The notes under the pieces are model-generated. The model was not told the DNA's origin. It saw only the letters and a list, made by a program, of their open reading frames with translations, and made no database searches. A DNA stretch of 64,000 nucleotides. Origin: Streptomyces dioscori. Lineage in GTDB: Bacteria > Actinomycetota > Actinomycetes > Streptomycetales > Streptomycetaceae. A program made the position numbers and the translations under genes. Positions 1-64,000 of the stretch are shown here, piece after piece (within the stretch, counting starts at the first letter, position 1; each line of letters starts with the position of its first letter). The DNA lies in the NCBI RefSeq assembly GCF_003024195.1, contig NZ_KZ679039.1, forward strand, positions 124,001 to 188,000, in the 5' to 3' direction.

Positions 1-19
1 GGGTGCGCGGCGGCCGGAG

Positions 20-652
20 GTGCGGCTGCCGTCGTTGGAGTCGTACGGGGGTGGGGAGCTGGAGCCCGACGGGGACTATGACGGGCTGCTGTTCGGCGAG
101 CTGGATTTCGTGGGGCAGGACGGCGGGGGTGCGCGGTTCATGGACTGCGCGCTGACGGGGTGCGCGGTCGATGAGACGCGGCTGCATCATGCGCGGGTGC
201 TGGATTCCGTGCTCACCGGGTTGCGGGGGGTGGGGACGGACTTCGGGTCGGCGACCTTCCGGGATGTGGAGGTGGTCGATGCCCGGCTGGGCGGGGTGCA
301 GATGCATGGGGCCGTGCTGGAGCGGGTGGTCTTCCGTGGGGGGAAGATCGACTACCTGAATCTGCGGGAGGCGCGGATCCGGGACGTGGTGTTCGAGGGG
401 TGTGTGCTGGTCGAGCCGGACTTCGGGGGTGCTCGGCTGGAGCGGGTGGAGTTCGTGGACTGTGTGCTGAAGGGGGCGGACTTCAGCGGGGTGTCGTTGA
501 CGGACGTGGATCTGCGGCGGGCGGCCGAGGTGGGGTTCGCGCGGGGGGTCGATCGGCTGGCGGGGGCTGTGATCAGTCCGGCGCAGTTGTTGGATCTGGC
601 GGGGGTGTTTGCTGCGGAGGTGGGGGTTCGGGTGGTGGGGGTTGAGGTGTGA
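20..652 (+). CDS. Pentapeptide-repeat protein (5' end may lie outside window)
   Basis: The 210-residue protein is built from pentapeptide-like repeats in which every fifth residue is Leu, Phe or Val, as in GADFSG, ARLERVEF and LTDVDLRRA. Such repeats fold into a right-handed beta-helix; no enzymatic motif is visible. The frame stays open to the first base of the window and the residues just before the GTG at 20 (RRPEV) look natural, so the true start is probably upstream. Function is unknown: families with this fold include gyrase-protecting proteins, but nothing here shows that role. Confidence 0.75.
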   Translation: MRLPSLESYGGGELEPDGDYDGLLFGELDFVGQDGGGARFMDCALTGCAVDETRLHHARVLDSVLTGLRGVGTDFGSATFRDVEVVDARLGGVQMHGAVLERVVFRGGKIDYLNLREARIRDVVFEGCVLVEPDFGGARLERVEFVDCVLKGADFSGVSLTDVDLRRAAEVGFARGVDRLAGAVISPAQLLDLAGVFAAEVGVRVVGVEV

Positions 653-696
653 GGGTCCCTGCGGGGGGTTTGACGGGGGTTGGGACGGTGGGGGGT

Positions 697-822
697 GGGA
701 GCGGGCCGTGCCGGTACGTCGAGTCCGCCGCCCCCGTGCATACGGCCCTTCGTTGGAGGGTCTGACTTTTTTGCGGGAGCCGTACGCGGCGGACTTTCGA
801 CGTACCGGCACGGCCCGCTCCC
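697..822. repeat. Long inverted-repeat element
   Basis: Two perfectly complementary 26-base arms lie at 697-722 and 797-822. After a 2-base bulge the pairing continues inward (723-731 with 786-794), and a CATACGGC-like/GCCGTACG pair follows. The 126-base unit could form one long hairpin with a central loop containing a T-tract. It lies about 45 bases after the pentapeptide gene, so it may be a terminator, a structured RNA or a small MITE-like element. Confidence 0.75.
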
Positions 823-844
823 GGGTGTCGTCGCCGGGTGCCGG

Positions 845-1013
845 CCGTCGTCTTTCAGCCCGTACGGCGTTCGGCGGCTGTCTGTCTTGCGGTCCGTTTG
901 GGTTTTGCGCGTTCGCCTGTTGGCTGGGGTGGCGGTCGTCGTTCTTCAGCCCGTCCGGCGTTTGAGGACGAGGCCGTTCAGGCCGGTGGGGGGTCTGGGG
1001 GCGCAGCCCCCAG
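845..1013. repeat. Direct repeat pair and terminator hairpin
   Basis: A motif containing TTCAGCCCGT(A/C)CGGCGTT occurs near 853-873 and again near 942-963. It is followed by a hairpin with arms CTGGGGGC (995-1002) and GCCCCCAG (1006-1013) and a 3-base loop. The hairpin lies just past the stop of the minus-strand gene ending at 1024 and is probably its terminator. No gene is seen in 653-1023. Confidence 0.55.
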
Positions 1014-1023
1014 GGCGTCCGGC

Positions 1024-1563
1024 TCAGGGGAGTCTGGGGAAGCGGGCTTCCAGGTTCCAGATGGCCGGGTTGTCCCGGAGCCCCTCGTGGAGGTCTGTGA
1101 GGTCGGCCAGGACGTCGTGGAGGAAGTCCCGTGCCTCGCGGCGCAGTTCGGTGTGGGAGAAGGTGAGCGGGGGCTCCTCCACCGGCATCCAGTCCGACTC
1201 GATGTCCACCCAGCCGAAGCGGCGCTCGAAGAGCATGCGGTCGGTGGACTCGGTGAAGTCCAGTTCGGCGCGCTGGGGGCGGGATGCCCTGCTGCCCATG
1301 GGGTCCTGGTCGAGTTGTTCGACGATGTCGCACAGGGCCCAGGCGAAGTCGAGCACCGGCACCCATCCCCAGCCTGTGGACAGCTCCCTGTCCGCCTTCG
1401 TGTCGGCGAGGTAGACGTCTCCGCAGAACAGGTCGTGGCGCAGGGCGTGGACGTCCGCGCGGCGGTAGTCGGTCTGCGGGGGGTCCGGGAAGCGGGAGGA
1501 GAGGGCGTAGCCGATGTCGAGCACGTGGGTGATGGTGTCACGCCGTTCTAGGATCGCCCCCAT
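1024..1563 (-). CDS. Conserved hypothetical protein
   Basis: A 179-residue acidic soluble protein with no signal peptide or membrane segment. It has a Trp-rich middle (STGWGWVPVLDFAWALCDIV) and a helical C-terminus. I do not recognise a family. The ATG at 1563 was chosen because it begins a normal-looking N-terminus (MGAILERRDTITHVLDIGYA). That start overlaps the start codon of the divergent peptidase gene. A later GTG at the HVLDIG position would remove the overlap and remains possible. Confidence 0.6.
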   Translation of the reverse strand: MGAILERRDTITHVLDIGYALSSRFPDPPQTDYRRADVHALRHDLFCGDVYLADTKADRELSTGWGWVPVLDFAWALCDIVEQLDQDPMGSRASRPQRAELDFTESTDRMLFERRFGWVDIESDWMPVEEPPLTFSHTELRREARDFLHDVLADLTDLHEGLRDNPAIWNLEARFPRLP

Positions 1564-2965
1564 GCCCCGGTCTGCTCGCTTTGGTCTTGTTGTTGTTTTG
1601 CTGGCCTGCCTGCTGGTCGGTTGTGATGGGGGTGTGGAGGGTGTCGCGGGGGGCTCCGGGGTGCGGGATCCGTACTTTCCCAAGGCGGGGAACGGAGGGT
1701 ACGACGTCACGCATTACGGGCTCACGCTCGACTACGAGCCGAAGTCCCGGCGGCTGGTGGGGGAAGCCGAGATCCGGGCTCGGGCGGAGCAGGATCTCAG
1801 CGCGTTCAACCTTGATCTGAAGGGGATGGACGTGCGCTCCGTCGAGGTGGACGGGGAGCCGGCTCGGTTCAATCGCAGTGGTGATCATGAGCTGACCGTT
1901 CGGCCGCGTAGGGATCTGGACGGCGGGGATTCCTTCGTGGCGGTCGTGCGCTACGAGGGCGTGCCGGAGGTCGTCACCGATCCCGATGGGTCGGAGGAGG
2001 GGTGGCTGCCTACCGAGGACGGGGCTCTGGGGCTGGGGGAGCCCACCGGGTCCATGGCGTGGTTCCCCGGGAACCATCATCCGAGCGACAAGGCCTCGTA
2101 CGACATCGTGGTGGACGTGCCCGAGGGGCTGGAGGCCGTTTCCGTCGGGGAGTTGCGGAAGAGGACGGTCAAGGGTGGGCGGGCTGTCTTCGGGTGGCGG
2201 GTTTCGGAGCCCGTGGCTTCCTATGTGGTGACCGTGGCCGTGGGAGAGTTCGAGATTCGTCGGTCGAGGGCGGGGCGGCTGCCTGTCTATGTGGCTGTGG
2301 ATCCTGATCAGGCGGCGGACAGTGCCGAGGTGCTCGATCGCATTCCCGAGGTCATGGAATGGGCCGAGGACTACTTCGGGCCGTATCCGTTCTCATCGAC
2401 GGGCGCGATCGTGGAGCGGGAGGACGACGCCGGGTACGCCCTGGAGACCCAGAACCGGCCCGTCTTCCCCGGTGCGCCCGGCGTGGAACTTCTCGTGCAC
2501 GAGCTGGTCCATCAGTGGTACGGGAACTCCGTCACCCCGAAGTCCTGGCGTGACATGTGGCTGAACGAGGGCTTCGCCACGTATGCCGAGTGGCTGTGGA
2601 ACGAGGACCACGGCGGGGACTCCGCACAGGACGTCTTCGACGCGCTGTACGACGGGGACTACTTCGAGAAGGAGGCGGAGAGTGATGCCGTCTGGGACTT
2701 TCCGCCCGCCCGGCCGCCGAGCGCCGCGCGGATCTCCGACAGTCCTGTGTACGAGCGCGGGGCCATGGTGTTGCACAAGGTGCGGCAGGCGGTCGGCGAC
2801 GAGGTGTTCTTCGGCATCCTGCGGGGGTGGGCCGCCGAGCGGCGGCACGGCAACGCGGACACCGACGACTTCACCGCCTATGTGGAGAAGACTGCGCCGG
2901 ACGAGGACTTCTCGGGGATCTGGGACGACTGGCTGTACGGGAAAGGGCGGCCCGCGCGTCCCTGA
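1562..2965 (+). CDS. M1-family zinc metallopeptidase lipoprotein
   Basis: A 467-residue secreted aminopeptidase-like protein. The N-terminus is a lipoprotein signal ending in the lipobox LVGC, so it should be anchored outside the membrane. The zinc site is HELVH at residues 313-317 with the third ligand Glu in NEGFA at 336, the HEXXH-x18-E pattern of family M1. GYALETQNRP occupies the place of the GAMEN exopeptidase motif. The protein is shorter than full M1 aminopeptidases and lacks their large C-terminal helical domain. The ATG at 1562 directly precedes the signal peptide. Confidence 0.9.
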   Translation: MPRSARFGLVVVLLACLLVGCDGGVEGVAGGSGVRDPYFPKAGNGGYDVTHYGLTLDYEPKSRRLVGEAEIRARAEQDLSAFNLDLKGMDVRSVEVDGEPARFNRSGDHELTVRPRRDLDGGDSFVAVVRYEGVPEVVTDPDGSEEGWLPTEDGALGLGEPTGSMAWFPGNHHPSDKASYDIVVDVPEGLEAVSVGELRKRTVKGGRAVFGWRVSEPVASYVVTVAVGEFEIRRSRAGRLPVYVAVDPDQAADSAEVLDRIPEVMEWAEDYFGPYPFSSTGAIVEREDDAGYALETQNRPVFPGAPGVELLVHELVHQWYGNSVTPKSWRDMWLNEGFATYAEWLWNEDHGGDSAQDVFDALYDGDYFEKEAESDAVWDFPPARPPSAARISDSPVYERGAMVLHKVRQAVGDEVFFGILRGWAAERRHGNADTDDFTAYVEKTAPDEDFSGIWDDWLYGKGRPARP

Positions 2966-2980
2966 GGCGCGTGCCCCGGC

Positions 2981-3068
2981 AGAGGGACAGAGGGACAGAG
3001 GGACAGAGGGGCAGAGGGGCAGAAGGACAGAGGGGCAAAGGGGCAAAGGGGCAAAGGGGCAGAGGGGC
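2981..3068. repeat. 8-bp tandem repeat array (11 copies)
   Basis: Eleven consecutive octamers vary around AGAGGGGC (AGAGGGAC x3, AGAGGGGC x2, AGAAGGAC, AGAGGGGC, AAAGGGGC x3, AGAGGGGC). The array sits between the convergent peptidase and acetyltransferase genes, and its last base falls in the acetyltransferase stop codon. Confidence 0.95.
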
Positions 3069-3583
3069 TAGTTAAGGATTTTGCGTAGTACCGCGCAGGG
3101 GCGGCCCAGTTGGCGGTCCTTGCGGTGGCCGATCGTCTTGTAGCCGATCGTTGTCCAGAAGGCGAAGGCGCCGGGGTTGTTGTCCAGGGCCGCCAGACGC
3201 ACGGCGTCCCGGCCCGCCTCGCGGAAGCGGTCCTCGATGCGTGCCGCCAGCTGCCGTCCGTGGCCCTTGCCCTGGTGGGCCGCGTCGACCAGCAGCAGGC
3301 CGATCCACGGGTCGGGGTCGCCCGGGTCCGGGTGGTGGGCGAGCGTGATCGCGACCGCGACGAGTTGTCCGGCGCTGCGGGCCTGCAGGACCTCCACGTC
3401 CGGGTTCGCCAGCTCGTCCGCCAACGCCTTCGCGACCTGCTCCGGGCGGATGTCGTGCGGGTCGGGGAAGTCGCCGCTGAGGGCGTAGAACGCGTGGTTC
3501 GAGGCGTAGAGCGCGGTGAGTTCGGTCAGGAGGGGGCCCGGTAGGTCGTGGTCCGGGGTGAGGGGGAGCGGTTCGAGGATCAC
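3068..3583 (-). CDS. GNAT-family N-acetyltransferase
   Basis: A 171-residue protein with the GNAT core: a beta strand (AVAITLAHH), then WIGLLLVDAAHQGKGHGRQLA, which is the acetyl-CoA pyrophosphate loop (Q-x-x-G-x-G/A pattern as QGKGHG), then NPGAFAFWTTIGYK near the C-terminus. The substrate cannot be told. The gene converges on the M1 peptidase across the octamer array. Confidence 0.85.
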   Translation of the reverse strand: MILEPLPLTPDHDLPGPLLTELTALYASNHAFYALSGDFPDPHDIRPEQVAKALADELANPDVEVLQARSAGQLVAVAITLAHHPDPGDPDPWIGLLLVDAAHQGKGHGRQLAARIEDRFREAGRDAVRLAALDNNPGAFAFWTTIGYKTIGHRKDRQLGRPCAVLRKILN

Positions 3584-3637
3584 GCCCGGAAGGGTAGGCG
3601 CTCCGCTGGGGGGCGGGGGTGATCTTGGGTTGGCGTT

Positions 3638-3786
3638 CGGGTGCGGGGCGGTGGGGGTGAGCCGCGCAGTTCCCCGCGCCCCTTAGGGGCGTGTCGGTGT
3701 GCGTGGTCCCGCGTCCTTGGGGAGTGGCGTTCGGGTGCGGGCTGGTGGGGGTGAGCCGCGCAGTTCCCCGCGCCCCTTTGGGGCGT
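3638..3786. repeat. Two REP-like repeats
   Basis: Two copies (3638-3692 and 3732-3786) of a composite repeat: a G-rich leader (gtgcggg..ggtgggggtga), then gccgcgcagttccccgcgcc and a short inverted tail. They fill the gap between the acetyltransferase and terD. Confidence 0.9.
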
Positions 3787-3822
3787 CGGTTTGTGGGGCG
3801 TGCATAGAGGGGGCTGTGTGAC

Positions 3823-3862
3823 CGAGGGGGTCGGTCCGGCTGCAGCCGGACCGACCCCCTCG
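3823..3862 (-). terminator. Perfect 40-bp palindrome after terD
   Basis: The 20-base arm 3823-3842 is perfectly complementary to 3843-3862, with the symmetry axis at CTGCAG. It begins 21 bases past the terD stop on the minus strand. The likely role is a very stable factor-independent terminator; no T-tract follows, as is common in Streptomyces. Confidence 0.8.
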
Positions 3863-3883
3863 AAACGTCGTGCGCGCGCTGGA

Positions 3884-4459
3884 TCAGACGTTGACGCCGA
3901 AGTCCTTCGCGATGCCCGTCAGGCCGGACGCGTAGCCCTGGCCGACCGCGCGGAACTTCCACTCGGCGCCGTTGCGGTACAGCTCGCCGAAGACCATGGC
4001 CGTCTCGGTGGCCGCGTCCTCCGAGAGGTCGTAGCGGGCGATCTCGGTGCCGCCGGCCTGGTTCACGATGCGGATGTACGCGTTGCGGACCTGGCCGAAG
4101 TTCTGCGAGCGCGTCTCGGCGTCGTAGATGGAGACCGGGAAGACGATCTTGTCGATGTCGGCGGGGAGGCCCGCGAGGTTGACGTTGATCGCCTCGTCGT
4201 CGCCGGCGCCTTCACCCGTGCGGTTGTCGCCCGTGTGGACGATCGTCTGGTCCGGGGTCTGCTTGTTGTTGAAGAAGATGAAGTGGGCGTCCGAGTAGAC
4301 CTTGCCCTCGGGGTTGACCGCGATGGCCGAGGCGTCCAGGTCGAAGTCGGTTCCCGTGGTGGAGCGGACGTCCCAGCCGAGGCCCACGGTGACGGCGGTC
4401 AGGCCCGGAGCCTCCTTGGTGAGCGAGACGTTGCCACCCTTGGACAGGCTTACAGCCAT
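3884..4459 (-). CDS. terD: TerD-family calcium-binding stress protein
   Basis: A 191-residue protein with all the TerD hallmarks: [20 protein letters not shown] at the start, [24 protein letters not shown] with clustered acidic Ca2+ ligands, and the C-terminal [16 protein letters not shown]. TerD proteins are cytoplasmic and linked to tellurite and oxidative stress; in Streptomyces several paralogues affect development. The ATG at 4459 has AAGGACTCCCAACA upstream. It stands alone, not in a ter operon, and its strong palindromic terminator suggests a monocistronic abundant transcript. Confidence 0.93.
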
Positions 4460-4707
4460 TGTTGGGAGTCCTTCCCTCGTTATTCGTGCGTACGGATCGT
4501 GCGGTGCTGCGCGTCGGGCTTCGTACGGGACGAAGCTACCGCCAACCCTAAGAACGCCGATGGGGGTCCCCAGGGTTCCGCTCCTCTTTACTTTCTTTAC
4601 CTGCGGGGTCGGAGGGTCCCCTCCGAGGGGCCGAGGGGCGGGTCGGTGACCGTTCCGGTGCCGAAAAGCTGGTGACGTGGACCGGACAGACAAGGGACCA
4701 TGGGTCC

Positions 4708-5136
4708 ATGTCCGGTCCCTACGTCATCCGTGGCTCCGTCTCGCTGCCCGAGGCCGAGCTGATGTGGCGTTTCTCGCGCTCCTCCGGGCCGGGCGGCCAG
4801 CACGTCAACACGACCGACTCGCAGGTCGAACTGCGCTTCGACCTCGCGAAGACCCAGTCGCTGCCGCCGGTGTGGAAGGAGCGGGCACTCGCCAGGCTCG
4901 CCGACCGGCTGGTCGACGGGGTCGTCGCCGTGCGCGCCTCCGAGCACCGGTCCCAGTGGCGCAACCGGGAGACGGCGGCCGTGCGGCTCGCCTCCCTGCT
5001 CGCCGAGGCCAGTGCCCCGCCGCCCAGGGCCCGCCGCGCCACCCGTATTCCGCGGGGAATCAATGAGCGCCGGCTTCGCGAGAAGAAACAGCGGGGCGAC
5101 ACGAAGCGCGGGCGTTCCGGGCGCGACTGGGGATGA
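4708..5136 (+). CDS. arfB: ArfB/YaeJ-like peptidyl-tRNA hydrolase (ribosome rescue)
   Basis: A 142-residue member of the class I release-factor family. It has the catalytic GGQ at residues 29-31 within [12 protein letters not shown] and a basic C-terminal tail ([24 protein letters not shown]) but no stop-codon recognition domain. This architecture matches ArfB, which frees stalled ribosomes by hydrolysing peptidyl-tRNA with the tail in the empty mRNA channel. The ATG at 4708 was preferred to an upstream in-frame start because MSGPYVIRG matches the family N-terminus. It is divergent from terD. Confidence 0.9.
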
Positions 5137-5213
5137 GGGAAAGGGGTGCCGGGCGGGCCTGGTGCTTCTTCCGGGGGTCTTCCGGTGCTTCTTTGTACGC
5201 AGTGCTCTGTTCG

Positions 5214-5241
5214 CCCTGCCGGTGACGCCCGGCAGGGGTTT
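5214..5241 (+). terminator. Rho-independent terminator
   Basis: Stem CCCTGCCGG (5214-5222) / CCGGCAGGG (5229-5237), 6-base loop, followed by GTTTTCC. It lies 78 bases after the arfB-like gene. Confidence 0.8.
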
Positions 5242-5361
5242 TCCGACGGCGGAAGAAAAGCCCGGAGGAAAGTGGGGCGGGCGCGGGTCCCGCTTCACAT
5301 TTGTACACGGTTGTACGCGGTCGTGTGCGGTCGAATGTCCTTCGGTGAGCCTGGGAAAGGC

Positions 5362-5925
5362 CTAGTCCAAGTGACGGTAACGGCCGCGGAAATACGTGAG
5401 CGGGCCGCCTTCGGTGGTCAGCAGTGAGGACGTCAGGACGCGGCCGATCACCAGGGTGTGGTCGCCCGCGGTGACCCGCTGCTCGGTGCGGCACTCCAGG
5501 GTCGCCAGGGCGCCGTCCAGCAGGGGCGCGCCTGACTCCTTCCCCCGGACGTACGGCACGTCCGCGAAGAGCAGGCGGTCCGAGATGCGGTTCTTCATGG
5601 CGAAGCGGCTCGCGACGGAGCTCTGGCCCTCGGCGAGCAGGGAGACCGCCCACAGGGGCTGTTCGTCGAGCAGGTCGTCCATGCGGGAGCCCTCGCGCAG
5701 GCCGATGAGGACCAGGGGCGGGTCCAGGGACACGGACATGAAGGAGGTCGCCGTCATGCCGACGTCCTCGCCGCTGGGGCCGTCCGGGTCGGCCTGCGGC
5801 TCGTGCGCGGTCACCAGGACCACGCCGGCGGCCAGCCGGGACATGGCCGCGCGGAACTCGTCGTTGCTCACCCCCACAGCATGCACGGGCGGGGCGGGCG
5901 GAGCGGCAGAGGGAGTGTTCAGCAC
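5362..5925 (-). CDS. Flavin reductase-like FMN-binding protein
   Basis: A 187-residue protein of the flavin reductase domain family (HpaC/FRP type). It shows FRAAMSRLAAGVVLVTA near the start, then TATSFMSVSLDPPLVLIGL, the conserved flavin-binding stretch, and GDHTLVIGRV and LTYFRGRYRHLD at the C-terminus. Such proteins use NAD(P)H to reduce FMN/FAD for a partner monooxygenase, but no partner gene is adjacent. It starts with GTG at 5925 and shares a 326-bp promoter region with the divergent cdgB. Confidence 0.85.
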   Translation of the reverse strand: MLNTPSAAPPAPPVHAVGVSNDEFRAAMSRLAAGVVLVTAHEPQADPDGPSGEDVGMTATSFMSVSLDPPLVLIGLREGSRMDDLLDEQPLWAVSLLAEGQSSVASRFAMKNRISDRLLFADVPYVRGKESGAPLLDGALATLECRTEQRVTAGDHTLVIGRVLTSSLLTTEGGPLTYFRGRYRHLD

Positions 5926-6103
5926 ACGAAGACGCTATTCTCCGCCGACGACGGACACATCCGACCAACGTCGGAACCGGGTCCTAGGACTGAAGTGGGA
6001 GTGTGACCCGTATCTCTTACCAGGCGCGCGCACATGTTCCACAAATTTGCGTTCAGTAAACGCACCGCGAAAACACAGAAACTCTACTCAATTGTTCATC
6101 TTC

Positions 6104-6125
6104 ACCTGTGACTTGAGTCACAGGT
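6104..6125. promoter_or_regulatory. 22-bp palindrome upstream of cdgB
   Basis: Perfect inverted repeat ACCTGTGACT-TG-AGTCACAGGT. It contains BldD-like half sites (TGAC and GTCA) but with one base less spacing than the published BldD consensus. It lies 127 bases before the cdgB start. Confidence 0.7.
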
Positions 6126-6137
6126 GCCATAATTTGT

Positions 6138-6150
6138 TGACCCTGTGTAC
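6138..6150 (+). promoter_or_regulatory. Putative BldD box
   Basis: TGACCCTGTGTAC matches the BldD core TnACnC(A/T)GnGTnA at all defined positions except the last. cdgB is an established BldD target in S. coelicolor, which makes this the best candidate site. Confidence 0.6.
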
Positions 6151-6251
6151 CGAGTGGGCAGCGCGCTGTGATTCAGTGGCGGGGAAGCTGGCAGGGAGTA
6201 GGCGGGGAGAGAGCCCTGGAGTTGCTGTCGAGGTCTTCGAGGGGAGGGCGA

Positions 6252-7952
6252 ATGGAGACCGAGTCGGAGCCGTACGTCCGCCTTGCGACCCTGCGGCAGC
6301 TGCACACGGTCATGGCGGACATGAACACGGCCCGCAGCCTGGCCGACACGCTGCAGACCGTGGCCGACGGAGTCGTCAACGGCCTCGGCTACGAACTGGC
6401 CGCCGTCAACCTCGTCCAGCCCGACGGCGACCTGGTGGTCGCCGCCCTCGCCGGGAACTCCGCAGCCGAGGCGCTCATCACCGGCCGCACCGGCTCCCGC
6501 GAGTCCTGGGAGCGCCGGCTGAACATGGGAGAGGCCTGGGGCGACCTGCGGTTCATACCGCACACCGAGGGCTGGGTCCTCGACGAGGACGACGTCCCGC
6601 AGTGGTACACCGACGGCCCCGAACCCCGCTTCGAGGACGAGTGGCACCCCGCCGACCGGCTCTTCGCCCCCATGTACACGCCGAGCGTCCCGAGCGGCTC
6701 CTGCGGTGAGCTGATAGGCGTCCTGTCCGTGGACCGTCCGCGCAACGGACGGCATCCGGGCGCATGGGGCCGAGAGGCCCTGCAGATGTACGCGTTCCAG
6801 GCCGCCATCGCCATCAGCAACGCCCGTCTACGAGGCAACATGCAGCGCGCGCTGGTCCGCCTTGAGCGCGAGCAGCAGGCGCTGCGGGCCAGTGAGGAAA
6901 GCTTCCGGCAGGCCTTCGAGTACGCGCCCTCCGGCATGGCCGTCGCCGAGATGGGCGGCGACCAGCACGGCCGGATCCTGCGCACGAACGACGCGCTGTG
7001 CCGGCTCCTTGGCCGCCCCGCCTCCTCGATGCGCCGCTACGCGTTCTCCGACCTCGTCCACCCCGAGGACATCGGCACCCTGCTCAGGACCTCCGCCGAG
7101 GGCGGGCGCGCCGAGCTGCGGCTCTGTCGCCGCGACGGTACGTACGTGTGGGTGTCGCTGCGCAACAGCGTGGTCGCCGACGCCGCCGACGGGCCGCGGT
7201 TCCTGCTCACCCACGTCGAGGACATCGAAGAGCGCAAGCGCCGCGAGCTGCAGCTCGCCCACCGCGCCTCGCACGACTCGCTCACCGGCCTGCCGAACTC
7301 CGCGGAGCTGCGCTCCCGGCTCGCCGCCCGGCTGTGCGCCCGCCCCACGGCCATGGAACCCGGCGTGGTCGACACGATCGACGCGGCGTACGGGGAAGTG
7401 GTGGCCGCGCGCAACGCGAGCGCCAACGGGTACGACGTGAACGCCTACGACGTCAACGGGCACGGCTTCGACTACCGGCCGGTCCCGGACGCCCTGGACG
7501 CGTACGACCACCATGTGCACACCGTCACACCCGAGGGGGAGCGCGACGACGGCACGAAGGGGCTCGCGGTGCTCTTCTGCGACCTCGACGGCTTCAAGTC
7601 GATCAACGACCGCTTCGGGCACAACGCCGGTGACTACGTCCTGATCGAGGTGGCCCGCCGGCTGGGCGGCGCCGTGCGTGACGGCGACACGGTCGCCCGG
7701 CTCGGCGGCGACGAGTTCGTGGTGCTCGCCGACGGGCTCGGCCGGGCCGACGCGGAGGACCTCGCGGTGCGGCTGCGCAACGAGATAATCCAGCCGATCA
7801 GGGTCGACGGACGGGCCATGCGGGTCGGCGCCAGCTTCGGTATCGGGTGGGCACACTGCGGCATGACGGCGGACGAGGTCTTGCAGTCCGCTGACGAGCG
7901 GATGTACGTAGAGAAACGTTCTCGTCCCAAAGCGCACAGGCGTGCGGGCTGA
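6252..7952 (+). CDS. cdgB: GAF-PAS-GGDEF diguanylate cyclase, CdgB type
   Basis: A 566-residue cytoplasmic c-di-GMP synthase. An N-terminal GAF-like domain (about 12-200) is followed by a PAS/PAC module (about 213-335, ending in the ERKRRELQL helix) and a GGDEF domain. The active-site GGDEF is intact at residues 485-489 and is preceded by the inhibitory I-site RDGD at the usual 5-residue spacing, so product feedback is expected. A low-complexity insert of about 70 residues with repeats of YDVN lies between the first GGDEF helix and the LFCDLDGFK strand. The start at 6252 follows GGGGAGGG. CdgB controls development in Streptomyces and is repressed by BldD. Confidence 0.93.
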   Translation: METESEPYVRLATLRQLHTVMADMNTARSLADTLQTVADGVVNGLGYELAAVNLVQPDGDLVVAALAGNSAAEALITGRTGSRESWERRLNMGEAWGDLRFIPHTEGWVLDEDDVPQWYTDGPEPRFEDEWHPADRLFAPMYTPSVPSGSCGELIGVLSVDRPRNGRHPGAWGREALQMYAFQAAIAISNARLRGNMQRALVRLEREQQALRASEESFRQAFEYAPSGMAVAEMGGDQHGRILRTNDALCRLLGRPASSMRRYAFSDLVHPEDIGTLLRTSAEGGRAELRLCRRDGTYVWVSLRNSVVADAADGPRFLLTHVEDIEERKRRELQLAHRASHDSLTGLPNSAELRSRLAARLCARPTAMEPGVVDTIDAAYGEVVAARNASANGYDVNAYDVNGHGFDYRPVPDALDAYDHHVHTVTPEGERDDGTKGLAVLFCDLDGFKSINDRFGHNAGDYVLIEVARRLGGAVRDGDTVARLGGDEFVVLADGLGRADAEDLAVRLRNEIIQPIRVDGRAMRVGASFGIGWAHCGMTADEVLQSADERMYVEKRSRPKAHRRAG

Positions 7953-8070
7953 TCCGCAGGTCAGCGCTGTCATGCGAGCTGAGTCACCCGTTTGGGGCAT
8001 CGGAACCGGGTAGGCTCGCCTTTCGATCCCCCGTACCGCATCTGTACCGCACCCGCTAGGAGACCAAGGG

Positions 8071-9063
8071 ATGACGCCCGGCAACAACGGCGCGAGCACG
8101 CCCGAGGACGACGACCCGTTCGGCTATCTCTACGAGGACGGGAAGGCCGCCGGAGCCCAGCCGCCGAGCGGCGGTGGTGGTTACGGCTACCCAGGCTCCG
8201 TCAACCGGGTGCGTCCGGTCGGTGAGCGCCAGTACGGCCAGTCCGCCGCGCAGGCCGCCCCCACCGCGCAGTACGGGCAGGTCCCGCAGCAGCAGGGCAC
8301 GTACGGGCAGCAGGGGCAGCAAGGGCAGTACGGGCAGCCGAACGCGAACTACGCCACCTCCGAGAACTTCTCCGGCGGCGCGCCCACCACGCACCAGCAG
8401 ACGCACGGCGGCCGGGGCGGTGGCGGCCGGGGCCGCGGGCCCAACACCAAGGGTCTGCTCATCGGCGCCGTCGCCGTGGTCGCGGCCGTGGTGATCGGCA
8501 TCGCCATCGCGATGACGGGCGGTGACTCGGACGACGACAAGAGCGGCGACGACACCGCGGGCCCGACCACGTCGGCAGGCCAGAGCGCCGAGCCGAGCGA
8601 GACGTCCAGCAAGGAGGCCGACGAGCCGGCCGAGCTGCCCGACATCGACGCGAAGGCCCTGAAGCTCGGCGCCGGTGTGACGACCGCCTCGGACATCAAG
8701 GGCGCGAGCGCGGCGGGCGGCATCTACGTGACCGGCCTCAACCAGGTCGGCGCCGAGGTCACCTGGACCGTCAACGGCATCCCGAAGGCCGGTACGTACA
8801 CGGTCTTCACGAAGTACAGCGTTCCCGGCAAGGACGCGAAGATGACGCTCACCGTGAACGGCAAGGAGTTCGGCACCAAGCTGAACCTGGGCAACTTCGC
8901 TCAGGCCAAGGAGAACGAGTGGGAGAAGGGGTGGACGGAGACGTACTCCTGGCCCACTCTCACCAAGGGCACGAACACGATCTCCATCTCCTGTCAGGAG
9001 GGGGACGACTGTGACGTGCTCCTCGACCAGCTTCGGCTGAAGGCCGGGCAGGTCAAGAACTGA
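8071..9063 (+). CDS. Membrane-anchored protein with CBM-like extracellular domain
   Basis: A 330-residue protein with a Gln/Gly/Tyr-rich cytoplasmic N-terminus (repeats of QYGQ, about 50-95), one transmembrane helix (about 128-149), an acidic Ser/Thr linker (150-205) and a C-terminal beta-sandwich-like domain resembling carbohydrate-binding modules (AGTYTVFTKYSVPGKDAKMTL, CDVLLDQLRLKAG). This suggests a surface-displayed sugar- or wall-binding protein; no catalytic residues are seen. The start ATG at 8071 follows TAGGAGACCAAGGG. It is transcribed in the same direction as cdgB, 118 bases downstream. Confidence 0.75.
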   Translation: MTPGNNGASTPEDDDPFGYLYEDGKAAGAQPPSGGGGYGYPGSVNRVRPVGERQYGQSAAQAAPTAQYGQVPQQQGTYGQQGQQGQYGQPNANYATSENFSGGAPTTHQQTHGGRGGGGRGRGPNTKGLLIGAVAVVAAVVIGIAIAMTGGDSDDDKSGDDTAGPTTSAGQSAEPSETSSKEADEPAELPDIDAKALKLGAGVTTASDIKGASAAGGIYVTGLNQVGAEVTWTVNGIPKAGTYTVFTKYSVPGKDAKMTLTVNGKEFGTKLNLGNFAQAKENEWEKGWTETYSWPTLTKGTNTISISCQEGDDCDVLLDQLRLKAGQVKN

Positions 9064-9096
9064 GCGTTGATTCTGGCTTTCCACTTGCCGTGGTGG

Positions 9097-9213
9097 TCGG
9101 GTGCGGGTCCGGTGGGGGCCGTTCGCGCAGTTCCCCGCGCCCCCATCAGGGGCGCGGGGAACTGCGCAATCTTTTGTCTTGCAGGGGGCGCAGCCCCCAC
9201 CGGGCCGCACCCG
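9097..9213. repeat. REP-like repeat with hairpin between convergent genes
   Basis: The core forms a near-perfect hairpin: CGCAGTTCCCCGCGCCCC (9126-9143), a 4-base loop, then its complement to 9165. It is followed by the linker CAATCTTTTG and a second small hairpin (GGGGGCGCAGCCCCC). It probably terminates both convergent transcripts. Confidence 0.9.
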
Positions 9214-9234
9214 ATGAACGACCCGCGCGGAGCG

Positions 9235-10164
9235 CTACGCCGCGGTTGGCTGGCTCGTCACGGATATGCGTGCCAGCAACTCCTCGTAAGCCGCGCGGTC
9301 GAACTCCCCGGCCACCGGGGCCAGTACCGTCGCCGCGGACAGGGCTACCGCTCGGGCCAGGCGGTCCGGCCAGGGGAGTTTCTCCACCAGGCCCGACAGC
9401 AGGCCCGCGACCGCCGAGTCCCCGGCGCCCGTCGGATTGCCGCGGACCGGCCGGGGCGGGGCCGCGCGCCAGTCGCCGTCGGGCGTGCGGGCCAGCAGCC
9501 CCTCCGCGCCGAGGGACGCCACCACCGCGTGCGCCCCGCGTCGGCGCGCGTCCCGCGTGGCCTGCGAAGGGTCGTGCGAGCCGGTCAGCTCGGCCAGTTC
9601 GTCCGCGTTCGGCTTGACGATGTCGGGGCGGGCCGCGATCCCCCGCCGCAACGGCTCCCCGCTCGTGTCGAGCAGCACCGGAACCGCCAACGCGCGGGCC
9701 GTGCGCACGAGTTGTGCGTACGCCCCGACCGGCACCCCGGGTGGCAGGCTGCCGCACAGGGCCACCGCCGAACAGGAGCGCAGCAGGACCTCGTACGCCT
9801 CCTGGAAGTCGGCCCACTCGGCGGGGGTGATCTCCGGGCCCGGTTCGTTGAGTTGAGTCGTGTCACCGGTCGTCGTGTCGGCCACCGCGATCGTGCGGCG
9901 GGTCGAGCCGCTCACCGGCACCAGCGCGTCGACGACATCCGGCGTCCGCGCGAGCCCGGCCCGCAGGGCCCGCCCGGTGACGCCGCCCACGAAGCCCGTC
10001 ACGGTCACCTCATGCCCGAGGGCCGCGAGCACCCGGGCCACGTTCAGGCCCTTACCGCCGGGCCGTTCGGTCATCTCGTCGACCCGGTGGGACGCGTGGG
10101 GCCGCAACTCCCGTACGCGGTACGTGATGTCGAGAGCGGTGTTCAGCGTGACCGTGAGGAGCAA
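9235..10164 (-). CDS. PfkB-family hexose-phosphate kinase (1-phosphofructokinase-like)
   Basis: A 309-residue sugar kinase. The N-terminus LLTVTLNTALDITYRV and the RPGGKGLNVARVLAALG motif are typical of the 1-phosphofructokinase/tagatose-6-phosphate kinase branch. The C-terminal GNPTGAGDSAVAG holds the catalytic Asp and anion hole. It lies downstream of nagA on the same strand after a 134-base gap, so it may phosphorylate a sugar phosphate feeding from amino-sugar breakdown; the exact substrate is not clear. The start is TTG at 10164, 9 bases after GGGAGG. Confidence 0.85.
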   Translation of the reverse strand: MLLTVTLNTALDITYRVRELRPHASHRVDEMTERPGGKGLNVARVLAALGHEVTVTGFVGGVTGRALRAGLARTPDVVDALVPVSGSTRRTIAVADTTTGDTTQLNEPGPEITPAEWADFQEAYEVLLRSCSAVALCGSLPPGVPVGAYAQLVRTARALAVPVLLDTSGEPLRRGIAARPDIVKPNADELAELTGSHDPSQATRDARRRGAHAVVASLGAEGLLARTPDGDWRAAPPRPVRGNPTGAGDSAVAGLLSGLVEKLPWPDRLARAVALSAATVLAPVAGEFDRAAYEELLARISVTSQPTAA

Positions 10165-10298
10165 CCGGGCCGACCTCCCTCGTTCTGGACGCGCTCGCCT
10201 GGTGCGCGTGCGGGTGCCACGGGTGTGCTTGTCCGACAGCCCGACAGTCCAACGGTCCGATCATGCCAAAGGCGACGGCTGTCGGCCCAGCCCCCGGC

Positions 10299-11552
10299 TC
10301 AGGCGGTCTGAGGTTCGACCAGCCATTCGCCCCGGCGCATCACACCCTTGAGTTCGAAAGCGGAGTTCAGGACCACCAGGTCGGCGTCCTTGCCCGGCTC
10401 CAGCGAACCCACCCGGTCGTACAGGCCCAACTGCCGTGCCGGATTGGCGGAGATGGCCGCGACGACGTCCTCTACGGGCAGCCGGTCCACGGTCACCGCG
10501 CGCTTGAAGGCCCGGTCCAGGGTCAGCGTGGAGCCCGCGATCGAACCGCCCTCCACCAGCCGCGCCACACCGTCCGCGACCTCGACCTCCAGCGGGCCGA
10601 GCATGTAGCGGCCGTCGCCGAAGCCCGCCGCGTCCATCGCGTCCGTGATGAACGCCACCCGTCCGCCGCCCGCGTGATGGAACGCCAACTGCAGGGAGGC
10701 CGGGTGCAGGTGGACGCCGTCGTTGATCAGCTCGACGGTGATCCGCTCGTCCTCCAGCAGCGCCGCGATCGGGCCCGGCGTGCGGTGGCCGAGCACGGGC
10801 ATCGCGTTGAACAGGTGCGTCGCCACGGTCGCGCCCGCGTCGATGGCCTCCACCGTCTGCTCGTACGTGGCGTCCGTGTGCCCGATCGCCGCGATGACGC
10901 CGTGCTCGACGAGGAGGCGTACGGAGTCGATGCCGCCCGGGAGTTCGGTGGCGAGGGTGACCATGCGGGCCTGGCCGCGCGCCGCGTCGATCAGCTTGCG
11001 GACCTCCGACGGGTCGGGGTCGCGCAGCAGCTTCTCGGAGTGCGCTCCCTTGCGGCACGGGGAGATGAACGGGCCCTCGAAGTGGACGCCCGCGATGTCG
11101 CCCTGCTCGGCCAGTTCGGAGAGCAGCCCCGCGCGCTGGGCCAGGCCGTCCATGTCGCCGGTGACCGTGGAGGCGACGAGGGTCGTCGTGCCGTGCGCGC
11201 GGTGGGTGCGGATGCCCTGGAGGATCTCCTCGACCGTGCCCGAGGTGAAGGAGGCTCCGCCGCCGCCGTGGTTGTGCATGTCCACGAAGCCGGGGACCAC
11301 GTAGTGACCTGAGAGGTCTCGGCGGGGGGTGTCCTCGGGAGCGCTCCCGGCGATGTGCGTGCCGTCGATGATCACGCGGCCGTTGGGCACGGTGCCGGTG
11401 GGGAGAACTACGGTCGCTCCGGTGAGGATCGTCGGGTGCGGGCCGGTGGGGGTCGGGCGCGCCCCCGCGGCGGAGCCGCGTGGTGTCACGCCCCGCGCCC
11501 CTGACGGGGCGCCCTCGTGCGGGGCGGTCGGAGACATGCGCTCAGTGGTCAT
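10299..11552 (-). CDS. nagA: N-acetylglucosamine-6-phosphate deacetylase
   Basis: A 417-residue amidohydrolase that converts GlcNAc-6-phosphate to glucosamine-6-phosphate and acetate. Metal and substrate motifs are present: VDMHNHGGGG, HFEGPFISPCRKGAH, AAIGHTDATYEQ, THLFNAMP and FITDAMDAAG. The ATG at 11552 overlaps the nagK stop as ATGA, so translation is probably coupled. About 37 N-terminal residues before ILTGATVVLPTG are encoded by a REP-like repeat (11431-11511) and are not part of the usual fold; GTG within this stretch is an alternative start. Confidence 0.93.
   Translation of the reverse strand: MTTERMSPTAPHEGAPSGARGVTPRGSAAGARPTPTGPHPTILTGATVVLPTGTVPNGRVIIDGTHIAGSAPEDTPRRDLSGHYVVPGFVDMHNHGGGGASFTSGTVEEILQGIRTHRAHGTTTLVASTVTGDMDGLAQRAGLLSELAEQGDIAGVHFEGPFISPCRKGAHSEKLLRDPDPSEVRKLIDAARGQARMVTLATELPGGIDSVRLLVEHGVIAAIGHTDATYEQTVEAIDAGATVATHLFNAMPVLGHRTPGPIAALLEDERITVELINDGVHLHPASLQLAFHHAGGGRVAFITDAMDAAGFGDGRYMLGPLEVEVADGVARLVEGGSIAGSTLTLDRAFKRAVTVDRLPVEDVVAAISANPARQLGLYDRVGSLEPGKDADLVVLNSAFELKGVMRRGEWLVEPQTA
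11431..11511. repeat. REP-like repeat inside the nagA 5' coding region
   Basis: The sequence carries the same modules as the intergenic repeats: gtcgggtgcgggccggtggg, cgcggcggagccgcg and ccccgcgcccctgacggggc. Here it is in frame and translated as a Pro/Gly/Ala-rich N-terminal extension. Confidence 0.85.
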
Positions 11553-12490
11553 CGGGCGGATACCTCCGGAGTGGTGGCCAGCAGGTCCCAGGCGAGGAGG
11601 CCCGCGCCGAGGCAGCCGGCCGTGTCCCCCAGTGCCGCGGGGACGATGGACGGCAGTTTCTGGAAGGTGACGCGCCGCTCGACCGCGGCCCGCAGTGGTG
11701 TGAACAAGGTTTCCCCCGCCTCGGCGAGACCGCCACCGATGATCAGGACGCGCGGGTCCAGCAGGGTGAGCGCGGTGACGAGTCCGTCGGCGAGCGCGTC
11801 CACCGCGTCCTGCCAGACCGCCCGCGCGCGGGGATCGCCGGAGTCGACGGCCTTCGCGCAGTCCGCCGCGTCCGCCTCCCGGTCGCCGGAGGCCTCGGCC
11901 CACGCCTCGCTGACGGCGGCGGCCGACGCGTACCGCTCCAGGCAGCCGTGCTGTCCGCACGGACAGGGGGCGCCACCGGGGCGTACGACGACATGGCCGA
12001 TCTCGCCCGCGAAACCGTGCGCGCCCGCTTCCACCCGGCCGTCGATGCCGATCGCGCCGGCGATGCCCGTGCCCAGCGGTACGAACAGGAAGCGGTCCGC
12101 GCCCTGGCCGGCCCCGATCCGGCCCTCGGCGAGGCCACCGGTGCGTACGTCGTGGCCGAGGGCGACCGGTGCCCCGTGCAGCCGTTCGCTGAGGAGCTTG
12201 CGCAGTGGTACGTCGCGCCAGCCGAGGTTGGCCGCGTAGGCGGCGATGCCGCGGTCGGCGTCCACGATGCCGGGGACGGCGACGCCCGCGGCCGCCGCGG
12301 GCTCGCCGAGGTGCTCCTCGCCGTGCGCGCGCAGGTCGGCGGCGAAGGCGAGGATCGACTCGACGACGGAGTCCGGGCCGCGCTCCCGGCCCGTCGAGCG
12401 GCGGGCCTGGTGCAGCAGCTCGCCGTCCGCCCCCACGAGGGCGGCCTTCATTCCGGTGCCGCCCACATCCAGGGCGATGACGTGTCTCAC
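11549..12490 (-). CDS. nagK: N-acetylglucosamine kinase (ROK family)
   Basis: A 313-residue ROK kinase making GlcNAc-6-phosphate, the substrate of NagA encoded immediately downstream. It has the ATP-binding DVGGTGMKAAL at residues 8-18, the catalytic region GHDVRTGGLAEG, the His of GEIGHVVV and the zinc motif CPCGQHGCLE characteristic of ROK sugar kinases. There is no N-terminal winged helix, so it is an enzyme and not a ROK repressor. Two DasR-like sites lie 28-61 bases upstream of the start. Confidence 0.94.
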   Translation of the reverse strand: MRHVIALDVGGTGMKAALVGADGELLHQARRSTGRERGPDSVVESILAFAADLRAHGEEHLGEPAAAAGVAVPGIVDADRGIAAYAANLGWRDVPLRKLLSERLHGAPVALGHDVRTGGLAEGRIGAGQGADRFLFVPLGTGIAGAIGIDGRVEAGAHGFAGEIGHVVVRPGGAPCPCGQHGCLERYASAAAVSEAWAEASGDREADAADCAKAVDSGDPRARAVWQDAVDALADGLVTALTLLDPRVLIIGGGLAEAGETLFTPLRAAVERRVTFQKLPSIVPAALGDTAGCLGAGLLAWDLLATTPEVSAR

Positions 12491-12517
12491 ACGTACAGTG
12501 TCGCCCCTTACCCCGTG

Positions 12518-12533
12518 AGAGGTCTAGTCCACT
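12518..12533. promoter_or_regulatory. DasR-responsive element (dre)-like site 1
   Basis: AGAGGTCTAGTCCACT matches the dre consensus ACTGGTCTAGACCACT at 13 of 16 positions. It lies between nagK and the divergent solute-binding gene. DasR control of nagKA is established in S. coelicolor. Confidence 0.8.
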
Positions 12534-12535
12534 TA

Positions 12536-12551
12536 CGTGGTGTAGACCTTA
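12536..12551. promoter_or_regulatory. DasR-responsive element-like site 2
   Basis: CGTGGTGTAGACCTTA retains the TGGTnTAGACC core of the dre consensus (10 of 16 overall). It is only 2 bases from site 1, giving a tandem pair. Confidence 0.6.
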
Positions 12552-12672
12552 GAGCGAAAATTGCGATTCGAAAGTTTGGGATCGCATGAGCGAATCGGTG
12601 TGATACGCGGGCACTTGGGCACGCGGACGCCCGGGTGTGCTCATCGGACGAACAGGGTTGAGGACGGCAGTA

Positions 12673-13938
12673 GTGCAGCGGCGAGTGACAAGTCTGATCG
12701 CGGTGGCGTCCGCACTGGGTGTGACCGCGGCCCTCGGAGGCTGCGGAAGTTCCGCCGAGTCCGGGGACGTCACGCTGAAACTCGTGGCGGCCGACTACGG
12801 CGACTCCAAGGCGAACAGCTCACAGAAGTACTGGGACAAGCTGACCCAGGCCTACGAGGCGAAGCACCCCGGCGTGGACGTCGAGGTCAGCGTGTACTCC
12901 TGGAACGACGTCGACGCCAAGGTCAAGGCGATGGTCGACGCGGGCGACCCGCCCGACCTGGCCCAGGTCGGCGCGTACGCCGACTACGCCGACGCGGGGG
13001 AGCTCTACCGCGCCGGCGACGTGCTCTCCATAGACACCCAAGCCGACTTCGTGTCGCAGCTGTCCGCGGCCGGAGAGATAAACCGGACGCAGTACGGCAT
13101 GCCGTTCGCCTCCTCCACCCGGCTGCTCTTCTACAACAAGACCCTCTTCGCCGACGCCGGCCTCACCCCGCCGGAGAGCTGGAACGACCTCGCCTCCGAC
13201 GCGGCGGCCCTCAAGGCCAAGGGCGTGAAGTACCCGTACGCCCTGCCGCTGGGGCCGGAGGAGGCGCAGGCCGAGACGCTGATGTGGCTGCTCAGCGGCG
13301 GCGACGGGTACACCGACACGGTCGGCTCCTACAGCCTCGACTCCCCGCAGAACATCGACACCTTCACCTGGCTCAAGGAGGAGCTCGTCGACAAGGGCCT
13401 CACCGGGCCGGTCGCGCCCGCGAAGCTCAACCGCGCGGACGCCTTCGCGGCGTTCACACGCGGCGAGGTCGGCATGCTGAACGGCCACCCGACGCTGATG
13501 AAGGCCGCCGCGGCGAAGGGCGTGAAGTTCGGCATGGTGCCGATGCCCGGCGCGAAGGGGCGTTCCAAGGCCACGATGGGTGTCGCCGACTGGATGATGG
13601 CGTTCAAGAAGAACGGGCACAAGGAGCAGATCGGGGACTTCCTCGACTACGTGTACAGCGACGAGAACGTCCTTGAGTTCTCCCACGAGTACGACCTGCT
13701 GCCCGTCACGACGTCCGCGTCCGAGGCGATGGCCCTCGACAAGGACGACGCGGACCTCGTCGACTTCCTCGGCGAGCTGCCCAATGCCGAGCTGTATCCC
13801 GTGGGACAGACGTCCTGGGCGGCGGTCAGCGCGGACATCAAGCAGCGGATCGGTGAGGCGGTCGGCGCGGAGGGGGATCCGGGGACTGTGCTGGGGCAGT
13901 TGCAGAGGGCTGCTTCTGCCGCTCAGAACGCGGGGTGA
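12673..13938 (+). CDS. ABC transporter extracellular sugar-binding lipoprotein
   Basis: A 421-residue family 1 solute-binding protein. The signal peptide ends in the lipobox LGGC. The mature protein has the usual two-lobe pattern: KLVAADYGDS at the start, YEAKHPGVDVEV, GDPPDLAQVGAYADYADAGE, YGMPFASSTRLLFYNKTLF and GEVGMLNGHPTLM. No permease or ATPase gene follows, so it probably works with a distant transporter. It is divergent from nagK and shares its DasR-site region, which suggests uptake of GlcNAc or a related sugar. GTG at 12673 places the signal peptide correctly. Confidence 0.88.
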   Translation: MQRRVTSLIAVASALGVTAALGGCGSSAESGDVTLKLVAADYGDSKANSSQKYWDKLTQAYEAKHPGVDVEVSVYSWNDVDAKVKAMVDAGDPPDLAQVGAYADYADAGELYRAGDVLSIDTQADFVSQLSAAGEINRTQYGMPFASSTRLLFYNKTLFADAGLTPPESWNDLASDAAALKAKGVKYPYALPLGPEEAQAETLMWLLSGGDGYTDTVGSYSLDSPQNIDTFTWLKEELVDKGLTGPVAPAKLNRADAFAAFTRGEVGMLNGHPTLMKAAAAKGVKFGMVPMPGAKGRSKATMGVADWMMAFKKNGHKEQIGDFLDYVYSDENVLEFSHEYDLLPVTTSASEAMALDKDDADLVDFLGELPNAELYPVGQTSWAAVSADIKQRIGEAVGAEGDPGTVLGQLQRAASAAQNAG

Positions 13939-13961
13939 CTCCGTCGGGTGTGGGTGGCTTC

Positions 13962-14063
13962 GTCGGGTGCGGGTCGGTGGGGGCTGGTCGCGCCGTTCCC
14001 CGCGCCCCTTGGGGGCTGCGCCCCCTTAAAGGCAAAAGATTGCGCCGTTCCCCGCGCCCCTTT
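13962..14063. repeat. REP-like repeats (two modules)
   Basis: Leader gtcgggtgcgggtcggtgg, core cgccgttccccgcgcccctt, a small hairpin (gggggctgcgccccc), linker caaaagattgcg and a second core. Located between the solute-binding gene and the DUF3263 gene. Confidence 0.9.
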
Positions 14064-14085
14064 GTCTGGGGTTAGCGTTGGGCGT

Positions 14086-14325
14086 ATGGGTGATCAGGAG
14101 CTGACTGCGCAGGAGCGGGACGTGCTTGCGTTGGAGGGGCGGGGGTGGGAGTCGCCCGGGGCCAAGGAGCGGGCCGTCCGGGAGGAGCTGGGGATCGCGC
14201 CGGTTCGCTACTACCAGTTGCTGAACGCCCTGCTGGACGCGGAGCGGGCCCTCGCCTACGACCCGGTGACGGTCAACCGCCTGCGGCGCGTTCGTGAGGT
14301 ACGCAGGAGCGAGCGGGAGGCGTAA
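14086..14325 (+). CDS. DUF3263 small DNA-binding-like protein
   Basis: A 79-residue protein with the DUF3263 pattern: LTAQERDVLALEGRGWESPG, then AKERAVREELGIAPVRYYQL, a predicted helix-turn-helix, then NRLRRVREVRRSERE. This family is restricted to actinobacteria and its role is unknown. It ends 29 bases before otsB and runs in the same direction, so it may be co-transcribed. Confidence 0.85.
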   Translation: MGDQELTAQERDVLALEGRGWESPGAKERAVREELGIAPVRYYQLLNALLDAERALAYDPVTVNRLRRVREVRRSEREA

Positions 14326-14354
14326 GACCCCACCTCGGCGGATAGGGTCGCAGC

Positions 14355-15215
14355 ATGGCCAGCCACCCCGACCCATCGTCGCTGCCGAGCCCCGTGACCA
14401 CGGCGGGCCGAGACGGCCTCGCCGCGATCCTCGCGCGGCCCCGCAAGGCCGTCCTCGCCTTCGACTTCGACGGCACGCTCGCGCCGATCGTCCCCGACCC
14501 CGAACAGGCCCGCGCCCACCCGGACGCCGTACCGGCCCTGGCGGCGCTGGCCCCGAAGGTGGCGTCGGTGGCCGTGGTCACCGGCAGGCCGGCGTCGGTC
14601 GCCGTGCGGTACGGCGGCTTCGCCGGGGTCCCGGGCCTCGACCACCTCGTCGTGCTCGGCCACTACGGGGCGGAGCGCTGGGACGCGGTCACCGGTACGG
14701 TCCGGGCCCCCGCGCCGCACCCCGGCGTCGCCGCGGCCCGCGCCGAACTGCCCGGATTCCTCGACGGCATCGGGGCCTGGCAGGGCAGCTGGATCGAGGA
14801 GAAGGGCAGGGCCGTCGCGGTCCACACCCGCCGCGCACAGGACCCGCAGGCCGCCTTCGAGGCACTGCGCGAACCGCTGGCCCGGCTGGCCCACCAGCAC
14901 GGCCTGATCGTCGAACCGGGGCGCATGGTCCTGGAGCTGCGTCCGGCGGGCATGGACAAGGGCGTCGCCCTCGGCGCGTACGTGCGCGATGTCGGTGCCG
15001 AGTCGGTCATGTACGTCGGCGACGACCTCGGCGACCTGCCGGCCTTCGCCGCCGTCGAAAAACTCCGCTCCGACGGCATCCCGGGCCTCCTGGTCTGCAG
15101 CGGCAGCACAGAGGTGACGGAACTGGCCGACCGCGCAGACCTGGTGGTGGACGGCCCGGAGGGCGTCGCACGACTGCTCACGACCCTGGCCACCCACTTG
15201 GCGCCACCCCACTAG
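14355..15215 (+). CDS. otsB: Trehalose-6-phosphate phosphatase
   Basis: A 286-residue HAD-superfamily phosphatase converting trehalose-6-phosphate to trehalose. Motif I DFDGT has the nucleophile pair Asp37/Asp39. VVTGRP gives motif II, LELRPAGMDKG the lysine region and GDDLGDLPAF (about 222-231) the Mg2+-binding motif IV. The partner synthase otsA lies just downstream, convergent on the other strand, separated by three REP cores. Confidence 0.93.
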   Translation: MASHPDPSSLPSPVTTAGRDGLAAILARPRKAVLAFDFDGTLAPIVPDPEQARAHPDAVPALAALAPKVASVAVVTGRPASVAVRYGGFAGVPGLDHLVVLGHYGAERWDAVTGTVRAPAPHPGVAAARAELPGFLDGIGAWQGSWIEEKGRAVAVHTRRAQDPQAAFEALREPLARLAHQHGLIVEPGRMVLELRPAGMDKGVALGAYVRDVGAESVMYVGDDLGDLPAFAAVEKLRSDGIPGLLVCSGSTEVTELADRADLVVDGPEGVARLLTTLATHLAPPH

Positions 15216-15235
15216 GAAGCCCGCCAGGGCCCCCT

Positions 15236-15349
15236 GAGGGGCGCGGGGAACAGCGCAATCTTTTGCCTTTAGGGGGCGCGGGGAACGGCGCAATCTTTTG
15301 CCTTCAAGGGGCGCGGGGAACTGCGCGACCAGCCCCCACCCGCCCGCAG
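15236..15349. repeat. Three REP-like cores between otsB and otsA
   Basis: Three reverse-oriented cores (ggggcgcggggaactgcgc type) are joined by the linker CAATCTTTTGCCTT and end in gaccagcccccacccgcccgc. They probably serve the terminator region of the convergent pair. Confidence 0.9.
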
Positions 15350-15366
15350 ATGACCACGACCCGGCG

Positions 15367-16791
15367 TCAGCCACCCGCCCCCGCGGAGCGCAGCGCGTGC
15401 AACTGGTCCAGGAACCACTGCGCCGGAGGCAGCGCGGTCGCCGCAACAGCCAACCGCTTCGTCCGCTCGGCCCGCTCAGCGAGAGGCACCGTCAACGCCT
15501 CGTGCAACGCCTCCGCCGTGGCCGACACGTCGTACGGGTTCACGACAACCGCGTCCTCGCCCAACTCCTCATACGCCCCCGCCTCCCGCGACAGCACCAG
15601 CACGCACCCGTCGTCGGACACGACGGGAACCTCCTTCGCGACGAGGTTCATCCCGTCACGGATGGGGTTCACGAGGGCCACGTCGGCCAGCCGGTACGCC
15701 GCGAGCGAGCGCGCGAAGTCGTCCTTCACGTGCAGCACGACCGGCGTCCAGCCGTCCGTCCTGTACACGGAGTTGATCTCGTCGGCGACCCGCTGCACCT
15801 CGGCCGTGTAGTCGCGGTACACCGCGAGGTCCTGCCGCGACGGGTACGCGAACGCCACGTGCACCACCCGCTCGCGCCACTCGGGCCGGTCGTCCAGCAG
15901 CTGCCGGTACGCCAGCAGGCCGCGCACGATGTTCTTCGACAGCTCGGTGCGGTCCACCCGCACGACGGTCTTCCGGGGGCTGCCGTCGGGCGCGCTGCCG
16001 ATCTGCTCGCGCAGCGCGGCCATCCGTTCGTCGACGTCCGCGCGGTGCGAGCGCTCGCGCAGGAAGTCCGCGTCGGCGCCGAGGCCGTGCACGCCGATCT
16101 GCGTGTCCTGGTCGAAGTCGTCGCCCAGTACGGCCCGACAGCACTCCGTGAACGCGTCCGCCCACCGCCGGGTCAGGAACGCGGCCCGGTCGGCGCCGAG
16201 GATCCCGTCGAGGACCTTCGCCGCGATGTCGTCCGGGAGGAGCCGGAAGTAGTCCGGCGGGGCCCACGGGGTGTGCGAGAAGTGCCCGATCCGCAGGTCG
16301 GGACGGAGTTCGCGGAGCATCCGCGGGACCAGTGTCAGGTGGTAGTCCTGTACGAGGACCGCGGCGCCGTCCGCCGCCTCCTCGGCCAGTGCCTCGGCGA
16401 AGGCCTGGTTGTACGTCTCGTAGGCCGCCCACTGGCGCCGGAAATCCGCGTCGAAGACGGGTTCCAGGGGGGTCTGGTAGAGCATGTGGTGGACGAACCA
16501 CAGCGCGGAGTTCGCGATGCCGTTGTACGCGGCGGCGTGGGTGTCGGCGTCGATGTCGAGCATCCGGACGCCGTCCTCGCCCACGCCGCGCCGGACGGCC
16601 TCGCGGTCGCCGTCACCGAGGGCCGAGCAGACCCACAGGGCGCCCGCGTCGGGGCCGATGGCGGAGAGGCCCGACACGAGTCCGCCTCCGCCGCGCTTGG
16701 CCGTGAGCTCGCCGGACTCGTCCTTCGTGTACGAGACCGGGCCGCGGTTGGACGCGACGAGGACGGGGTGTGTGCCGTGGGTGGGAGCCAT
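15367..16791 (-). CDS. otsA: Trehalose-6-phosphate synthase (GT20)
   Basis: A 474-residue glycosyltransferase joining UDP-glucose and glucose-6-phosphate. It shows LVASNRGPVSY with the GGGGLVSGL loop at the N-terminus, VLVQDYHLTLVPRMLRE, GHFSHTPW, RVDRTELSKNI and the C-terminal donor site NPIRDGMNLVAKE. Length and motifs match OtsA. With otsB it forms the two-step osmoprotectant and spore-carbohydrate pathway. Confidence 0.93.
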   Translation of the reverse strand: MAPTHGTHPVLVASNRGPVSYTKDESGELTAKRGGGGLVSGLSAIGPDAGALWVCSALGDGDREAVRRGVGEDGVRMLDIDADTHAAAYNGIANSALWFVHHMLYQTPLEPVFDADFRRQWAAYETYNQAFAEALAEEAADGAAVLVQDYHLTLVPRMLRELRPDLRIGHFSHTPWAPPDYFRLLPDDIAAKVLDGILGADRAAFLTRRWADAFTECCRAVLGDDFDQDTQIGVHGLGADADFLRERSHRADVDERMAALREQIGSAPDGSPRKTVVRVDRTELSKNIVRGLLAYRQLLDDRPEWRERVVHVAFAYPSRQDLAVYRDYTAEVQRVADEINSVYRTDGWTPVVLHVKDDFARSLAAYRLADVALVNPIRDGMNLVAKEVPVVSDDGCVLVLSREAGAYEELGEDAVVVNPYDVSATAEALHEALTVPLAERAERTKRLAVAATALPPAQWFLDQLHALRSAGAGG

Positions 16792-16868
16792 GACTCGAAA
16801 TCTAGCCGCACCCTTAACCGCTCAAACGTTCCACTCGCCGTGGACGGGAGGTCGTGGGTCACGTGGCC

Positions 16869-17090
16869 GCCGGTGGGGGCGGGCCGCGCCGTTCCCCGCG
16901 CCCCTAAAAGCCAAAAGATTGCGCCGTTCCCCGCGCCCCTGAGGAGCGCCCCGGAGGGCGCGCCCCTGGGGGCGCGGGGAACTGCGCGGCTCACCCCCAC
17001 CGGGCCCGCGGCCCGACGACGGTGCTGCCCCTCTCAAGGGGCGCGGAGGACTGCGCGAACGGCCCCCACCGGGCCGCACCCGACGACGGC
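16869..17090. repeat. REP-like repeat cluster
   Basis: Four cores in both orientations lie within the gap between otsA and the glycosyltransferase gene, with AAAAGATTGCG linkers and a closing CCCCCACCGGGCCGCACCCGACGA. The opposed cores can form several hairpins. Confidence 0.9.
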
Positions 17091-17111
17091 GCACCCCGCG
17101 GAGCGGTACCG

Positions 17112-18059
17112 CTAGGCCGCGCGTCGCGACACGTACTCCCGGATGTCGGTCATCGGAGGGCGTTCCTCCAGGTCCACCGAGTACGTCCGTGGCTCGAAGC
17201 CGCGTTCCCCCCGCACGAACTGCGTCAACGCCGGCCGGATCATGTGCCCGCGCGCGAGCCGCAGCTGAGCCGTGCGGTAGATCGCCGCGGACATCCGCCC
17301 GAGCGCCTGCCCGTCCTGGTGCCGGTGCTTGCGCACACCCACGTCGACCTGCGCGAGGGCGTCCAGGCCGACCAGGTGCAGGGAGTCGACCAGCATGCCG
17401 AGCTCCACCCCGTAGCCCACGGGGAACGGGAGCCGTTCGAGGAGCGAGCGGCGGGCCGCGTACTCCCCGCCCAGCGGCTGCACGAAGCCGGCCAGCTGCG
17501 GCCAGTGCATGTTGAGCAGCGGCCGGGCCATGAGTTCCGTCACCCGGCCCCCCTGACCCGACGCGGAGCCCAGCGGACGGTCGTACATCGCCTTGACGAG
17601 GTCCACGCCCGGGTCGGTGAGCAGCGGGCCGACGATCCCGGAGACGAAGTCCGCCGAGAACTCCTTCAGGTCCGCGTCGACGAAGGCCACGATGTCCCCG
17701 CGGGTGACGAGCAGCGAGCGCCACAGCACCTCGCCCTTGCCGGGCACGGCCGGGATCCGGGGCAGGATCTCGTCCCGGTGCACGACACGGGCGCCCGCGG
17801 CGGCGGCGACCTCGGAGGTGCGGTCCGTCGAACCCGAGTCGATGACCACGATCTCGTCGACGAGCGGCACCCGCGCGGTCATCAGCTCACGGCGGATCAC
17901 GGCGACGATCTCGCCGACGGTCTCCTCCTCGTTGAGCGCGGGCAGTACGACACTGACCGTGGAGCCCGTGGACCGCTTCGCGGCGATCAGCTTCTTGAGC
18001 GGGCGGTCCTCGACGGACCAGGAGCGCGTGCTCAGCCAGCGCTCGACGTCTTCCAGCAC
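17112..18059 (-). CDS. gpgS: Glucosyl-3-phosphoglycerate synthase (GT81-like)
   Basis: A 315-residue GT-A glycosyltransferase. It has VSVVLPALNEEETVGEIV, VIDSGSTDRTSEVA, GKGEVLWRSLLVTRGD, the metal-binding VDADL and the acceptor-side HRHQD, all found in mycobacterial GpgS, which joins a glucosyl donor to 3-phosphoglycerate as the first step of glucosylglycerate formation. GTG at 18059 follows GGGAGA at good spacing; an ATG at 18203 would add 48 non-conserved residues. Lying beside otsA/otsB it completes a compatible-solute block. Confidence 0.82.
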   Translation of the reverse strand: MLEDVERWLSTRSWSVEDRPLKKLIAAKRSTGSTVSVVLPALNEEETVGEIVAVIRRELMTARVPLVDEIVVIDSGSTDRTSEVAAAAGARVVHRDEILPRIPAVPGKGEVLWRSLLVTRGDIVAFVDADLKEFSADFVSGIVGPLLTDPGVDLVKAMYDRPLGSASGQGGRVTELMARPLLNMHWPQLAGFVQPLGGEYAARRSLLERLPFPVGYGVELGMLVDSLHLVGLDALAQVDVGVRKHRHQDGQALGRMSAAIYRTAQLRLARGHMIRPALTQFVRGERGFEPRTYSVDLEERPPMTDIREYVSRRAA

Positions 18060-18236
18060 GTGCGGCTCTCCCTTGCGTTCATCGGGATGCGTGCGTCCCG
18101 CCGCGACGGAAACCGGTGTGACGGTCATCTCGCGGTTCGGACGGCTCTCTCCACCATCCATGCCGTCGGTTACAGTCTTGAACAACGCTGATGACCATCG
18201 CATGTCGGGGGTCGTTGCGTGGACAACTACATACCG

Positions 18237-18390
18237 CTCATCCAGAGGGGCAGAGGGATACGGCCCGTTGAAGCCCCGGCAACCCTCCAGCCGGTCTCGT
18301 CCTGATCATTGTTGATCAGTGCAGCGAGGCTCCCGGCTCGGGAAGGTGCCAAATCCGTCTCATGGCGAAGTGCGTCGTGAGGAAGATGAG
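18237..18390 (+). ncRNA. SAM-I (S-box) riboswitch
   Basis: Conserved S-box blocks occur in order: CTCATC (P1 5' strand, 18237-18242), CCAGAGGGGCAGAGGGA, CGGCCCGTTGAAGCC, CGGCAACC, a hairpin (CTGATCA..TGATCAG), GGTGCCAAATCC, and GATGAG (P1 3' strand, 18385-18390). The thrC ATG is 17 bases further on and its ribosome site is beside the P1 3' strand, so translational control by S-adenosylmethionine is likely. Confidence 0.92.
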
Positions 18391-18407
18391 GAAAGGGCCT
18401 CGCCTCC

Positions 18408-19730
18408 ATGGCTGCGCAGACAGTTGCAAGCACCACGAACTCCACCCCCGCCTCTGCCGCGGACTCCGCGAACGCCGTCGATCTCGGTCCGGCCGCCGCG
18501 CTCTCCTGCCGCGAGTGCGGCCACCGCGTACCGCTCGGTCCGGTCTTCGCCTGCGAGGAGTGTTTCGGCCCGCTGGAGATCGCGTACGACTTCTCCGGTT
18601 ACGACACCGAGGAACTCCGCAAGCAGATCGAAGCCGGTCCCGCGAACATCTGGCGGTACGCGCCGCTGCTGCCCGTCCCCGCGGACGTGGCGGACAAGCC
18701 GAACATCAACCCCGGCTGGACCAAGCTCGTCCAGGCCGACAACCTGGCGCGTGAGCTGGGCGTCGACGCCGGCAAGCTCTTCGTCAAGGACGACTCCGGC
18801 AACCCGACGCACTCCTTCAAGGACCGCGTCGTCGCCCAGGCGCTGGAGGCCGCGCGCGCCTTCGGCTTCACCACGCTCTCCTGCTCCTCCACCGGCAACC
18901 TCGCGGGCGCGGTGGGCGCCGCCGCCGCGCGGGCCGGCTTCCGTTCCTGCGTGTTCATCCCGCACGACCTGGAGCAGGGCAAGGTCGTCATGGCCGCGGT
19001 CTACGGCGGCGAGCTCGTCGGCATCGAGGGCAACTACGACGACGTGAACCGCTTCTGCTCCGAGCTGATCGGGGACCCGGCCGGCGAGGGCTGGGGCTTC
19101 GTCAACGTCAACCTGCGGCCGTACTACGCGGAGGGCTCCAAGACCCTGGCGTACGAGATCTGTGAGCAGCTCGGCTGGCGGCTGCCGGACCAGCTGGTCG
19201 TGCCGATCGCCTCCGGCTCGCAGCTGACGAAGATCGACAAGGGCCTGAAGGAGCTGATCCAGCTCGGCCTCGTCGAGGACAGGCCGTACAAGATCTTCGG
19301 TGCCCAGGCCGAGGGCTGTTCACCGGTGTCCGTCGCCTACAAGGCCGGGCACGACGTCGTACGCCCGCAGAAGCCGAACACGATCGCGAAGTCCCTCGCC
19401 ATCGGGAACCCGGCCGACGGCCCGTACGTGCTCGACATCGCCCGCCGCACGGGCGGGGCCGTGGAGGACGTGAACGACGACCAGGTCGTCGACGCGATCA
19501 AGCTGCTGGCGCGGACCGAGGGGATCTTCGCGGAGACCGCCGGCGGGGTGACGGTGGGGGTGGCGAAGAAGCTGATCGAGGCCGGTCTGCTCGATCCGAC
19601 TCTGACGACTGTCGTCCTCAATACGGGGGACGGTCTGAAGACGCTGGACGCCGTCGCCTCCGACACGGGGCTGACCGCGACCATCCGTCCGAACCTCGAC
19701 TCCTTCCATGAGGCCGGCCTCGGTTCTTGA
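18408..19730 (+). CDS. thrC: Threonine synthase
   Basis: A 440-residue PLP enzyme converting O-phosphohomoserine to threonine. An N-terminal zinc-ribbon-like region (Cys34, Cys37, Cys49, Cys52) precedes the fold-type II core. The PLP lysine is K138 in PTHSFKDR and SCSSTGNLAGAVGAA forms the phosphate-binding loop region. LVVPIASGSQLTK and VVLNTGDGLKT complete the site. The upstream SAM riboswitch suggests that threonine output is tied to methionine status at the phosphohomoserine branch point. Confidence 0.95.
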   Translation: MAAQTVASTTNSTPASAADSANAVDLGPAAALSCRECGHRVPLGPVFACEECFGPLEIAYDFSGYDTEELRKQIEAGPANIWRYAPLLPVPADVADKPNINPGWTKLVQADNLARELGVDAGKLFVKDDSGNPTHSFKDRVVAQALEAARAFGFTTLSCSSTGNLAGAVGAAAARAGFRSCVFIPHDLEQGKVVMAAVYGGELVGIEGNYDDVNRFCSELIGDPAGEGWGFVNVNLRPYYAEGSKTLAYEICEQLGWRLPDQLVVPIASGSQLTKIDKGLKELIQLGLVEDRPYKIFGAQAEGCSPVSVAYKAGHDVVRPQKPNTIAKSLAIGNPADGPYVLDIARRTGGAVEDVNDDQVVDAIKLLARTEGIFAETAGGVTVGVAKKLIEAGLLDPTLTTVVLNTGDGLKTLDAVASDTGLTATIRPNLDSFHEAGLGS

Positions 19731-19745
19731 TCGTCGTTTGTACAC

Positions 19746-19809
19746 TGCGGGCCGGTGGGGGCCGGCCGCGCCCCGCGGCGGAGCCGCACATGTCACCGCC
19801 CCGCGCCTC
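19746..19809. repeat. REP-like repeat between thrC and cysO
   Basis: Contains the gccggtgggggccgg leader, the CGGCGGAGCCGCACAT module and a degenerate ccccgcgcctcg core. The variant without GTTCC resembles the copies inside nagA and at 30770. Confidence 0.75.
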
Positions 19810-19861
19810 GAAAAGATGGGGGCGCCGTACCCCAGCCACGCCCGACCGGAGGTCCTGTTCC

Positions 19862-20137
19862 ATGAGCGTCAACGTCCGCATCCCCACCATTCTGCGTACC
19901 TACACGGGTGGTCAGGCCGAGGTGGCCGCCGAAGGTTCGACCCTCGCCGAGGTCATCGCCGATCTGGAGAAGAACCACACCGGTATCGCGGCCCGTGTCC
20001 TGGACGACCAGGGCAAGCTGCGGCGGTTCGTCAACGTGTACGTGAACGACGACGACGTCCGCTTCGAGCAGGGGCTTGAGACGGCCACGCCGGACGGCGT
20101 CGGGGTCTCGATCATCCCGGCGGTCGCCGGAGGCTGA
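19862..20137 (+). CDS. cysO: CysO-type ubiquitin-like sulfur carrier protein
   Basis: A 91-residue MoaD/ThiS-like protein ending in AVAGG, the Gly-Gly tail that becomes the thiocarboxylate. It closely resembles mycobacterial CysO (IPTILRTYTGGQ, RRFVNVYVNDDDVRF, IIPAVAGG), which supplies sulfur for O-phosphoserine-dependent cysteine synthesis by CysM, after which Mec frees cysteine. cysM and mec are not in this window. It is 131 bases after thrC on the same strand. The ATG at 19862 is preceded by a weak ribosome site. Confidence 0.88.
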   Translation: MSVNVRIPTILRTYTGGQAEVAAEGSTLAEVIADLEKNHTGIAARVLDDQGKLRRFVNVYVNDDDVRFEQGLETATPDGVGVSIIPAVAGG

Positions 20138-20184
20138 GCGCCCCGCCCGGTGCCCCGTCCGCCGCCCGCCCGGCGGTGCTGATG

Positions 20185-20199
20185 ATTACCCTTGGTAAT
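20185..20199. promoter_or_regulatory. Small palindrome ATTACC-CTT-GGTAAT
   Basis: A perfect 6-base inverted repeat with a 3-base spacer lies in the 475-base gap between cysO and the cold-shock gene. It could be a protein-binding site; the binder is unknown. Confidence 0.4.
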
Positions 20200-20220
20200 G
20201 CCGAACACGCAGAGTTCATC

Positions 20221-20259
20221 GAATTGCCCTCTCCGCGCCCGAAGCGGAGGGGGCAATTC
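20221..20259 (+). terminator. Terminator hairpin after cysO
   Basis: The arm starting GAATTGCC (20221) pairs with the arm ending GGCAATTC (20259), giving about 15 pairs around a GCCCGAA loop. No gene is convincing in 20260-20612, which is relatively AT-rich and probably holds the cold-shock promoter and a long leader. Confidence 0.75.
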
Positions 20260-20612
20260 TGTATGGTTGAGCGCGGTACAGTTGGGGAAGCTGCTTCGTT
20301 TCGCAAGGTCGGCGCATATGAGTTCGCGCCCGGGGCCCGACAAGAAGCAGCCAAAGTAACTGGTCATTTTGAGCCGTTTATGGCATTTACCGGGCCCGAC
20401 TTGCCCTGAATCTTCGTAAATCCTTCACATATTTCCGATCAGCCGTGCCCGGAATTCTCGTCGGATTGACCTGTTGCAGACGGCAGTTGGACGGATACAT
20501 TCAGCCGCGGTCGACGCGTTCCGGCGCACACCCCCAACCGTTGGGGGGTGAGGTCTGACCCGGATCCGCGAAGTGCGGGTCTGTGCAAGGGCCAGTAATA
20601 GGGGAGTTAGGC

Positions 20613-22828
<2,216 letters not shown>

Positions 22829-22902
22829 TCCGGAAACGGATCGGCGGCCCACCGCCGCGGCGGCACTGCCGCGGCACCGCTTCACCACAGCTGTACGAAC
22901 CG

Positions 22903-22935
22903 AGGGCGGCACCCCATTCCAGGGGTGCCGCCCTT
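22903..22935 (+). terminator. Terminator after groEL
   Basis: Stem GGGCGGCACCCC (22904-22915) / GGGGTGCCGCCC (22922-22933) with a 6-base loop, then TT. Confidence 0.9.
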
Positions 22936-23084
22936 GGGCGTGTCCGGGGTCACAGAGGTGGGGGGAGGGGCGCAGGAATGCCTCGGGGGCCGGGATGGTT
23001 GTCCGGGGAGTTATCCATGCGCATGCACATACCCAATGGGATGTGCGATCCCTTCCCCTCCCCCCCCCCACGAGGAGCCCCCAC

Positions 23085-24209
23085 GTGAGTGTCGCCCCCT
23101 CCGCCTCCCGCGCCGCCGAGGTCCTTTCCCGGCCCGTCGCCCTCAACGGCCTGACCGTTCCGAACCGGATCGCGATGGCGCCGATGACCCGGCAGTTCTC
23201 GCCGGGCGGAGTACCGGGGGAGGATGTGGCGTCGTACTACGCGCGCCGTGCCGCCGCCGGGGTCGGTCTGATCGTCACCGAGGGCACGTACGTGGACCAC
23301 GAGTCGGCCGGGAACAGCGACCGGGTCCCGCGCTTCCACGGCGAGGAGCAGCTCGCGGGGTGGGCGAAGGTCGCCGCGGACGTGCACGCGGCGGGCGGGA
23401 CGATCGTGCCGCAGCTCTGGCACATCGGGATGGTGCGCTCCGCCGGGGAGCCGCCGTACGCGGACGCGCCCGCGGTCGGACCGTCCGGCCTGCGCATGGA
23501 CGGCACCGCAGGCCAGGGCAAGGAGATGACCCAGGCCGACCTCGACGACGTCATCCGGGCCTTCGCCGACGCCGCTGCCGCCGCCGAGCGCATCGGCTTC
23601 GACGGGGTCGAACTGCACGGCGCGCACGGCTATCTGCTCGACCAGTTCCTGTGGGCGGGCACCAACCGCCGCACGGACGGGTATGGCGGTGACCTCGTCG
23701 CCCGTACGAAGTTCGCCGCGGAGATCGTGGCCGCGGTGCGGGCGGTCGTGTCGCCCGCCTTCCCCGTCCTCTTCCGCTACTCGCAGTGGAAGCAGGACGT
23801 CTACAAGGCGCGTCTGGCGGAGACCCCGGCGGAGCTTGAGTCCCTGCTCGCGCCCCTGGCCGCCGCCGGGGTGGACGCCTTCCACGCGTCGACGCGCCGC
23901 TACTGGCTGCCGGAGTTCGACGGCTCCGACCTGAACCTGGCCGGCTGGACGAAGAAGCTCACCGGCAAGCCCGTCATCACCGTCGGCTCGGTCGGCCTCG
24001 ACGGTGACTTCCTCAAGGGGTTCCGTGGTGAGGGTGCGCCGGTCAAGGGCATCGACGATCTGCTCGACCGGCTGGAGAACGAGGAGTTCGACATGATCGC
24101 GGTCGGCCGCGCGCTGCTCCAGGACCCGGAGTGGGCCGTGAAGGTACTGGGTGGGCGGTTCGGGGAACTGGCCGCGTTCGACGCGTCTGCGCTGCGCTCG
24201 CTCAGCTGA
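23085..24209 (+). CDS. NADH:flavin oxidoreductase / old yellow enzyme family
   Basis: A 374-residue FMN-dependent TIM-barrel oxidoreductase. It opens LNGLTVPNRIAMAPMTRQFSPGG and contains the substrate-binding PQLWHIG, the conserved GFDGVELHGAHGYLLDQFLW, and the FMN phosphate-binding stretch PVITVGSVGLD followed by MIAVGRALLQDP. These enzymes reduce activated C=C bonds of enones; the natural substrate is unknown. GTG at 23085 follows CGAGGAG. Confidence 0.92.
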   Translation: MSVAPSASRAAEVLSRPVALNGLTVPNRIAMAPMTRQFSPGGVPGEDVASYYARRAAAGVGLIVTEGTYVDHESAGNSDRVPRFHGEEQLAGWAKVAADVHAAGGTIVPQLWHIGMVRSAGEPPYADAPAVGPSGLRMDGTAGQGKEMTQADLDDVIRAFADAAAAAERIGFDGVELHGAHGYLLDQFLWAGTNRRTDGYGGDLVARTKFAAEIVAAVRAVVSPAFPVLFRYSQWKQDVYKARLAETPAELESLLAPLAAAGVDAFHASTRRYWLPEFDGSDLNLAGWTKKLTGKPVITVGSVGLDGDFLKGFRGEGAPVKGIDDLLDRLENEEFDMIAVGRALLQDPEWAVKVLGGRFGELAAFDASALRSLS

Positions 24210-24231
24210 AGTCTGCGGGTGGGGGTGCGCG

Positions 24232-24427
24232 GTCGGGTGCGGGCCGGTGGGGGTGGGGCCACGGGATTGCGCAGTTCCCCGCGCCCCTAGGGGGTTGGGG
24301 GTGCGGGTGTGGGGTCGGGTGCGGGTCGGTGGGGGCTGGCCCACAAGATTGCGCAGTTCCCCGCGCCCCTAGATGTCTAGGGGCGCGGGGAACTGCGCAA
24401 AAGGGGGCGAGGGGGCGGAGCCCCCTT
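24232..24427. repeat. REP-like repeat cluster with long hairpin
   Basis: Two leader-plus-core units are followed by an inverted core; 24351-24398 can form a near-perfect hairpin (GCGCAGTTCCCCGCGCCCCT, loop, complement). It lies between the convergent OYE and NmrA genes. Confidence 0.9.
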
Positions 24428-24475
24428 GTGTGGACGGGGATGGGTAGGGGCGGCGGGGGCGGAGTATCCGGCAGG

Positions 24476-25423
24476 TCAGGGGGTCTGGGGGAGGTGTTGG
24501 GTTGTCCACCGTTCGAAGGGGGTCAGCTCGATGTCGAGGTCGCGGGCGTACCGGGGGCGGGCCGGCTGGCCCACCACGTTCAGGCGTTCGTGCGACGCGC
24601 CCATCGGCGGCATACCCGCGGCCAGCGCCTCCTCCTCCGTCATGTCCGGCGCGGACAACCGCGTGCCCAGCGCCGCGGAGAGGATCTCGGCGATCCGCGC
24701 CATCGACAGGTAGTCGCTGGCGAGTTCCAGCTCGACGCGGTCGAACCGTTCCGGTGCGGCGACGGCCGCGGCCGCCGCCGTGCCGATGTCGGCCACCGCG
24801 GCGAGGGACAGACGGGTCGCGGGCTTGAGCACGCTCACGATGCCGCCCTCGACACCGTGCGGGAACAGGAACCGCATCGAGGGGAGGAAGTTCTCCATGA
24901 AGAAGCCCGGCTTGAGCAGCGTCCAGCGGGGGAAGCCCGCCTCGCGGAGCCGGTCCTGGATCGCCCGCTTGGCCTCCAGCGTGGCCGCCGTCGACGCCCA
25001 CCGGCCTTCGGCCCAGCCGGGGTCCTCGGTGTGCTGACCCGCACCGCTGACGGAGGTGTGCACGAACTGCGGCACCCCGGCCGCCCTGGCGCCCTCGATG
25101 AGGTTGACGCCCTGCCGTACCTCTCCGTCGAAGTCGAAGCCGTCCTGTGTGATGCCGGGCATCTGTACGGAGAAGACCGCGCGGACGCCTTCCGCGGCGC
25201 GCGTCACGGAATCGCGGTCGTGGAGATCGCCGGTGACCAGCTGCGCGCCGAGCGCCTCGACGGCCTTGGCGCGGGTCGTGGCCGGGTCGCGTACCAGGGC
25301 TCGTACGGGGATCCCCGCGGTGAGCAGGGCGCGGGCGGTGGCGCCGCCCTGTCTGCCGGTGGCGCCCGTGACCAGGACGGGTGCGGAGTCCGAGTCTGCG
25401 TCTGAGCCGGTGTTCTTGGGCAT
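24476..25423 (-). CDS. NmrA-like NAD(P)-binding protein
   Basis: A 315-residue atypical short-chain dehydrogenase. The Rossmann motif GATGRQGGATARAL lies near residues 20-33, followed by VRALVRDPATTRAKA, GVRAVFSVQMPG and a C-terminal NmrA helical part. Such proteins bind NADP and often act as redox sensors or nucleoside-diphosphate-sugar epimerase relatives. It is divergent from a TetR regulator and both promoters contain the same GC-rich palindrome, so it is almost certainly that repressor's target. Confidence 0.88.
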   Translation of the reverse strand: MPKNTGSDADSDSAPVLVTGATGRQGGATARALLTAGIPVRALVRDPATTRAKAVEALGAQLVTGDLHDRDSVTRAAEGVRAVFSVQMPGITQDGFDFDGEVRQGVNLIEGARAAGVPQFVHTSVSGAGQHTEDPGWAEGRWASTAATLEAKRAIQDRLREAGFPRWTLLKPGFFMENFLPSMRFLFPHGVEGGIVSVLKPATRLSLAAVADIGTAAAAAVAAPERFDRVELELASDYLSMARIAEILSAALGTRLSAPDMTEEEALAAGMPPMGASHERLNVVGQPARPRYARDLDIELTPFERWTTQHLPQTP

Positions 25424-25454
25424 GCGGGTGCTCCTTCGAGGCGCTGGCGCATCA

Positions 25455-25475
25455 AAACGGCGGGCCCCGCCGTTT
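25455..25475. promoter_or_regulatory. Palindromic operator 1 (TetR/NmrA)
   Basis: Perfect 10-base inverted repeat around a single C: AAACGGCGGG-C-CCCGCCGTTT. Located 32 bases upstream of the nmrA-like start. Confidence 0.75.
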
Positions 25476-25493
25476 CCTCTTCGTCTAAGATAT

Positions 25494-25510
25494 GGCGGGG
25501 CCCGCCGTTT
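25494..25510. promoter_or_regulatory. Palindromic operator 2 (TetR/NmrA)
   Basis: GGCGGG-G-CCCGCC with the right arm continuing GTTT as in operator 1. It lies 24 bases before the tetR start. Confidence 0.7.
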
Positions 25511-25533
25511 GACAAAGCACGAGGTGAGATCCG

Positions 25534-26100
25534 ATGCCCGACCATCAGCGCGCCGACGCGAGGCGCAACTACGCGCGCATCCTCGCGGTGGCCGAGGAGG
25601 AGGTCGCCGCGCGCGGGGCGGACGCGTCCCTGGAGCAGATCGCGCGCACCGCCGGGGTCGGGTCCGCCACGGTGCGGCGGCACTTCCCGACACGCCGCGC
25701 GCTGCTGGAGGCGGTGTCGCGGACGCGGATCGAGGCGCTGTGCGTGCGCGCCGAGGAGCTGACGGGCCGGGGCGACAGCAGGGATGCCCTGCTGGAGTGG
25801 ATGGGCGACGTCGTCGCCTACTGCGTCTCCGCGCGTGGGCTGGCCGCCGCGCTGACGTACGACGGGTCCCCGGCCGACCCGGTGCACGAGAACTCGTGCT
25901 CGCGTTCGCTGGAGGAGGCGGGGGCTCCGCTGCTCCGGCGCGCCGTGCGGGACGGTGCGGTGGCGGCGGGCGTCACGGTCGCCGACCTGATCACGCTCGC
26001 GGTCGGCATCGTGCTGGCCACGGAACACCACCGGGATCCGGCGGTGGAGGCGGATCGGTTGTTCCGGCTGGCTGTGGTGGGGCTGAGTCCGCTGAGGTAG
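25534..26100 (+). CDS. TetR/AcrR-family transcriptional regulator
   Basis: A 188-residue regulator. The N-terminal DNA-binding domain (about 8-55) reads ARRNYARILAVAEEEVAARG, SLEQIARTAGVGSATVRRHF. The C-terminal ligand domain is all-helical. It is divergent from the NmrA-like gene with two matching palindromes between them, which suggests autoregulation and control of the neighbour. Confidence 0.93.
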   Translation: MPDHQRADARRNYARILAVAEEEVAARGADASLEQIARTAGVGSATVRRHFPTRRALLEAVSRTRIEALCVRAEELTGRGDSRDALLEWMGDVVAYCVSARGLAAALTYDGSPADPVHENSCSRSLEEAGAPLLRRAVRDGAVAAGVTVADLITLAVGIVLATEHHRDPAVEADRLFRLAVVGLSPLR

Positions 26101-26125
26101 GGCGCCAGGGCCTGCGGATTTGCGT

Positions 26126-26145
26126 CAAAATTGTTGACAATTTTG
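26126..26145. promoter_or_regulatory. AT-rich palindrome before esterase gene
   Basis: Perfect inverted repeat CAAAATTGT-TG-ACAATTTTG in an otherwise GC-rich region. It lies 156 bases upstream of the tannase-like gene and contains a TTGACA that could serve as a -35 box. This is the typical size of a GntR-type or similar operator. Confidence 0.65.
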
Positions 26146-26301
26146 TGGGCGAATCGTTCGGTATGGCGGTGGAGCAGGCAGGACGTGGGTGTTCGGGGTG
26201 GTGGCCGATTCCCTTTGGTGTCGTCGGAGAGGCAGGGGAAGTCCTCAGGAACGGCTGGTGCACTGGGTGCTTCGAGCCGTGCTTGAGGACAGGAGACGGA
26301 C

Positions 26302-27891
26302 GTGAAGCGCAGAGCAGTGGTCATGGGGGCAACCGCGGCGACGGTGGGGACGGCGGTGGGGTTCGGTTCCGGGGCGCGGGCCGCCTCCCCGCAGGACCGG
26401 CGGCCCGGAGGCGGGGCCGGGGCGGAGGCTTCGGCGGATCTCGTCTTCGATCCGGACGCCTACGCCGAGTCGACCCTCACCATCGAGGACACCGGCGGCG
26501 TCGCCCACGAGGTCGTGTACCGGTTCCACAAGGTCGCCTCCTATGTGGCCGCGCCGGTGGACGCGACCTACCAGTCCCTGAACGTCAGCGTGCCGGTGCG
26601 GATCGACGGCACGGCCGTGGACGCCACGGGCGCGCCGATCCTCCTCGCCAACGCCATCGGCGGGTACATGCCGTCGTCCGTGGCGAACAACACCGGCATC
26701 GTCGCGACCGGGATGGGTGGCGCAACCAGCCGCCAGGCGCTCGCGCTCGCCGCCGGGTACGTCGTCGTGGAGCCCGGCGCCCGCGGCCGTACGCTCGTCG
26801 ACGCCTCCGGGGTCCACTACGGCACGGCGCCGGCCGCGATCGTCGACCTCAAGGCCGCCGTGCGGTACCTGAAGTTCAACAGGGGCCGCGTCCCCGGCGA
26901 CGTACGGCGGATCGTCTCGTCCGGGGTCAGCGCGGGCGGGGCGCTGTCCGCGCTGCTCGGCGCGTCCGGTGACAGTCCGCTCTACGACCCGTACCTGAAG
27001 GCGATCGGCGCGGCCGACACGAGCGACGCGATCTTCGCCGCCGGTGCCTGGTGCCCGATCATCGACCTCGAACACGCCGACATGGCGTACGAGTGGTGCT
27101 GGGGCGCCAATCCGCTGAGCGGCGGCGCGCAGGTCGATCCGACCGTCTCCGGGGAGCTGAAGGCCGCGTACGCCGGGCATCTGGCCTCGCTCGGGCTGCG
27201 GGCGAAGGGCTTCGGCGCCCTCACCGCGCGCAACCTGGACGCGTACCTGCTGAGGACGCATCTGGAGCCGTCCGCCACGCGGTACCTCGCGGCGCTGCCG
27301 GACGCGGACCGGGTCGCGTATCTCGCCGCGAACCCCTTCATCACCTGGACCGGAGGCACGTCCGGCGGTGCGTCCGGTGGTGCGTCCGGTGGTGGATCCG
27401 GCAGCGGCTCAGGTGGGCGGGCCGCCTTCTCCTGGGACGGTTTCCTCACACACGTGGGGGCCCGGAAGAAGAACGCGCCGTCGTTCGACGGCTTCACCCT
27501 GGGCACCCCCGAGAACAACCTGTTCGGCACGGGGACCACCAAGGCCCGGCACTTCACGCTCTACAGCCTGCGGCACGAGAGCGGCGGCAGCGCGCGCCTG
27601 GACGCCGACATCCCCGCGAAGCTCGACCTGATGAACCCGATGCACCACCTCGTCGAGAACCTCAACCGCGACCGGGCGAAGCACTGGTGGATACGCCTCG
27701 GCACCAAGGACACCGACACGTCGCTGTCGGTCGCCGGCAACCTTTCGGCCCGTCTCACGAGCCTGGGTGACGACGTCGACACCGCGTACTACTGGGACGC
27801 CGGGCATGGGGCCGACCAGGATCCGGGCGCCTTCGTCGAGTGGATCGGGGAGGTCACGGGCTACCGGCACCAGGGCCGGTCCCAGGGCTAG
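26302..27891 (+). CDS. Secreted tannase/feruloyl-esterase-like alpha/beta hydrolase
   Basis: A 529-residue protein with a twin-arginine-like signal (MKRRAVVMGATAATVG ... ARAA). The serine hydrolase nucleophile is Ser210 in GVSAGG. PSSVANNTGIVATGMG and RFHKVASYV resemble bacterial subtype B tannases and related esterases. The likely acid/base residues lie in DTDTSLSVAGN and WDAGHGADQD near the C-terminus. A Gly/Ser-rich linker (about 353-372) interrupts the lid region. It would cleave aromatic esters outside the cell. Confidence 0.78.
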   Translation: MKRRAVVMGATAATVGTAVGFGSGARAASPQDRRPGGGAGAEASADLVFDPDAYAESTLTIEDTGGVAHEVVYRFHKVASYVAAPVDATYQSLNVSVPVRIDGTAVDATGAPILLANAIGGYMPSSVANNTGIVATGMGGATSRQALALAAGYVVVEPGARGRTLVDASGVHYGTAPAAIVDLKAAVRYLKFNRGRVPGDVRRIVSSGVSAGGALSALLGASGDSPLYDPYLKAIGAADTSDAIFAAGAWCPIIDLEHADMAYEWCWGANPLSGGAQVDPTVSGELKAAYAGHLASLGLRAKGFGALTARNLDAYLLRTHLEPSATRYLAALPDADRVAYLAANPFITWTGGTSGGASGGASGGGSGSGSGGRAAFSWDGFLTHVGARKKNAPSFDGFTLGTPENNLFGTGTTKARHFTLYSLRHESGGSARLDADIPAKLDLMNPMHHLVENLNRDRAKHWWIRLGTKDTDTSLSVAGNLSARLTSLGDDVDTAYYWDAGHGADQDPGAFVEWIGEVTGYRHQGRSQG

Positions 27892-28487
27892 AGGTTGCCC
27901 ATCGGTTCGATGTCCACCTTCACCGGGGTGCCCCAGATGCGCAGGACCTCGTAGTCCGTGAACTCGTGGACCAGGCGGTACGCCATGCTCGGGCGGGGGG
28001 TGCGGCGCTGCGCGGCGAGATACAGCTCGGCCTCCTGCTTGTCGCGGCGTGGCGTGCCGCAGAGCTGCCAGGCCTGGCCGGTCCACATCTCCGGGAGCCA
28101 GCGCTGCTGGGGCTGGGGCCGGTCGCCCCGGACGCCGTAACGGGACGTGGTCCGTTCCGGGCCGGCGTCCGGGGCCGTCGGGCGGCCCTGCGGGAAGGAG
28201 TCCTGGAACGAGTCGTTCACCTTCGAGCGGCGGGCGAGGCGGCGGCGGGTCTCGCAGAGCAGGCACAGGTCGGGGGCGTCCTTGTCCACCGGGCCCGTGG
28301 GGTGTTCCGCGCAGCGGGTGGTGGGGGCCGCGGTGGTGACTGTCTCGTCCAGGAGGTCCAGGGCGCGCTTCAGGTCCGCCTTCACCTCGTGGAGCTTGGC
28401 GTCGGGCATCTCGGTGGAGAGGGTGTCTCCGTGCTCGCCCAGTACGCGGAGGGCTCTGCCCAGGGCGGTCAGTTGCGCGTGGTTCAC
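27888..28487 (-). CDS. Conserved hypothetical protein with Cys-rich motif
   Basis: A 199-residue soluble protein. A helical N-terminus (LTALGRALRVLGEHGDTL) is followed by a C-x2-H...C-x2-C pattern (RCAEHPTG, LCLLCETRR) that could bind zinc, then a Trp/Tyr-rich C-terminal half. No family recognised. The GTG at 28487 gives a normal N-terminus. Its stop overlaps the stop of the convergent esterase gene. Confidence 0.65.
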   Translation of the reverse strand: MNHAQLTALGRALRVLGEHGDTLSTEMPDAKLHEVKADLKRALDLLDETVTTAAPTTRCAEHPTGPVDKDAPDLCLLCETRRRLARRSKVNDSFQDSFPQGRPTAPDAGPERTTSRYGVRGDRPQPQQRWLPEMWTGQAWQLCGTPRRDKQEAELYLAAQRRTPRPSMAYRLVHEFTDYEVLRIWGTPVKVDIEPMGNL

Positions 28488-28570
28488 GGTCTTGGGGTCC
28501 CTTCCGGTTGGCTTCACCAGCGTCGCACGTGGCACTGACAGTGTGGGGCGTGGAAGCTGGGGGTGGGTTC

Positions 28571-28620
28571 GTCGGGTGCGGGTCCGGTGGGGGCTGGTCG
28601 CGCAGTTCCCCGCGCCCCTG
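28571..28620. repeat. REP-like repeat
   Basis: A single leader-plus-core unit (gtcgggtgcgggtccggtgg ... cgcagttccccgcgcccctg) lies between murQ and the hypothetical gene. Confidence 0.9.
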
Positions 28621-28630
28621 TCCGTGGGGG

Positions 28631-29596
28631 TCAGGGGCGGTGGGTTGTCGCCAGGGCTTCGCGTAGGTGGCCGTTTGCTGACTTGAGGAGGTGGGCGGCC
28701 GTGGGGGCGTCCACGGTGCCCAGGATCGTGAGGATCGCGTTCTTGACCTCGCCGTCCGTCGCCGCCAGCGCCGCCTCGATCTCCTCGTCGGACGCACCCG
28801 TGGCGAGCGCGACGATACGGCGTGAACGCGCCCGGAGCTTCTCGTTCGAGGCGCGTACGTCGACCATCAGGTTCCCGTACGTCTTGCCCAGGCGGATCAT
28901 CGTGATCGTCGAGAGCATGTTCAGGACGAGCTTCTGCGCCGTGCCCGCCTTCAGCCGGGTGGAGCCGGTGAGCAGCTCGGGGCCCACCACGACCTCGATG
29001 CCGTGGTCCGCCGCCGCCGCCAGCGCGCTGTCCGCGTTGCAGGACAGGCCGACCGTGAGGGCGCCGAGCGCGCGGGCGTGCTCGACCGCCCCGATCGCGT
29101 ACGGGGTACGGCCCGAGGCGGAGACGCCGACGACCGTGTCGTCCGCGGTGAGGCCCAGCGCGGACAGGTCCGCGACGGCCAGTTCCGCGGAGTCCTCCGC
29201 CCCCTCGGCCGACGTCGTCATCGCCGCCGGACCGCCCGCGATCAGTCCGACCACCTCGGTCGGGTCCGTGTTGAACGTCGGCGGGCACTCCGACGCGTCC
29301 AGCACGCCGAGCCGTCCGGCGGTGCCGGCGCCGGCGTAGACGAGCCGGCCGCCGCGCCCCATCCGCTCCGCGATCGCGTCGATCGCGGCCGCGATGTTCG
29401 GCAGCTGCGCGGCGACGGCGGTCGGCACGGTGGCGTCCTCGCCGTTCATGATCTTCGCGATGTCCAGCGTCGGCAGTCGGTCGATGTCGGAGTGCTCGGG
29501 GCGGAACGCCTCCGTGGTCAGGCTCTCCAACTCGGCCCGCACACTGCGGTACTCGGCGGACGAGGGGGCGTCGGTGGCGTCGGCGCTTGAGGTCAT
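28631..29596 (-). CDS. murQ: N-acetylmuramic acid 6-phosphate etherase
   Basis: A 321-residue SIS-domain enzyme that removes the lactyl ether from MurNAc-6-phosphate to give GlcNAc-6-phosphate, the NagA substrate. Motifs: TEAFRPEHSDIDRLPTLDI, GRLVYAGAGTAGRLGVLDASECPPTF, GVSASGRTPYAIGA and GTAQKLVLNMLST. It participates in recycling of the cell's own peptidoglycan, so it links functionally to the nagKA genes elsewhere in the window. It is downstream of the rpiR-family gene on the same strand. Confidence 0.95.
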   Translation of the reverse strand: MTSSADATDAPSSAEYRSVRAELESLTTEAFRPEHSDIDRLPTLDIAKIMNGEDATVPTAVAAQLPNIAAAIDAIAERMGRGGRLVYAGAGTAGRLGVLDASECPPTFNTDPTEVVGLIAGGPAAMTTSAEGAEDSAELAVADLSALGLTADDTVVGVSASGRTPYAIGAVEHARALGALTVGLSCNADSALAAAADHGIEVVVGPELLTGSTRLKAGTAQKLVLNMLSTITMIRLGKTYGNLMVDVRASNEKLRARSRRIVALATGASDEEIEAALAATDGEVKNAILTILGTVDAPTAAHLLKSANGHLREALATTHRP

Positions 29597-29646
29597 GTAC
29601 GGCGACTCTTTCTGGTGCGGGTGCGGGTCCATTGAGGGGGTGCTTT

Positions 29647-29758
29647 CAGGGGCGCGGGGAACGGCGCAGTCTTTTCGACTTTCAGGGGCGCGGGGGCTGT
29701 GTCGTAGGTGCGGCTCCGCCGCGTGGGCGCGACCAGCCCCCGCCGGGCCCGCGGACGA
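29647..29758. repeat. REP-like repeats between rpiR and murQ
   Basis: Two inverted cores (caggggcgcggggaacggcg; caggggcgcgggggctgtg), a TCTTTTCGACTTT linker, and the GGCTCCGCCGCGTGG module, ending cccccgccgggcccgcgg. A repeat inside a probable operon could reduce read-through or stabilise mRNA ends. Confidence 0.85.
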
Positions 29759-29770
29759 ACCCCGCCGTCC

Positions 29771-30688
29771 CTACCGCGGCGTACTCCGGTGCCGATGGGC
29801 CAACGCCTCGTACGACGCGGACAGCGCCGGCGCCGCCGTCTCGTACGTCCGTTGGGCGACCCCGATGAACAGGCAGTCCACCACCAGCAGTTGGCTCGTC
29901 CGGGACGACATCGCCGCCGGCCGCAGCTCGCTCTCCCGGGCCGTGGACGTGGTCAGGATGTGATCCGCGTACTGGGTCACGGGCCCGTCCGGCCGGCCCG
30001 TGATCGCGATCGTCGTGGCCCCGTGCTCGAACGCGACCCGCAGCGGCTCGATGACGTCACCGGTCGCACCGGAGTGCGTGATCGCGATCGCCACGTCCTT
30101 CGCCCGCAGCTGCACGGCGTTGGTCACGGCGAGATGCGGGTCGTTGTGGGCGTGGGCTATCAGCCCGATGCGCAGGAGCTTCTGGGTGAGGTCCTGGGCG
30201 ACGAGCCCGGACGCGCCGACGCCGTAGACGTCGATACGGCGGGCCAGTGCGAGCGCCCCGACCGCCGCGCCCAGCTGCACCGTGTCCAGTGCGGCCGCGG
30301 TGTCGGCGAGCGTCTGCTGCTCGTCGTACGCGAGCTTGGCGACGACGTCCGCGATCGGGTCGTCGACCGCGATGTCGGCGGTCACGGCGGGGGCGCGGCC
30401 CGACTGCTGCTGGGCGGCGAGGCCGGCGAGGGCGAGGCGCAGGTCGCGGTAGCCGGGGTAGCCGAGGAGGCGGGCCGTGCGGACGACCGTGGCCTCGCTG
30501 GTGCCGGTCAGTTCTGCGAGGCCAGTGACCGTGAGGGCCGCGCAGCCTGCGGGGTCTTGGGCCACGGCCTCTGCTACTCGCTGCATGGAGCGGGTCATCG
30601 AGGGGGCCAGGGTGCGGACCTTTGCGGCGAGGGCTGCGGGGGGTGGCGGGGGGTCGCCCGCGAAAATTTCCTTCACTTCTTGGGTCAC
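29771..30688 (-). CDS. RpiR/MurR-family regulator with SIS domain
   Basis: A 305-residue regulator. The N-terminal HTH (about 30-90: SMQRVAEAVAQDPAGCAALTVTGLAELTGTSEATVVRTARLLGY) is followed by a phosphosugar-binding SIS domain (RIDVYGVGASGLVAQDL, AIAITHSGATGDVIEPL). Being next to murQ it probably senses MurNAc-6-phosphate or GlcNAc-6-phosphate. The GTG at 30688 was chosen from MTQEVKEIF. GAAA/TTTC repeats at and before the start could be its own operator. Confidence 0.9.
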   Translation of the reverse strand: MTQEVKEIFAGDPPPPPAALAAKVRTLAPSMTRSMQRVAEAVAQDPAGCAALTVTGLAELTGTSEATVVRTARLLGYPGYRDLRLALAGLAAQQQSGRAPAVTADIAVDDPIADVVAKLAYDEQQTLADTAAALDTVQLGAAVGALALARRIDVYGVGASGLVAQDLTQKLLRIGLIAHAHNDPHLAVTNAVQLRAKDVAIAITHSGATGDVIEPLRVAFEHGATTIAITGRPDGPVTQYADHILTTSTARESELRPAAMSSRTSQLLVVDCLFIGVAQRTYETAAPALSASYEALAHRHRSTPR

Positions 30689-30705
30689 GTATGAAAGATA
30701 TTTTC
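30662..30705. promoter_or_regulatory. Candidate RpiR operator repeats
   Basis: GAAAATTTC (30662-30670, inside the first codons) and GAAAGATATTTTC (30693-30705, just upstream of the GTG) are short GAAA...TTTC inverted repeats in a GC-rich context, consistent with known RpiR-type sites. Confidence 0.45.
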
Positions 30706-30736
30706 GGGTGGGGGGAGGGTCAAGGGGTGGGTCTGT

Positions 30737-30871
30737 GGGTGCGGGTCCGGTGGGGGCTTGTCGCGCCCACGCGGCGGAGCCGCACATACGACACAGCCCC
30801 GCGCCCCTGGTGGGCGGGTGCTGCGCCGTTGTTCGTGCGGCTCAAAGATTGCGCAGTTCCCCGCGCCCCTG
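30737..30871. repeat. REP-like repeats, composite type
   Basis: Leader, CGGCGGAGCCGCACAT module, GTTCC-less core, then AAAGATTGCGCAGTTCCCCG core. This shows three different modules joined in one 135-base stretch. Confidence 0.85.
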
Positions 30872-30903
30872 AAGAGGGAAACCCGCTGGCGCACAATGGT
30901 CGT

Positions 30904-31293
30904 ATGGAATCATCCGTCGCTCCGCTCGAACAGGCTCTTCATGCGGCTCGGGCTCTTGTTATCGCTGATCTTGTGGCGGGGGAGGTCGCCGAGGCCGATG
31001 TCGTGTCGATGGTCGAGGAGTCCGTCGTGCAGCGGCGCTGGTGGGTGGAGCAGTGGCCCGAGGGTGTGGAGTACGTGGCCGGGCTGGTCGCCCAGGACGT
31101 ACAGGACGCGCTGCTGGAGACGTACGGGCGCTGGCCGCTCTGCCCCGTCTGCGGTGACGGTGATCCGCATGCCCTGGAGGTGGAGCCGGAGCTGGGGCCC
31201 GACCCGCACTGGGTGTGTCACAAGGCCGGTGTGAGCGTCGCCCCGGTGGGCGCGCTGGGCCCGGCCCTGGGCGGCGGAGCGGGTTCTTCGTGA
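30904..31293 (+). CDS. Hypothetical protein with possible zinc knuckle
   Basis: A 129-residue protein: an Ala-rich helical N-terminus, RRWWVEQWPEGVEYVAGLVAQDVQDAL, then CPVCGDGDPHALEVEP...HWVCH, a likely zinc-binding site. It overlaps the next gene by 4 bases (GTGA), so the two form a coupled pair. No function assigned. Confidence 0.75.
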   Translation: MESSVAPLEQALHAARALVIADLVAGEVAEADVVSMVEESVVQRRWWVEQWPEGVEYVAGLVAQDVQDALLETYGRWPLCPVCGDGDPHALEVEPELGPDPHWVCHKAGVSVAPVGALGPALGGGAGSS

Positions 31294-31565
31294 CCGTCTA
31301 CATCGATCCGCCCGACTGGCCGGGGCACGGGCGCATGTGGTCCCACCTCGTCAGCGATGTGTCGTTCGACGAGCTGCACGCGTTCGCGCGGCGGCTCGGC
31401 GCGCCCGCCCGTGCCTTCGAGCGCGATCACTACGACATCCCCTCGCACCGGTACGAGGACGCCGTACGGGAGGGCGCGGTGCAGGTCCGCAGCCGCGAGG
31501 TCGTACGCATCCTGCACGCGTCCGGGCTGCGCAGGCCCAAGGGTCGGCCGGGCTCAGCCGCGTAG
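31290..31565 (+). CDS. DUF4031 protein
   Basis: A 91-residue protein with the DUF4031 pattern: MTVYIDPPDWPGHGRMWSHL at the start, FDELHAFARRLG, FERDHYDIPSHRYEDAV and a basic C-terminus. Function unknown, found widely in actinobacteria. Start GTG overlaps the stop of the upstream gene. Its 3' end overlaps the 3' end of the convergent fusion gene by 12 bases. Confidence 0.85.
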   Translation: MTVYIDPPDWPGHGRMWSHLVSDVSFDELHAFARRLGAPARAFERDHYDIPSHRYEDAVREGAVQVRSREVVRILHASGLRRPKGRPGSAA

Positions 31566-32633
31566 CTCGTACGCGTACTGCTCGCCGTCGTCGTCCAGCG
31601 TGCCCACCCGGGTGAAGCCCGCGCGTGAGATCACGCCCTGGGAGGGGGAGTTGGTGCGGTCCACGGTGGCGAGCAGGTAAGAGACGTCGTCACGGGCCAG
31701 CGCCAGGGCGGACATGGCGCGCAGGGCCTCGGTGGCGTAACCGTTGCCGCGGGCCGCTACGGCCAGGTCGTAGCCGACCTCGGCGCGGCCCTCGTCGTCC
31801 GGGGCGCCGTGGAAACCCATGCCGCCGACCGCGCGGCCGTCCTCGCGCCGTACGAGGACGAACATGCCCCACTCGGGCCGGTGCACCCCGGCCTCGTACG
31901 CCTTGACGACCATGCTCGCGGCGTCCCGCGTGCCCTGGAAGGGGCCGCCCTCGATCCACTCGAAGCCGCCGGTGCCGCCCGCGGTGAGGTCGGCGGCGGC
32001 CGCGGGGGTGACGCCCTGGAGGGTGAGGCGCTCGGCCGGTATGACCAGGTTGTTGCTCCACCGCCAGGAGGTGAGGGGCGCGCGGCCGGGCAGTTCCCCG
32101 CGGCCCGTGGCCCACAGGAGGGTCTGCCAGTGGTCGGGGCCGGGTTCGGGGCGTACGTGCGGGAAGATCCGCGTCAGCACGTCGGCGCAGAGCGCGGCCG
32201 GCGGCTCGTACGCGATCCCGAGGCCCTCCGCCACGTCGTGCGTGTGCAGCAGCACCTCGGCGACACCCATCGCGGCGAAGCCCTCACGGTTCGCGCTGCG
32301 GAAGGGGTACGGGTGGAAGGCCCGCGCCTCCCGTGGAGTGGTGCGCACGGCTGCCGCGAGGAGGGCGCCGGTCGCCTCGATGACCTGGAGGACGTCCTCG
32401 GGGCTCTCGCACTCGTCGAAGGCGATGCGGAAGGGCACGTAGCGGTCGGTGGGGCGGCCCGCCAGCTGGCCCGCGTACGAGACGAGGTCCGACGCGATGT
32501 GCTCCGCCGTGGTGCGGCAGCTCCATTCGAGGCGGCCCGCCCTGACGTCCCAGTCCTGGTCGGCCGCGCCCCGCAGGGCCGCCACCGCACCCGAGACGGC
32601 CTCTTCCACCTGGTCCCCACCCATGGCTCGCAT
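31554..32633 (-). CDS. Maleylpyruvate-isomerase-like / GNAT fusion protein
   Basis: A 359-residue two-domain protein. Residues about 1-205 look like the DinB/mycothiol-dependent maleylpyruvate isomerase fold (WDVRAGRLEWSCRTTAEHIASDL, HTHDVAEGLG). Residues about 225-359 are a GNAT domain (GGMGFHGAPDDEGRAEVGYDL, ARGNGYATEALRAM, NSPSQGVISRAGF). The fusion suggests an acetyltransferase acting on a mycothiol-linked or related substrate, but that is inference. Either of two close ATGs (32633 or 32624) may be the start. Confidence 0.75.
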   Translation of the reverse strand: MRAMGGDQVEEAVSGAVAALRGAADQDWDVRAGRLEWSCRTTAEHIASDLVSYAGQLAGRPTDRYVPFRIAFDECESPEDVLQVIEATGALLAAAVRTTPREARAFHPYPFRSANREGFAAMGVAEVLLHTHDVAEGLGIAYEPPAALCADVLTRIFPHVRPEPGPDHWQTLLWATGRGELPGRAPLTSWRWSNNLVIPAERLTLQGVTPAAAADLTAGGTGGFEWIEGGPFQGTRDAASMVVKAYEAGVHRPEWGMFVLVRREDGRAVGGMGFHGAPDDEGRAEVGYDLAVAARGNGYATEALRAMSALALARDDVSYLLATVDRTNSPSQGVISRAGFTRVGTLDDDGEQYAYELRG

Positions 32634-32651
32634 GCCGGTGAGGATAGGTGA

Positions 32652-34034
32652 TCAGTTCGCGGAGCGGTCGGTAATTTTGGCCGCCCCGACCCCGGTCCCG
32701 ACATCGGCGACGGCCACCGTCCCGACCTCCGCCGCGACCTCGATCCGGGATGCGGCCCCGGTGACCACCCGTGAAGGCGTCGCACGCCGGTACAGGCGCA
32801 GCGAGATCGCGGTCAGTGCGCCCGCCGTGACGGTCAGGGCCGCTCCCGCCCAGGCGGGGGAGGCGAAGCCGAGGCCCGCGTCGATGGCGGCGCCGCCGAT
32901 CCAGGGGCCGCCGGTGTTGCCGAGGTTGAAGGCGGCCGTGGTGGTCGCGGCGGCCAGGGTGGGGGCGGCGGTCGCCACGTTGAACAGCCGGGCGTTGAGT
33001 GCCGGGGCGGTGTAGAAGGCGGAGACGCCGAGGAGGAAGGCGAGGACGGCCGCCGCGACGGCGTACTGCGCGAGGAGGGCGAGTGTCACGAGCAGGACCG
33101 TCGAGGCCGCGATGCCGGACAGCAGCACCCCGAAGAGGTGCGCGTCCGCGATCCGGCCGCCGATCGTCGTCCCGATGAGCGCGCCGATCCCGAACAGCGC
33201 GAGCACGGCCGGCACCCAGCCCTCGTCGAGCCCGGCCACGTCCGTGAGCAGCGGGGCGAGATAGCTGAACGCGCAGAACACCCCGCCCGCGGAGAACGCG
33301 ATCAGCGAGATCGTGAGCCAGACCTGCCGGTCGCGGTAGATCCGCAGTTCGTTCCTGAGCCGGGGCTTCTCGTCGGGGAGCGGGATACGGGGGATGAGGG
33401 TGGCCACTCCGACGAGCGCGACCGCGCTGGCCGCGCCGACCGCCCAGAACGCCGAGCGCCAGCCGAGGCTCTCACCGAGGAAGGCGCCCGCCGGGACGCC
33501 GAGGACGTTCGCGATCGACAGGCCGCCGATCATCACGGCGAGCGCGCGGGCGCGGGCGTTCACCGGGACCATGGCGACGGCGACGGCCGCGCCGACCGCC
33601 CAGAAGCCGGCGCAGGCCAGCGCGCTCACGACCCGGGACACGAAGAGCACGGTGTAGTTCGGGGCGAGGGCGCCCGCGATCTGGCCGAGGCCGAAGACGC
33701 TGATGAGCGCGATGAGGGTGGTGCGGCGGGGCAGCCTGAGCGTGGCCACGGCCAGCAGGGGCGCTCCGACGACCATGCCGACCGCGAAGGCCGATATCAG
33801 CAGGCCCGCGCGCGGAATGGACACGTGCATGTCGTCCGCGACGGCGGGCAGCAGCCCGGAGAGCATGAACTCGCTGGTGCCCAGCGCGAAGACGGAGAGC
33901 CCGAGGATGTAGACGGCCAGGGGCATGGGCGCGGGCTTGGACGTGGTCTTCGACGCGGACTCGGACGCGGACGTGGTCTCGGACTGTGGCGTGCGGGCGG
34001 GCGTGGGTGAGCTGGAGCTCGTGGGGACGGGCAT
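32652..34034 (-). CDS. MFS transporter, DHA1 drug-efflux type
   Basis: A 460-residue inner-membrane protein with about 12 transmembrane helices. ALGTSEFMLSGLLPAVADDM and GMVVGAPLLAVATLRLPRRTTL are the TM1 and TM2-3 signatures of arabinose-efflux/chloramphenicol-resistance permeases. The N-terminus is a Ser/Thr/Pro-rich tail of about 35 residues before the first helix and the C-terminus is Val/Ala-rich. The substrate is unknown. It starts at ATG 34034. Confidence 0.88.
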   Translation of the reverse strand: MPVPTSSSSPTPARTPQSETTSASESASKTTSKPAPMPLAVYILGLSVFALGTSEFMLSGLLPAVADDMHVSIPRAGLLISAFAVGMVVGAPLLAVATLRLPRRTTLIALISVFGLGQIAGALAPNYTVLFVSRVVSALACAGFWAVGAAVAVAMVPVNARARALAVMIGGLSIANVLGVPAGAFLGESLGWRSAFWAVGAASAVALVGVATLIPRIPLPDEKPRLRNELRIYRDRQVWLTISLIAFSAGGVFCAFSYLAPLLTDVAGLDEGWVPAVLALFGIGALIGTTIGGRIADAHLFGVLLSGIAASTVLLVTLALLAQYAVAAAVLAFLLGVSAFYTAPALNARLFNVATAAPTLAAATTTAAFNLGNTGGPWIGGAAIDAGLGFASPAWAGAALTVTAGALTAISLRLYRRATPSRVVTGAASRIEVAAEVGTVAVADVGTGVGAAKITDRSAN

Positions 34035-34082
34035 ATCAAGTGCCAACCTCGACGGTGGACGGCCCATTCCATCGGGTGGGGT

Positions 34083-34760
34083 TCAGGCCGTCAACAGGGT
34101 CAGCTCGCTCGTCAGGTTGTGACGGGCCGGGCCCTCCCATTCCCTTGTCCCGTAAGGGGTGTGGAAGAGGCGCGGCAGTTCGAGGAGCTGGCGCAGGATC
34201 GCCGCGCGGCCCTCGCGGAAGGCGTCCGGGGGTACGAAGGCGTACTCCTCGCGGACCGCTGCCGTGTAGGCGGCGTACGCGTCCGGCGGAGAGGCGAGGA
34301 TCGCCAGGTCGGCGTCGCACAGGACCTGTCCGTTCGGGTCGTCGCCGGCCGGCGCGTGGGTGACCGTCAGCCGGACGAGGCGGGCGACCTCGGCCGTGGC
34401 GGCGGCGGAGAGGCCGGCCTCAGGGAGCGCGCGCTCGGCGAGCCGGGCGGAACGTTCCTCGTTCTCGGAGCGGTCGGGGAGGTAGACCGCGTCGTGGAAC
34501 CACGCGGCCAGCCGGACGAGATCCGGGTCGGCCGCGGCCTTCTCCAGCACGTCGACGTGGTCCAGCACCGCCGTGAGGTGGTCGAGGGTGTGGTAGCGCC
34601 GCTGGGGTTCCGACCAGCGGGTGAGGAGGTTGTCGGCGTAGGCCTCCGGCGAGGGGGCGGGGGTGGCGGTTGGGCCGGTGATGGGGGCGGGGGTCTGCGT
34701 CCCACGGCTCCGGTGGAGTGTGCGGGACCAGCGGGTGCGCAGCGCGTCGGGATCGGCCAT
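34083..34760 (-). CDS. HD-domain metal-dependent phosphohydrolase-like protein
   Basis: A 225-residue cytosolic protein with RRYHTLDHLTAVLDHV, AAWFHDAVY (the HD pair), THAPAGDD and LCDADLAIL. Together these are the YHxxxH/HD/D pattern of a predicted nucleotide phosphohydrolase family. ATG 34760 is used; another ATG three codons upstream is possible. Confidence 0.85.
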   Translation of the reverse strand: MADPDALRTRWSRTLHRSRGTQTPAPITGPTATPAPSPEAYADNLLTRWSEPQRRYHTLDHLTAVLDHVDVLEKAAADPDLVRLAAWFHDAVYLPDRSENEERSARLAERALPEAGLSAAATAEVARLVRLTVTHAPAGDDPNGQVLCDADLAILASPPDAYAAYTAAVREEYAFVPPDAFREGRAAILRQLLELPRLFHTPYGTREWEGPARHNLTSELTLLTA

Positions 34761-34826
34761 GGGTCCCATTGTCCGCCCGCCGTCACCGTCGCCGTCGTCG
34801 CCATCGCCGTCACTCTCGATCCTCGG

Positions 34827-35453
34827 TCAGTTGGGGTGCGCGTCCTCGTACGCGTCGGCCGCCCGCTCGATGAGAGCGAGGGACGCGAGCGGGGACAAGG
34901 CGGCTGTCGCGAGCAGTTCGTGGGTGAGCGTGCAGTGGGTGATCACGGCCGGATCGTCCAGCAGGCGGCCGGTCCCGGCGGCCTGGACGTAGGCGACGGG
35001 CGGGGCGTCGTCGAACGTCATCAGTTTGAAGAGGCCTTCGAGCCCGGCATGCGCGCCTTCCGAGAGGGGCAGTACCTGGGCGACGATCCGATGGCTTCGG
35101 ACCAGTGCGGCGATGCGGCGGAGCTGTTCGGCCATGGTGTGCGGGCCGCCCACCGGACGCCGGACGACGACCTCGTCCAGAATCACCTGGTAGCGGGGCC
35201 CCGCCGGATTGTCGAGGATGCGGGCGCGCGCCCGCCGGGAGGCCGTCCGCCCGTCGGCGGCCTCGTCCGTCCCGGCCGGTTCGTACGCCTGGAGCACCGC
35301 CTGGCTGTAGGCGGCGGTCCGGAGCAGGCCGGGGACCAGGTCCGGTGCCCAGTCCCTGACCGACCGCGCCAGGCTCTCGAAGGTGACGACGTCTGCCGAC
35401 GCCGGTTGCGCGTACTGCGGCGGGGACGGTTCGAGTCGCTCGGTCTTGGGCAT
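34827..35453 (-). CDS. DUF5753 protein lacking the usual HTH
   Basis: A 208-residue protein whose body (FESLARSVRDWAPDLVPGLLRTAAYSQAVL, ILDEVVVRRPVGGPHTMAEQLRRI, VLPLSEGAHAGLEG) is the DUF5753 domain normally found after an XRE-type HTH in Streptomyces regulators. Here no HTH precedes it; the ATG at 35453 has AAAGGGAG at the right distance, and the upstream 180 bases encode none. No DUF397 partner gene follows. It may be a stand-alone sensor or a reduced relic. Confidence 0.75.
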   Translation of the reverse strand: MPKTERLEPSPPQYAQPASADVVTFESLARSVRDWAPDLVPGLLRTAAYSQAVLQAYEPAGTDEAADGRTASRRARARILDNPAGPRYQVILDEVVVRRPVGGPHTMAEQLRRIAALVRSHRIVAQVLPLSEGAHAGLEGLFKLMTFDDAPPVAYVQAAGTGRLLDDPAVITHCTLTHELLATAALSPLASLALIERAADAYEDAHPN

Positions 35454-35634
35454 GGCACAACTCCCTTTCGCGCGGCTGGCGTTGTCGGACGTCGCCGTAT
35501 CGAGGGTAGTTGCGGACAGTGACGACGTGTGCGCGAATGGTGATATCCGTTGATCTCCGACGCGGGGCGCGTAGGCTGAGTATTGGACTAGACCTGTAGC
35601 CCGTCATCTGTCGCCGCCCGAGGGAAGAGGTCCT

Positions 35635-36327
35635 ATGAGCAAGCGTGCAGTCCTGGAGGTGATCGCCCTCGACGTCGAGGACGCGGTCGCCGCCGAGGCC
35701 GGAGGCGCGGACCGGCTGGAGCTCGTCACCGACATGGCCGCCGACGGGCTCACCCCGCCGGTCGAGACCTTCGCCGGGATCCGGGCCGCCGTCGGCATCT
35801 CGCTGCGCGTCATGCTGCGACTGACGGACGGTTTCGCCGCCGGGGACGTACGGGCGCTGGTACGGGCGGCGCGGGAGCTGCGGGCCGCCGGGGCGGACGA
35901 GTTCGTGCTCGGGTTCCTGGACACGAACGGGGAGCCCGACCTGGCCGCGCTGGAGTCGGTGCTCGCCGAACTGGACGGCTGCGCGTGGACGTTCCACCGG
36001 GCGATCGACCGGGCCGCCGACCGGGACGCCCTGCGCAAGCGGCTCTCCGACCTGCCCGGCCTTGACACGTACCTCACGGCGGGGGCTGCGGGCGGCGTGG
36101 ACGAGGGGCTGCCGACGCTGCTCGCGGAGGCGGGGCGGCGGGGGGAGGCGGGGTACGAGCCGCAACTCCTCGTGGGCGGGGGGTTGCGGCTCGACCATGT
36201 CGCTCGGCTGCGGGCGGGGGGTGTGGACGCGTTCCACATCGGGGGTGCGGCGCGGCCTCAGGGCTGGGGCGCGCCTGTCTCCGCATCCGCGGTGGGGGTG
36301 TGGCGCTCCGCGCTGGACGAGGGCTGA
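35635..36327 (+). CDS. cutC: CutC-family copper homeostasis protein
   Basis: A 230-residue TIM-barrel protein with LEVIALDVEDAVAAEAGGADRLEL, GFLDTNGEPD, TFHRAID and LLVGGGLRLDHV, the CutC pattern. It is cytosolic; the role in copper tolerance is genetic in other organisms and the biochemical activity is debated. The start follows GAGGTCCT at 35625-35634. Confidence 0.88.
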   Translation: MSKRAVLEVIALDVEDAVAAEAGGADRLELVTDMAADGLTPPVETFAGIRAAVGISLRVMLRLTDGFAAGDVRALVRAARELRAAGADEFVLGFLDTNGEPDLAALESVLAELDGCAWTFHRAIDRAADRDALRKRLSDLPGLDTYLTAGAAGGVDEGLPTLLAEAGRRGEAGYEPQLLVGGGLRLDHVARLRAGGVDAFHIGGAARPQGWGAPVSASAVGVWRSALDEG

Positions 36328-36339
36328 ACGAGGACTGAA

Positions 36340-36468
36340 CGGGTGCGGGTCCGTCGTGGCCGGTCGCGCAGTTCCCCGCGCCCCTGAGGGGGTGGGTGGA
36401 TCGGGGCGCAGCCCCATCCCCTAGGGGCGCGGGGAACTGCGCGACCAGCCCCCACCGGCCCGCACCCG
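36340..36468. repeat. REP-like repeat pair (convergent)
   Basis: A forward core (gcgcagttccccgcgcccct) and an inverted core (aggggcgcggggaactgcgc) flank a GGGGCGCAGCCCC hairpin, between cutC and helD, so the block is a large imperfect palindrome. Confidence 0.9.
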
Positions 36469-36511
36469 GAACGCGACCCCTCCTACGTCCCCTACGGCCC
36501 CCTGCGCCCCC

Positions 36512-38596
36512 CTACCCTTCCAACTGCGCCGGCAAGGCGTCCGCGTGGGTCACGATCAGGCCCGACACCGCCCGCGTCAGCGTGACGTACAGACGCCGCA
36601 GCCCCGTCCGTTCGTCCGGCTCGCCGTCCACCACCGCCCGCGGCTCGTCCAGTACCACGTAGTCGTACTCCAACCCCTTCGCGAGCGACGCCGGCACCAG
36701 TGTCAGACGGGCGGAGGCGGTCGTCTCCTCGCCGGGAGCGAGATGGGAGACCCCCGCCTTCGCCAGCGCCTCGGCCAGTCCCGGCACCCGCCCGTCGGCG
36801 GCGATCAGCCCCACCGACCCCTCCCTCGCCAACAACTCCTCGCAGGCCGCGATCACTTCGGCGGCGGCCGCCGTGGTGTCCGCAGCCGTCTCGCGGATCG
36901 CGCGGACCTCGAAGAAGCCCGGGTTCTCCCGGACCGACGCCACCGGCGCCAGGCCCGGCGCGATGTGCGGAAGCAGCCGGGACGCGTACGTGATCACGTC
37001 CGTCGGAACGCGGAAACCGGCCGTCAGCTCCTCCACCACCGCCTCCGACTTGCCGAGATGGGCCAGCGCCTCCTCCCAGCTCCGCGTCGCCCACGGCGTC
37101 GTACCCTGCGCCAGATCACCGAGCACGGTCGCCGAACCGGTCGTGCAGCGCCGCCCCACCGCCCGGTACTGCATCGGCGACAGGTCCTGCGCCTCGTCGA
37201 GCACCACATGCCCGAGGGAGTGCGTGCGCTGTACGAGGTCGGTGGCCTCGTCGATCAGCACGGCGTCCGCGGCGGCCCACTTGACGGACTTCACCGACCG
37301 GACGGGCTTCGCCCAACGGATCGTCTCCTGCTCGTCCTCGCTGAGGACACCCTCCGCGTGCAGCGCCAGGAAGTCGGCGTCCGAGAGGAGCCGGAAGACC
37401 AGCTTCGCCGGGTCCACCGGCGGCCAGATCGCCTTCACCGCCGCCTTCACCGCGGGGTTGCGGGCGACGGCGTCCTGCACCCGGTCGTCCGGTGCCTCGC
37501 CCGCCCGTTCCATCTGCACCAGCACGGCGTGCGCGATGCGCTGCGGCAGGGCGTCGCGGGCGGCGCCGTACCGGATGTCCCGGTCCAGCAACTCCTGCAC
37601 GATGGCGGTCAGTTCGTACTCCGGTACGCGCCAGCGCCGGGAGCCGCGGACCACCACGACCTGCTCGGTGGGCAGGGTCACATGCGCGCGGACCGCCCGG
37701 CGCAGCACCTCGGCCATCCGCGCGTCGCCCTTCAGGACGGCGGTCGCCGCCTCGTCCGCGCCCCGTACCTCGACGTGCGCGACCAGGTCGGCGACCGTGG
37801 CCTGCTTGACCTCCAGCTCGCCCAGCGCGGGCAGCACCTGCTCGATGTAGTGGAGGAAGGACGCGTTCGGTCCGATGACGAGGGTGCCGGTGCGGGCGAG
37901 GCGGTCGCGGTGGGCGTACAGGAGGTACGCGACCCGGTGCAGGCCGACGGCCGTCTTGCCGGTGCCGGGACCGCCCTGCACGCAGACCGTGCCGCCCAGG
38001 CCGGACCGTACGATCTCGTCCTGTTCGGGCTGGATCGTCGCCACGATGTCGCGCATGGGGCCCACGCGCGGGCGCTCGATCTCCTGCTGGAGCAGCTTGC
38101 TGGTGCCGGCGGTCTCGGCGGGGTCGGAGAGGTGCTCGTCCTCGTACGCGGTGAGGTCGCCGCCGGTGTAGCCGAAGCGGCGGCGCAGCGCGATGTCCAG
38201 CGGGGTCTTCTTGGAGGCCCGGTAGAACGGCTGGGACACCGGGGCGCGCCAGTCGATCACCATCGGGTCGCCGCCGGCGTCGTGCACGTGCCGGCGGCCG
38301 ATGTAGAAACGTTCACCCTCGGCGCCCTCCGCCTGCTCGGCGCCCGGGGCGTGCAGGTAGTCGAGGCGGCCGAAGAAGAGCGGGGTGTGGGACAGGTCGG
38401 CGAGGGCCTTGATGCGTTCGTCGATCTGGCGGGTCAGGACCTCCGCGTTGACCCAGTTCGCGGTGACGTCCCGGATGTCGAGGGACTGCACGTCCTCGCG
38501 CATCGACCGCAGTGCGGCACGGGAGTCCGCGAGATGGGCGCGTTCACGGGAGAGGGGATCGTCGGACGGCATGGCGGAGTCGGGCGGGGTGGACAC
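36512..38596 (-). CDS. helD: HelD-like UvrD/Rep superfamily ATPase
   Basis: A 694-residue SF1-type ATPase. The N-terminal coiled arm (RERAHLADSRAALRSMREDVQSL) is typical of HelD, which inserts into RNA polymerase channels and releases it from DNA. Walker A is GGPGTGKTAVGLHR, Walker B VVLDEAQDLSP, and the C-terminal motifs VPASLAKGLEYDYVVLDE and RRLYVTLTRA are complete. The actinobacterial HelD class lacks true helicase function in known examples. GTG 38596 has GGAGG 8 bases upstream; ATG 38572 is an alternative. Confidence 0.88.
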   Translation of the reverse strand: MSTPPDSAMPSDDPLSRERAHLADSRAALRSMREDVQSLDIRDVTANWVNAEVLTRQIDERIKALADLSHTPLFFGRLDYLHAPGAEQAEGAEGERFYIGRRHVHDAGGDPMVIDWRAPVSQPFYRASKKTPLDIALRRRFGYTGGDLTAYEDEHLSDPAETAGTSKLLQQEIERPRVGPMRDIVATIQPEQDEIVRSGLGGTVCVQGGPGTGKTAVGLHRVAYLLYAHRDRLARTGTLVIGPNASFLHYIEQVLPALGELEVKQATVADLVAHVEVRGADEAATAVLKGDARMAEVLRRAVRAHVTLPTEQVVVVRGSRRWRVPEYELTAIVQELLDRDIRYGAARDALPQRIAHAVLVQMERAGEAPDDRVQDAVARNPAVKAAVKAIWPPVDPAKLVFRLLSDADFLALHAEGVLSEDEQETIRWAKPVRSVKSVKWAAADAVLIDEATDLVQRTHSLGHVVLDEAQDLSPMQYRAVGRRCTTGSATVLGDLAQGTTPWATRSWEEALAHLGKSEAVVEELTAGFRVPTDVITYASRLLPHIAPGLAPVASVRENPGFFEVRAIRETAADTTAAAAEVIAACEELLAREGSVGLIAADGRVPGLAEALAKAGVSHLAPGEETTASARLTLVPASLAKGLEYDYVVLDEPRAVVDGEPDERTGLRRLYVTLTRAVSGLIVTHADALPAQLEG

Positions 38597-38904
38597 GGGT
38601 GTTGCCTCCGGGCCTGCGGGAACCGCGGGGCCGGGCGGGCCCCGCTGACTGTGGCGGTGAACCGGCCGGTTTCCGTCCGGACGGCGGCGCTCCACGACGG
38701 GAGGCGGGCAAGAGCGGAGATCTTAGGCGAACGGGGGCGACGGGGGCCAACCGTTTTCGCACCTGGGCGCCCGGGTCCCGCGTCCCCTAGGGGACACCGA
38801 CCCCTGCGTCCGGGGTGGAGATCGCCCCGAAGTCGTACACGGGGCGGCGAAGGCTCGGTCCGCAGGCCGATGGAAGGGGGGCGCGGACGTTCCACCATGG
38901 ATGC

Positions 38905-39093
38905 ATGAGTACAGCGACCTTCACCCAGGCCCCCGCCCGCCCCCGTCCGCCGACCGGCGCGACCGCCCTGCGGGGCAGTCACCGCCACCGTGTCGCCGAC
39001 GCCCTGCGCGCCGTCAAGGTCTTCGCCGGCGCCGCGCTGGGAGTGGTCCTCCTCGGCGAGTACGGCGAGGAGGCGGGCGTACGCCGCAGGTAG
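38905..39093 (+). CDS. Small conserved protein with one hydrophobic helix
   Basis: A 62-residue basic protein: a Thr/Pro/Arg-rich N-terminus and VADALRAVKVFAGAALGVVLLGEYG, one possible membrane helix. It is divergent from helD, with a 308-base gap (38597-38904) holding no other gene. I do not recognise it, and coding status rests on length and composition. Confidence 0.5.
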   Translation: MSTATFTQAPARPRPPTGATALRGSHRHRVADALRAVKVFAGAALGVVLLGEYGEEAGVRRR

Positions 39094-39151
39094 CGCCCCT
39101 CCCGCGCGACCCCTTCCGCGCGCCCCCTCCCGAGCGCCGACCGGCCGAGTG

Positions 39152-40795
39152 CTAGTTGTCGGCCAGCAGCTCGTCCGCGTCCACGATCCGGTACGCGTAG
39201 CCCTGCTCGGCCAGGAAGCGCTGGCGGTGGGCCGCGAAGTCCTGGTCGATGGTGTCGCGGGCCACGACCGAGTAGAAGTGGGCCTGGTGGCCGTCCGCCT
39301 TCGGGCGCAGCACCCGGCCGAGGCGCTGGGCCTCCTCCTGACGGGAGCCGAAGGTGCCCGACACCTGGATGGCGACCGTCGCCTCCGGCAGGTCGATGGA
39401 GAAGTTGGCGACCTTCGAGACGACCAGCACACTGATCTCGCCCTGACGGAACGCGTCGAAGAGCTTCTCGCGCTGCGCGTTCGACGTCTCGCCCTTGATG
39501 ACCGGCGCGTCCAGATGCTCGCCCAGTTCGTCGAGCTGGTCGATGTACTGCCCGATGACGAGCGTCTGCATCCCGGCGAACCGCCGGACCAGCGCCTCCG
39601 TGACCTTGCGCTTCGTCGCCGTCGTCGCACAGAAGCGGTACTTCTCCTCCGCCTCGGCGGTCGCGTACGCCAGCCGCTCGGAGTCCGTGAGATTCACCCG
39701 GACCTCGACACAGTCGGCCGGCGCGATGTAGCCCTGCGCCTCGATCTCCTTCCAGGGCGCGTCGAAACGCTTCGGCCCGATGAGGGAGAACACGTCCGAC
39801 TCGCGGCCGTCCTCGCGCACCAGCGTGGCCGTCAGACCGAGCCGGCGGCGCGCCTGGAGGTCGGCGGTGAACTTGAAGACCGGCGCGGGCAGCAGATGCA
39901 CCTCGTCATAGATGATCAGCCCCCAGTCGCGGGAGTCGAACAGCTCCAGGTGCTGGTAGACACCCTTCCGCTTGGTCGTCAGCACCTGGTACGTCGCGAT
40001 GGTGACCGGGCGGATCTCCTTGCGCGTACCGCTGTACTCGCCGATCTCCTCCTCGGTCAGGCTCGTGCGCTTGACCAGCTCGTGCTTCCACTGCCGGGCC
40101 GAGACGGTGTTCGTGACGAGGATGAGGGTGGTGGCCTTCGCCTCGGCCATCGCGCCCGCGCCGACCAGCGTCTTGCCGGCGCCGCAGGGCAGCACGACCA
40201 CGCCCGACCCGCCGTGCCAGAAGTTCTCCACCGCCTGCTTCTGGTACGGCCGCAGGGACCAGCCGTCCTCGGCGAGCCCGATGGGGTGCGCCTCCCCGTC
40301 CACGTAACCGGCGAGGTCCTCGGCGGGCCAGCCCAGCTTCAGGAGTGTCTGCTTGATCTGCCCGCGCTCGGAGGGGTGCACGGCCACGGTGTCCGGGTCG
40401 AGCCGGTTGCCCACGAGCGGGGTGATCCGCTTCGAGCGCAGGATCTCCTCAAGCACGGGCCGGTCGGTGGTGGTCAGGACGAGCCCGTGGGCCGGGTGCT
40501 TGCTCAGCGTGAGCCGGCCGTAGCGGCCCATCGTCTCCGCGATGTCGACGAGCAGCGCGTGCGGCACCGGATAGCGGCTGTACTGCACGAGCGCGTCCAC
40601 GACCTGCTCGGCGTCGTGTCCGGCCGCGCGCGCGTTCCACAGCCCGAGCGGGGTCACCCGGTAGGTGTGGATGTGCTCCGGCGCGCGCTCCAGCTCGGCG
40701 AAGGGGGCGATGACCCGGCGGCACTCGTCCGCCAGCTCGTGGTCGACCTCCAGGAGGAGGGTCTTGTCGGACTGGACGATGAGTGGACCATTCAC
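39152..40795 (-). CDS. XPB/Ssl2-type DNA repair helicase
   Basis: A 547-residue SF2 helicase. The N-terminal damage-recognition-like region ends near 190; then WSLRPYQKQAVENF, Walker A PCGAGKTLVG, DEVH box YDEVHLLP, GLTATLVREDGRES containing the RED motif typical of XPB, and motif VI QEEAQRLGRVLRP. Bacterial XPB homologues are 3'-5' helicases in actinobacteria. GTG 40795 follows GGGGAC. It is divergent from the UPF0114-IstB fusion gene. Confidence 0.92.
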   Translation of the reverse strand: MNGPLIVQSDKTLLLEVDHELADECRRVIAPFAELERAPEHIHTYRVTPLGLWNARAAGHDAEQVVDALVQYSRYPVPHALLVDIAETMGRYGRLTLSKHPAHGLVLTTTDRPVLEEILRSKRITPLVGNRLDPDTVAVHPSERGQIKQTLLKLGWPAEDLAGYVDGEAHPIGLAEDGWSLRPYQKQAVENFWHGGSGVVVLPCGAGKTLVGAGAMAEAKATTLILVTNTVSARQWKHELVKRTSLTEEEIGEYSGTRKEIRPVTIATYQVLTTKRKGVYQHLELFDSRDWGLIIYDEVHLLPAPVFKFTADLQARRRLGLTATLVREDGRESDVFSLIGPKRFDAPWKEIEAQGYIAPADCVEVRVNLTDSERLAYATAEAEEKYRFCATTATKRKVTEALVRRFAGMQTLVIGQYIDQLDELGEHLDAPVIKGETSNAQREKLFDAFRQGEISVLVVSKVANFSIDLPEATVAIQVSGTFGSRQEEAQRLGRVLRPKADGHQAHFYSVVARDTIDQDFAAHRQRFLAEQGYAYRIVDADELLADN

Positions 40796-40904
40796 GCGCG
40801 TCCCCTTCTGCACAGCCGTGCGATGTGCACGGCCAAACGTCCAGTGTGCCTGATGGCCGGGGCCCGCCGCCGCGAACGCCCGGTGTCCGCGGTCCTGTCC
40901 TACT

Positions 40905-40920
40905 GAATGTCTATTCATTC
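40905..40920. promoter_or_regulatory. Short palindrome in XPB/fusion-gene promoter region
   Basis: GAATG-N6-CATTC in the 233-base divergent region; it might be an operator for either gene. Confidence 0.35.
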
Positions 40921-41028
40921 CAATGAGTGGTGTGAATTCAGATTTACGGTCGTTGCCCCGAAGAATGGCGATCCCGCAGGTCACTGCCCAGCTCACCGTC
41001 CGGTCTGCCGCACAGGGAGAGCCCACTG

Positions 41029-42441
41029 TTGCCCCACCACGGCCATGTCCCGCCGCCCGAGCCGCTGCCCACCCCCTCACAGCCGACCGCGATACTCGGT
41101 TACTCGCTCTTCGCCACCCGCTGGCTCCAGGCCCCGCTGTACTTCGGGCTGGTGGCCGCGCAGGGGGTGTACGTCTACAAGTTCTTCAGGGAGCTGTGGA
41201 CTTTAATCCTCCGGAGCGTGACCGGGCAGGCGGACGAGACGTATGTGATGCTCGCCGTGCTGAAACTGGTCGACGTCGTCATGATCGCCAATCTGCTGAT
41301 CATGGTGATCGTCGGCGGTTACGAGACCTTCGTCTCGCGCATCGGACTGCAGGGCCACCGGGACCAGCCGGAATGGCTCTCGCACGTCAATTCCAACGTG
41401 CTGAAGGTGAAGCTCGCCACCGCCATCGTGGGCATCTCGTCCGTGCACCTGCTCCAGATGTTCGTGGACGTGCACCACACCTCCCACCACTCACTGCTGT
41501 GGGGGACGGTCATCCACATGGCGTTCATCGCCTCGGCGGCGATCCTGGCGTACATGTCGGGACCGATGGCCGCACAGGGGGAGCGCCTGCACCGAGGGCA
41601 CGGGCTCACCCCTGTGTACGCCTCCCACGAGGGGGCCGCGCACGAGGGCGCCGGGAGGGCGGCCGGCGGGACGAACGGGTCCTCCGTCCCGGCGGAGTTC
41701 GCGGTCGCGGCCAGGACCGCGCCCGTCGCGCGGGTCACCGTCCCGATCCCGGCGCAGACGGTCTCCTCCCCGTACGAGACGTACGAGACGTACGACTCGT
41801 ATGTCTCGTACGACGCGCACGAGACGCACGAGACGTGTGACGTGCAGGATCCCGCCGAGCCCGGTGCCGAGGCCCGGATCCGTGAGGCCCGTTTTCCCGC
41901 CCGGAAGCTGTTGGAGGAGTTCGACGAGGAGTACCCCCGGGTGCTCGACCGCAAGGCCGTGCACCGGCTGGGCGGCCTGGACTTCGTCGCGGCCCGCCGC
42001 AACGTGGTGTTCATCGGGCCCCCCGGCACCGGCAAGACCCATCTCGCCGTCGGTCTCGGCGTACGGGCGTGCCAGTCGGGGCACCAGGTGGCCTTCGCGA
42101 CCGCGGCGCAGTGGGCCGCGCGGCTTGCGGACGCGCGGTCGGCCGGCCGCCTCACCGAGGAACTGGCGGACCTCGACGCCTGCCCGCTGCTCATCGTCGA
42201 CGAGGTCGGCTACACCCCGCTCGACCCGGACACCGCCCACCTCTTCTTCCAGCTCGTCGCGCACCGCTACGAGCGGTCCTCCCTCATCGTGACCACCGAC
42301 CGTCCGCTCGGCCGCTGGGAGGAGGTCTTCGGTGGTGCCGCCCCCGCGATGGTCGACCGGCTGGCGCACCACGCGGAGATCGTGCGGCTCGAAGGCGACA
42401 GCTACCGCATGCGGCAGGTCACCTCAGCGTGGGCAGAGTGA
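41029..42441 (+). CDS. UPF0114 membrane domain fused to IstB-like AAA+ ATPase
   Basis: A 470-residue two-part protein. Residues about 20-185 match the UPF0114/YqhA membrane family with several hydrophobic helices (ATRWLQAPLYFGLVAAQ, VDVVMIANLLIMVIVGGYE, IVGISSVHLLQMFVDV). A linker (about 186-285) contains tripeptide repeats of YET/YDS/HET. Residues about 285-470 are an IstB/DnaC-like ATPase: Walker A GPPGTGKTHLA at 330-340, Walker B LLIVDEVGY, and the IstB-type TTDRPLGRWEEVFGG and HHAEIVRLEGDSYRMR. The start is TTG with GGGAG upstream. No IS21 transposase or inverted repeats are nearby. Function unknown. Confidence 0.85.
   Translation: MPHHGHVPPPEPLPTPSQPTAILGYSLFATRWLQAPLYFGLVAAQGVYVYKFFRELWTLILRSVTGQADETYVMLAVLKLVDVVMIANLLIMVIVGGYETFVSRIGLQGHRDQPEWLSHVNSNVLKVKLATAIVGISSVHLLQMFVDVHHTSHHSLLWGTVIHMAFIASAAILAYMSGPMAAQGERLHRGHGLTPVYASHEGAAHEGAGRAAGGTNGSSVPAEFAVAARTAPVARVTVPIPAQTVSSPYETYETYDSYVSYDAHETHETCDVQDPAEPGAEARIREARFPARKLLEEFDEEYPRVLDRKAVHRLGGLDFVAARRNVVFIGPPGTGKTHLAVGLGVRACQSGHQVAFATAAQWAARLADARSAGRLTEELADLDACPLLIVDEVGYTPLDPDTAHLFFQLVAHRYERSSLIVTTDRPLGRWEEVFGGAAPAMVDRLAHHAEIVRLEGDSYRMRQVTSAWAE
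41772..41834 (+). repeat. Seven 9-bp tandem repeats encoding a tripeptide linker
   Basis: Variants of GTACGAGAC repeated seven times, in frame, specify YET/YET/YDS/YVS/YDA/HET/HET. They lie in the linker between the membrane and ATPase domains. Confidence 0.9.
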
Positions 42442-42766
42442 TGTTGTTGATCAGCGGCCCCTCGATGCCGACCCCCTCGGTCACGAGCGGTTCGACGGCC
42501 GTCACCGGCAGCGGCAACGGCAGGGCGGACCGCGTGGACGGGACGGCCGGGGCGGCCGGGGCGGACTGGGGTGCCCCCGCCCCCGCCGCCGTCCGGGCCG
42601 CGGCGGCCTGCGGGGCGAGCACGCCGATGAGCACGGCCGAGGCGATGAGGGCGACCGCGGCGGCGGTGCGCGCGTGGTGGGTGCGGCGCTCGGCGCCCTC
42701 GGGACTCAGCGACGGCACGGAGGCCGTGGGACAGGCGGGTTGGAGCAGGAGACGCAGGGGACGCAT
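42419..42766 (-). CDS. Small secreted or membrane-anchored Ala/Pro-rich protein
   Basis: A 115-residue protein with a basic N-terminal part and a hydrophobic segment (TAAAVALIASAVLIGVLAPQAAA) followed by an Ala/Pro stretch and LPLPVTAVEPLVTEGVGIEGPLINNITLP. It looks like a type II membrane or secreted protein with a late signal segment. Its 3' end overlaps the 3' end of the fusion gene by 23 bases. No family is recognised. Confidence 0.6.
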   Translation of the reverse strand: MRPLRLLLQPACPTASVPSLSPEGAERRTHHARTAAAVALIASAVLIGVLAPQAAAARTAAGAGAPQSAPAAPAVPSTRSALPLPLPVTAVEPLVTEGVGIEGPLINNITLPTLR

Positions 42767-42837
42767 GGGAGCTACGGAACCTTTCGGGTGCTGCTGAGCC
42801 GGGGCGGGGCCCACGGACGCGGGCCCACGGAGGGGAC

Positions 42838-42868
42838 GGGCCGGACCCGGGACGACCGGGTCCGGCCC
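42838..42868 (-). terminator. Hairpin between two small secreted-protein genes
   Basis: Perfect 13-base stem GGGCCGGACCCGG / CCGGGTCCGGCCC with a 5-base loop, downstream of the 38-residue peptide gene on the minus strand. Confidence 0.75.
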
Positions 42869-42971
42869 GCCGGACGTACGGGGCCCGCTGGACGTACAAA
42901 GCCCGCGAGGCCTGCTGTGCGTACGGGGCGAGAAGGGGCTTACGGGGTGTGACGCGCCGCGCGGGGGCGGC

Positions 42972-43088
42972 TCAGAACGTCACGCCCCCGCCGAGATCGA
43001 TGCCGATCGCCGCGGCCTGTGAGGCGAGTGCGCCGAGCAGTGCGGCGGTACCGATCAGGACGGTGGCGACACGACGGGCAGTACGCAT
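42972..43088 (-). CDS. 38-residue secreted peptide
   Basis: A short frame: ATG at 43088, basic start MRTARRVATVLIG, hydrophobic core TAALLGALASQAAA, a likely signal-peptidase site after AAA, and a mature tail IGIDLGGGVTF. GAGGGA sits 5 bases upstream of the ATG. The hydrophobic part resembles that of the neighbouring secreted protein at 42419-42766. It is too short for routine gene calls but has a ribosome site, signal-like sequence and following terminator. The mature part would be only about 11 residues. Confidence 0.6.
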   Translation of the reverse strand: MRTARRVATVLIGTAALLGALASQAAAIGIDLGGGVTF

Positions 43089-43285
43089 GGGGTTCCCTCT
43101 TCTTCACATGAGTTCGGTGCGTGGGTTCGTTGCGTGAGCAGGACGCCCAGTGGCTGCCCAGCGGCCGGCGCGGGAATGCCGGAGAACCCACAAGGTCCCT
43201 CATGGGTGGGAAGTGTCCGGCGTGGCGCGCATGAACCACCGCCTACACCCGAACGAGTGAGAGGGAGTCCGGTGGGCGGGCGGAC

Positions 43286-45910
43286 TCAGGCCTGTTCGTC
43301 CGCCAGCTCCGCCACGCCCGTCACCCGGTGCAGGGGATACGTCCGTACCTCGTCCGCGGTGTGGTCGTACGCCGTGACGAAACCGCCCTCCACCCGGACG
43401 GGGGCGATGACGCGCTGGCTGGCGGCGCCCTCGGCGTTCACGTAACCGATCCACAGGGTGCCGCCGGTGAGGACGGCGGCCTGCATGGTGGCGAGGGTCT
43501 CGGCGGAGGTGGTGCGCGGGAGCGTGCCGTTCCGTTCGGCGCCGGTGGATCCGGAGGAGGAGCCGGCGGAACCGGAGGCGGACGGCTTGCGCGGGGTCGT
43601 GGAGGCCAGGTCGCCCGCCCGGATGGCCCGGATCGCGGCACCCAGCAGGGTGGTGTCGGGGGACGGCGGGCCGTCGGGGACCGGCTCGGGCGCCGTGCGC
43701 GGGGGAGTGCGGTGCGCGAGCGCGCGGGTGATCAGCACATCGCCCTCGGCGGACTCGGCGGCCGGCGCGAAGCCCATGGCGCGCAGCCCTTCGAGGAGGG
43801 TGGCCGGGTCGGCCTGGGCGGCCAGCACCGTGGGCGCGAGACGGCGCAGCCGCAGCCCCTGCGCACGCTTGTCGGCGACGATCTCGTTCAGGACCGCGTC
43901 GTCGTCGCAGCGCACGTACGCCGACGCCGCGCCGATCCGCAGATGGCCGTGCCGGCGGGCCACGTCGTCGATCAGGTAGGCGAGCGGCTGCGGCACCGGC
44001 GTACGGGAGTGGGCGGTGAGGAACGCCTGCAGGTCGGAGGCCGAGCGGCCCGCGTCCAGGGCGCGGCGGACCGAACCGGGCGTGAAGCGGTAGACCGTCG
44101 CCCCGCCCTTCGACTCGACGTCCGCGAGGACGTCCAGCACATCGGCCAGCGGGCGGCGCAGCGGACCCGGGGCCACCGCTGTCAGGTCCGCCTGGAGGAG
44201 GACGTGATCGAGGGGTTCGGGCAGGAGCGGTGCCAGCAGCCGGCCGGCCAGGGCTGCGGCGGCGGCCACCTCGGCGGGGGTGCGGGGGTCCGGCGCGGGC
44301 ACCGGATGGTGGAGATGCCGGTGATGGACGGGCAGCTTGTCGCCGGGCCCGGTGGCGGGCGCGGGGGCGGGTGCGCCGGGCGGCGCCCCCAAGAGCGCCC
44401 GTCCGTGCGCGGACAGCGCGCCCCTGCCGGTGATCCCCAGGGACTCGGCCTCGGTCAGCGTCCACCGGGCGATCCGCGACCGCAGATCGTCCGAGGAGGC
44501 GGCGCCGCGCAGGGCACGCTCCCAGTGCAGGCGGGCCACGAGGGCGTCGGGGGATGCGGAGCCGCCCTCGGGCAGCGCGGCGAGGAGCGAGAGGACCCGG
44601 TGCCGGACCTCGGGCGCCGCCGAGCGGTCGAGGCCGGGGCCCAGCGCCGCCAGCGTGCGCTCCTTGGTGTCGCGTCCGCCGACCACGCCCGCCGTACGGG
44701 TCGCCGACAGCCATGCCGTGGCCAGCCGGGTCCAGCGTTCGGCCGCCGGGAGCTCCAGCCACTCGTCGTAGGCGGGCGTCGCCGCGTACCGCTCGTCGGC
44801 CTCGCCGTCCGGGGCGAGCAGGCCCGCCGCGTAGGCGAGTTCGACCCAGAAGGCGGCGACCGGCTCGGGTACGTCGAGGGCCACGGCCGTCCGCTTCAGG
44901 TCGCGCACGCTCAGACCGCCCGCGCGCAGCGCCGACGGGCCGCCCTCGTCCCAGTCCTTCAGCAGTTCCTCGACGGTGGCGAGCGCCGTGTACGCCTGCC
45001 CGGCCGCCGTGCTGTCCACAACCTGTGGGCGGTGTACGGAGGTGGGCTCGACCGGCGGAGGAAGCGGTTCCGTCCGCTGGTGCGCCCGCCCCTCGCGCAG
45101 ATGGAGGGCCACCTCGCGGGGCAGTACGACCGTGCCGGGCGCCGTCGGCAGCAGCAGTCCGCGGTCGAGGAGCCAGCGCAGCCGGGTCGCCGGATCGGCG
45201 GTCACCTGGCCGTACGGCGGCCCCCAGACCAGCCGCGAAAGGACTTCCAGGGAGTCCGGCGGGGCCGAGTCGAGCAGGTCGGACATCCGGGCGCGGTCGG
45301 TGAAGAGCCCGGTCAGCGACCCCACCGCGGACACCGCGTCGTGCGTCGTGGGCAGCCCGGCCGCCGTCAGGAGTTCCTGGATCCGGCCCGGGGACATGCC
45401 CGTGGTCGCCTCCGCGACCGTCGGGCCGAGCCCGGTCGGGGAGGGGTGCTGCGGCGAGGGCGCGAGCAGTTCGCGGGCCGTGCGCACCAGCCGGAGCCGG
45501 TCGTCCGAGCCCCACACCAGGGCCTGCTCACGCAGGACGGCCACGGCTCGCGGGAGCGCCTCGACGACCACCGGGTCGTGCGCGTCACCCGCCAGCAGGT
45601 CCTGGAGTGTGCCGTACGGCGCCGGTTCCGGGGCCACGGCCAGCGCCTCCGCGGTCTGCAGGGCGAACCGGTCCAGGCGCTCCAGGGCCCGGATCACGGA
45701 GGCCCGCGTACCGGCCCGGGTGGCCAGCTGGGTCAGGTCGGTCGGTACGGGCGTGATGAGGTCCGGGCGGGCCCGCAGCAGCGCGGACAGGGAGGAGTCG
45801 TCGCGGGCCCGCAGGTCCTCCGCGAGGGAACGAGGGTGTGCCCCGGCGGGGGCGGGCTCCTCTGTGGACGCCCCGCCGGGCTCCTCTGACGACTGCTCCT
45901 GGACGCTCAT
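43286..45910 (-). CDS. Helicase-associated (XPB/Rad3-like C-terminal) domain protein
   Basis: An 874-residue protein of the actinobacterial helicase C-terminal-domain family. It has repeated winged-helix-like segments (ALERLDRFALQTAEALA, GMSPGRIQELLTAAGLP, GLSVRDLKRTAVALDVP), a middle part VLLQADLTAVAPGPLRRPLADVL with SDLQAFLTAHSRTPVPQPLAYLIDDVARRHG, and a WYL-like end (GTLWIGYVNAEGAASQRVIAPVRVEGGFVTAYDH). No Walker motifs, so it is not itself a helicase. It lies near the XPB gene on the same strand and may partner it. ATG 45910. Confidence 0.85.
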   Translation of the reverse strand: MSVQEQSSEEPGGASTEEPAPAGAHPRSLAEDLRARDDSSLSALLRARPDLITPVPTDLTQLATRAGTRASVIRALERLDRFALQTAEALAVAPEPAPYGTLQDLLAGDAHDPVVVEALPRAVAVLREQALVWGSDDRLRLVRTARELLAPSPQHPSPTGLGPTVAEATTGMSPGRIQELLTAAGLPTTHDAVSAVGSLTGLFTDRARMSDLLDSAPPDSLEVLSRLVWGPPYGQVTADPATRLRWLLDRGLLLPTAPGTVVLPREVALHLREGRAHQRTEPLPPPVEPTSVHRPQVVDSTAAGQAYTALATVEELLKDWDEGGPSALRAGGLSVRDLKRTAVALDVPEPVAAFWVELAYAAGLLAPDGEADERYAATPAYDEWLELPAAERWTRLATAWLSATRTAGVVGGRDTKERTLAALGPGLDRSAAPEVRHRVLSLLAALPEGGSASPDALVARLHWERALRGAASSDDLRSRIARWTLTEAESLGITGRGALSAHGRALLGAPPGAPAPAPATGPGDKLPVHHRHLHHPVPAPDPRTPAEVAAAAALAGRLLAPLLPEPLDHVLLQADLTAVAPGPLRRPLADVLDVLADVESKGGATVYRFTPGSVRRALDAGRSASDLQAFLTAHSRTPVPQPLAYLIDDVARRHGHLRIGAASAYVRCDDDAVLNEIVADKRAQGLRLRRLAPTVLAAQADPATLLEGLRAMGFAPAAESAEGDVLITRALAHRTPPRTAPEPVPDGPPSPDTTLLGAAIRAIRAGDLASTTPRKPSASGSAGSSSGSTGAERNGTLPRTTSAETLATMQAAVLTGGTLWIGYVNAEGAASQRVIAPVRVEGGFVTAYDHTADEVRTYPLHRVTGVAELADEQA

Positions 45911-46062
45911 CCGATCCACGGTAGCGGGTGGGCCCCCGCCGCCGTTCCCGTTGGCGTCAGCCGCGGTCGTGCCGCGGCCGTGCCGGGGCCCGCCACCGGC
46001 GGCGGGCGCGGTACCGTCGGTCGCACGGGAAAACGCAACGTGGGCGCCCCGGAGGGGACTTC

Positions 46063-47148
46063 GTGGGGATCGAGAGCGACCAGCTCGTATTCGACTATCT
46101 GAGCCGGGTGGGCGACCTGGCCCAGCAGAGGCAGCTGCCGTCGGGGACGCGGATGCGGCTCGTGTCCGAGCTGCGGGGCGAGATCGACCGGCGCCGCACG
46201 AAAGCGACCCTCGACAGCCCGGCCGCCGTCCGCCGCATCCTGGATCGCATCGGCACCCCCGAGTCGGTGGTCGCGGCCGCCAACTCCCGTACCGACAGCG
46301 GCGCGGACACGGGTGCCGGTACGGACAAGGCCGCCGGTACGGACTCCGCCCCGCCGAAGCGGTCCGCCGTCCCCGCCCAGCGCGCACAGGAACCGGCGGC
46401 CCGGCCCAGGCGCCTGCGCCGCACGGTGCCCCGGCCGCGTGCCGCCGGCCCCGAGGTCGCCGCGTCGGAGTCGACCGGGATGGTCGGCTCCCCGCCCACC
46501 CCGCCGCACCTCGCCAGCACGGAGGAACTGGGCACGGGGCCCCAGCCCGACTGGTGGCGGGTGGAGAGCGGCCCGCTCGGGGCGACGGACAGCGTGCCGG
46601 GGTTCACGGGCGGCGTCGAGATCCCGGAAATGTTCAGGCCGCCGCCGGTCGACGAACCCGACAAGCTCGACAAATCCGGTAAGACGGTCGAATCCGAACC
46701 GAAGTCCGAGCCGACGTCCGGGGCGGCGGCGGAGGTCGTCGAGGTACCCGCACCCGCCGGGCGCGTACGCCGTCGCTTCGTACCCCGCCTGCGCCCCCTC
46801 GGCGGTGGCGGCGGCTGGTCCAACCCGCTCCTCCTGGTCGCCGCCGCCCTCCTGGTCGCCGGCGCGGTCATCGGCAACCTCGTCATGCTGGGCCTCGGCT
46901 GGCTCATCGCCTACCTCTCGCGCCGCCTGAGTCCCACCGAGGCGAAGTGGGCCGTCCTCGTCGTGCCCGGCCTCGTCGCCTCGGGGGGCATCGTCTGGAT
47001 CTGGGGCCGTTCGGAGGGGCGGTGGGGTGCGCCGATCGCGCAGGACGAGATGAGCGACGCGATCGGCGAGACCTGGCCGTGGGTTCTGCGTGGCGCGGCT
47101 GTCGCTTCGGCGCTGTACCTGGTGTGGCGGTCGCAGCGCCGGAAGTGA
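46063..47148 (+). CDS. Membrane protein with cytosolic N-terminal domain
   Basis: A 361-residue protein. The N-terminal 75 residues (DQLVFDYLSRVGDLAQQRQLPSGTRMRLVSELRGEIDRRR, GTPESVVAAANS) form a DUF1707/HAAS-like helical domain. A long disordered Pro/Ala/Arg-rich stretch follows, then about three transmembrane helices near 255-350. GTG 46063 has GGAGGGG upstream. It is divergent from the helicase-associated gene. Function unknown; the layout resembles sensor-like membrane proteins. Confidence 0.75.
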   Translation: MGIESDQLVFDYLSRVGDLAQQRQLPSGTRMRLVSELRGEIDRRRTKATLDSPAAVRRILDRIGTPESVVAAANSRTDSGADTGAGTDKAAGTDSAPPKRSAVPAQRAQEPAARPRRLRRTVPRPRAAGPEVAASESTGMVGSPPTPPHLASTEELGTGPQPDWWRVESGPLGATDSVPGFTGGVEIPEMFRPPPVDEPDKLDKSGKTVESEPKSEPTSGAAAEVVEVPAPAGRVRRRFVPRLRPLGGGGGWSNPLLLVAAALLVAGAVIGNLVMLGLGWLIAYLSRRLSPTEAKWAVLVVPGLVASGGIVWIWGRSEGRWGAPIAQDEMSDAIGETWPWVLRGAAVASALYLVWRSQRRK

Positions 47149-47178
47149 CGGGGCGCTCCCGTCCCGGGCGGGGCGTTT

Positions 47179-47300
47179 GTCGGGTGCGGGCCGGTGGGGG
47201 CTGGGCGCGCAGTTCCCCGCGCCCCCAGGAAAGGGGTGGCTGGGGTGGTTGTCGGGTGCGGGTGTGCTGTGGCTGGGCGCGCAGTTCCCCGCGCCCCTGA
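47179..47300. repeat. Two tandem REP-like repeats
   Basis: Two forward leader-plus-core units about 70 bases apart lie between the membrane-protein gene and the HAD gene. Confidence 0.9.
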
Positions 47301-47323
47301 AAGCAGTGGGCACAATGGCTTAT

Positions 47324-47935
47324 ATGACTTCTCGTGTGTTGACTGTCGGGTTTGACCTCGACATGACCCTCATCGACTCCCGGCCCGGGATCCGGGCCTG
47401 TTACCAGGCGCTTTCCGTGCGGACGGGGACCTTCATCGACGCCGACCTCGCCGTCACCCGGCTCGGGCCGCCGCTCGCGGACGAGTTGGTCAACTGGTTT
47501 CCGGCCGAGGAGGTCGCGGCCATGGCGGACGTCTACCGGGAGATGTACCCCACCCACGCCATCGCCCCGACGCCCGCGATGGCCGGCGCCCGTGAGGCGA
47601 TCGCGGCGGTACGGGCCGCCGGCGGCCGGGCGATCGTCGTCACCGCCAAGTACGAGCCGAACGCCAAGCTGCATCTCAGCCATCTCGGCATCGACGCCGA
47701 CGCGGTCATCGGCGACCTGTGGGCCGAGCGCAAGGCGGAGGCCCTGCGCGAGTACGACGCGGGCGTCTACGTCGGCGACCACACCGGCGACGTACGCGGC
47801 GCCCGTACCGCCGGAGCGCTGTCCGTCGCGGTGGCCACCGGCCCGTGCGACGCGGAGGAACTGCGCGCGGCCGGCGCCGACGTGGTCCTCAAGGACCTGC
47901 TGGAGTTCCCGAATTGGCTGGCAGCCCACCAGTAG
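47324..47935 (+). CDS. HAD-superfamily hydrolase (phosphoglycolate phosphatase-like)
   Basis: A 203-residue HAD enzyme. Motif I is FDLDMTLIDS with Asp11 and Asp13. Motif II is VVTAKYEPN, where the usual Ser/Thr is present. Motif III Lys lies in AERKAEAL and motif IV is YVGDHTGDVRGA. The short helical cap is of the phosphoglycolate phosphatase type. The substrate is unknown. An in-frame ATG three codons upstream (47315) is an equal alternative start. Confidence 0.88.
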   Translation: MTSRVLTVGFDLDMTLIDSRPGIRACYQALSVRTGTFIDADLAVTRLGPPLADELVNWFPAEEVAAMADVYREMYPTHAIAPTPAMAGAREAIAAVRAAGGRAIVVTAKYEPNAKLHLSHLGIDADAVIGDLWAERKAEALREYDAGVYVGDHTGDVRGARTAGALSVAVATGPCDAEELRAAGADVVLKDLLEFPNWLAAHQ

Positions 47936-47939
47936 GGGC

Positions 47940-48188
47940 TCACAAACCTCCGCGTGCCTGCCGGCGGCCGTCGGCGATCGACCGGAACACCCCCGCTCCC
48001 GCGATGAGGAATCCGACGCCCATCAACATGCTCAGACCGAACATGTACGTAGGAAAGGGCGTCGTGTCGAGCAGCAGCGGGGCCACGGTGACCAGAGTGG
48101 CCACAGCTCCGACGAAGAACACGATGGCACCGGCACGGATGAGTCGTTCTCCGGCCGCGGCGGAATTCGGTTGGGTTTTGTCACGCAC
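47940..48188 (-). CDS. Small integral membrane protein
   Basis: An 82-residue protein with two hydrophobic helices (RAGAIVFFVGAVATLVTVAPLLL and YMFGLSMLMGVGFLIAGAGVF). GTG 48188 is taken as start because VRDKTQPNSAAAGERLI gives a soluble N-terminus before the first helix. It is convergent with the HAD gene and divergent from the interrupted cold-shock gene. No function known. Confidence 0.75.
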   Translation of the reverse strand: MRDKTQPNSAAAGERLIRAGAIVFFVGAVATLVTVAPLLLDTTPFPTYMFGLSMLMGVGFLIAGAGVFRSIADGRRQARGGL

Positions 48189-48233
48189 TCGACCAGGGTA
48201 GTTCCCTGCCCTGAGGAACAATCCGGCGACGTC

Positions 48234-48261
48234 TTGTCAGCAGCCGCCGGACCATTAGCCT
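48234..48261 (+). promoter_or_regulatory. Candidate native csp promoter, now upstream of attL
   Basis: TTGTCA (48234-48239), 16 bases, TAGCCT (48256-48261). It precedes a leader of about 120 bases and the interrupted cold-shock start at 48384. In the integrated state it reads toward the element's integrase. Confidence 0.5.
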
Positions 48262-48383
48262 TGGTACAGGCGGGTCCGACGACCCGCTGTAGTGCTGTAC
48301 GGACCTGTTTCCCGAGCAGTTTCAGCCGAAGTCTTGAAGTCTTTCCGACGCAGTTTCCGACGAGTACGAGGACGAGGACAGAC

Positions 48384-48404
48384 GTGCCTACCGGCAAGGT
48401 CAAG
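48384..48404 (+). other. attL of the integrated element
   Basis: Shares the exact 12-base core GGCAAGGTCAAG (48393-48404) with attR at 56411-56422, and upstream bases GCC-AC also match (18 of 20 in total). The core encodes GKVK of the cold-shock protein. Confidence 0.85.
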
Positions 48405-48416
48405 CCAGTTACCTAG
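48384..48416 (+). pseudogene. 5' remnant of interrupted cold-shock gene
   Basis: GTG at 48384 followed by codons for PTGKVK, identical in amino acids to the start of the intact cold-shock gene at 56402, then element sequence (PVT) and a TAG stop at 48414-48416. It is the native start of the gene, cut after codon seven by integration. Confidence 0.85.
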
Positions 48417-48443
48417 GCACACAGACTCCGCTAGCCTCCCCTC

Positions 48444-50054
48444 ATGACACCCGGTCTGCGCTACCTCGCCTGCCTGCGCCTCTCTGCCGACTCGGACGGC
48501 TCTACGTCCATCGAGTGGCAGCGTGGCGTCATCCGCCACTACGTGGCCGCTCCACACCTGTCCGGCATCCTGGTGGGCGAGGCAGAGGACACCGACGTCT
48601 CAGGCTCCATCTCTCCGTTCAAGCGTCCGCGACTCGGTAGGTGGCTCACGTCCCGCGCGGATGAGTTCGACGTGATCATTGCAGCCAAGATGGACAGGCT
48701 CACCCGTCGCTCGATGCACTTCAACGAACTCTTGGAATGGGCGCAGCAAAACGGCAAGTACATCGTTTGCGTGGAGGAGGGGTTCGATCTTTCCACCCCT
48801 CAGGGCAAGATGATGGCTCGTATGACTGCCGTCTTTGCTGAGGCTGAGTGGGACACGATCCAGGCACGCATCCTGAACGGCGTACAGAGCCGTCTGGAGA
48901 ACCGTTCATGGCTTACAGGCGCTCCGCCTACCGGCTACCGCATCAAAGCCGTGGAAGGAGGCAAGAGGAAGGTTCTGGAGATTGACCAGGACTTCCACCC
49001 TCACGTGGAAGAGATCTTCTCTCGTGTCCGTGAGGGTCAGTCCACACACAGGATTGCCCGAGACTTCAACGGTCGTGGCGTACTCACGTGGGGAGACCAC
49101 CTCAGGACGTTGAAGGGGGAGGAAGCCAAGGGGACACAGTGGCAGTCCACCATCATCAATAAGTTCATCCGCTCCTCATGGGTTCCCGGTATCTACGCCT
49201 ATAAGGGTGAGGCTGTCTTGGATGATCAGGGAGAGCCGGTCATTCTCCCGGAAAAGCCTCTCGCGTCCATGGATGAATGGGCAGACCTTGTCGACAGGAT
49301 CAAACCGGCACCCAAACCTGTAGGGGCGGAAATCCGTACAGGTGCAAAGAGTTTGCTTGCTGGTATTGCTCGGTGCGGTGAATGCGACGCGCCGGTTACC
49401 TCGCTGCTCGGCTCAGGTCACACCAGGAAGGACAACACGAAAGTTCCTGGTCACAGGTACTACCGCTGCTCCAACAAGTTCAAGGGAGGCGACTGTTCAA
49501 CAGGTCTCTACGTCCGTGCTGACGTGCTCGATGCATGGGTTGACCAGCAGATTCGGGAGAGCGTAGGCACGTGGGAAATGTACGAGCGTGCCGGTACGGG
49601 ACCTAGTCAGGCAAGGGAACTCCAGGAAGCAAAAGCACGACTGGATAACCTGGAAGCAATGTACATCGCAGGAGAGTACGACGGGGAGGGGCAGGAAGAG
49701 TCGTACATGCGAATGCACAAGGGTCTGTCGGCAAAGGTGGCTCTACTGGCTAAGCAGGAAGCGGACAGGGCTAACCCGGCTCTGAAAGCCACAGGTAAGA
49801 AGTACGGGGAAGTCTGGGAGTCGAAAGACCAGGAAGACCGTAGGGAATTCCTCCGTACCTATGGCGTAAAAGTCTGGGCTTGGGATAAGGGGACTGACGA
49901 GAAAGATAAGGGAATGGTTATGGATCTGGGAGATATTCAGACCATGGCAAATGAGTTGGCGCTTTCCCGCCCCGGAAAGAAGAAGATGACGAGGCTGGTC
50001 GTCAGTCACAATACAGATAAGCAATTGTGGAAGGCATTGGAGTACGCCAGGTAA
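48444..50054 (+). CDS. int: Large serine recombinase (integrase)
   Basis: A 536-residue integrase. The N-terminal catalytic domain (YLACLRLSADSDGSTSIEWQR; nucleophile Ser14) has AAKMDRLTRR and the TPQGKMMARMTAVFAEAEWDTIQARI helix. The recombinase domain follows, then a zinc ribbon (CGEC at 311-314, YYRCSN and GDCSTG), a coiled-coil segment (about 395-450) and a C-terminal tail. This matches unidirectional phage-type integrases. It is positioned 40 bases from attL and reads away from it; ribosome-site support is weak. The reverse reaction would need a separate directionality factor, perhaps one of the small proteins here. Confidence 0.95.
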   Translation: MTPGLRYLACLRLSADSDGSTSIEWQRGVIRHYVAAPHLSGILVGEAEDTDVSGSISPFKRPRLGRWLTSRADEFDVIIAAKMDRLTRRSMHFNELLEWAQQNGKYIVCVEEGFDLSTPQGKMMARMTAVFAEAEWDTIQARILNGVQSRLENRSWLTGAPPTGYRIKAVEGGKRKVLEIDQDFHPHVEEIFSRVREGQSTHRIARDFNGRGVLTWGDHLRTLKGEEAKGTQWQSTIINKFIRSSWVPGIYAYKGEAVLDDQGEPVILPEKPLASMDEWADLVDRIKPAPKPVGAEIRTGAKSLLAGIARCGECDAPVTSLLGSGHTRKDNTKVPGHRYYRCSNKFKGGDCSTGLYVRADVLDAWVDQQIRESVGTWEMYERAGTGPSQARELQEAKARLDNLEAMYIAGEYDGEGQEESYMRMHKGLSAKVALLAKQEADRANPALKATGKKYGEVWESKDQEDRREFLRTYGVKVWAWDKGTDEKDKGMVMDLGDIQTMANELALSRPGKKKMTRLVVSHNTDKQLWKALEYAR

Positions 50055-50071
50055 TTCACTGCAAAGAGAAA

Positions 50072-50106
50072 GGGCTCCGCTGAATAGCGGGGCCTTATTC
50101 TTTTTC
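50072..50106 (+). terminator. Integrase terminator
   Basis: GGGCTCCGCT / AGCGGGGCCT stem (one G-U) with a GAAT loop at 50072-50095, followed by TTATTCTTTTTC. Confidence 0.88.
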
Positions 50107-50124
50107 TGAGTTGTTTGCGAATTC

Positions 50125-50170
50125 GGACCACCCCTACCTTTAATAGGTCGAATTCATTTAGGGGTGGTTC
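50125..50170. repeat. Inverted repeat downstream of integrase
   Basis: GGACCACCCCTA (50125-50136) and TAGGGGTGGTTC (50159-50170) can pair over 12 bases (one G-U) around an AT-rich 22-base loop. It may act as a terminator or protein site. From 50171 to 50552 I see no convincing gene; 50297-50309 has a small GCCCT..AGGGC hairpin. Confidence 0.6.
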
Positions 50171-50552
50171 GGTCTTCCTCGTGCTCAGGACTGCCAAGGG
50201 GATAGGCAGTAGCCTTTCAGTGCTTGACCAGGGGTTTTCTCTAACCTTGACAGATCTCTGGTTGCTCTGTATCACGCGTGCGCGCCCGTTATTGCGCCCT
50301 AAGTAGGGCCTGTAAGGGTTGTTATAGGGAGTAGGTAATTCTCTCCCTAAAGGGGATAGGGGGTCTGGGGGAAGGGGGGTGATCTTGAGGGGCTTGGTGC
50401 TCTTCCGGTGGAGCGCTGACGATCCTCGTACCCCTGGAATCGCCGTACGGTCCCCTGAGGCTCTATTGGGGTCATGGACCGGGGGCTTGGGCGGCAGAGC
50501 GCTCCGGGACCGCCTGAGGGGCACTCAGGGCCGTTCGTGGGGGCGTGGAGCC

Positions 50553-50800
50553 TCAGAGGCTTAGTGGGGGAGCGTCCGTGACGTAGTTGCCCTGTCCGAC
50601 TTCCAGGCGTAGCCACCCCTCGGCGCGGAGCGCTACGACCGCCTTCTGTGTAGTGGCTTGGGCCGTGCCGTACTCCGCTGCCAGTGCGACCGTTCCGGGG
50701 AAGCGCGCTCACCAGGTGACCACTCGCCAGCGCGCAACCGGCGGCGCAGGTCGTCGGCAATCTGCGGCCAGAGGTTCCGGGAGCGGTCAAGATCAGCCAT
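50553..50800 (-). pseudogene. Frameshifted small GntR-type regulator
   Basis: From ATG 50800 the frame encodes a winged-helix start (RNLWPQIADDLRRRLRAGEW SPGER) and then shifts. A 2-base excess (GCGC at 50703-50708) must be skipped to restore the rest (FPGTVALAAEYGTAQATTQ, KAVVALRAEGWLRLEVGQGN) to the stop at 50553. The repaired product would be about 81 residues, a GntR DNA-binding domain with no ligand domain, typical of actinobacterial mobile elements. Either a real null allele or a sequencing error. Confidence 0.8.
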
Positions 50801-50894
50801 ACCGTCAGCCTCTGCGGTATCGCAGATCTCTGCTACCGCGCTTACGCGTAACCGCATAAGCTCAGCTCACACCGGTTGTGAGGAGCTGAGGACA

Positions 50895-51227
50895 GTGAAC
50901 GACCGAGCAAGCGCACTGAACACGGACGGACGGAGTCACGTACGGCTCTTGCCCTGGAAGGGGCCGGAGGGGAAGCCAGCGCATCTGATCGCGGACAGCC
51001 CGTACTCTCCGCTTTCCCTCCTGGCGGACAGGGTCGAGAGCCAGCAGATCAACAACGCTGCGGTCATCGTGGAGTTGGCGCGGCCGATGGTGACTCCGGA
51101 AGCCAAGCTCACGGCGGATGAGCTGAGGTGGATTGCCGGACGGCTCATCGAGAGCCTGACAGAGGTTCTGAACGTCGCTGAGAGCCGCGCACAGAGAATC
51201 CCCGACCACGAGGAGCCGGGGGAGTAG
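50895..51227 (+). CDS. Element protein of unknown function, divergent from gntR
   Basis: A 110-residue protein: HVRLLPWKGPEGKPAHLIADSPYSPLSLLADRVESQQI followed by two helices (AAVIVELARPMVTPEAKLTADELRWIAGRLIESLTEVLNVAESRA). GTG 50895 has GAGGAC upstream. Proteins of this shape are often found beside small GntR genes in Streptomyces mobile elements, so it could be a partner, but no function is known. Confidence 0.7.
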   Translation: MNDRASALNTDGRSHVRLLPWKGPEGKPAHLIADSPYSPLSLLADRVESQQINNAAVIVELARPMVTPEAKLTADELRWIAGRLIESLTEVLNVAESRAQRIPDHEEPGE

Positions 51228-51240
51228 GTCAATCACTCAG

Positions 51241-51280
51241 AGAGCCCTCAGACGCTTCGCACAAGCGGTCCGGGGGCTTC
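51241..51280 (+). terminator. Probable terminator
   Basis: Imperfect hairpin from GAGCCCTC to GGGGGCTTC around a CTTCGCACAAG loop, 14 bases after the stop of the preceding gene. Confidence 0.5.
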
Positions 51281-51348
51281 CTCATGCCCAACCGCAGAGG
51301 TTCCTCAAATCCGCATACTTCGGTACTGGCTACGGGCATTCTGAGTCT

Positions 51349-51882
51349 ATGTCTACTGCTGAATGGGCTCTAGTTGTAGCTGTGGTCGCAGCTTTTGCCG
51401 CTGTAATGAATATGATCGCATCTTGGGCTACATATAGACGTGCATGCGCCCGTCCTCGAATGGTTCTGGAGCCGTGCGTCGAGCACTTGGATGGTGAGTT
51501 GGTGGTGGTCTGTAAGGTTCGTTTTGTAAGCAGCCGCCCGACTCCTGTCCTCATTGAGTCGCTGAGGGCAACACAGGAAAAGAACCACCTATCCACCGAT
51601 AATGATATCGAGATGGAAATTGAGGGTGCTGATAAGAATGAACTTCCCGCATCTGACGCACTTGTGTGGAAGGTAGTGATTCGTGCCGGATCGATTGCAC
51701 CTTTGGGGAATGTGCAGATGGTTGCTCGTCTTTTGGACGGCACTTATGTCGTCCCGGATGAATTTGATCAGATGCTGCTAGATGCGAAATTGGGAACCCT
51801 GGAACGGGAGTACCGGCTAAGCCGGATGACTGAGGATGAAAGGCAGGAAGTGTTGGGGAGGCCGCGTTCTCTTCTCATTTAG
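51349..51882 (+). CDS. Membrane-anchored element protein, unknown function
   Basis: A 177-residue protein with one N-terminal transmembrane helix (EWALVVAVVAAFAAVMNMIASWATY) and a cytosolic beta-rich part (ELVVVCKVRFVSSRPTPVLIESL, IAPLGNVQMVARLLDGTYVVPDEFDQMLL). AT-rich codons set it apart from chromosomal neighbours. No family is recognised. Such small single-pass proteins in mobile elements are sometimes exclusion or defence factors, which is only a possibility here. Confidence 0.7.
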   Translation: MSTAEWALVVAVVAAFAAVMNMIASWATYRRACARPRMVLEPCVEHLDGELVVVCKVRFVSSRPTPVLIESLRATQEKNHLSTDNDIEMEIEGADKNELPASDALVWKVVIRAGSIAPLGNVQMVARLLDGTYVVPDEFDQMLLDAKLGTLEREYRLSRMTEDERQEVLGRPRSLLI

Positions 51883-51888
51883 GTGTAA

Positions 51889-51931
51889 GAGGGCGCTCGG
51901 TTCCCTGTCGGAGCCGGGCGCTCTTCTGTTT
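51889..51931 (+). terminator. Terminator after membrane-anchored protein gene
   Basis: Hairpin GAG..CGCTCGGTTCC / GGAGCCGGGCG..CTC (with G-U pairs) followed by TTCTGTTTCC. Confidence 0.65.
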
Positions 51932-52012
51932 CCAGAAGCGGAATGGGTCATTCTCGTTTGTCAGTGCTGGATGAGATGATGTAACTACCCCAAAGGAAGG
52001 GAGGTAGACAAC

Positions 52013-52216
52013 ATCAGTAGACCAATAAGTAAGCCAGCGAGGAAGTTGAAGGCGGGTGACCATCTGAGGCTCTGGAATGGGAAGACAGTAGAGATTCTGT
52101 CCATCGAGCCAGGGACGAACCAGTCAGGAACCAAGTGCTTGATTCTGACGCTGTACAAGGCAGGAAAGATGGCCGTCAAGACAGGGCGTGTCATGACGAT
52201 GAATTATCCAGAGTAG
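52013..52216 (+). CDS. Small protein with possible AUC start
   Basis: An open frame to TAG at 52214-52216 encodes about 67 residues: KPARKLKAGDHLRLWNGKTV, EILSIEPGTNQSGTKCLILT, LYKAGKMAVKTGRVMTMNYPE. This looks like a small beta-barrel, with Lys-rich surface and alternating hydrophobics. A strong ribosome site AAGGGAGG ends 8 bases before an ATC codon in frame at 52013 and no ATG, GTG or TTG is near; TTG at 52043 is a poorer alternative. A terminator follows at 52234. The protein reading is well supported; the start is uncertain. Confidence 0.6.
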   Translation: MSRPISKPARKLKAGDHLRLWNGKTVEILSIEPGTNQSGTKCLILTLYKAGKMAVKTGRVMTMNYPE

Positions 52217-52233
52217 TAACTACTCTGGGAAAA

Positions 52234-52275
52234 GCCGGTATCTCCGAAACTCGGAGGTATCGGCACTTCTGTTTT
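52234..52275 (+). terminator. Terminator after small protein
   Basis: GCCGGTATCTCCG / CGGAGGTATCGGC (G-U pairs included) with loop AAACT at 52234-52264, then ACTTCTGTTTT. Confidence 0.85.
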
Positions 52276-52340
52276 AGGGGGTAGACATGAGTAACTACTT
52301 CTAGTCCAGACACCTACGGAACTACCCAGAAAAGCAGGAG

Positions 52341-52456
52341 TCGCGTATAGAATTCCTTTGGAAAGCATATGTAGTAGCCTTTTCGATTATGAAAGAAAGG
52401 GAATTCCGTATCACGAGCCGGCCGAGGTATTCCATATTCAATGGAATAGCAATAGA
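52341..52456. repeat. AT-rich region with GAATTCC inverted repeats
   Basis: GAATTCCTTT near 52349 and AAAGGGAATTCC near 52395 form an inverted repeat, with ATTCC/GGAAT copies again near 52428-52447. The region is clearly AT-rich and lies directly downstream of the replication-like gene. It could be an iteron-like origin. Confidence 0.45.
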
Positions 52457-52490
52457 GAAGTCCAGGGAATTCGCATCCCTGGACTTTCTC
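52457..52490. terminator. Bidirectional terminator
   Basis: AAGTCCAGGGA (52458-52468) / TCCCTGGACTT (52476-52486), then TCTC on the plus side and TTCTC-type bases on the minus side. It ends the minus-strand replication-like transcript (stop at 52511). Confidence 0.8.
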
Positions 52491-52510
52491 ATTGGCGCTA
52501 ATCACTTCCT

Positions 52511-53629
52511 CTATCCATTACCTCTGATTCTCTCGTAATTGGCCAGTCGGGCAATGCCCGCAGAGGTAGTAAGCGTGTGGTCGTGCGTCTTGCGAATTAC
52601 CTTCTGTGCTTGCTCGATCTTCTCTCTATCCTTGCGTGCCTGGTCTCTGACAAGCATCGCCTTGAGTAGACGTGCGTTGTAGTCCTCATCGGACTCCCCG
52701 GCCCGCCTGAGAGGCTTCCAGACGTCCTCTGAAGGCTTCTGGGGAGTCTCAGGCTCCGATGCCTCAGGCTCTGCGCCAGAGGCGCGTACAGAGGCATTGC
52801 GAGGTGCGGGTACTCGATCAATTCTCTTCTTGGGAGTGAAGGAGTAACCACGCTTCTTAGTTGCACCAGAGGGAGGAGACGCGTGAGCGTCGACTACGTC
52901 ACCAGCGGAAGAGATAGGAGCGGCGAAGCCGTGACTTTCGTCAGCCAAGGTAGAGGAGCCAACTTCCTCAAGAGCTTCGTTAGCTAGTCCACCAAGGGGA
53001 GGAGTCATAGTCTCTGCCAAGGGTTTTCCCTGGTTCTCCTCTGGTAGCTCTTCGGAGCGCAGCTCCGTACTTGTACCTGTTTCATGTGGAGCTATTTCAA
53101 TGGAGCTATTTACAGTGCGGTTTTCCTCACTTGAGGTTGTGCGGTTTTCCGCGTTAGGGGTAGGGAGGTTTTCCGCACTACCTCTCTTGGCTGCCTTCTT
53201 ACCTATTACTACTAGCTGAGTGAAGGTGTTGACCTTGTTGAGGGCTTGGTACCAGGAAGGGAACTGGACTGCATAGACGTTGTTGATTCCCTTGCTGGTC
53301 TTGCGGTGAACAATTTTGACGTAGCCCTTTAGATCTAGGCTGGTAACGGTCTCCTGCGCCTGTCTCTTGCTGCGGTTGGTCTCGTTACCGATTGTTTCGA
53401 TAGAGGGGAAGGCGATACGGCACCAATCGCGGTTCTTCGCGTTGTAAAGCTCCGGGTTCGGGTTACCTGCCTTGTCGTGAAGGTAGCTGAGTACGCGATA
53501 TTCGGCGTCCGACAGGTTTGAGTCCTGCGCCATCTTCTTAGGGACGATCACAAAGCTTCCGTCGCGGTTCTCGTAGCCTGGTCGTGTGTCCGTGAACTCG
53601 ATGAGTTCCCTTCCGACTGTGTCTGTCAT
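52511..53629 (-). CDS. Winged-helix replication-initiator-like protein
   Basis: A 372-residue protein. The N-terminal 135 residues carry a winged helix of the phage/plasmid replisome-organiser type: FVIVPKKMAQDSNLSDAEYRVLSYLHDKAG, AFPSIETIGNETNRSKRQAQETVTSLDLKGYVKIVHRK and NVYAVQFPSW. A long hydrophilic Ser/Glu/Pro-rich middle follows and ends in a basic helical tail (YNARLLKAMLVRDQARKDREKIEQAQKVIRK). This layout suits DNA binding and helicase loading. It is the largest gene on the minus strand of the element, preceded by four very small proteins. Confidence 0.7.
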   Translation of the reverse strand: MTDTVGRELIEFTDTRPGYENRDGSFVIVPKKMAQDSNLSDAEYRVLSYLHDKAGNPNPELYNAKNRDWCRIAFPSIETIGNETNRSKRQAQETVTSLDLKGYVKIVHRKTSKGINNVYAVQFPSWYQALNKVNTFTQLVVIGKKAAKRGSAENLPTPNAENRTTSSEENRTVNSSIEIAPHETGTSTELRSEELPEENQGKPLAETMTPPLGGLANEALEEVGSSTLADESHGFAAPISSAGDVVDAHASPPSGATKKRGYSFTPKKRIDRVPAPRNASVRASGAEPEASEPETPQKPSEDVWKPLRRAGESDEDYNARLLKAMLVRDQARKDREKIEQAQKVIRKTHDHTLTTSAGIARLANYERIRGNG

Positions 53630-53810
53630 TCCTGGTATCCTTTATATAGTTCTGGAAAGCTGAGTCCATCGACTCGGCCCTTTTTCTGGACGGTTCGCCG
53701 TTCGACTGTTTCAACATTGGCAATCTCTCGCATGGGTTTGGGTTCGATTGCTGATTCTGGTTCATGATTCGGTACGCTTCTTGGTTCTTTCGCGCGTCGC
53801 TCCTCCGAGG

Positions 53811-53839
53811 CCCCGCTAGTTCATTGCGAACTAGCGGGG
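53811..53839. terminator. Hairpin between small-gene operon and replication-like gene
   Basis: Perfect 12-base stem CCCCGCTAGTTC / GAACTAGCGGGG with a 5-base loop. It lies between the stop at 53870 and the gene starting at 53629, so it may attenuate read-through between the two units. The gap 53630-53810 has a short overlapping frame I do not accept. Confidence 0.8.
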
Positions 53840-53869
53840 CTTTGTCGTTGCGTTGGACAGTTCTTGCCT

Positions 53870-54112
53870 TTAATGGAACTCTAAGCCGTACCGGGTGTTC
53901 CTATTCTTGAAGAGAACTCCTGATGAGTTCTCGCGAGAACTCTGAACCGGCGCAGAATAGAAACCGGCTGTTTGGAGTTCTTTGATGATTGCCTCGTAGC
54001 CGTCTCCGAATTCTTCCAAGAACTCATCTCGCCTCATCAGTTCGCCGGTTCTGTCGAGTTCGGAGTACACGGCTTGCGCCGGAAAGCTCAGTTCACTTGG
54101 GTCTTTCATCAC
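53870..54112 (-). CDS. Tiny winged-helix-like element protein 1
   Basis: An 80-residue protein. PSELSFPAQAVYSELDRTGELMRRDEFLEEFGDGYEAIIKELQTAGFY looks like a reduced winged helix (three helices plus wing) with a C-terminal basic strand (FKNRNTRYGLEFH). GTG 54112 overlaps the TGA of the upstream gene by 4 bases and an ATG follows one codon later, so translation is coupled. Confidence 0.7.
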   Translation of the reverse strand: MMKDPSELSFPAQAVYSELDRTGELMRRDEFLEEFGDGYEAIIKELQTAGFYSAPVQSSRENSSGVLFKNRNTRYGLEFH

Positions 54113-54507
54113 CTGTCCACTAGATAGAGGTGGCTGGAACGCATTCCCATGAAACCGGGAGCGTTCTGCACCTCGTATACCTTGCCCTGGGATTTGAGAT
54201 CATCAAGTACCTGCCGGAATAGCCCTGGAGCAGCGTCAGGCAACATCTGTGAGACATCGCTAGCGACGGTGTCAGTGTCGGCCATCTCTCCCTTAACTGT
54301 GTAGGTCTGGATGACTGAGGTAATTGCAGGAGCTGCGTATTTCAGTGCCTGTTCTCTTTGGTACCGATCAATCATTGCGCGCTGCGCAGAAACTCTTGCT
54401 GCCTCTTCTTCTGATTTCTTGGCCTCACGCTCCGGCGCGGTGGCTACATAGTTCGCCCACCAATTCCCTTCCTGTGTTCCGCTGCTGAATGCGTTGGTGT
54501 TCACCAT
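54109..54507 (-). CDS. Small winged-helix-like element protein 2
   Basis: A 132-residue protein with a helical N-terminus (EREAKKSEEEAARVSAQRAMIDRYQREQAL) and a C-terminal winged-helix-like part (AITSVIQTYTVKGEMADTDTVASDVSQMLPDAAPGLFRQVLDDL, KSQGKVYEVQN). ATG 54507 has GAGGAG upstream. It overlaps both the gene before it (54501-54507) and the gene after it (54109-54112). Confidence 0.72.
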   Translation of the reverse strand: MVNTNAFSSGTQEGNWWANYVATAPEREAKKSEEEAARVSAQRAMIDRYQREQALKYAAPAITSVIQTYTVKGEMADTDTVASDVSQMLPDAAPGLFRQVLDDLKSQGKVYEVQNAPGFMGMRSSHLYLVDR

Positions 54508-54785
54508 AGTGTTGACTCCTCTGTGTCTTTCCTGATCAATTTGTAGCAATGTGGCTTAACGGTGCGGTTCACTCGCAGCCACCCGTGACGCTCTAGTTGA
54601 CTTACTGCTTCTCTGAGGTCTGTTCGGTTCTTTCCTGCCCCGATGGCTTTGGCCAGGTGCTCTTGTGTGAGCCGTCTGGGATCTCCGCCGTACGCCTTGA
54701 TATAGATCCAAAGGAACTGTGCGCGGGGTCCAATCAAGGTGTCATTGAGTAGGTAGACCGGGGTCTCTACTGTCTGCTCTTCCAT
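54501..54785 (-). CDS. Small winged-helix element protein 3
   Basis: A 94-residue winged helix: LNDTLIGPRAQFLWIYIKAYGGDPRRLTQEHLAKAIGAGKNRTDLREAVSQLERHGWLRVNRT. It has the helix-turn-helix and GWL wing of plasmid/phage initiator relatives. It follows AAGGAAGAGG. The C-terminal stop overlaps gene 2. Confidence 0.78.
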   Translation of the reverse strand: MEEQTVETPVYLLNDTLIGPRAQFLWIYIKAYGGDPRRLTQEHLAKAIGAGKNRTDLREAVSQLERHGWLRVNRTVKPHCYKLIRKDTEESTLW

Positions 54786-54821
54786 CCTCTTCCTTTCTGC
54801 AAGTCGTTAGTGTGCCTCTGG

Positions 54822-55013
54822 TCATAGCCAGCCAGATTCCTCTAGCTCCCGTACGCACTCGTCCAGGGATACGTTCGGAGCCTGTCTCAGCTTGAACAGC
54901 GCATCACTGAGCGAATCGTCTTTCAGTGGTAGTCCGGCGCGATAGGCCATGTACGTGAGCTTGGCCGGTAGTGATACGGATGCGTGCCAGATAGGCAACG
55001 TGCTCGTATTCAT
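54822..55013 (-). CDS. Tiny winged-helix-like element protein 4
   Basis: A 63-residue protein: VSLPAKLTYMAYRAGLPLKDDSLSDALFKLRQAPNVSLDECVRELEESGWL. It resembles the same truncated fold with a VRELEESGWL end. Starts at ATG 55013 with CTGGAGAG nearby. It is the first gene of the small-gene operon, separated by 36 bases from the next. Confidence 0.68.
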   Translation of the reverse strand: MNTSTLPIWHASVSLPAKLTYMAYRAGLPLKDDSLSDALFKLRQAPNVSLDECVRELEESGWL

Positions 55014-55131
55014 TAATCTCTCCAGGGGGTCAGTCGGTTATTTCTCTCCGTCTGCCGCACCCTTCTAGATCTAATTATGGCAGATACGCATTCAATGTTG
55101 GTGAGGCCAGGAGTGGCCCGGGATGGCAAAA

Positions 55132-55166
55132 AGCCCTAGCAATCACTATCGGTAATTGCTAGGGCT
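55132..55166 (-). terminator. Terminator (minus strand)
   Basis: AGCCCTAGCAAT (55132-55143) / ATTGCTAGGGCT (55155-55166) with an 11-base loop. On the minus strand it is followed by TTTTTGCC, a classical intrinsic terminator for the small gene at 55194-55394. Confidence 0.88.
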
Positions 55167-55193
55167 CAGTTGGTTGCGCTGCGTAAAACTCGC

Positions 55194-55394
55194 TTATCCG
55201 GCTTGGGGGATTGATCTGCGCCCCGAGCCATTGACATAAGCGGGAAGGATCTTCCCCGACAGGGCTCCCTGGGCGAACGCCGCGCTGCGCCCCTCCATCC
55301 CTCCTGCCAGTTGGCGCAGTGCGCCCCTGATGTTCTGCACCCCTTCCTCGCTGCGCGCTGCCGTCTCGGCTCCCAATCGGTCTACCGCGTCCAT
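55194..55394 (-). CDS. Small helical element protein
   Basis: A 66-residue protein: MDAVDRLGAETAARSEEGVQ, NIRGALRQLAGGMEGRSAAFAQ, then GALSGKILPAYVNG. The pattern is amphipathic helical with no membrane segment. Ribosome-site evidence at ATG 55394 is poor, but a good terminator lies just downstream. The competing frame (55159-55473) encodes a low-complexity Arg/Gly product and is less likely. It could be an accessory recombination factor, but nothing shows this directly. Confidence 0.5.
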   Translation of the reverse strand: MDAVDRLGAETAARSEEGVQNIRGALRQLAGGMEGRSAAFAQGALSGKILPAYVNGSGRRSIPQAG

Positions 55395-55517
55395 GTCGAT
55401 GGGTGCGCCTGGCCCTAGTTCCGTGTCTGTCTCCTCTGGTCTCTCTCGTCTGTCCGGTTCCCTCGCTCCTCACATCTATTGTCTCAAGCTTTGTAGCAAG
55501 CTTGCGCCTGGCGACCG

Positions 55518-55640
55518 CGTCTCAGAAACGGTCGATTGCGGGACTGTCCGGCGAGACGCCTCCCGGACCCCGTATCGGCGTTCAAAACCCGTCTCATAAC
55601 CTCTCTCGATGCCTTGATGTTTTGAGACGGGTTATGAGAC
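55518..55640. repeat. Candidate recombination (res-like) site
   Basis: GTCTCATAAC (55591-55600) and GTTATGAGAC (55631-55640) are inverted, as are AACCCGTCTCA (55586-55596) and TGAGACGGGTT (55623-55633). CGTCTC (55518-55523) / GAGACG (55553-55558) forms a further pair. Several copies of the TGAGAC motif lie just before a resolvase gene, as expected for binding subsites. Confidence 0.65.
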
Positions 55641-55682
55641 ACTTTCTGTGTCGGCAGGGAACATCAGGGAGGGGAACGGATC

Positions 55683-56237
55683 ATGGCGGTCATCGGATAC
55701 AAGCGGGTCAGCGCCAAGGCTCAGCATGCTCAGCTTCAGGAGGACGCTCTGAGCGCGGCCGGTTGCTCCAAGGTCTACGAGGACAAGGCGTCCGGGAAGA
55801 ACGCGGAGCGCCCTGGTCTGCTCGCTGCTCTCGACTACATGAGGGAAGGCGACACCCTCTGTGTGTGGAAGCTTGACCGGTTGGGCCGCTCAACTAAGGA
55901 CGTGCTGACGACTGCTGAGGTCTTGCACGCCCATGGAATCGCGCTCCGCATTCTTACGGGAACTCTCTCCGGTACCTACTCGCCGAAGGGGGAGGGGAAG
56001 TTCTTCTTCACGATGATGGCTGCCTTTGCTGAGTTGGAGCGAGACATGATCATTGAGCGCACGCACGCCGGACTGGCGGCAGCCAAGGCGCAGGGGCGTG
56101 TGGGTGGGCGCCCGTCCGTCATCACTGAGGACGTGCTGACTGTCGCCAAGGCTCGTAAAGCCAAGGGGGAGAGCATCACTGCCATTGCCAAGGCGCTTGA
56201 AGTCTCCCGCGCGACGCTCTACCGGCACATCGGGTAG
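55683..56237 (+). CDS. Small serine recombinase (resolvase/invertase family)
   Basis: A 184-residue serine recombinase. YKRVSAKAQ gives the catalytic Ser10; VWKLDRLGRSTKDVL, GEGKFFFTMMAAFAELERDMIIERTHAGLAAAKAQGRVGGRPS and a C-terminal HTH (KAKGESITAIAKALEVSRATLYRH) complete the Tn3-resolvase layout. Length and domain order are normal. It probably resolves multimers of the element or inverts a segment. Start at ATG 55683 follows GGGAGGGGAACGG. Confidence 0.93.
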   Translation: MAVIGYKRVSAKAQHAQLQEDALSAAGCSKVYEDKASGKNAERPGLLAALDYMREGDTLCVWKLDRLGRSTKDVLTTAEVLHAHGIALRILTGTLSGTYSPKGEGKFFFTMMAAFAELERDMIIERTHAGLAAAKAQGRVGGRPSVITEDVLTVAKARKAKGESITAIAKALEVSRATLYRHIG

Positions 56238-56401
56238 CCCCAACGGTCCCTCTGCGCCCCTGCCTTCACTAGGTGGGGGCTCAGTCTTGTTTTCAGGCGT
56301 GATTAAGCCCGTGTGTCGGTGGGGAGAGCCTCGGTAGGCTGTTCAGCGGCATTCTGACAAGCGTCCGGCCCCGTCCGGGACCGATCGAGGGAGCGTGTGC
56401 T

Positions 56402-56422
56402 TTGCCGACTGGCAAGGTCAAG
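56402..56422 (+). other. attR of the integrated element
   Basis: The 12-base core GGCAAGGTCAAG is at 56411-56422. Unlike attL, its left side (TTGCCGACT) provides a new start codon and codons 2-3, so the cold-shock frame is restored. Confidence 0.85.
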
Positions 56423-56785
56423 TGGTTCAACAGCGAGAAGGGCTTCGGCTTTCTCTCCCGCGACGACGGCGGCGACGTCTTCGTTCATTCCTCGGTCCTG
56501 CCCGCCGGAGTCGATGTTCTCAAGCCGGGGCAGCGGGTGGAGTTCGGTGTGGTCGCCGGACAGCGCGGTGACCAGGCGCTCTCGGTGACGCTCCTGGACC
56601 CCACGCCCTCGGTCGCGGCCGCCCAGCGCCGCAAGCCCGACGAACTGGCCTCCATCGTCCAGGATTTGACGACCCTCCTGGAAAACATCACCCCGATGCT
56701 GGAACGAGGCCGCTACCCCGACAAGGCCTCAGGCGCAAAGATCGCGGGCCTGTTGCGCGCGGTGGCGGACCAGTTGGACGTATAG
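56402..56785 (+). CDS. Cold-shock domain protein, 5' end rebuilt by the element
   Basis: A 127-residue protein: a cold-shock domain (PTGKVKWFNSEKGFGFLSR, DVFVHSSVLPAGVD) followed by a helical C-terminal extension (ELASIVQDLTTLLENITPML, KIAGLLRAVADQLDV). TTG 56402 is now the start, with GAGGGAG upstream in element DNA. At the left edge the same seven codons start with GTG, so the protein is unchanged but its promoter and leader now come from the element. Lying beside mqnD it belongs to the core genome. Confidence 0.92.
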   Translation: MPTGKVKWFNSEKGFGFLSRDDGGDVFVHSSVLPAGVDVLKPGQRVEFGVVAGQRGDQALSVTLLDPTPSVAAAQRRKPDELASIVQDLTTLLENITPMLERGRYPDKASGAKIAGLLRAVADQLDV

Positions 56786-56814
56786 CCGACCTGGTATCCA
56801 ACGGGTACCGGCCC

Positions 56815-56840
56815 GGGCTGCGCCCTCATGGGCGCAGCCC
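56815..56840 (+). terminator. Terminator after csp gene
   Basis: GGGCTGCGCCC / GGGCGCAGCCC with a TCAT loop, 30 bases after the stop; overlaps the start of a REP unit. Confidence 0.8.
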
Positions 56841-56842
56841 GC

Positions 56843-56909
56843 ATGAGGGGCGCGGGGAACTGCGCGACCAGCCCCCACCGGACCCGCACCCGCACCCGCA
56901 CCCGCACTC
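56843..56909. repeat. REP-like repeat and CGCACC tandem
   Basis: Inverted core gaggggcgcggggaactgcg with the tail gaccagcccccaccgg, followed by about five copies of a 6-base CGCACC unit (56885-56907). It sits between csp and mqnD. Confidence 0.85.
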
Positions 56910-56932
56910 CGCGCCCCCTACGCCCCATCCCG

Positions 56933-57838
56933 CTAGGGAAAGTCCAGCGCCCCCGGGGCGAGCGCGGGCACAAGACCTTCCGCCGCCGCCCGCGTGAGAA
57001 GGCCCCGGACCGCCGCGTACCCGTCCTCGCCGAGGTCCGCCGTGAACTCGTTGACGTACAGCCCGATGTGCTGATCGGCCACCGCCGCGTCCATCTCCTG
57101 CGCATGCTCCATCACATACGCCCGCGAGGCCTCGGGATCGTCCCAGGCGGCCCGCACGGACGCCCGTGCGGACTCGGCGAGCAGCCCCAGAGTGGCCTCG
57201 CCCAGCGCCCGCCGGGCGATGATCGCGCCCAGCGGGATCGGCAGCCCCGTCGTCCGCTCCCAGTGCTCACCCATGTCCGCGAGCTTGTGCAGACCGTAGT
57301 TCTGGTACGTGAAACGGGCCTCGTGGATGACCAGTCCGGCGTCCACCTTCCCGTCCCGTACCGCGGGCATGATCTCGTGGAACGGCATGACGACGATCTC
57401 GCCGACCCCGCCGGGAACCGTGTCCGCGGCCCACAGGCGGAACAGCATGTACGCGGTCGACCGCTCGCTCGGCACGGCGACCGTGCGGCCGGTGAGGTCC
57501 ACGCCCGCCTCCCGGGTGAGGACCAGCGGCCCGCAGCCCCGCCCCAGAGCGCCCCCGCAGGGCAGCAGGGCCCATTCGTCCAGGACGTACGGCAGGACGG
57601 CGTACGACACCTTCAGGACGTCGAACTCGCCGCGCTCGGCCATGCCGTTGGTGATGTCGATGTCGGCGAAGGTCACGTCCAGCGCGGGCGCCCCCGGGAT
57701 CCGGCCGTGCGCCCAGGCGTCGAAGACGAAGGTGTCGTTCGGACAGGGCGAGTACGCGATCTTCAGCGGCTGCGTCTCGGAGGACTGCGAGGGCTGCGTG
57801 GGCTGAGGCGTCTGCGAGGGCTCAGTGGGTGAGGTCAT
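56933..57838 (-). CDS. mqnD: 1,4-Dihydroxy-6-naphthoate synthase
   Basis: A 301-residue periplasmic-binding-fold enzyme of the futalosine menaquinone pathway; it converts cyclic de-hypoxanthine futalosine to 1,4-dihydroxy-6-naphthoate. KIAYSPCPNDTFVFDAWAHG, DITNGMAERGEFDVLKVSY and the His of GLVIHEARFTYQNYGL are diagnostic. It starts at ATG 57838, overlapping the 3' end of mqnB by 17 bases, so the two are an operon. An N-terminal Pro/Gln/Ser extension of about 20 residues is unusual. Confidence 0.95.
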   Translation of the reverse strand: MTSPTEPSQTPQPTQPSQSSETQPLKIAYSPCPNDTFVFDAWAHGRIPGAPALDVTFADIDITNGMAERGEFDVLKVSYAVLPYVLDEWALLPCGGALGRGCGPLVLTREAGVDLTGRTVAVPSERSTAYMLFRLWAADTVPGGVGEIVVMPFHEIMPAVRDGKVDAGLVIHEARFTYQNYGLHKLADMGEHWERTTGLPIPLGAIIARRALGEATLGLLAESARASVRAAWDDPEASRAYVMEHAQEMDAAVADQHIGLYVNEFTADLGEDGYAAVRGLLTRAAAEGLVPALAPGALDFP

Positions 57839-58502
57839 GTGGGTTCCAACTCTCCAGTACGGGCGCAAGCTTCCCGAAGGCCCCGGTGAGTGCCGCGAGG
57901 GCCTCGCCGATCCGCCAGGCGGCGCGGTCCCGGGGGCCCACGGGATTGGACACGGCACGGATCTCCAGGACGGGGACGCCGTGCGCCGCGGCGGCCTCCG
58001 CCACCCCGAAGCCCTCCATGGCCTCGGCGAGCGCGCGCGGGTGGCGCCGGCGCAGTTCCACCGCGCGCGCGGCGCTGCCGGTCACCGTGCTGACGGTCAG
58101 GACGGACCCCTGACGTGCTCCGGTGACGGCCGCGATCTCTCGTACGAGTGAATTCGGTGGCCGGTGCGTGACGGTTCCGAACCCCAGTTCGGTGACCGGG
58201 ACGAACCCGTCGGCGGTTTCGGCGCCGAGGTCCGCGACCGTGATCTCGTCGGCGAGGACGAGCGAGCCGACGGGCGCGTCGGGCTGGAACCCGCCCCCGA
58301 TACCGGCGGAGACGACCAGGTCGTACGGCTCACCGCCCAGCGCGGCCGCGGTGAGCGCGGCGGCGGTCGACGCTGCGGCGGCGGCCGGTCCCACGCCACC
58401 GGCGAGAGGACGGAGTACCGACGACGCCGGTGCCGACGCAGTGAACGCCGCCGCCACCGCGTCCCGTTCGGCGGGGACGGCGGTGGTTACGAGGACACGC
58501 AT
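57822..58502 (-). CDS. mqnB: Futalosine hydrolase
   Basis: A 226-residue nucleosidase-fold enzyme that releases hypoxanthine from futalosine in menaquinone synthesis. YDLVVSAGIGGGFQPDAPVGSLVLADEI and VSTVTGSAARAVELRRRHP, AEAMEGFGVAEAAAAHGVPVLEIRAVSN give the purine nucleosidase pattern including the catalytic ME pair. Starts at ATG 58502. It is the upstream gene of mqnBD. Confidence 0.93.
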   Translation of the reverse strand: MRVLVTTAVPAERDAVAAAFTASAPASSVLRPLAGGVGPAAAAASTAAALTAAALGGEPYDLVVSAGIGGGFQPDAPVGSLVLADEITVADLGAETADGFVPVTELGFGTVTHRPPNSLVREIAAVTGARQGSVLTVSTVTGSAARAVELRRRHPRALAEAMEGFGVAEAAAAHGVPVLEIRAVSNPVGPRDRAAWRIGEALAALTGAFGKLAPVLESWNPHDLTH

Positions 58503-58541
58503 GAGCGGCGCTCCATGGGAACCGGGCGGCTCAGCGGCGGC

Positions 58542-59030
58542 TCAGGCGTCCGCGTTCTCAAGCTTGAAGTTCCAGACACCCTGGACCTGCGTACCGGCCT
58601 TGTTCTGCTGGACGACGCTGATGTAGATCGTCTTCGGGGCGGCCTGGCCCGACTGCTCGGCGAAGAGGTCGACGCCCTCGAAGGCGTAGTACGTCTTCTT
58701 GAAGGGGGAAGTGACCTGCTGGCCGTTGAGCCACAGGGCCCAGCCCTCGTCGGCGATCTCCGGGTCGACACCGATGCGCAGCGTCTCACCCTGCGAGACG
58801 CTGATCGTGTCGGAGGACTTCTTGAGGGCGCACTTGGTCGCTTCCTCCTTGCCGATGGTCTTGCCGTCCTCGTAGCACTCGGCCTCGACGCTGACCGAAT
58901 TCTTGCCGACCGTGACGGTGGCCATCGGCGTCGGCTTGTCGCAGGCGGACAGCACGAGAAGTCCGGCGGAAACGGCACTTGCGGCGGCGACGGCGCGGCG
59001 ACGGCGCGCAAGGGGACGCTGGGAGCTCAT
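58542..59030 (-). CDS. DUF2771 lipoprotein
   Basis: A 162-residue lipoprotein with an N-terminal Arg-rich signal and lipobox LSAC (Cys30). The mature part has conserved cysteines (ECYEDG, KCALKKSS) and a beta-rich end (KTIYISVVQQNKAGTQVQGVWNFKL). This matches the actinobacterial DUF2771 family of unknown function. It is 39 bases upstream of mqnB on the same strand, so it may be co-transcribed. Confidence 0.85.
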   Translation of the reverse strand: MSSQRPLARRRRAVAAASAVSAGLLVLSACDKPTPMATVTVGKNSVSVEAECYEDGKTIGKEEATKCALKKSSDTISVSQGETLRIGVDPEIADEGWALWLNGQQVTSPFKKTYYAFEGVDLFAEQSGQAAPKTIYISVVQQNKAGTQVQGVWNFKLENADA

Positions 59031-59123
59031 GGGCGAAGGTTATCGGGCGGGTCGCGCGGCCCGGCTACGTGGGTGGGCTACGCGGCGTGCCGCGGGCCCG
59101 GATCACTCCGGTGAGCAGGGGAC

Positions 59124-59210
59124 GGCCGGGTACGGATCGGACGGCGGCCGGGTACGGATCGGAGGGCGACCGGGGGCGGATCGGAGGGCGGCCGGTGAGG
59201 ACCGGACGGC
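59124..59210. repeat. 22-bp tandem repeat, four copies
   Basis: Units start at 59124, 59146, 59168 and 59190 with variants of GGCCGGGTACGGATCGGAGG plus two more bases; the last is 21 bases and ends directly at the stop codon of the next gene (59211-59213). Confidence 0.92.
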
Positions 59211-60632
59211 TCAGGCCAGGTGTGCGTGCTGGCGGCCGCCGTGCCGGGCCGCGCTCAGCAGCCCGCGGACCGTGGTGAGCCAGCCGAGCGCGATGATCCC
59301 GGACGCCACCGCCATCCCGAGCGTGCCGATGAGCGGCAGCGCGATACCGATCGCCCCGCCGACCACCCAGGCCATCTGGAGGAGTGTCTCCGAGCGTGCG
59401 AACGCCGACGTCCGCACCAGTTCCGGTACGTCCCGCTGGATCAGTGCGTCCAGGGACAGCTTGGACAGCGCCTGGGCGAACCCGGCGAACGCGGCGAGCA
59501 CCGCCACCAGGAGCACCCCGAAGAACACCGCCGCCGTGATCGCCACCCCGAGCACCACCGCGACCACGGTGACGATGATCAGCTCCGGCGCCCGGGATCT
59601 CAGGGCCGCCCCGACCGTCGTACCGAGCGCGTTGCCCACGCCCGCCGACACGCCCACGACGGTCAGTGAGACCGCCGCGCTGGCGCCCGCGAGGGGGTGT
59701 TCGCGCAGCAGGAACGCCAGGAAGAAGATCAGGAACCCGGAGAGGCCGCGCAGCGCGGCGTTCGCGGCGAGCGCGTGCGTGACCGCCGTACCGACCGTGC
59801 GCAGGCCCGGACGCTTGGGCTGTTTGAGGTGCGGGCCGTGCAGATGCTGCTCGTCCGCGGCGAGCAGGGCCTTGTCCTCGCCCTTGGCCGAGTCGACCTT
59901 GTGCGGCAGGGAGAACGACAGGAACGTACCCGCCACGAAGATCAGGAAGGCGCCGTAGAGCGGATAGCGGGGGCCGAGGGCCTGGAGGCCCGCGCCGATC
60001 GGGGCCGCCACGCCCGTCGCCAGCAGGCCGCCGAGCGTGACCCGTGAGTTCGCCTTGACCAGGGAGAACGCGGGTGGCAGGAGCCGGGGCACCACGGCGC
60101 TTCTGACCACGCCGTACGCCTTCGAGGCCACCAGGACGCCGAGGGCCGCCGGGTACAGCTCGATGCTGCCCGTGACGACCGCGCCCGACAGCAGCAGGGC
60201 CATGAACGCGCGCGCCATGAACGCGCCCGCCATCGCGGCGCGCCGGCCGTGCGGGAGGCGGTCCAGGAGGGGGCCGATGACCGGGGCCAGCAGCGTGAAC
60301 GGGGCCATCGTGATCGCCAGGTAGAGCGCGACACGGCCGCGGGCCTCGTCCGTCGGGACCGAGAAGAACACCGTCGAGGCGAGCGCGACCGTGATCAGCA
60401 TGTCGCCGGCGCCGTTCACCCCGTGCAGTTCGATCAGTTTGCCGAGGCCCGACTCGCCCGCGCCGTGCGCGTGAGTCGCTTTTCTGATGCCTCTCGCCGT
60501 ACCGCTGAACGGCAGGTGCAGGGCATGCCCGACGGAACGGACGGCCCCGCGCACCGGGCCCGATCCGCTCTTGCGTCCTGCCCCGGCCTCACCGATTCCG
60601 GTGGCGCCTTGGGGCGTCCTTGCGGCTGCCAC
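59211..60632 (-). CDS. MFS-type membrane transporter
   Basis: A 473-residue protein. A soluble N-terminus of about 75 residues (GTARGIRKATHAHGAGESGLGKLIELHG) precedes about 12 helices: TVALASTVFFSVPTDEARGRVALYLAITMAPFTLLAPVIGPLLDRLPHGRRAAMA is TM1-2 with the DRLPHGRR loop. The substrate is unknown; such proteins are often called efflux permeases. GTG 60632 was chosen because upstream residues are not protein-like. A 412-base gap (60633-61044) to the divergent gene contains a 22-bp tandem duplication (60752-60795) and no gene. Confidence 0.8.
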   Translation of the reverse strand: MAAARTPQGATGIGEAGAGRKSGSGPVRGAVRSVGHALHLPFSGTARGIRKATHAHGAGESGLGKLIELHGVNGAGDMLITVALASTVFFSVPTDEARGRVALYLAITMAPFTLLAPVIGPLLDRLPHGRRAAMAGAFMARAFMALLLSGAVVTGSIELYPAALGVLVASKAYGVVRSAVVPRLLPPAFSLVKANSRVTLGGLLATGVAAPIGAGLQALGPRYPLYGAFLIFVAGTFLSFSLPHKVDSAKGEDKALLAADEQHLHGPHLKQPKRPGLRTVGTAVTHALAANAALRGLSGFLIFFLAFLLREHPLAGASAAVSLTVVGVSAGVGNALGTTVGAALRSRAPELIIVTVVAVVLGVAITAAVFFGVLLVAVLAAFAGFAQALSKLSLDALIQRDVPELVRTSAFARSETLLQMAWVVGGAIGIALPLIGTLGMAVASGIIALGWLTTVRGLLSAARHGGRQHAHLA

Positions 60633-61044
60633 TCCGCAATAGTGCCCCGAGTTTGGCGGAAGTAGCGCAGTTACCGCCCGTATAGCGGCTGAGTGGGCGC
60701 GGTGGACGGGGTGCCGGACATGCGCGAAGAGCGCTCTGCGCACCGGCCGCGAGCGCCCCGCGCACCCGGTTGGAGCGTCCCGTGCACCCGGTCGGGGAGA
60801 CGGCGCGACAGCATGAAGGCAACGCCGGTGTAGGCCCAGCGCCCACGAGACGGTAGCGTGCGTAGCGCGCCCGCGGCGGTTGTTCTCGGCCGCGCGCCTC
60901 TCGGTCATCCCGCAGAATGGATGACGTAGGTGCGCCCGAGTGCGATCGGGCGCGGACGTCGACGCGGCCCTCCGGTCCGCTCCGTCCGCACCCCCGTCGA
61001 GGGATGGCGCACTCGTGAGACGGCGTAGGAGAGAAGCGATACCT

Positions 61045-61968
61045 GTGAGCGCGACAACGCGAAGCCGAACCCCCGACCGTCTGTGTGCCGAGGCCGTGGA
61101 CCTCGCCCGGGCCGCCGCCGAGGAGGCCGCCGCTCCCGGCGTGGTGGGGGAGCACGCGGGACTGGTCAGCGAAGGGGACCGCGTCGTCACGCACTTCTTC
61201 GAGTGCAAGGAGATGGGCTACCGCGGGTGGCGCTGGGCCGTGACGGTGGCCCGGGCCTCCCGGGCGAAGGTCGTCACCCTCGACGAGACCGTGCTGCTGC
61301 CCGGCACCGACGCCCTGCTGGCACCCGAGTGGGTGCCGTGGAGCGAGCGGCTCCGGCCGGGGGACATGGGTCCCGGGGACCTGCTGCCCACGGACGCGGA
61401 GGACCTGCGTCTGGAACCCGGCTACTCCGGCGAGGACGAGCCCGCTCCGAACGCGCCGATCTCCGAGGAGATGGCCCAGCTCGCCGAGGCGGAGGACGCC
61501 GAGATCACGCCGCAGGCGCCGGCCGCGCTGCCGCTCGTGCCCTCGCGCGGCTCGATCGCGTCCGTGGCCGAGGAACTGGGGATGCGGCGGGCTCGCGTGC
61601 TGTCCCGGTACGGGCTGCATGTCGCGGCCGACCGTTGGGAGGAGTCGTACGGGGCGAAGACCGCGATGGCTCAGGCCGCTCCCGCGACGTGCGTCAGCTG
61701 TGGGTTCCTGAATCCTGTGGGCGGGTCGCTCGGGCAGGCGTTCGGTCTGTGCGCGAATGAGTTCTCGCCGGCGGACGGGCGAGTCGTGTCGCTCTCGTAC
61801 GGATGTGGTGGGCATTCGGAGGCGGCGGTCATGCCTGCGCCTGCGCGGCCTGCGCCGCCGGTGATCGATGAGACCCGGGTGGATCCGTTCCCGCTTCGGC
61901 CTTCGCCCGACTCGGGGTCGGTGCCGGTGGGGCCGGACGGGTCGGCATCGGAGTACGGCCACAGCTAG
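61045..61968 (+). CDS. DUF3027 protein
   Basis: A 307-residue cytosolic protein matching DUF3027: LCAEAVDLARAAAEEAAAPGVVGEHAGL, THFFECKEMGYRGWRWAVTVARA, VPWSERLRPGDMGPGDLLPTD and CVSCGFLNPVGGSLGQAFGLCANEFSPADG, RVVSLSYGCGGHSEA. The Cys pairs may bind zinc. Family function is unknown. The N-terminus is uncertain: GTG 61045 is chosen; earlier in-frame starts near 60940 would add basic residues. Confidence 0.8.
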   Translation: MSATTRSRTPDRLCAEAVDLARAAAEEAAAPGVVGEHAGLVSEGDRVVTHFFECKEMGYRGWRWAVTVARASRAKVVTLDETVLLPGTDALLAPEWVPWSERLRPGDMGPGDLLPTDAEDLRLEPGYSGEDEPAPNAPISEEMAQLAEAEDAEITPQAPAALPLVPSRGSIASVAEELGMRRARVLSRYGLHVAADRWEESYGAKTAMAQAAPATCVSCGFLNPVGGSLGQAFGLCANEFSPADGRVVSLSYGCGGHSEAAVMPAPARPAPPVIDETRVDPFPLRPSPDSGSVPVGPDGSASEYGHS

Positions 61969-62010
61969 CCTGCGGCTCGCGCTTGCCTGATCGCGCGCCC
62001 CCTCCCCCCC

Positions 62011-62256
62011 TTCAAGCCAAAAGATTGCGCAGTTCCCCGCGCCCCTTGGGGTGGCTGCGCCCGGCTGTGATGTGCGGGTTGTGTGTGGCCGGCCGCGCAG
62101 TTCCCCGCGCCCCTTAGGGGCTCGGCTGCGCCTTCGCCCCCTCGGGCCCCCAGGGGCGCGGGGAACGGCGCAATCTTTTGGCTTTGGCTTTTAAGGGGCG
62201 CGGGGAACGGCGCGGCCGGCCCCCACCCACCCGCACCCACCCACGCGGCGGAGCCA
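62011..62256. repeat. REP-like repeat cluster
   Basis: Two forward cores (near 62027 and 62094) and two inverted cores (near 62152 and 62195) with AAAAGATTGCG/CAATCTTTTG linkers and the CGGCGGAGCC module at 62244. It nearly fills the gap between the DUF3027 gene and the Hsp90-like gene. Confidence 0.9.
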
Positions 62257-62356
62257 CCCCTTCCAGCCCTGGCCCCCTGCCAAGGGACCCGCGCGGTACC
62301 TTCTTGCCGCGGCCGGCCGATGCGCGCGGGCGTACGACGATGAGGGAGTGTCAAGC

Positions 62357-64000
<1,644 letters not shown>

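Follow-up and report, generated by a model that had tools for sequence, protein, structure and literature searches.

The 64,000-nt window from Streptomyces dioscori (the whole stretch of DNA analysed here) contains a site-specific element, an 8.0-kb block of low GC that encodes a large serine integrase just inside its left junction, attL. Very probably, the integrase of this integrative element recombined attP with codons 1–7 of the cold-shock gene csp, which would have rebuilt csp under a different leader. Comparison with other Streptomyces shows the site, the rebuilt frame, repeated occupation of the site and differing states of loss; we infer promoter activity for the element leader, and both mobility of the element and csp expression from this leader are putative.

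The csp junctions and a model of integration

GC content per 500 bases was 0.66–0.78 outside the block (mostly above 0.70) against 0.48–0.67 within. A reading made from the letters alone (the sequence-only reading) had placed a 12-base repeat at both ends of this block, and attL and attR indeed share exactly 12 bases, GGCAAGGTCAAG, with a longer repeat identical at 18 of 20 positions (family D9). On the forward strand, attL (48384..48404, GTGCCTACCGGCAAGGTCAAG) is the orphaned native csp start, codons 1–7, with a perfect core. At attR (56402..56422, + strand, TTGCCGACTGGCAAGGTCAAG), TTG and codons 2–3 supplied by the element precede the shared core and the remaining csp codons 4–7; the attR core was perfect in 13 of 14 elements, the remaining one differing synonymously. 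GTG at attL thus corresponds to TTG at attR and codons 2 and 3 differ synonymously, leaving the N-terminal peptide M-P-T-G-K-V-K of the rebuilt gene unchanged, just as first read.

The csp reading frame is complete at attR (56402..56785, + strand, 127 aa, CSD domain). Its flank markers are two ORFs on the reverse strand: a small membrane-protein gene on the left (47940..48221), and on the right an mqnD-like gene (56933..57958; the name is provisional and comes from the sequence-only reading), found downstream of csp in the compared loci. The order small membrane protein, csp, mqnD was the same with or without the element between the first two, and in empty loci and those with a solo leader, too, the membrane-protein gene precedes csp. 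When the two flanks were joined in silico, the product resembled native csp starts elsewhere in Streptomyces, with ungapped identity at up to 123 of 140 positions.

A simple model of integration would involve crossover within the shared core, with GT at the centre of GGCAAG-GT-CAAG as the likely crossover point. The attP arm ending at attR would carry a substitute csp 5′ end, namely a leader with a presumed promoter, a ribosome site, TTG and synonymous codons 2–3; csp would therefore be rebuilt with the same peptide and a different regulatory leader, and the native promoter would be left stranded 8 kb upstream of the rebuilt gene. Insertion into csp, the element bringing the start codon, leader and ribosome site as originally suggested, is thus supported by sequence and by comparison. 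The element side of attL (48405..48424, + strand) represents the other attP arm, which is near-identical across other elements and mirrors the left attP arm about GT: the predicted attP was symmetric at 15 of 23 positions, a value equalled by 17 of 2000 shuffles. At two loci, L047 and L186, codons 2–3 of attR are those of the host's attL, which is not what a fixed GT crossover would predict.

Native and element-borne leaders

The stranded native leader, with its presumed promoter, occupies 48234..48383 (+ strand), and its features are conserved in native loci. Read from the letters of the same strand, it comprises TTGTCA (48234–48239), a 16-nt spacer and TAGCCT (48256–48261), followed by a hairpin with arms at 48270–48276 and 48281–48287. 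The element-borne leader (56290..56401, + strand) is conserved in 25 leaders of its kind (type 1), and carries a presumed −10 element, TAGGCT (56335–56340), and a ribosome site, GAGGGAG (56387–56393). The native hairpin pattern was present in 52/52 native leaders and in 0/48 element-type leaders; therefore the whole regulatory leader has been exchanged. A promoter/terminator scan of 56100–56450 returned nothing, including no sigma-70 consensus in the element leader, and no convincing shared structure emerged when type-1 leaders were folded to a consensus. Near 56253–56291 there is an inverted repeat, at which the scan called no terminator.

Such an exchange could be adaptive, the element leader being retained for a different regulation of csp (in the cold, for example) and not merely for its expression. 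The native leader is replaced in full, conserved hairpin included, and the element leader is conserved among elements and solo leaders, both of which would fit this proposal; a csp gene in need of any functioning leader would, however, show equal conservation, and we consider adaptive rewiring rather unlikely.

Occupied, empty and decayed sites among relatives

The sequence-only reading had proposed a search for uninterrupted csp in other Streptomyces. Matches to csp at E 1e-40 or better were obtained in 95 of 100 relatives. Among 60 same-genus genomes, 59 matched at this threshold and one (G028) was left out as its contig begins inside the gene; of the resulting 58 typable relatives, 52 carried the native csp start, that is, an empty site, with flank order kept. 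Conversely, all 18 distinct integrase loci were at the csp site, each beside the small membrane-protein gene, and in 16 of them csp with TTG lies downstream, the contigs of the other two ending before csp.

In a sample of 392 Streptomyces genomes, a type-1 leader (counted from matches starting no later than query position 83) preceded csp in 19, only 8 of which have a close integrase, ‘without integrase’ meaning no match at E 1e-120 or better. Type-2 leaders were present in at least 20/392 genomes; types 2 and 3 were counted by exact pattern, which misses known type-1 cases including the window, and their counts are lower bounds. In two genomes the type-2 leader is joined to truncated relics of a second integrase, and no intact integrase of this second family was seen in the loci compared. 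Long flank-to-csp inserts in G134, G267, G408, G392, G379, G338 and G418 contained no integrase by tblastn.

Elements at the csp site form a graded series from 2.0 to 8.1 kb. Of 14 elements, only the 4 longest had a perfect attL core (0/10 among the shorter ones), a length split drawn after seeing the data and with lengths approximate where attL has decayed; in L043 the single attL change falls on the element side, and the pattern also fits two more loci (2.2 and 4.3 kb). L045, from S. spinosus, is among those with a damaged attL. Decay would begin with a mutated attL that ends excision, continue with erosion of the cargo and spare the leader, on which csp would depend, so that some species would retain only the foreign leader. 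The sequence-only reading would have counted as refuted if empty-site strains had the TTG version beside a different upstream gene. This is borne out in part: the TTG version does occur where a close integrase is lacking, yet its locus is unchanged, and recombinase fragments persist in three of these 11 type-1 genomes: small-recombinase pieces in G211 and G265, and weak integrase fragments in G398 which fell below threshold in a second search. No recognisable element gene was found near csp in the other 8. We read TTG leaders without a close integrase as fossils left by similar insertions rather than as evidence against insertion, and the leader swap seems to outlive the element, the leader apparently having stayed after element decay in other species.

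Solo leaders might instead have travelled from species to species through ordinary exchange of csp alleles. The 8/11 genomes devoid of remnants would be explained in this way, whereas the remnants in the other three and the graded series at one site argue for decay in place; as the origin of solo leaders in general, exchange appears fairly improbable, and both processes may operate.

More doubtful still is the reverse direction, by which the TTG leader would long have been native to some Streptomyces lineages, the element would have captured its attP arm from such a csp gene, and genomes without integrase would be native and not fossils. Such a direction would suit the 11/19 type-1 genomes without a close integrase, the lack of any intact second-family integrase and the grouping of eight type-2 species on a tree of mqnD (support 93, no native member). 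On the other hand, the TTG side carries one attP arm, needless for host DNA, and recombinase pieces or integrase relics persist beside leaders of both types. The tree also shows alternation of native and element-type leaders, with 18 changes, at least 10 of them forced by starred branches. It was built by a quick method from 71 of 100 distinct loci, the other 29 offering no 500-base stretch of mqnD, and leaves 22 of its 68 inner branches open; native rows are only slightly clustered on it, 52/500 shuffles being as low as 18 changes.

The att repeat is by itself unremarkable, the block containing 58 families of direct repeats, this one included, and the insertion is accepted as real because comparison with other Streptomyces supports the repeat: a chance repeat or assembly artefact, with two csp starts unrelated to any element, has practically no chance of being correct given that the same junctions recur in independent assemblies (both sides seen in 16/18 distinct integrase loci) and that empty sites are common among relatives.

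Tentatively, and short of an even bet, we propose that at least two related serine-integrase families repeatedly swapped the csp leader and then vanished, leaving about a tenth of species (42/392) to start csp from mobile-element sequence with changed regulation; site-specific integration would then have replaced promoters durably, and more than once, in Streptomyces. Related species are then predicted to have unrelated leaders driving the same cold-shock gene. The natural series of empty site, full element, crippled element, fragments and bare leader allows the passage from element leader to host leader to be followed. The conserved attB and its integrase group could also serve Streptomyces engineering, the target gene being left whole.

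Element genes and comparison with known systems

The large integrase (536 aa, 48444..50054, + strand) contains Resolvase (PF00239), Recombinase (PF07508) and Zn_ribbon_recom (PF13408) domains, all above cut-offs, confirming its initial assignment as a serine integrase; it matches the PHROG 95 integrase (E 1.7e-90) and is 76–89% identical to relatives at 12 named loci. By these domains, the short att sites and the near-symmetric attP, the protein is a large serine recombinase, predicted to catalyse attP × attB recombination. A small serine recombinase of invertase/resolvase type (184 aa, 55683..56237, + strand; PF00239, PF02796, PHROG 125) is complete in L042 and L047 and truncated in L038, with pieces beside several other leaders. 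On the reverse strand, a winged-helix protein resembling replication initiators (372 aa, 52511..53629) has PHROG replication-initiation matches (best E 6.3e-9), an HTH_36 match below cut-off and no relative in the phage collection. Four small ORFs (80, 146, 94 and 63 aa; 53870..55013, − strand) follow, the first three with relatives in L038 and L047 and the last in L047. Two uncharacterised ORFs on the forward strand, 50658..51227 (start likely further in; 60–70% identical ORFs in L038 and L042) and 51349..51882 (177 aa, hydrophobic N-terminus by eye), had no match in Pfam or PHROG, and Rfam gave nothing at gathering threshold over 47900–56900.

No capsid, tail or packaging gene was found among the element ORFs scanned (the longer ones, nine against Pfam and ten against PHROG), and the element does not qualify as a complete prophage. 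An AICE, an actinomycete integrative and conjugative element, includes by definition an FtsK-like transfer protein; the same ORFs had no such match in Pfam or PHROG, and this class was likewise set aside. A phage satellite, mobilised by a helper phage, would be consistent with the presence of an integrase and an initiator-like gene and the lack of structural genes, but the initiator-like protein has no relative in the phage collection. No free circle or viral copy was found: the close-relative search gave no integrase relative, and the att pattern was absent from viral contigs; phage and plasmid records matched the integrase only below 60% identity, the best listed phage match being 33.5%.

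The sequence-only reading had called restoration of a gene's 5′ end unusual. This was too strong, but its narrower part stood: no described integrase with attB in csp was found in the literature searched, nor were repeated use of this site or left-behind leaders, and a narrowly worded search on left-behind promoters returned nothing. SXT is a large conjugative element with a tyrosine integrase, and dusA islands also use tyrosine integrases. The available text of PMC8409611 and PMC4482086 gives both SXT at prfC and dusA islands as precedents for 5′-end replacement, with expression shown for one dusA island. As in these, the csp frame is rebuilt with an element-supplied start codon and leader. 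Like the csp element, IMEVchUSA3 and related dusA islands enter a conserved protein gene at its 5′ end and supply N-terminal coding sequence and a new promoter (presumed at csp); IMEVchUSA3 alters the N-terminus (61% identity over 35 residues), whereas the csp peptide is unchanged (PMC8409611, PMC4482086, same portions). The dusA islands belong to Proteobacteria, the csp element to Streptomyces, and its serine recombinase rules out the dusA integrase family. While SXT is large and conjugative, the csp element is 8 kb, with no transfer gene recognised among scanned ORFs.

Serine integrases of Streptomyces phages (PhiC31, PhiBT1, TG1, SV1, PhiJoe, PhiOZJ, PhiWTR, R4 and Samy; PMC12924846) are likewise large serine recombinases with attB in a protein gene. 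The main text of PMC12924846 places none of them at csp and contains neither ‘cold shock’ nor ‘csp’ (0 occurrences each). According to the available text of PMC7460540, a gene is inactivated when PhiBT1 inserts; the sole ‘cold shock’ mention there concerns promoters. SPbeta in spsM and the HE-PICIs, as far as the accessible text of PMC10111431 describes the latter, also sit inside a host or phage coding gene, but regulate gene integrity: the gene is broken until excision, unlike csp, which is rebuilt upon integration. As the csp frame is complete at attR, the element was not assigned to this class.

To our knowledge, the Bxb1 attB is not csp. The best solved relative of the large integrase over residues 6–507 is structure 9iu2 (‘Integrase’, E 2.6e-50), which we take to be a Bxb1-type integrase and which is distant in sequence.

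The csp locus and its two starts

In the window, 8.0 kb of lower-GC DNA upstream of csp separates it from a small membrane-protein gene (47940-48221), and on its other side lies an mqnD-like gene (56933-57958). At the left edge of this block stands GTG CCT ACC GGC AAG GTC AAG, after which the sequence departs from csp. At the right edge, TTG CCG ACT GGC AAG GTC AAG runs on into csp. Reading both edges confirmed that the two starts encode the same peptide, as the sequence-only reading had claimed. The repeat alone is weak evidence because the block contains 58 direct-repeat families, this one included.

That reading had also proposed a search for empty sites in other Streptomyces, and uninterrupted csp proved to be common. 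Among 60 same-genus relatives, 58 had a typable csp start, which was native in 52 (51 GTG and one ATG, the latter in G032, the closest sampled relative of the window on the mqnD tree); four others carried the type-1 leader, that of the window's element, and two a type-2 leader. Once joined, the window flanks agreed with native loci in as many as 123 of 140 ungapped positions.

The supposed serine integrase was found as well: a domain search identified the ORF immediately inside attL (48444-50054) as a large serine recombinase. Its identity to 12 named Streptomyces-type loci was 76-89% over the best segment. A sample of 392 genomes of the genus contained it in 8; an order-level sample of 293 genomes gave 9, every one of them in that genus (the samples overlap and both counts include the window's genome). 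After removal of duplicates, 18 distinct integrase loci were retained. The membrane-protein gene adjoins the integrase in all 18, and in 16 a TTG-initiated csp follows downstream, the sequences of L039 and L048 ending before csp. When the element ends were joined, symmetry peaked at the GT of GGCAAG-GT-CAAG (15 of 23 positions, attained in 17 of 2000 shuffles), and on this sequence pattern we infer crossover at that dinucleotide.

Native and element-type leaders

Native loci have TTGTCA-N16-TAGCCT and a GCGGG/CCCGC hairpin in common, and ahead of their start lies a stretch rich in purines. The hairpin pattern was found in 52/52 native leaders and 0/48 element-type leaders. Type-1 leaders share a block near GGTAGGCT or GGTAAGGT, followed by GAGGGAG before TTG. 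Since the hairpin is restricted to native leaders and type-1 leaders have their own block, the regulatory leader is exchanged and the protein kept. A promoter scan of the window's type-1 leader found no sigma-70 consensus; its conservation and the need to transcribe csp suggest that the element leader has promoter activity.

The native hairpin (48270-48287 in the window; loci L009-L037 and L068-L096) stands just after the presumed promoter, and its inner pairs vary. No Rfam family matched in the window, and the hairpin is possibly an uncharacterised 5′-UTR element. In G032 (locus L009) native promoter and hairpin are kept, but additional bases precede the ATGCCGACGGGC start, perhaps the scar of a past event.

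The type-2 leader, ending GGTGCGTGCT ahead of TTG, was present in 20/392 genomes. It was joined to a second integrase in G361 (53.5% over residues 165-510) and in G542 (59.4% over 47-510), the latter genome drawn from the order sample, outside the 392. Since neither match includes the N-terminal part, no intact integrase of this second family was seen. Three more genomes carried a type-3 leader, near which no integrase was found. Combined, csp 5′ ends of types 1-3 occurred in 42 of 392 sampled species. A mobile origin of the leader is shown best for type 1; for type 2 such an origin is supported, and for type 3 it is presumed.

Type-2 leaders also occur as TTGCCTACC and TTGCCGACT. Most type-1 elements bring CCGACT as attR codons 2-3, unlike L047 (18001-18021; CCCACC) and L186 (genome G471; CCAACC), where these codons equal the host's own in attL. 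Gene conversion and attP variants are candidate readings of both observations.

According to a satellite paper, attP usually holds a replacement for the target gene (PMC10111431). Compared with the 5′-end-replacing islands described in PMC4482086, the present system has a serine integrase, a Streptomyces csp target and an unchanged peptide; it differs further by two integrase families at one site and by element-free leaders. In the open-licence literature searched we found no report of a csp attB or of left-behind promoters, and larger island or recombinase surveys may already list the integrase.

Leaders with and without elements

Att cores were compared in 14 elements with both ends available. 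The attR core was perfect in 13, the remaining one showing a synonymous change, and the attL core in four. These four are the longest elements (7084, 7180, 8018 and 8060 bp), whereas all ten shorter ones (about 2076-6014 bp) carry 1-6 attL core changes each; in L043 the sole change falls on the side of the element. The chance of a split like this would be 1 in 1001 had it been fixed beforehand, but it was drawn post hoc; two more loci, of 2.2 and 4.3 kb, are consistent with it.

Type-1 leaders were present in 19/392 genomes, 8 of them with the integrase. Among the other 11, small-recombinase pieces remain in G211 and G265, G398 has weak integrase pieces that scored below threshold when searched for a second time, and eight have no recognisable element genes near csp. 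The leader swap thus seems, from these sequences, to outlive the element, while solo leaders without remnants could have arrived by allele exchange. On the mqnD tree (71 rows), native versus element-type required 18 changes, of which starred branches force 10 or more, so either the site was occupied repeatedly or alleles moved. The direction of change is unrooted, and the tree does not distinguish gain from loss.

Element cargo

No structural or transfer genes were recognised among the element ORFs scanned. A small serine recombinase (55683-56237 in the window) lies beside attR in the four longest elements, that of the window and L038, L042 and L047, and is truncated in L038. One small element thus holds two serine recombinases of unequal size, and the smaller recombinase's 3′ end is often the final cargo beside the leader. 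A group of minus-strand small ORFs is partly common to the window's element, L038 and L047. In L042, the same pair of ORFs, judged transposase-like by eye, occurs twice in inverted orientation (12656-13719 and 14714-15777).
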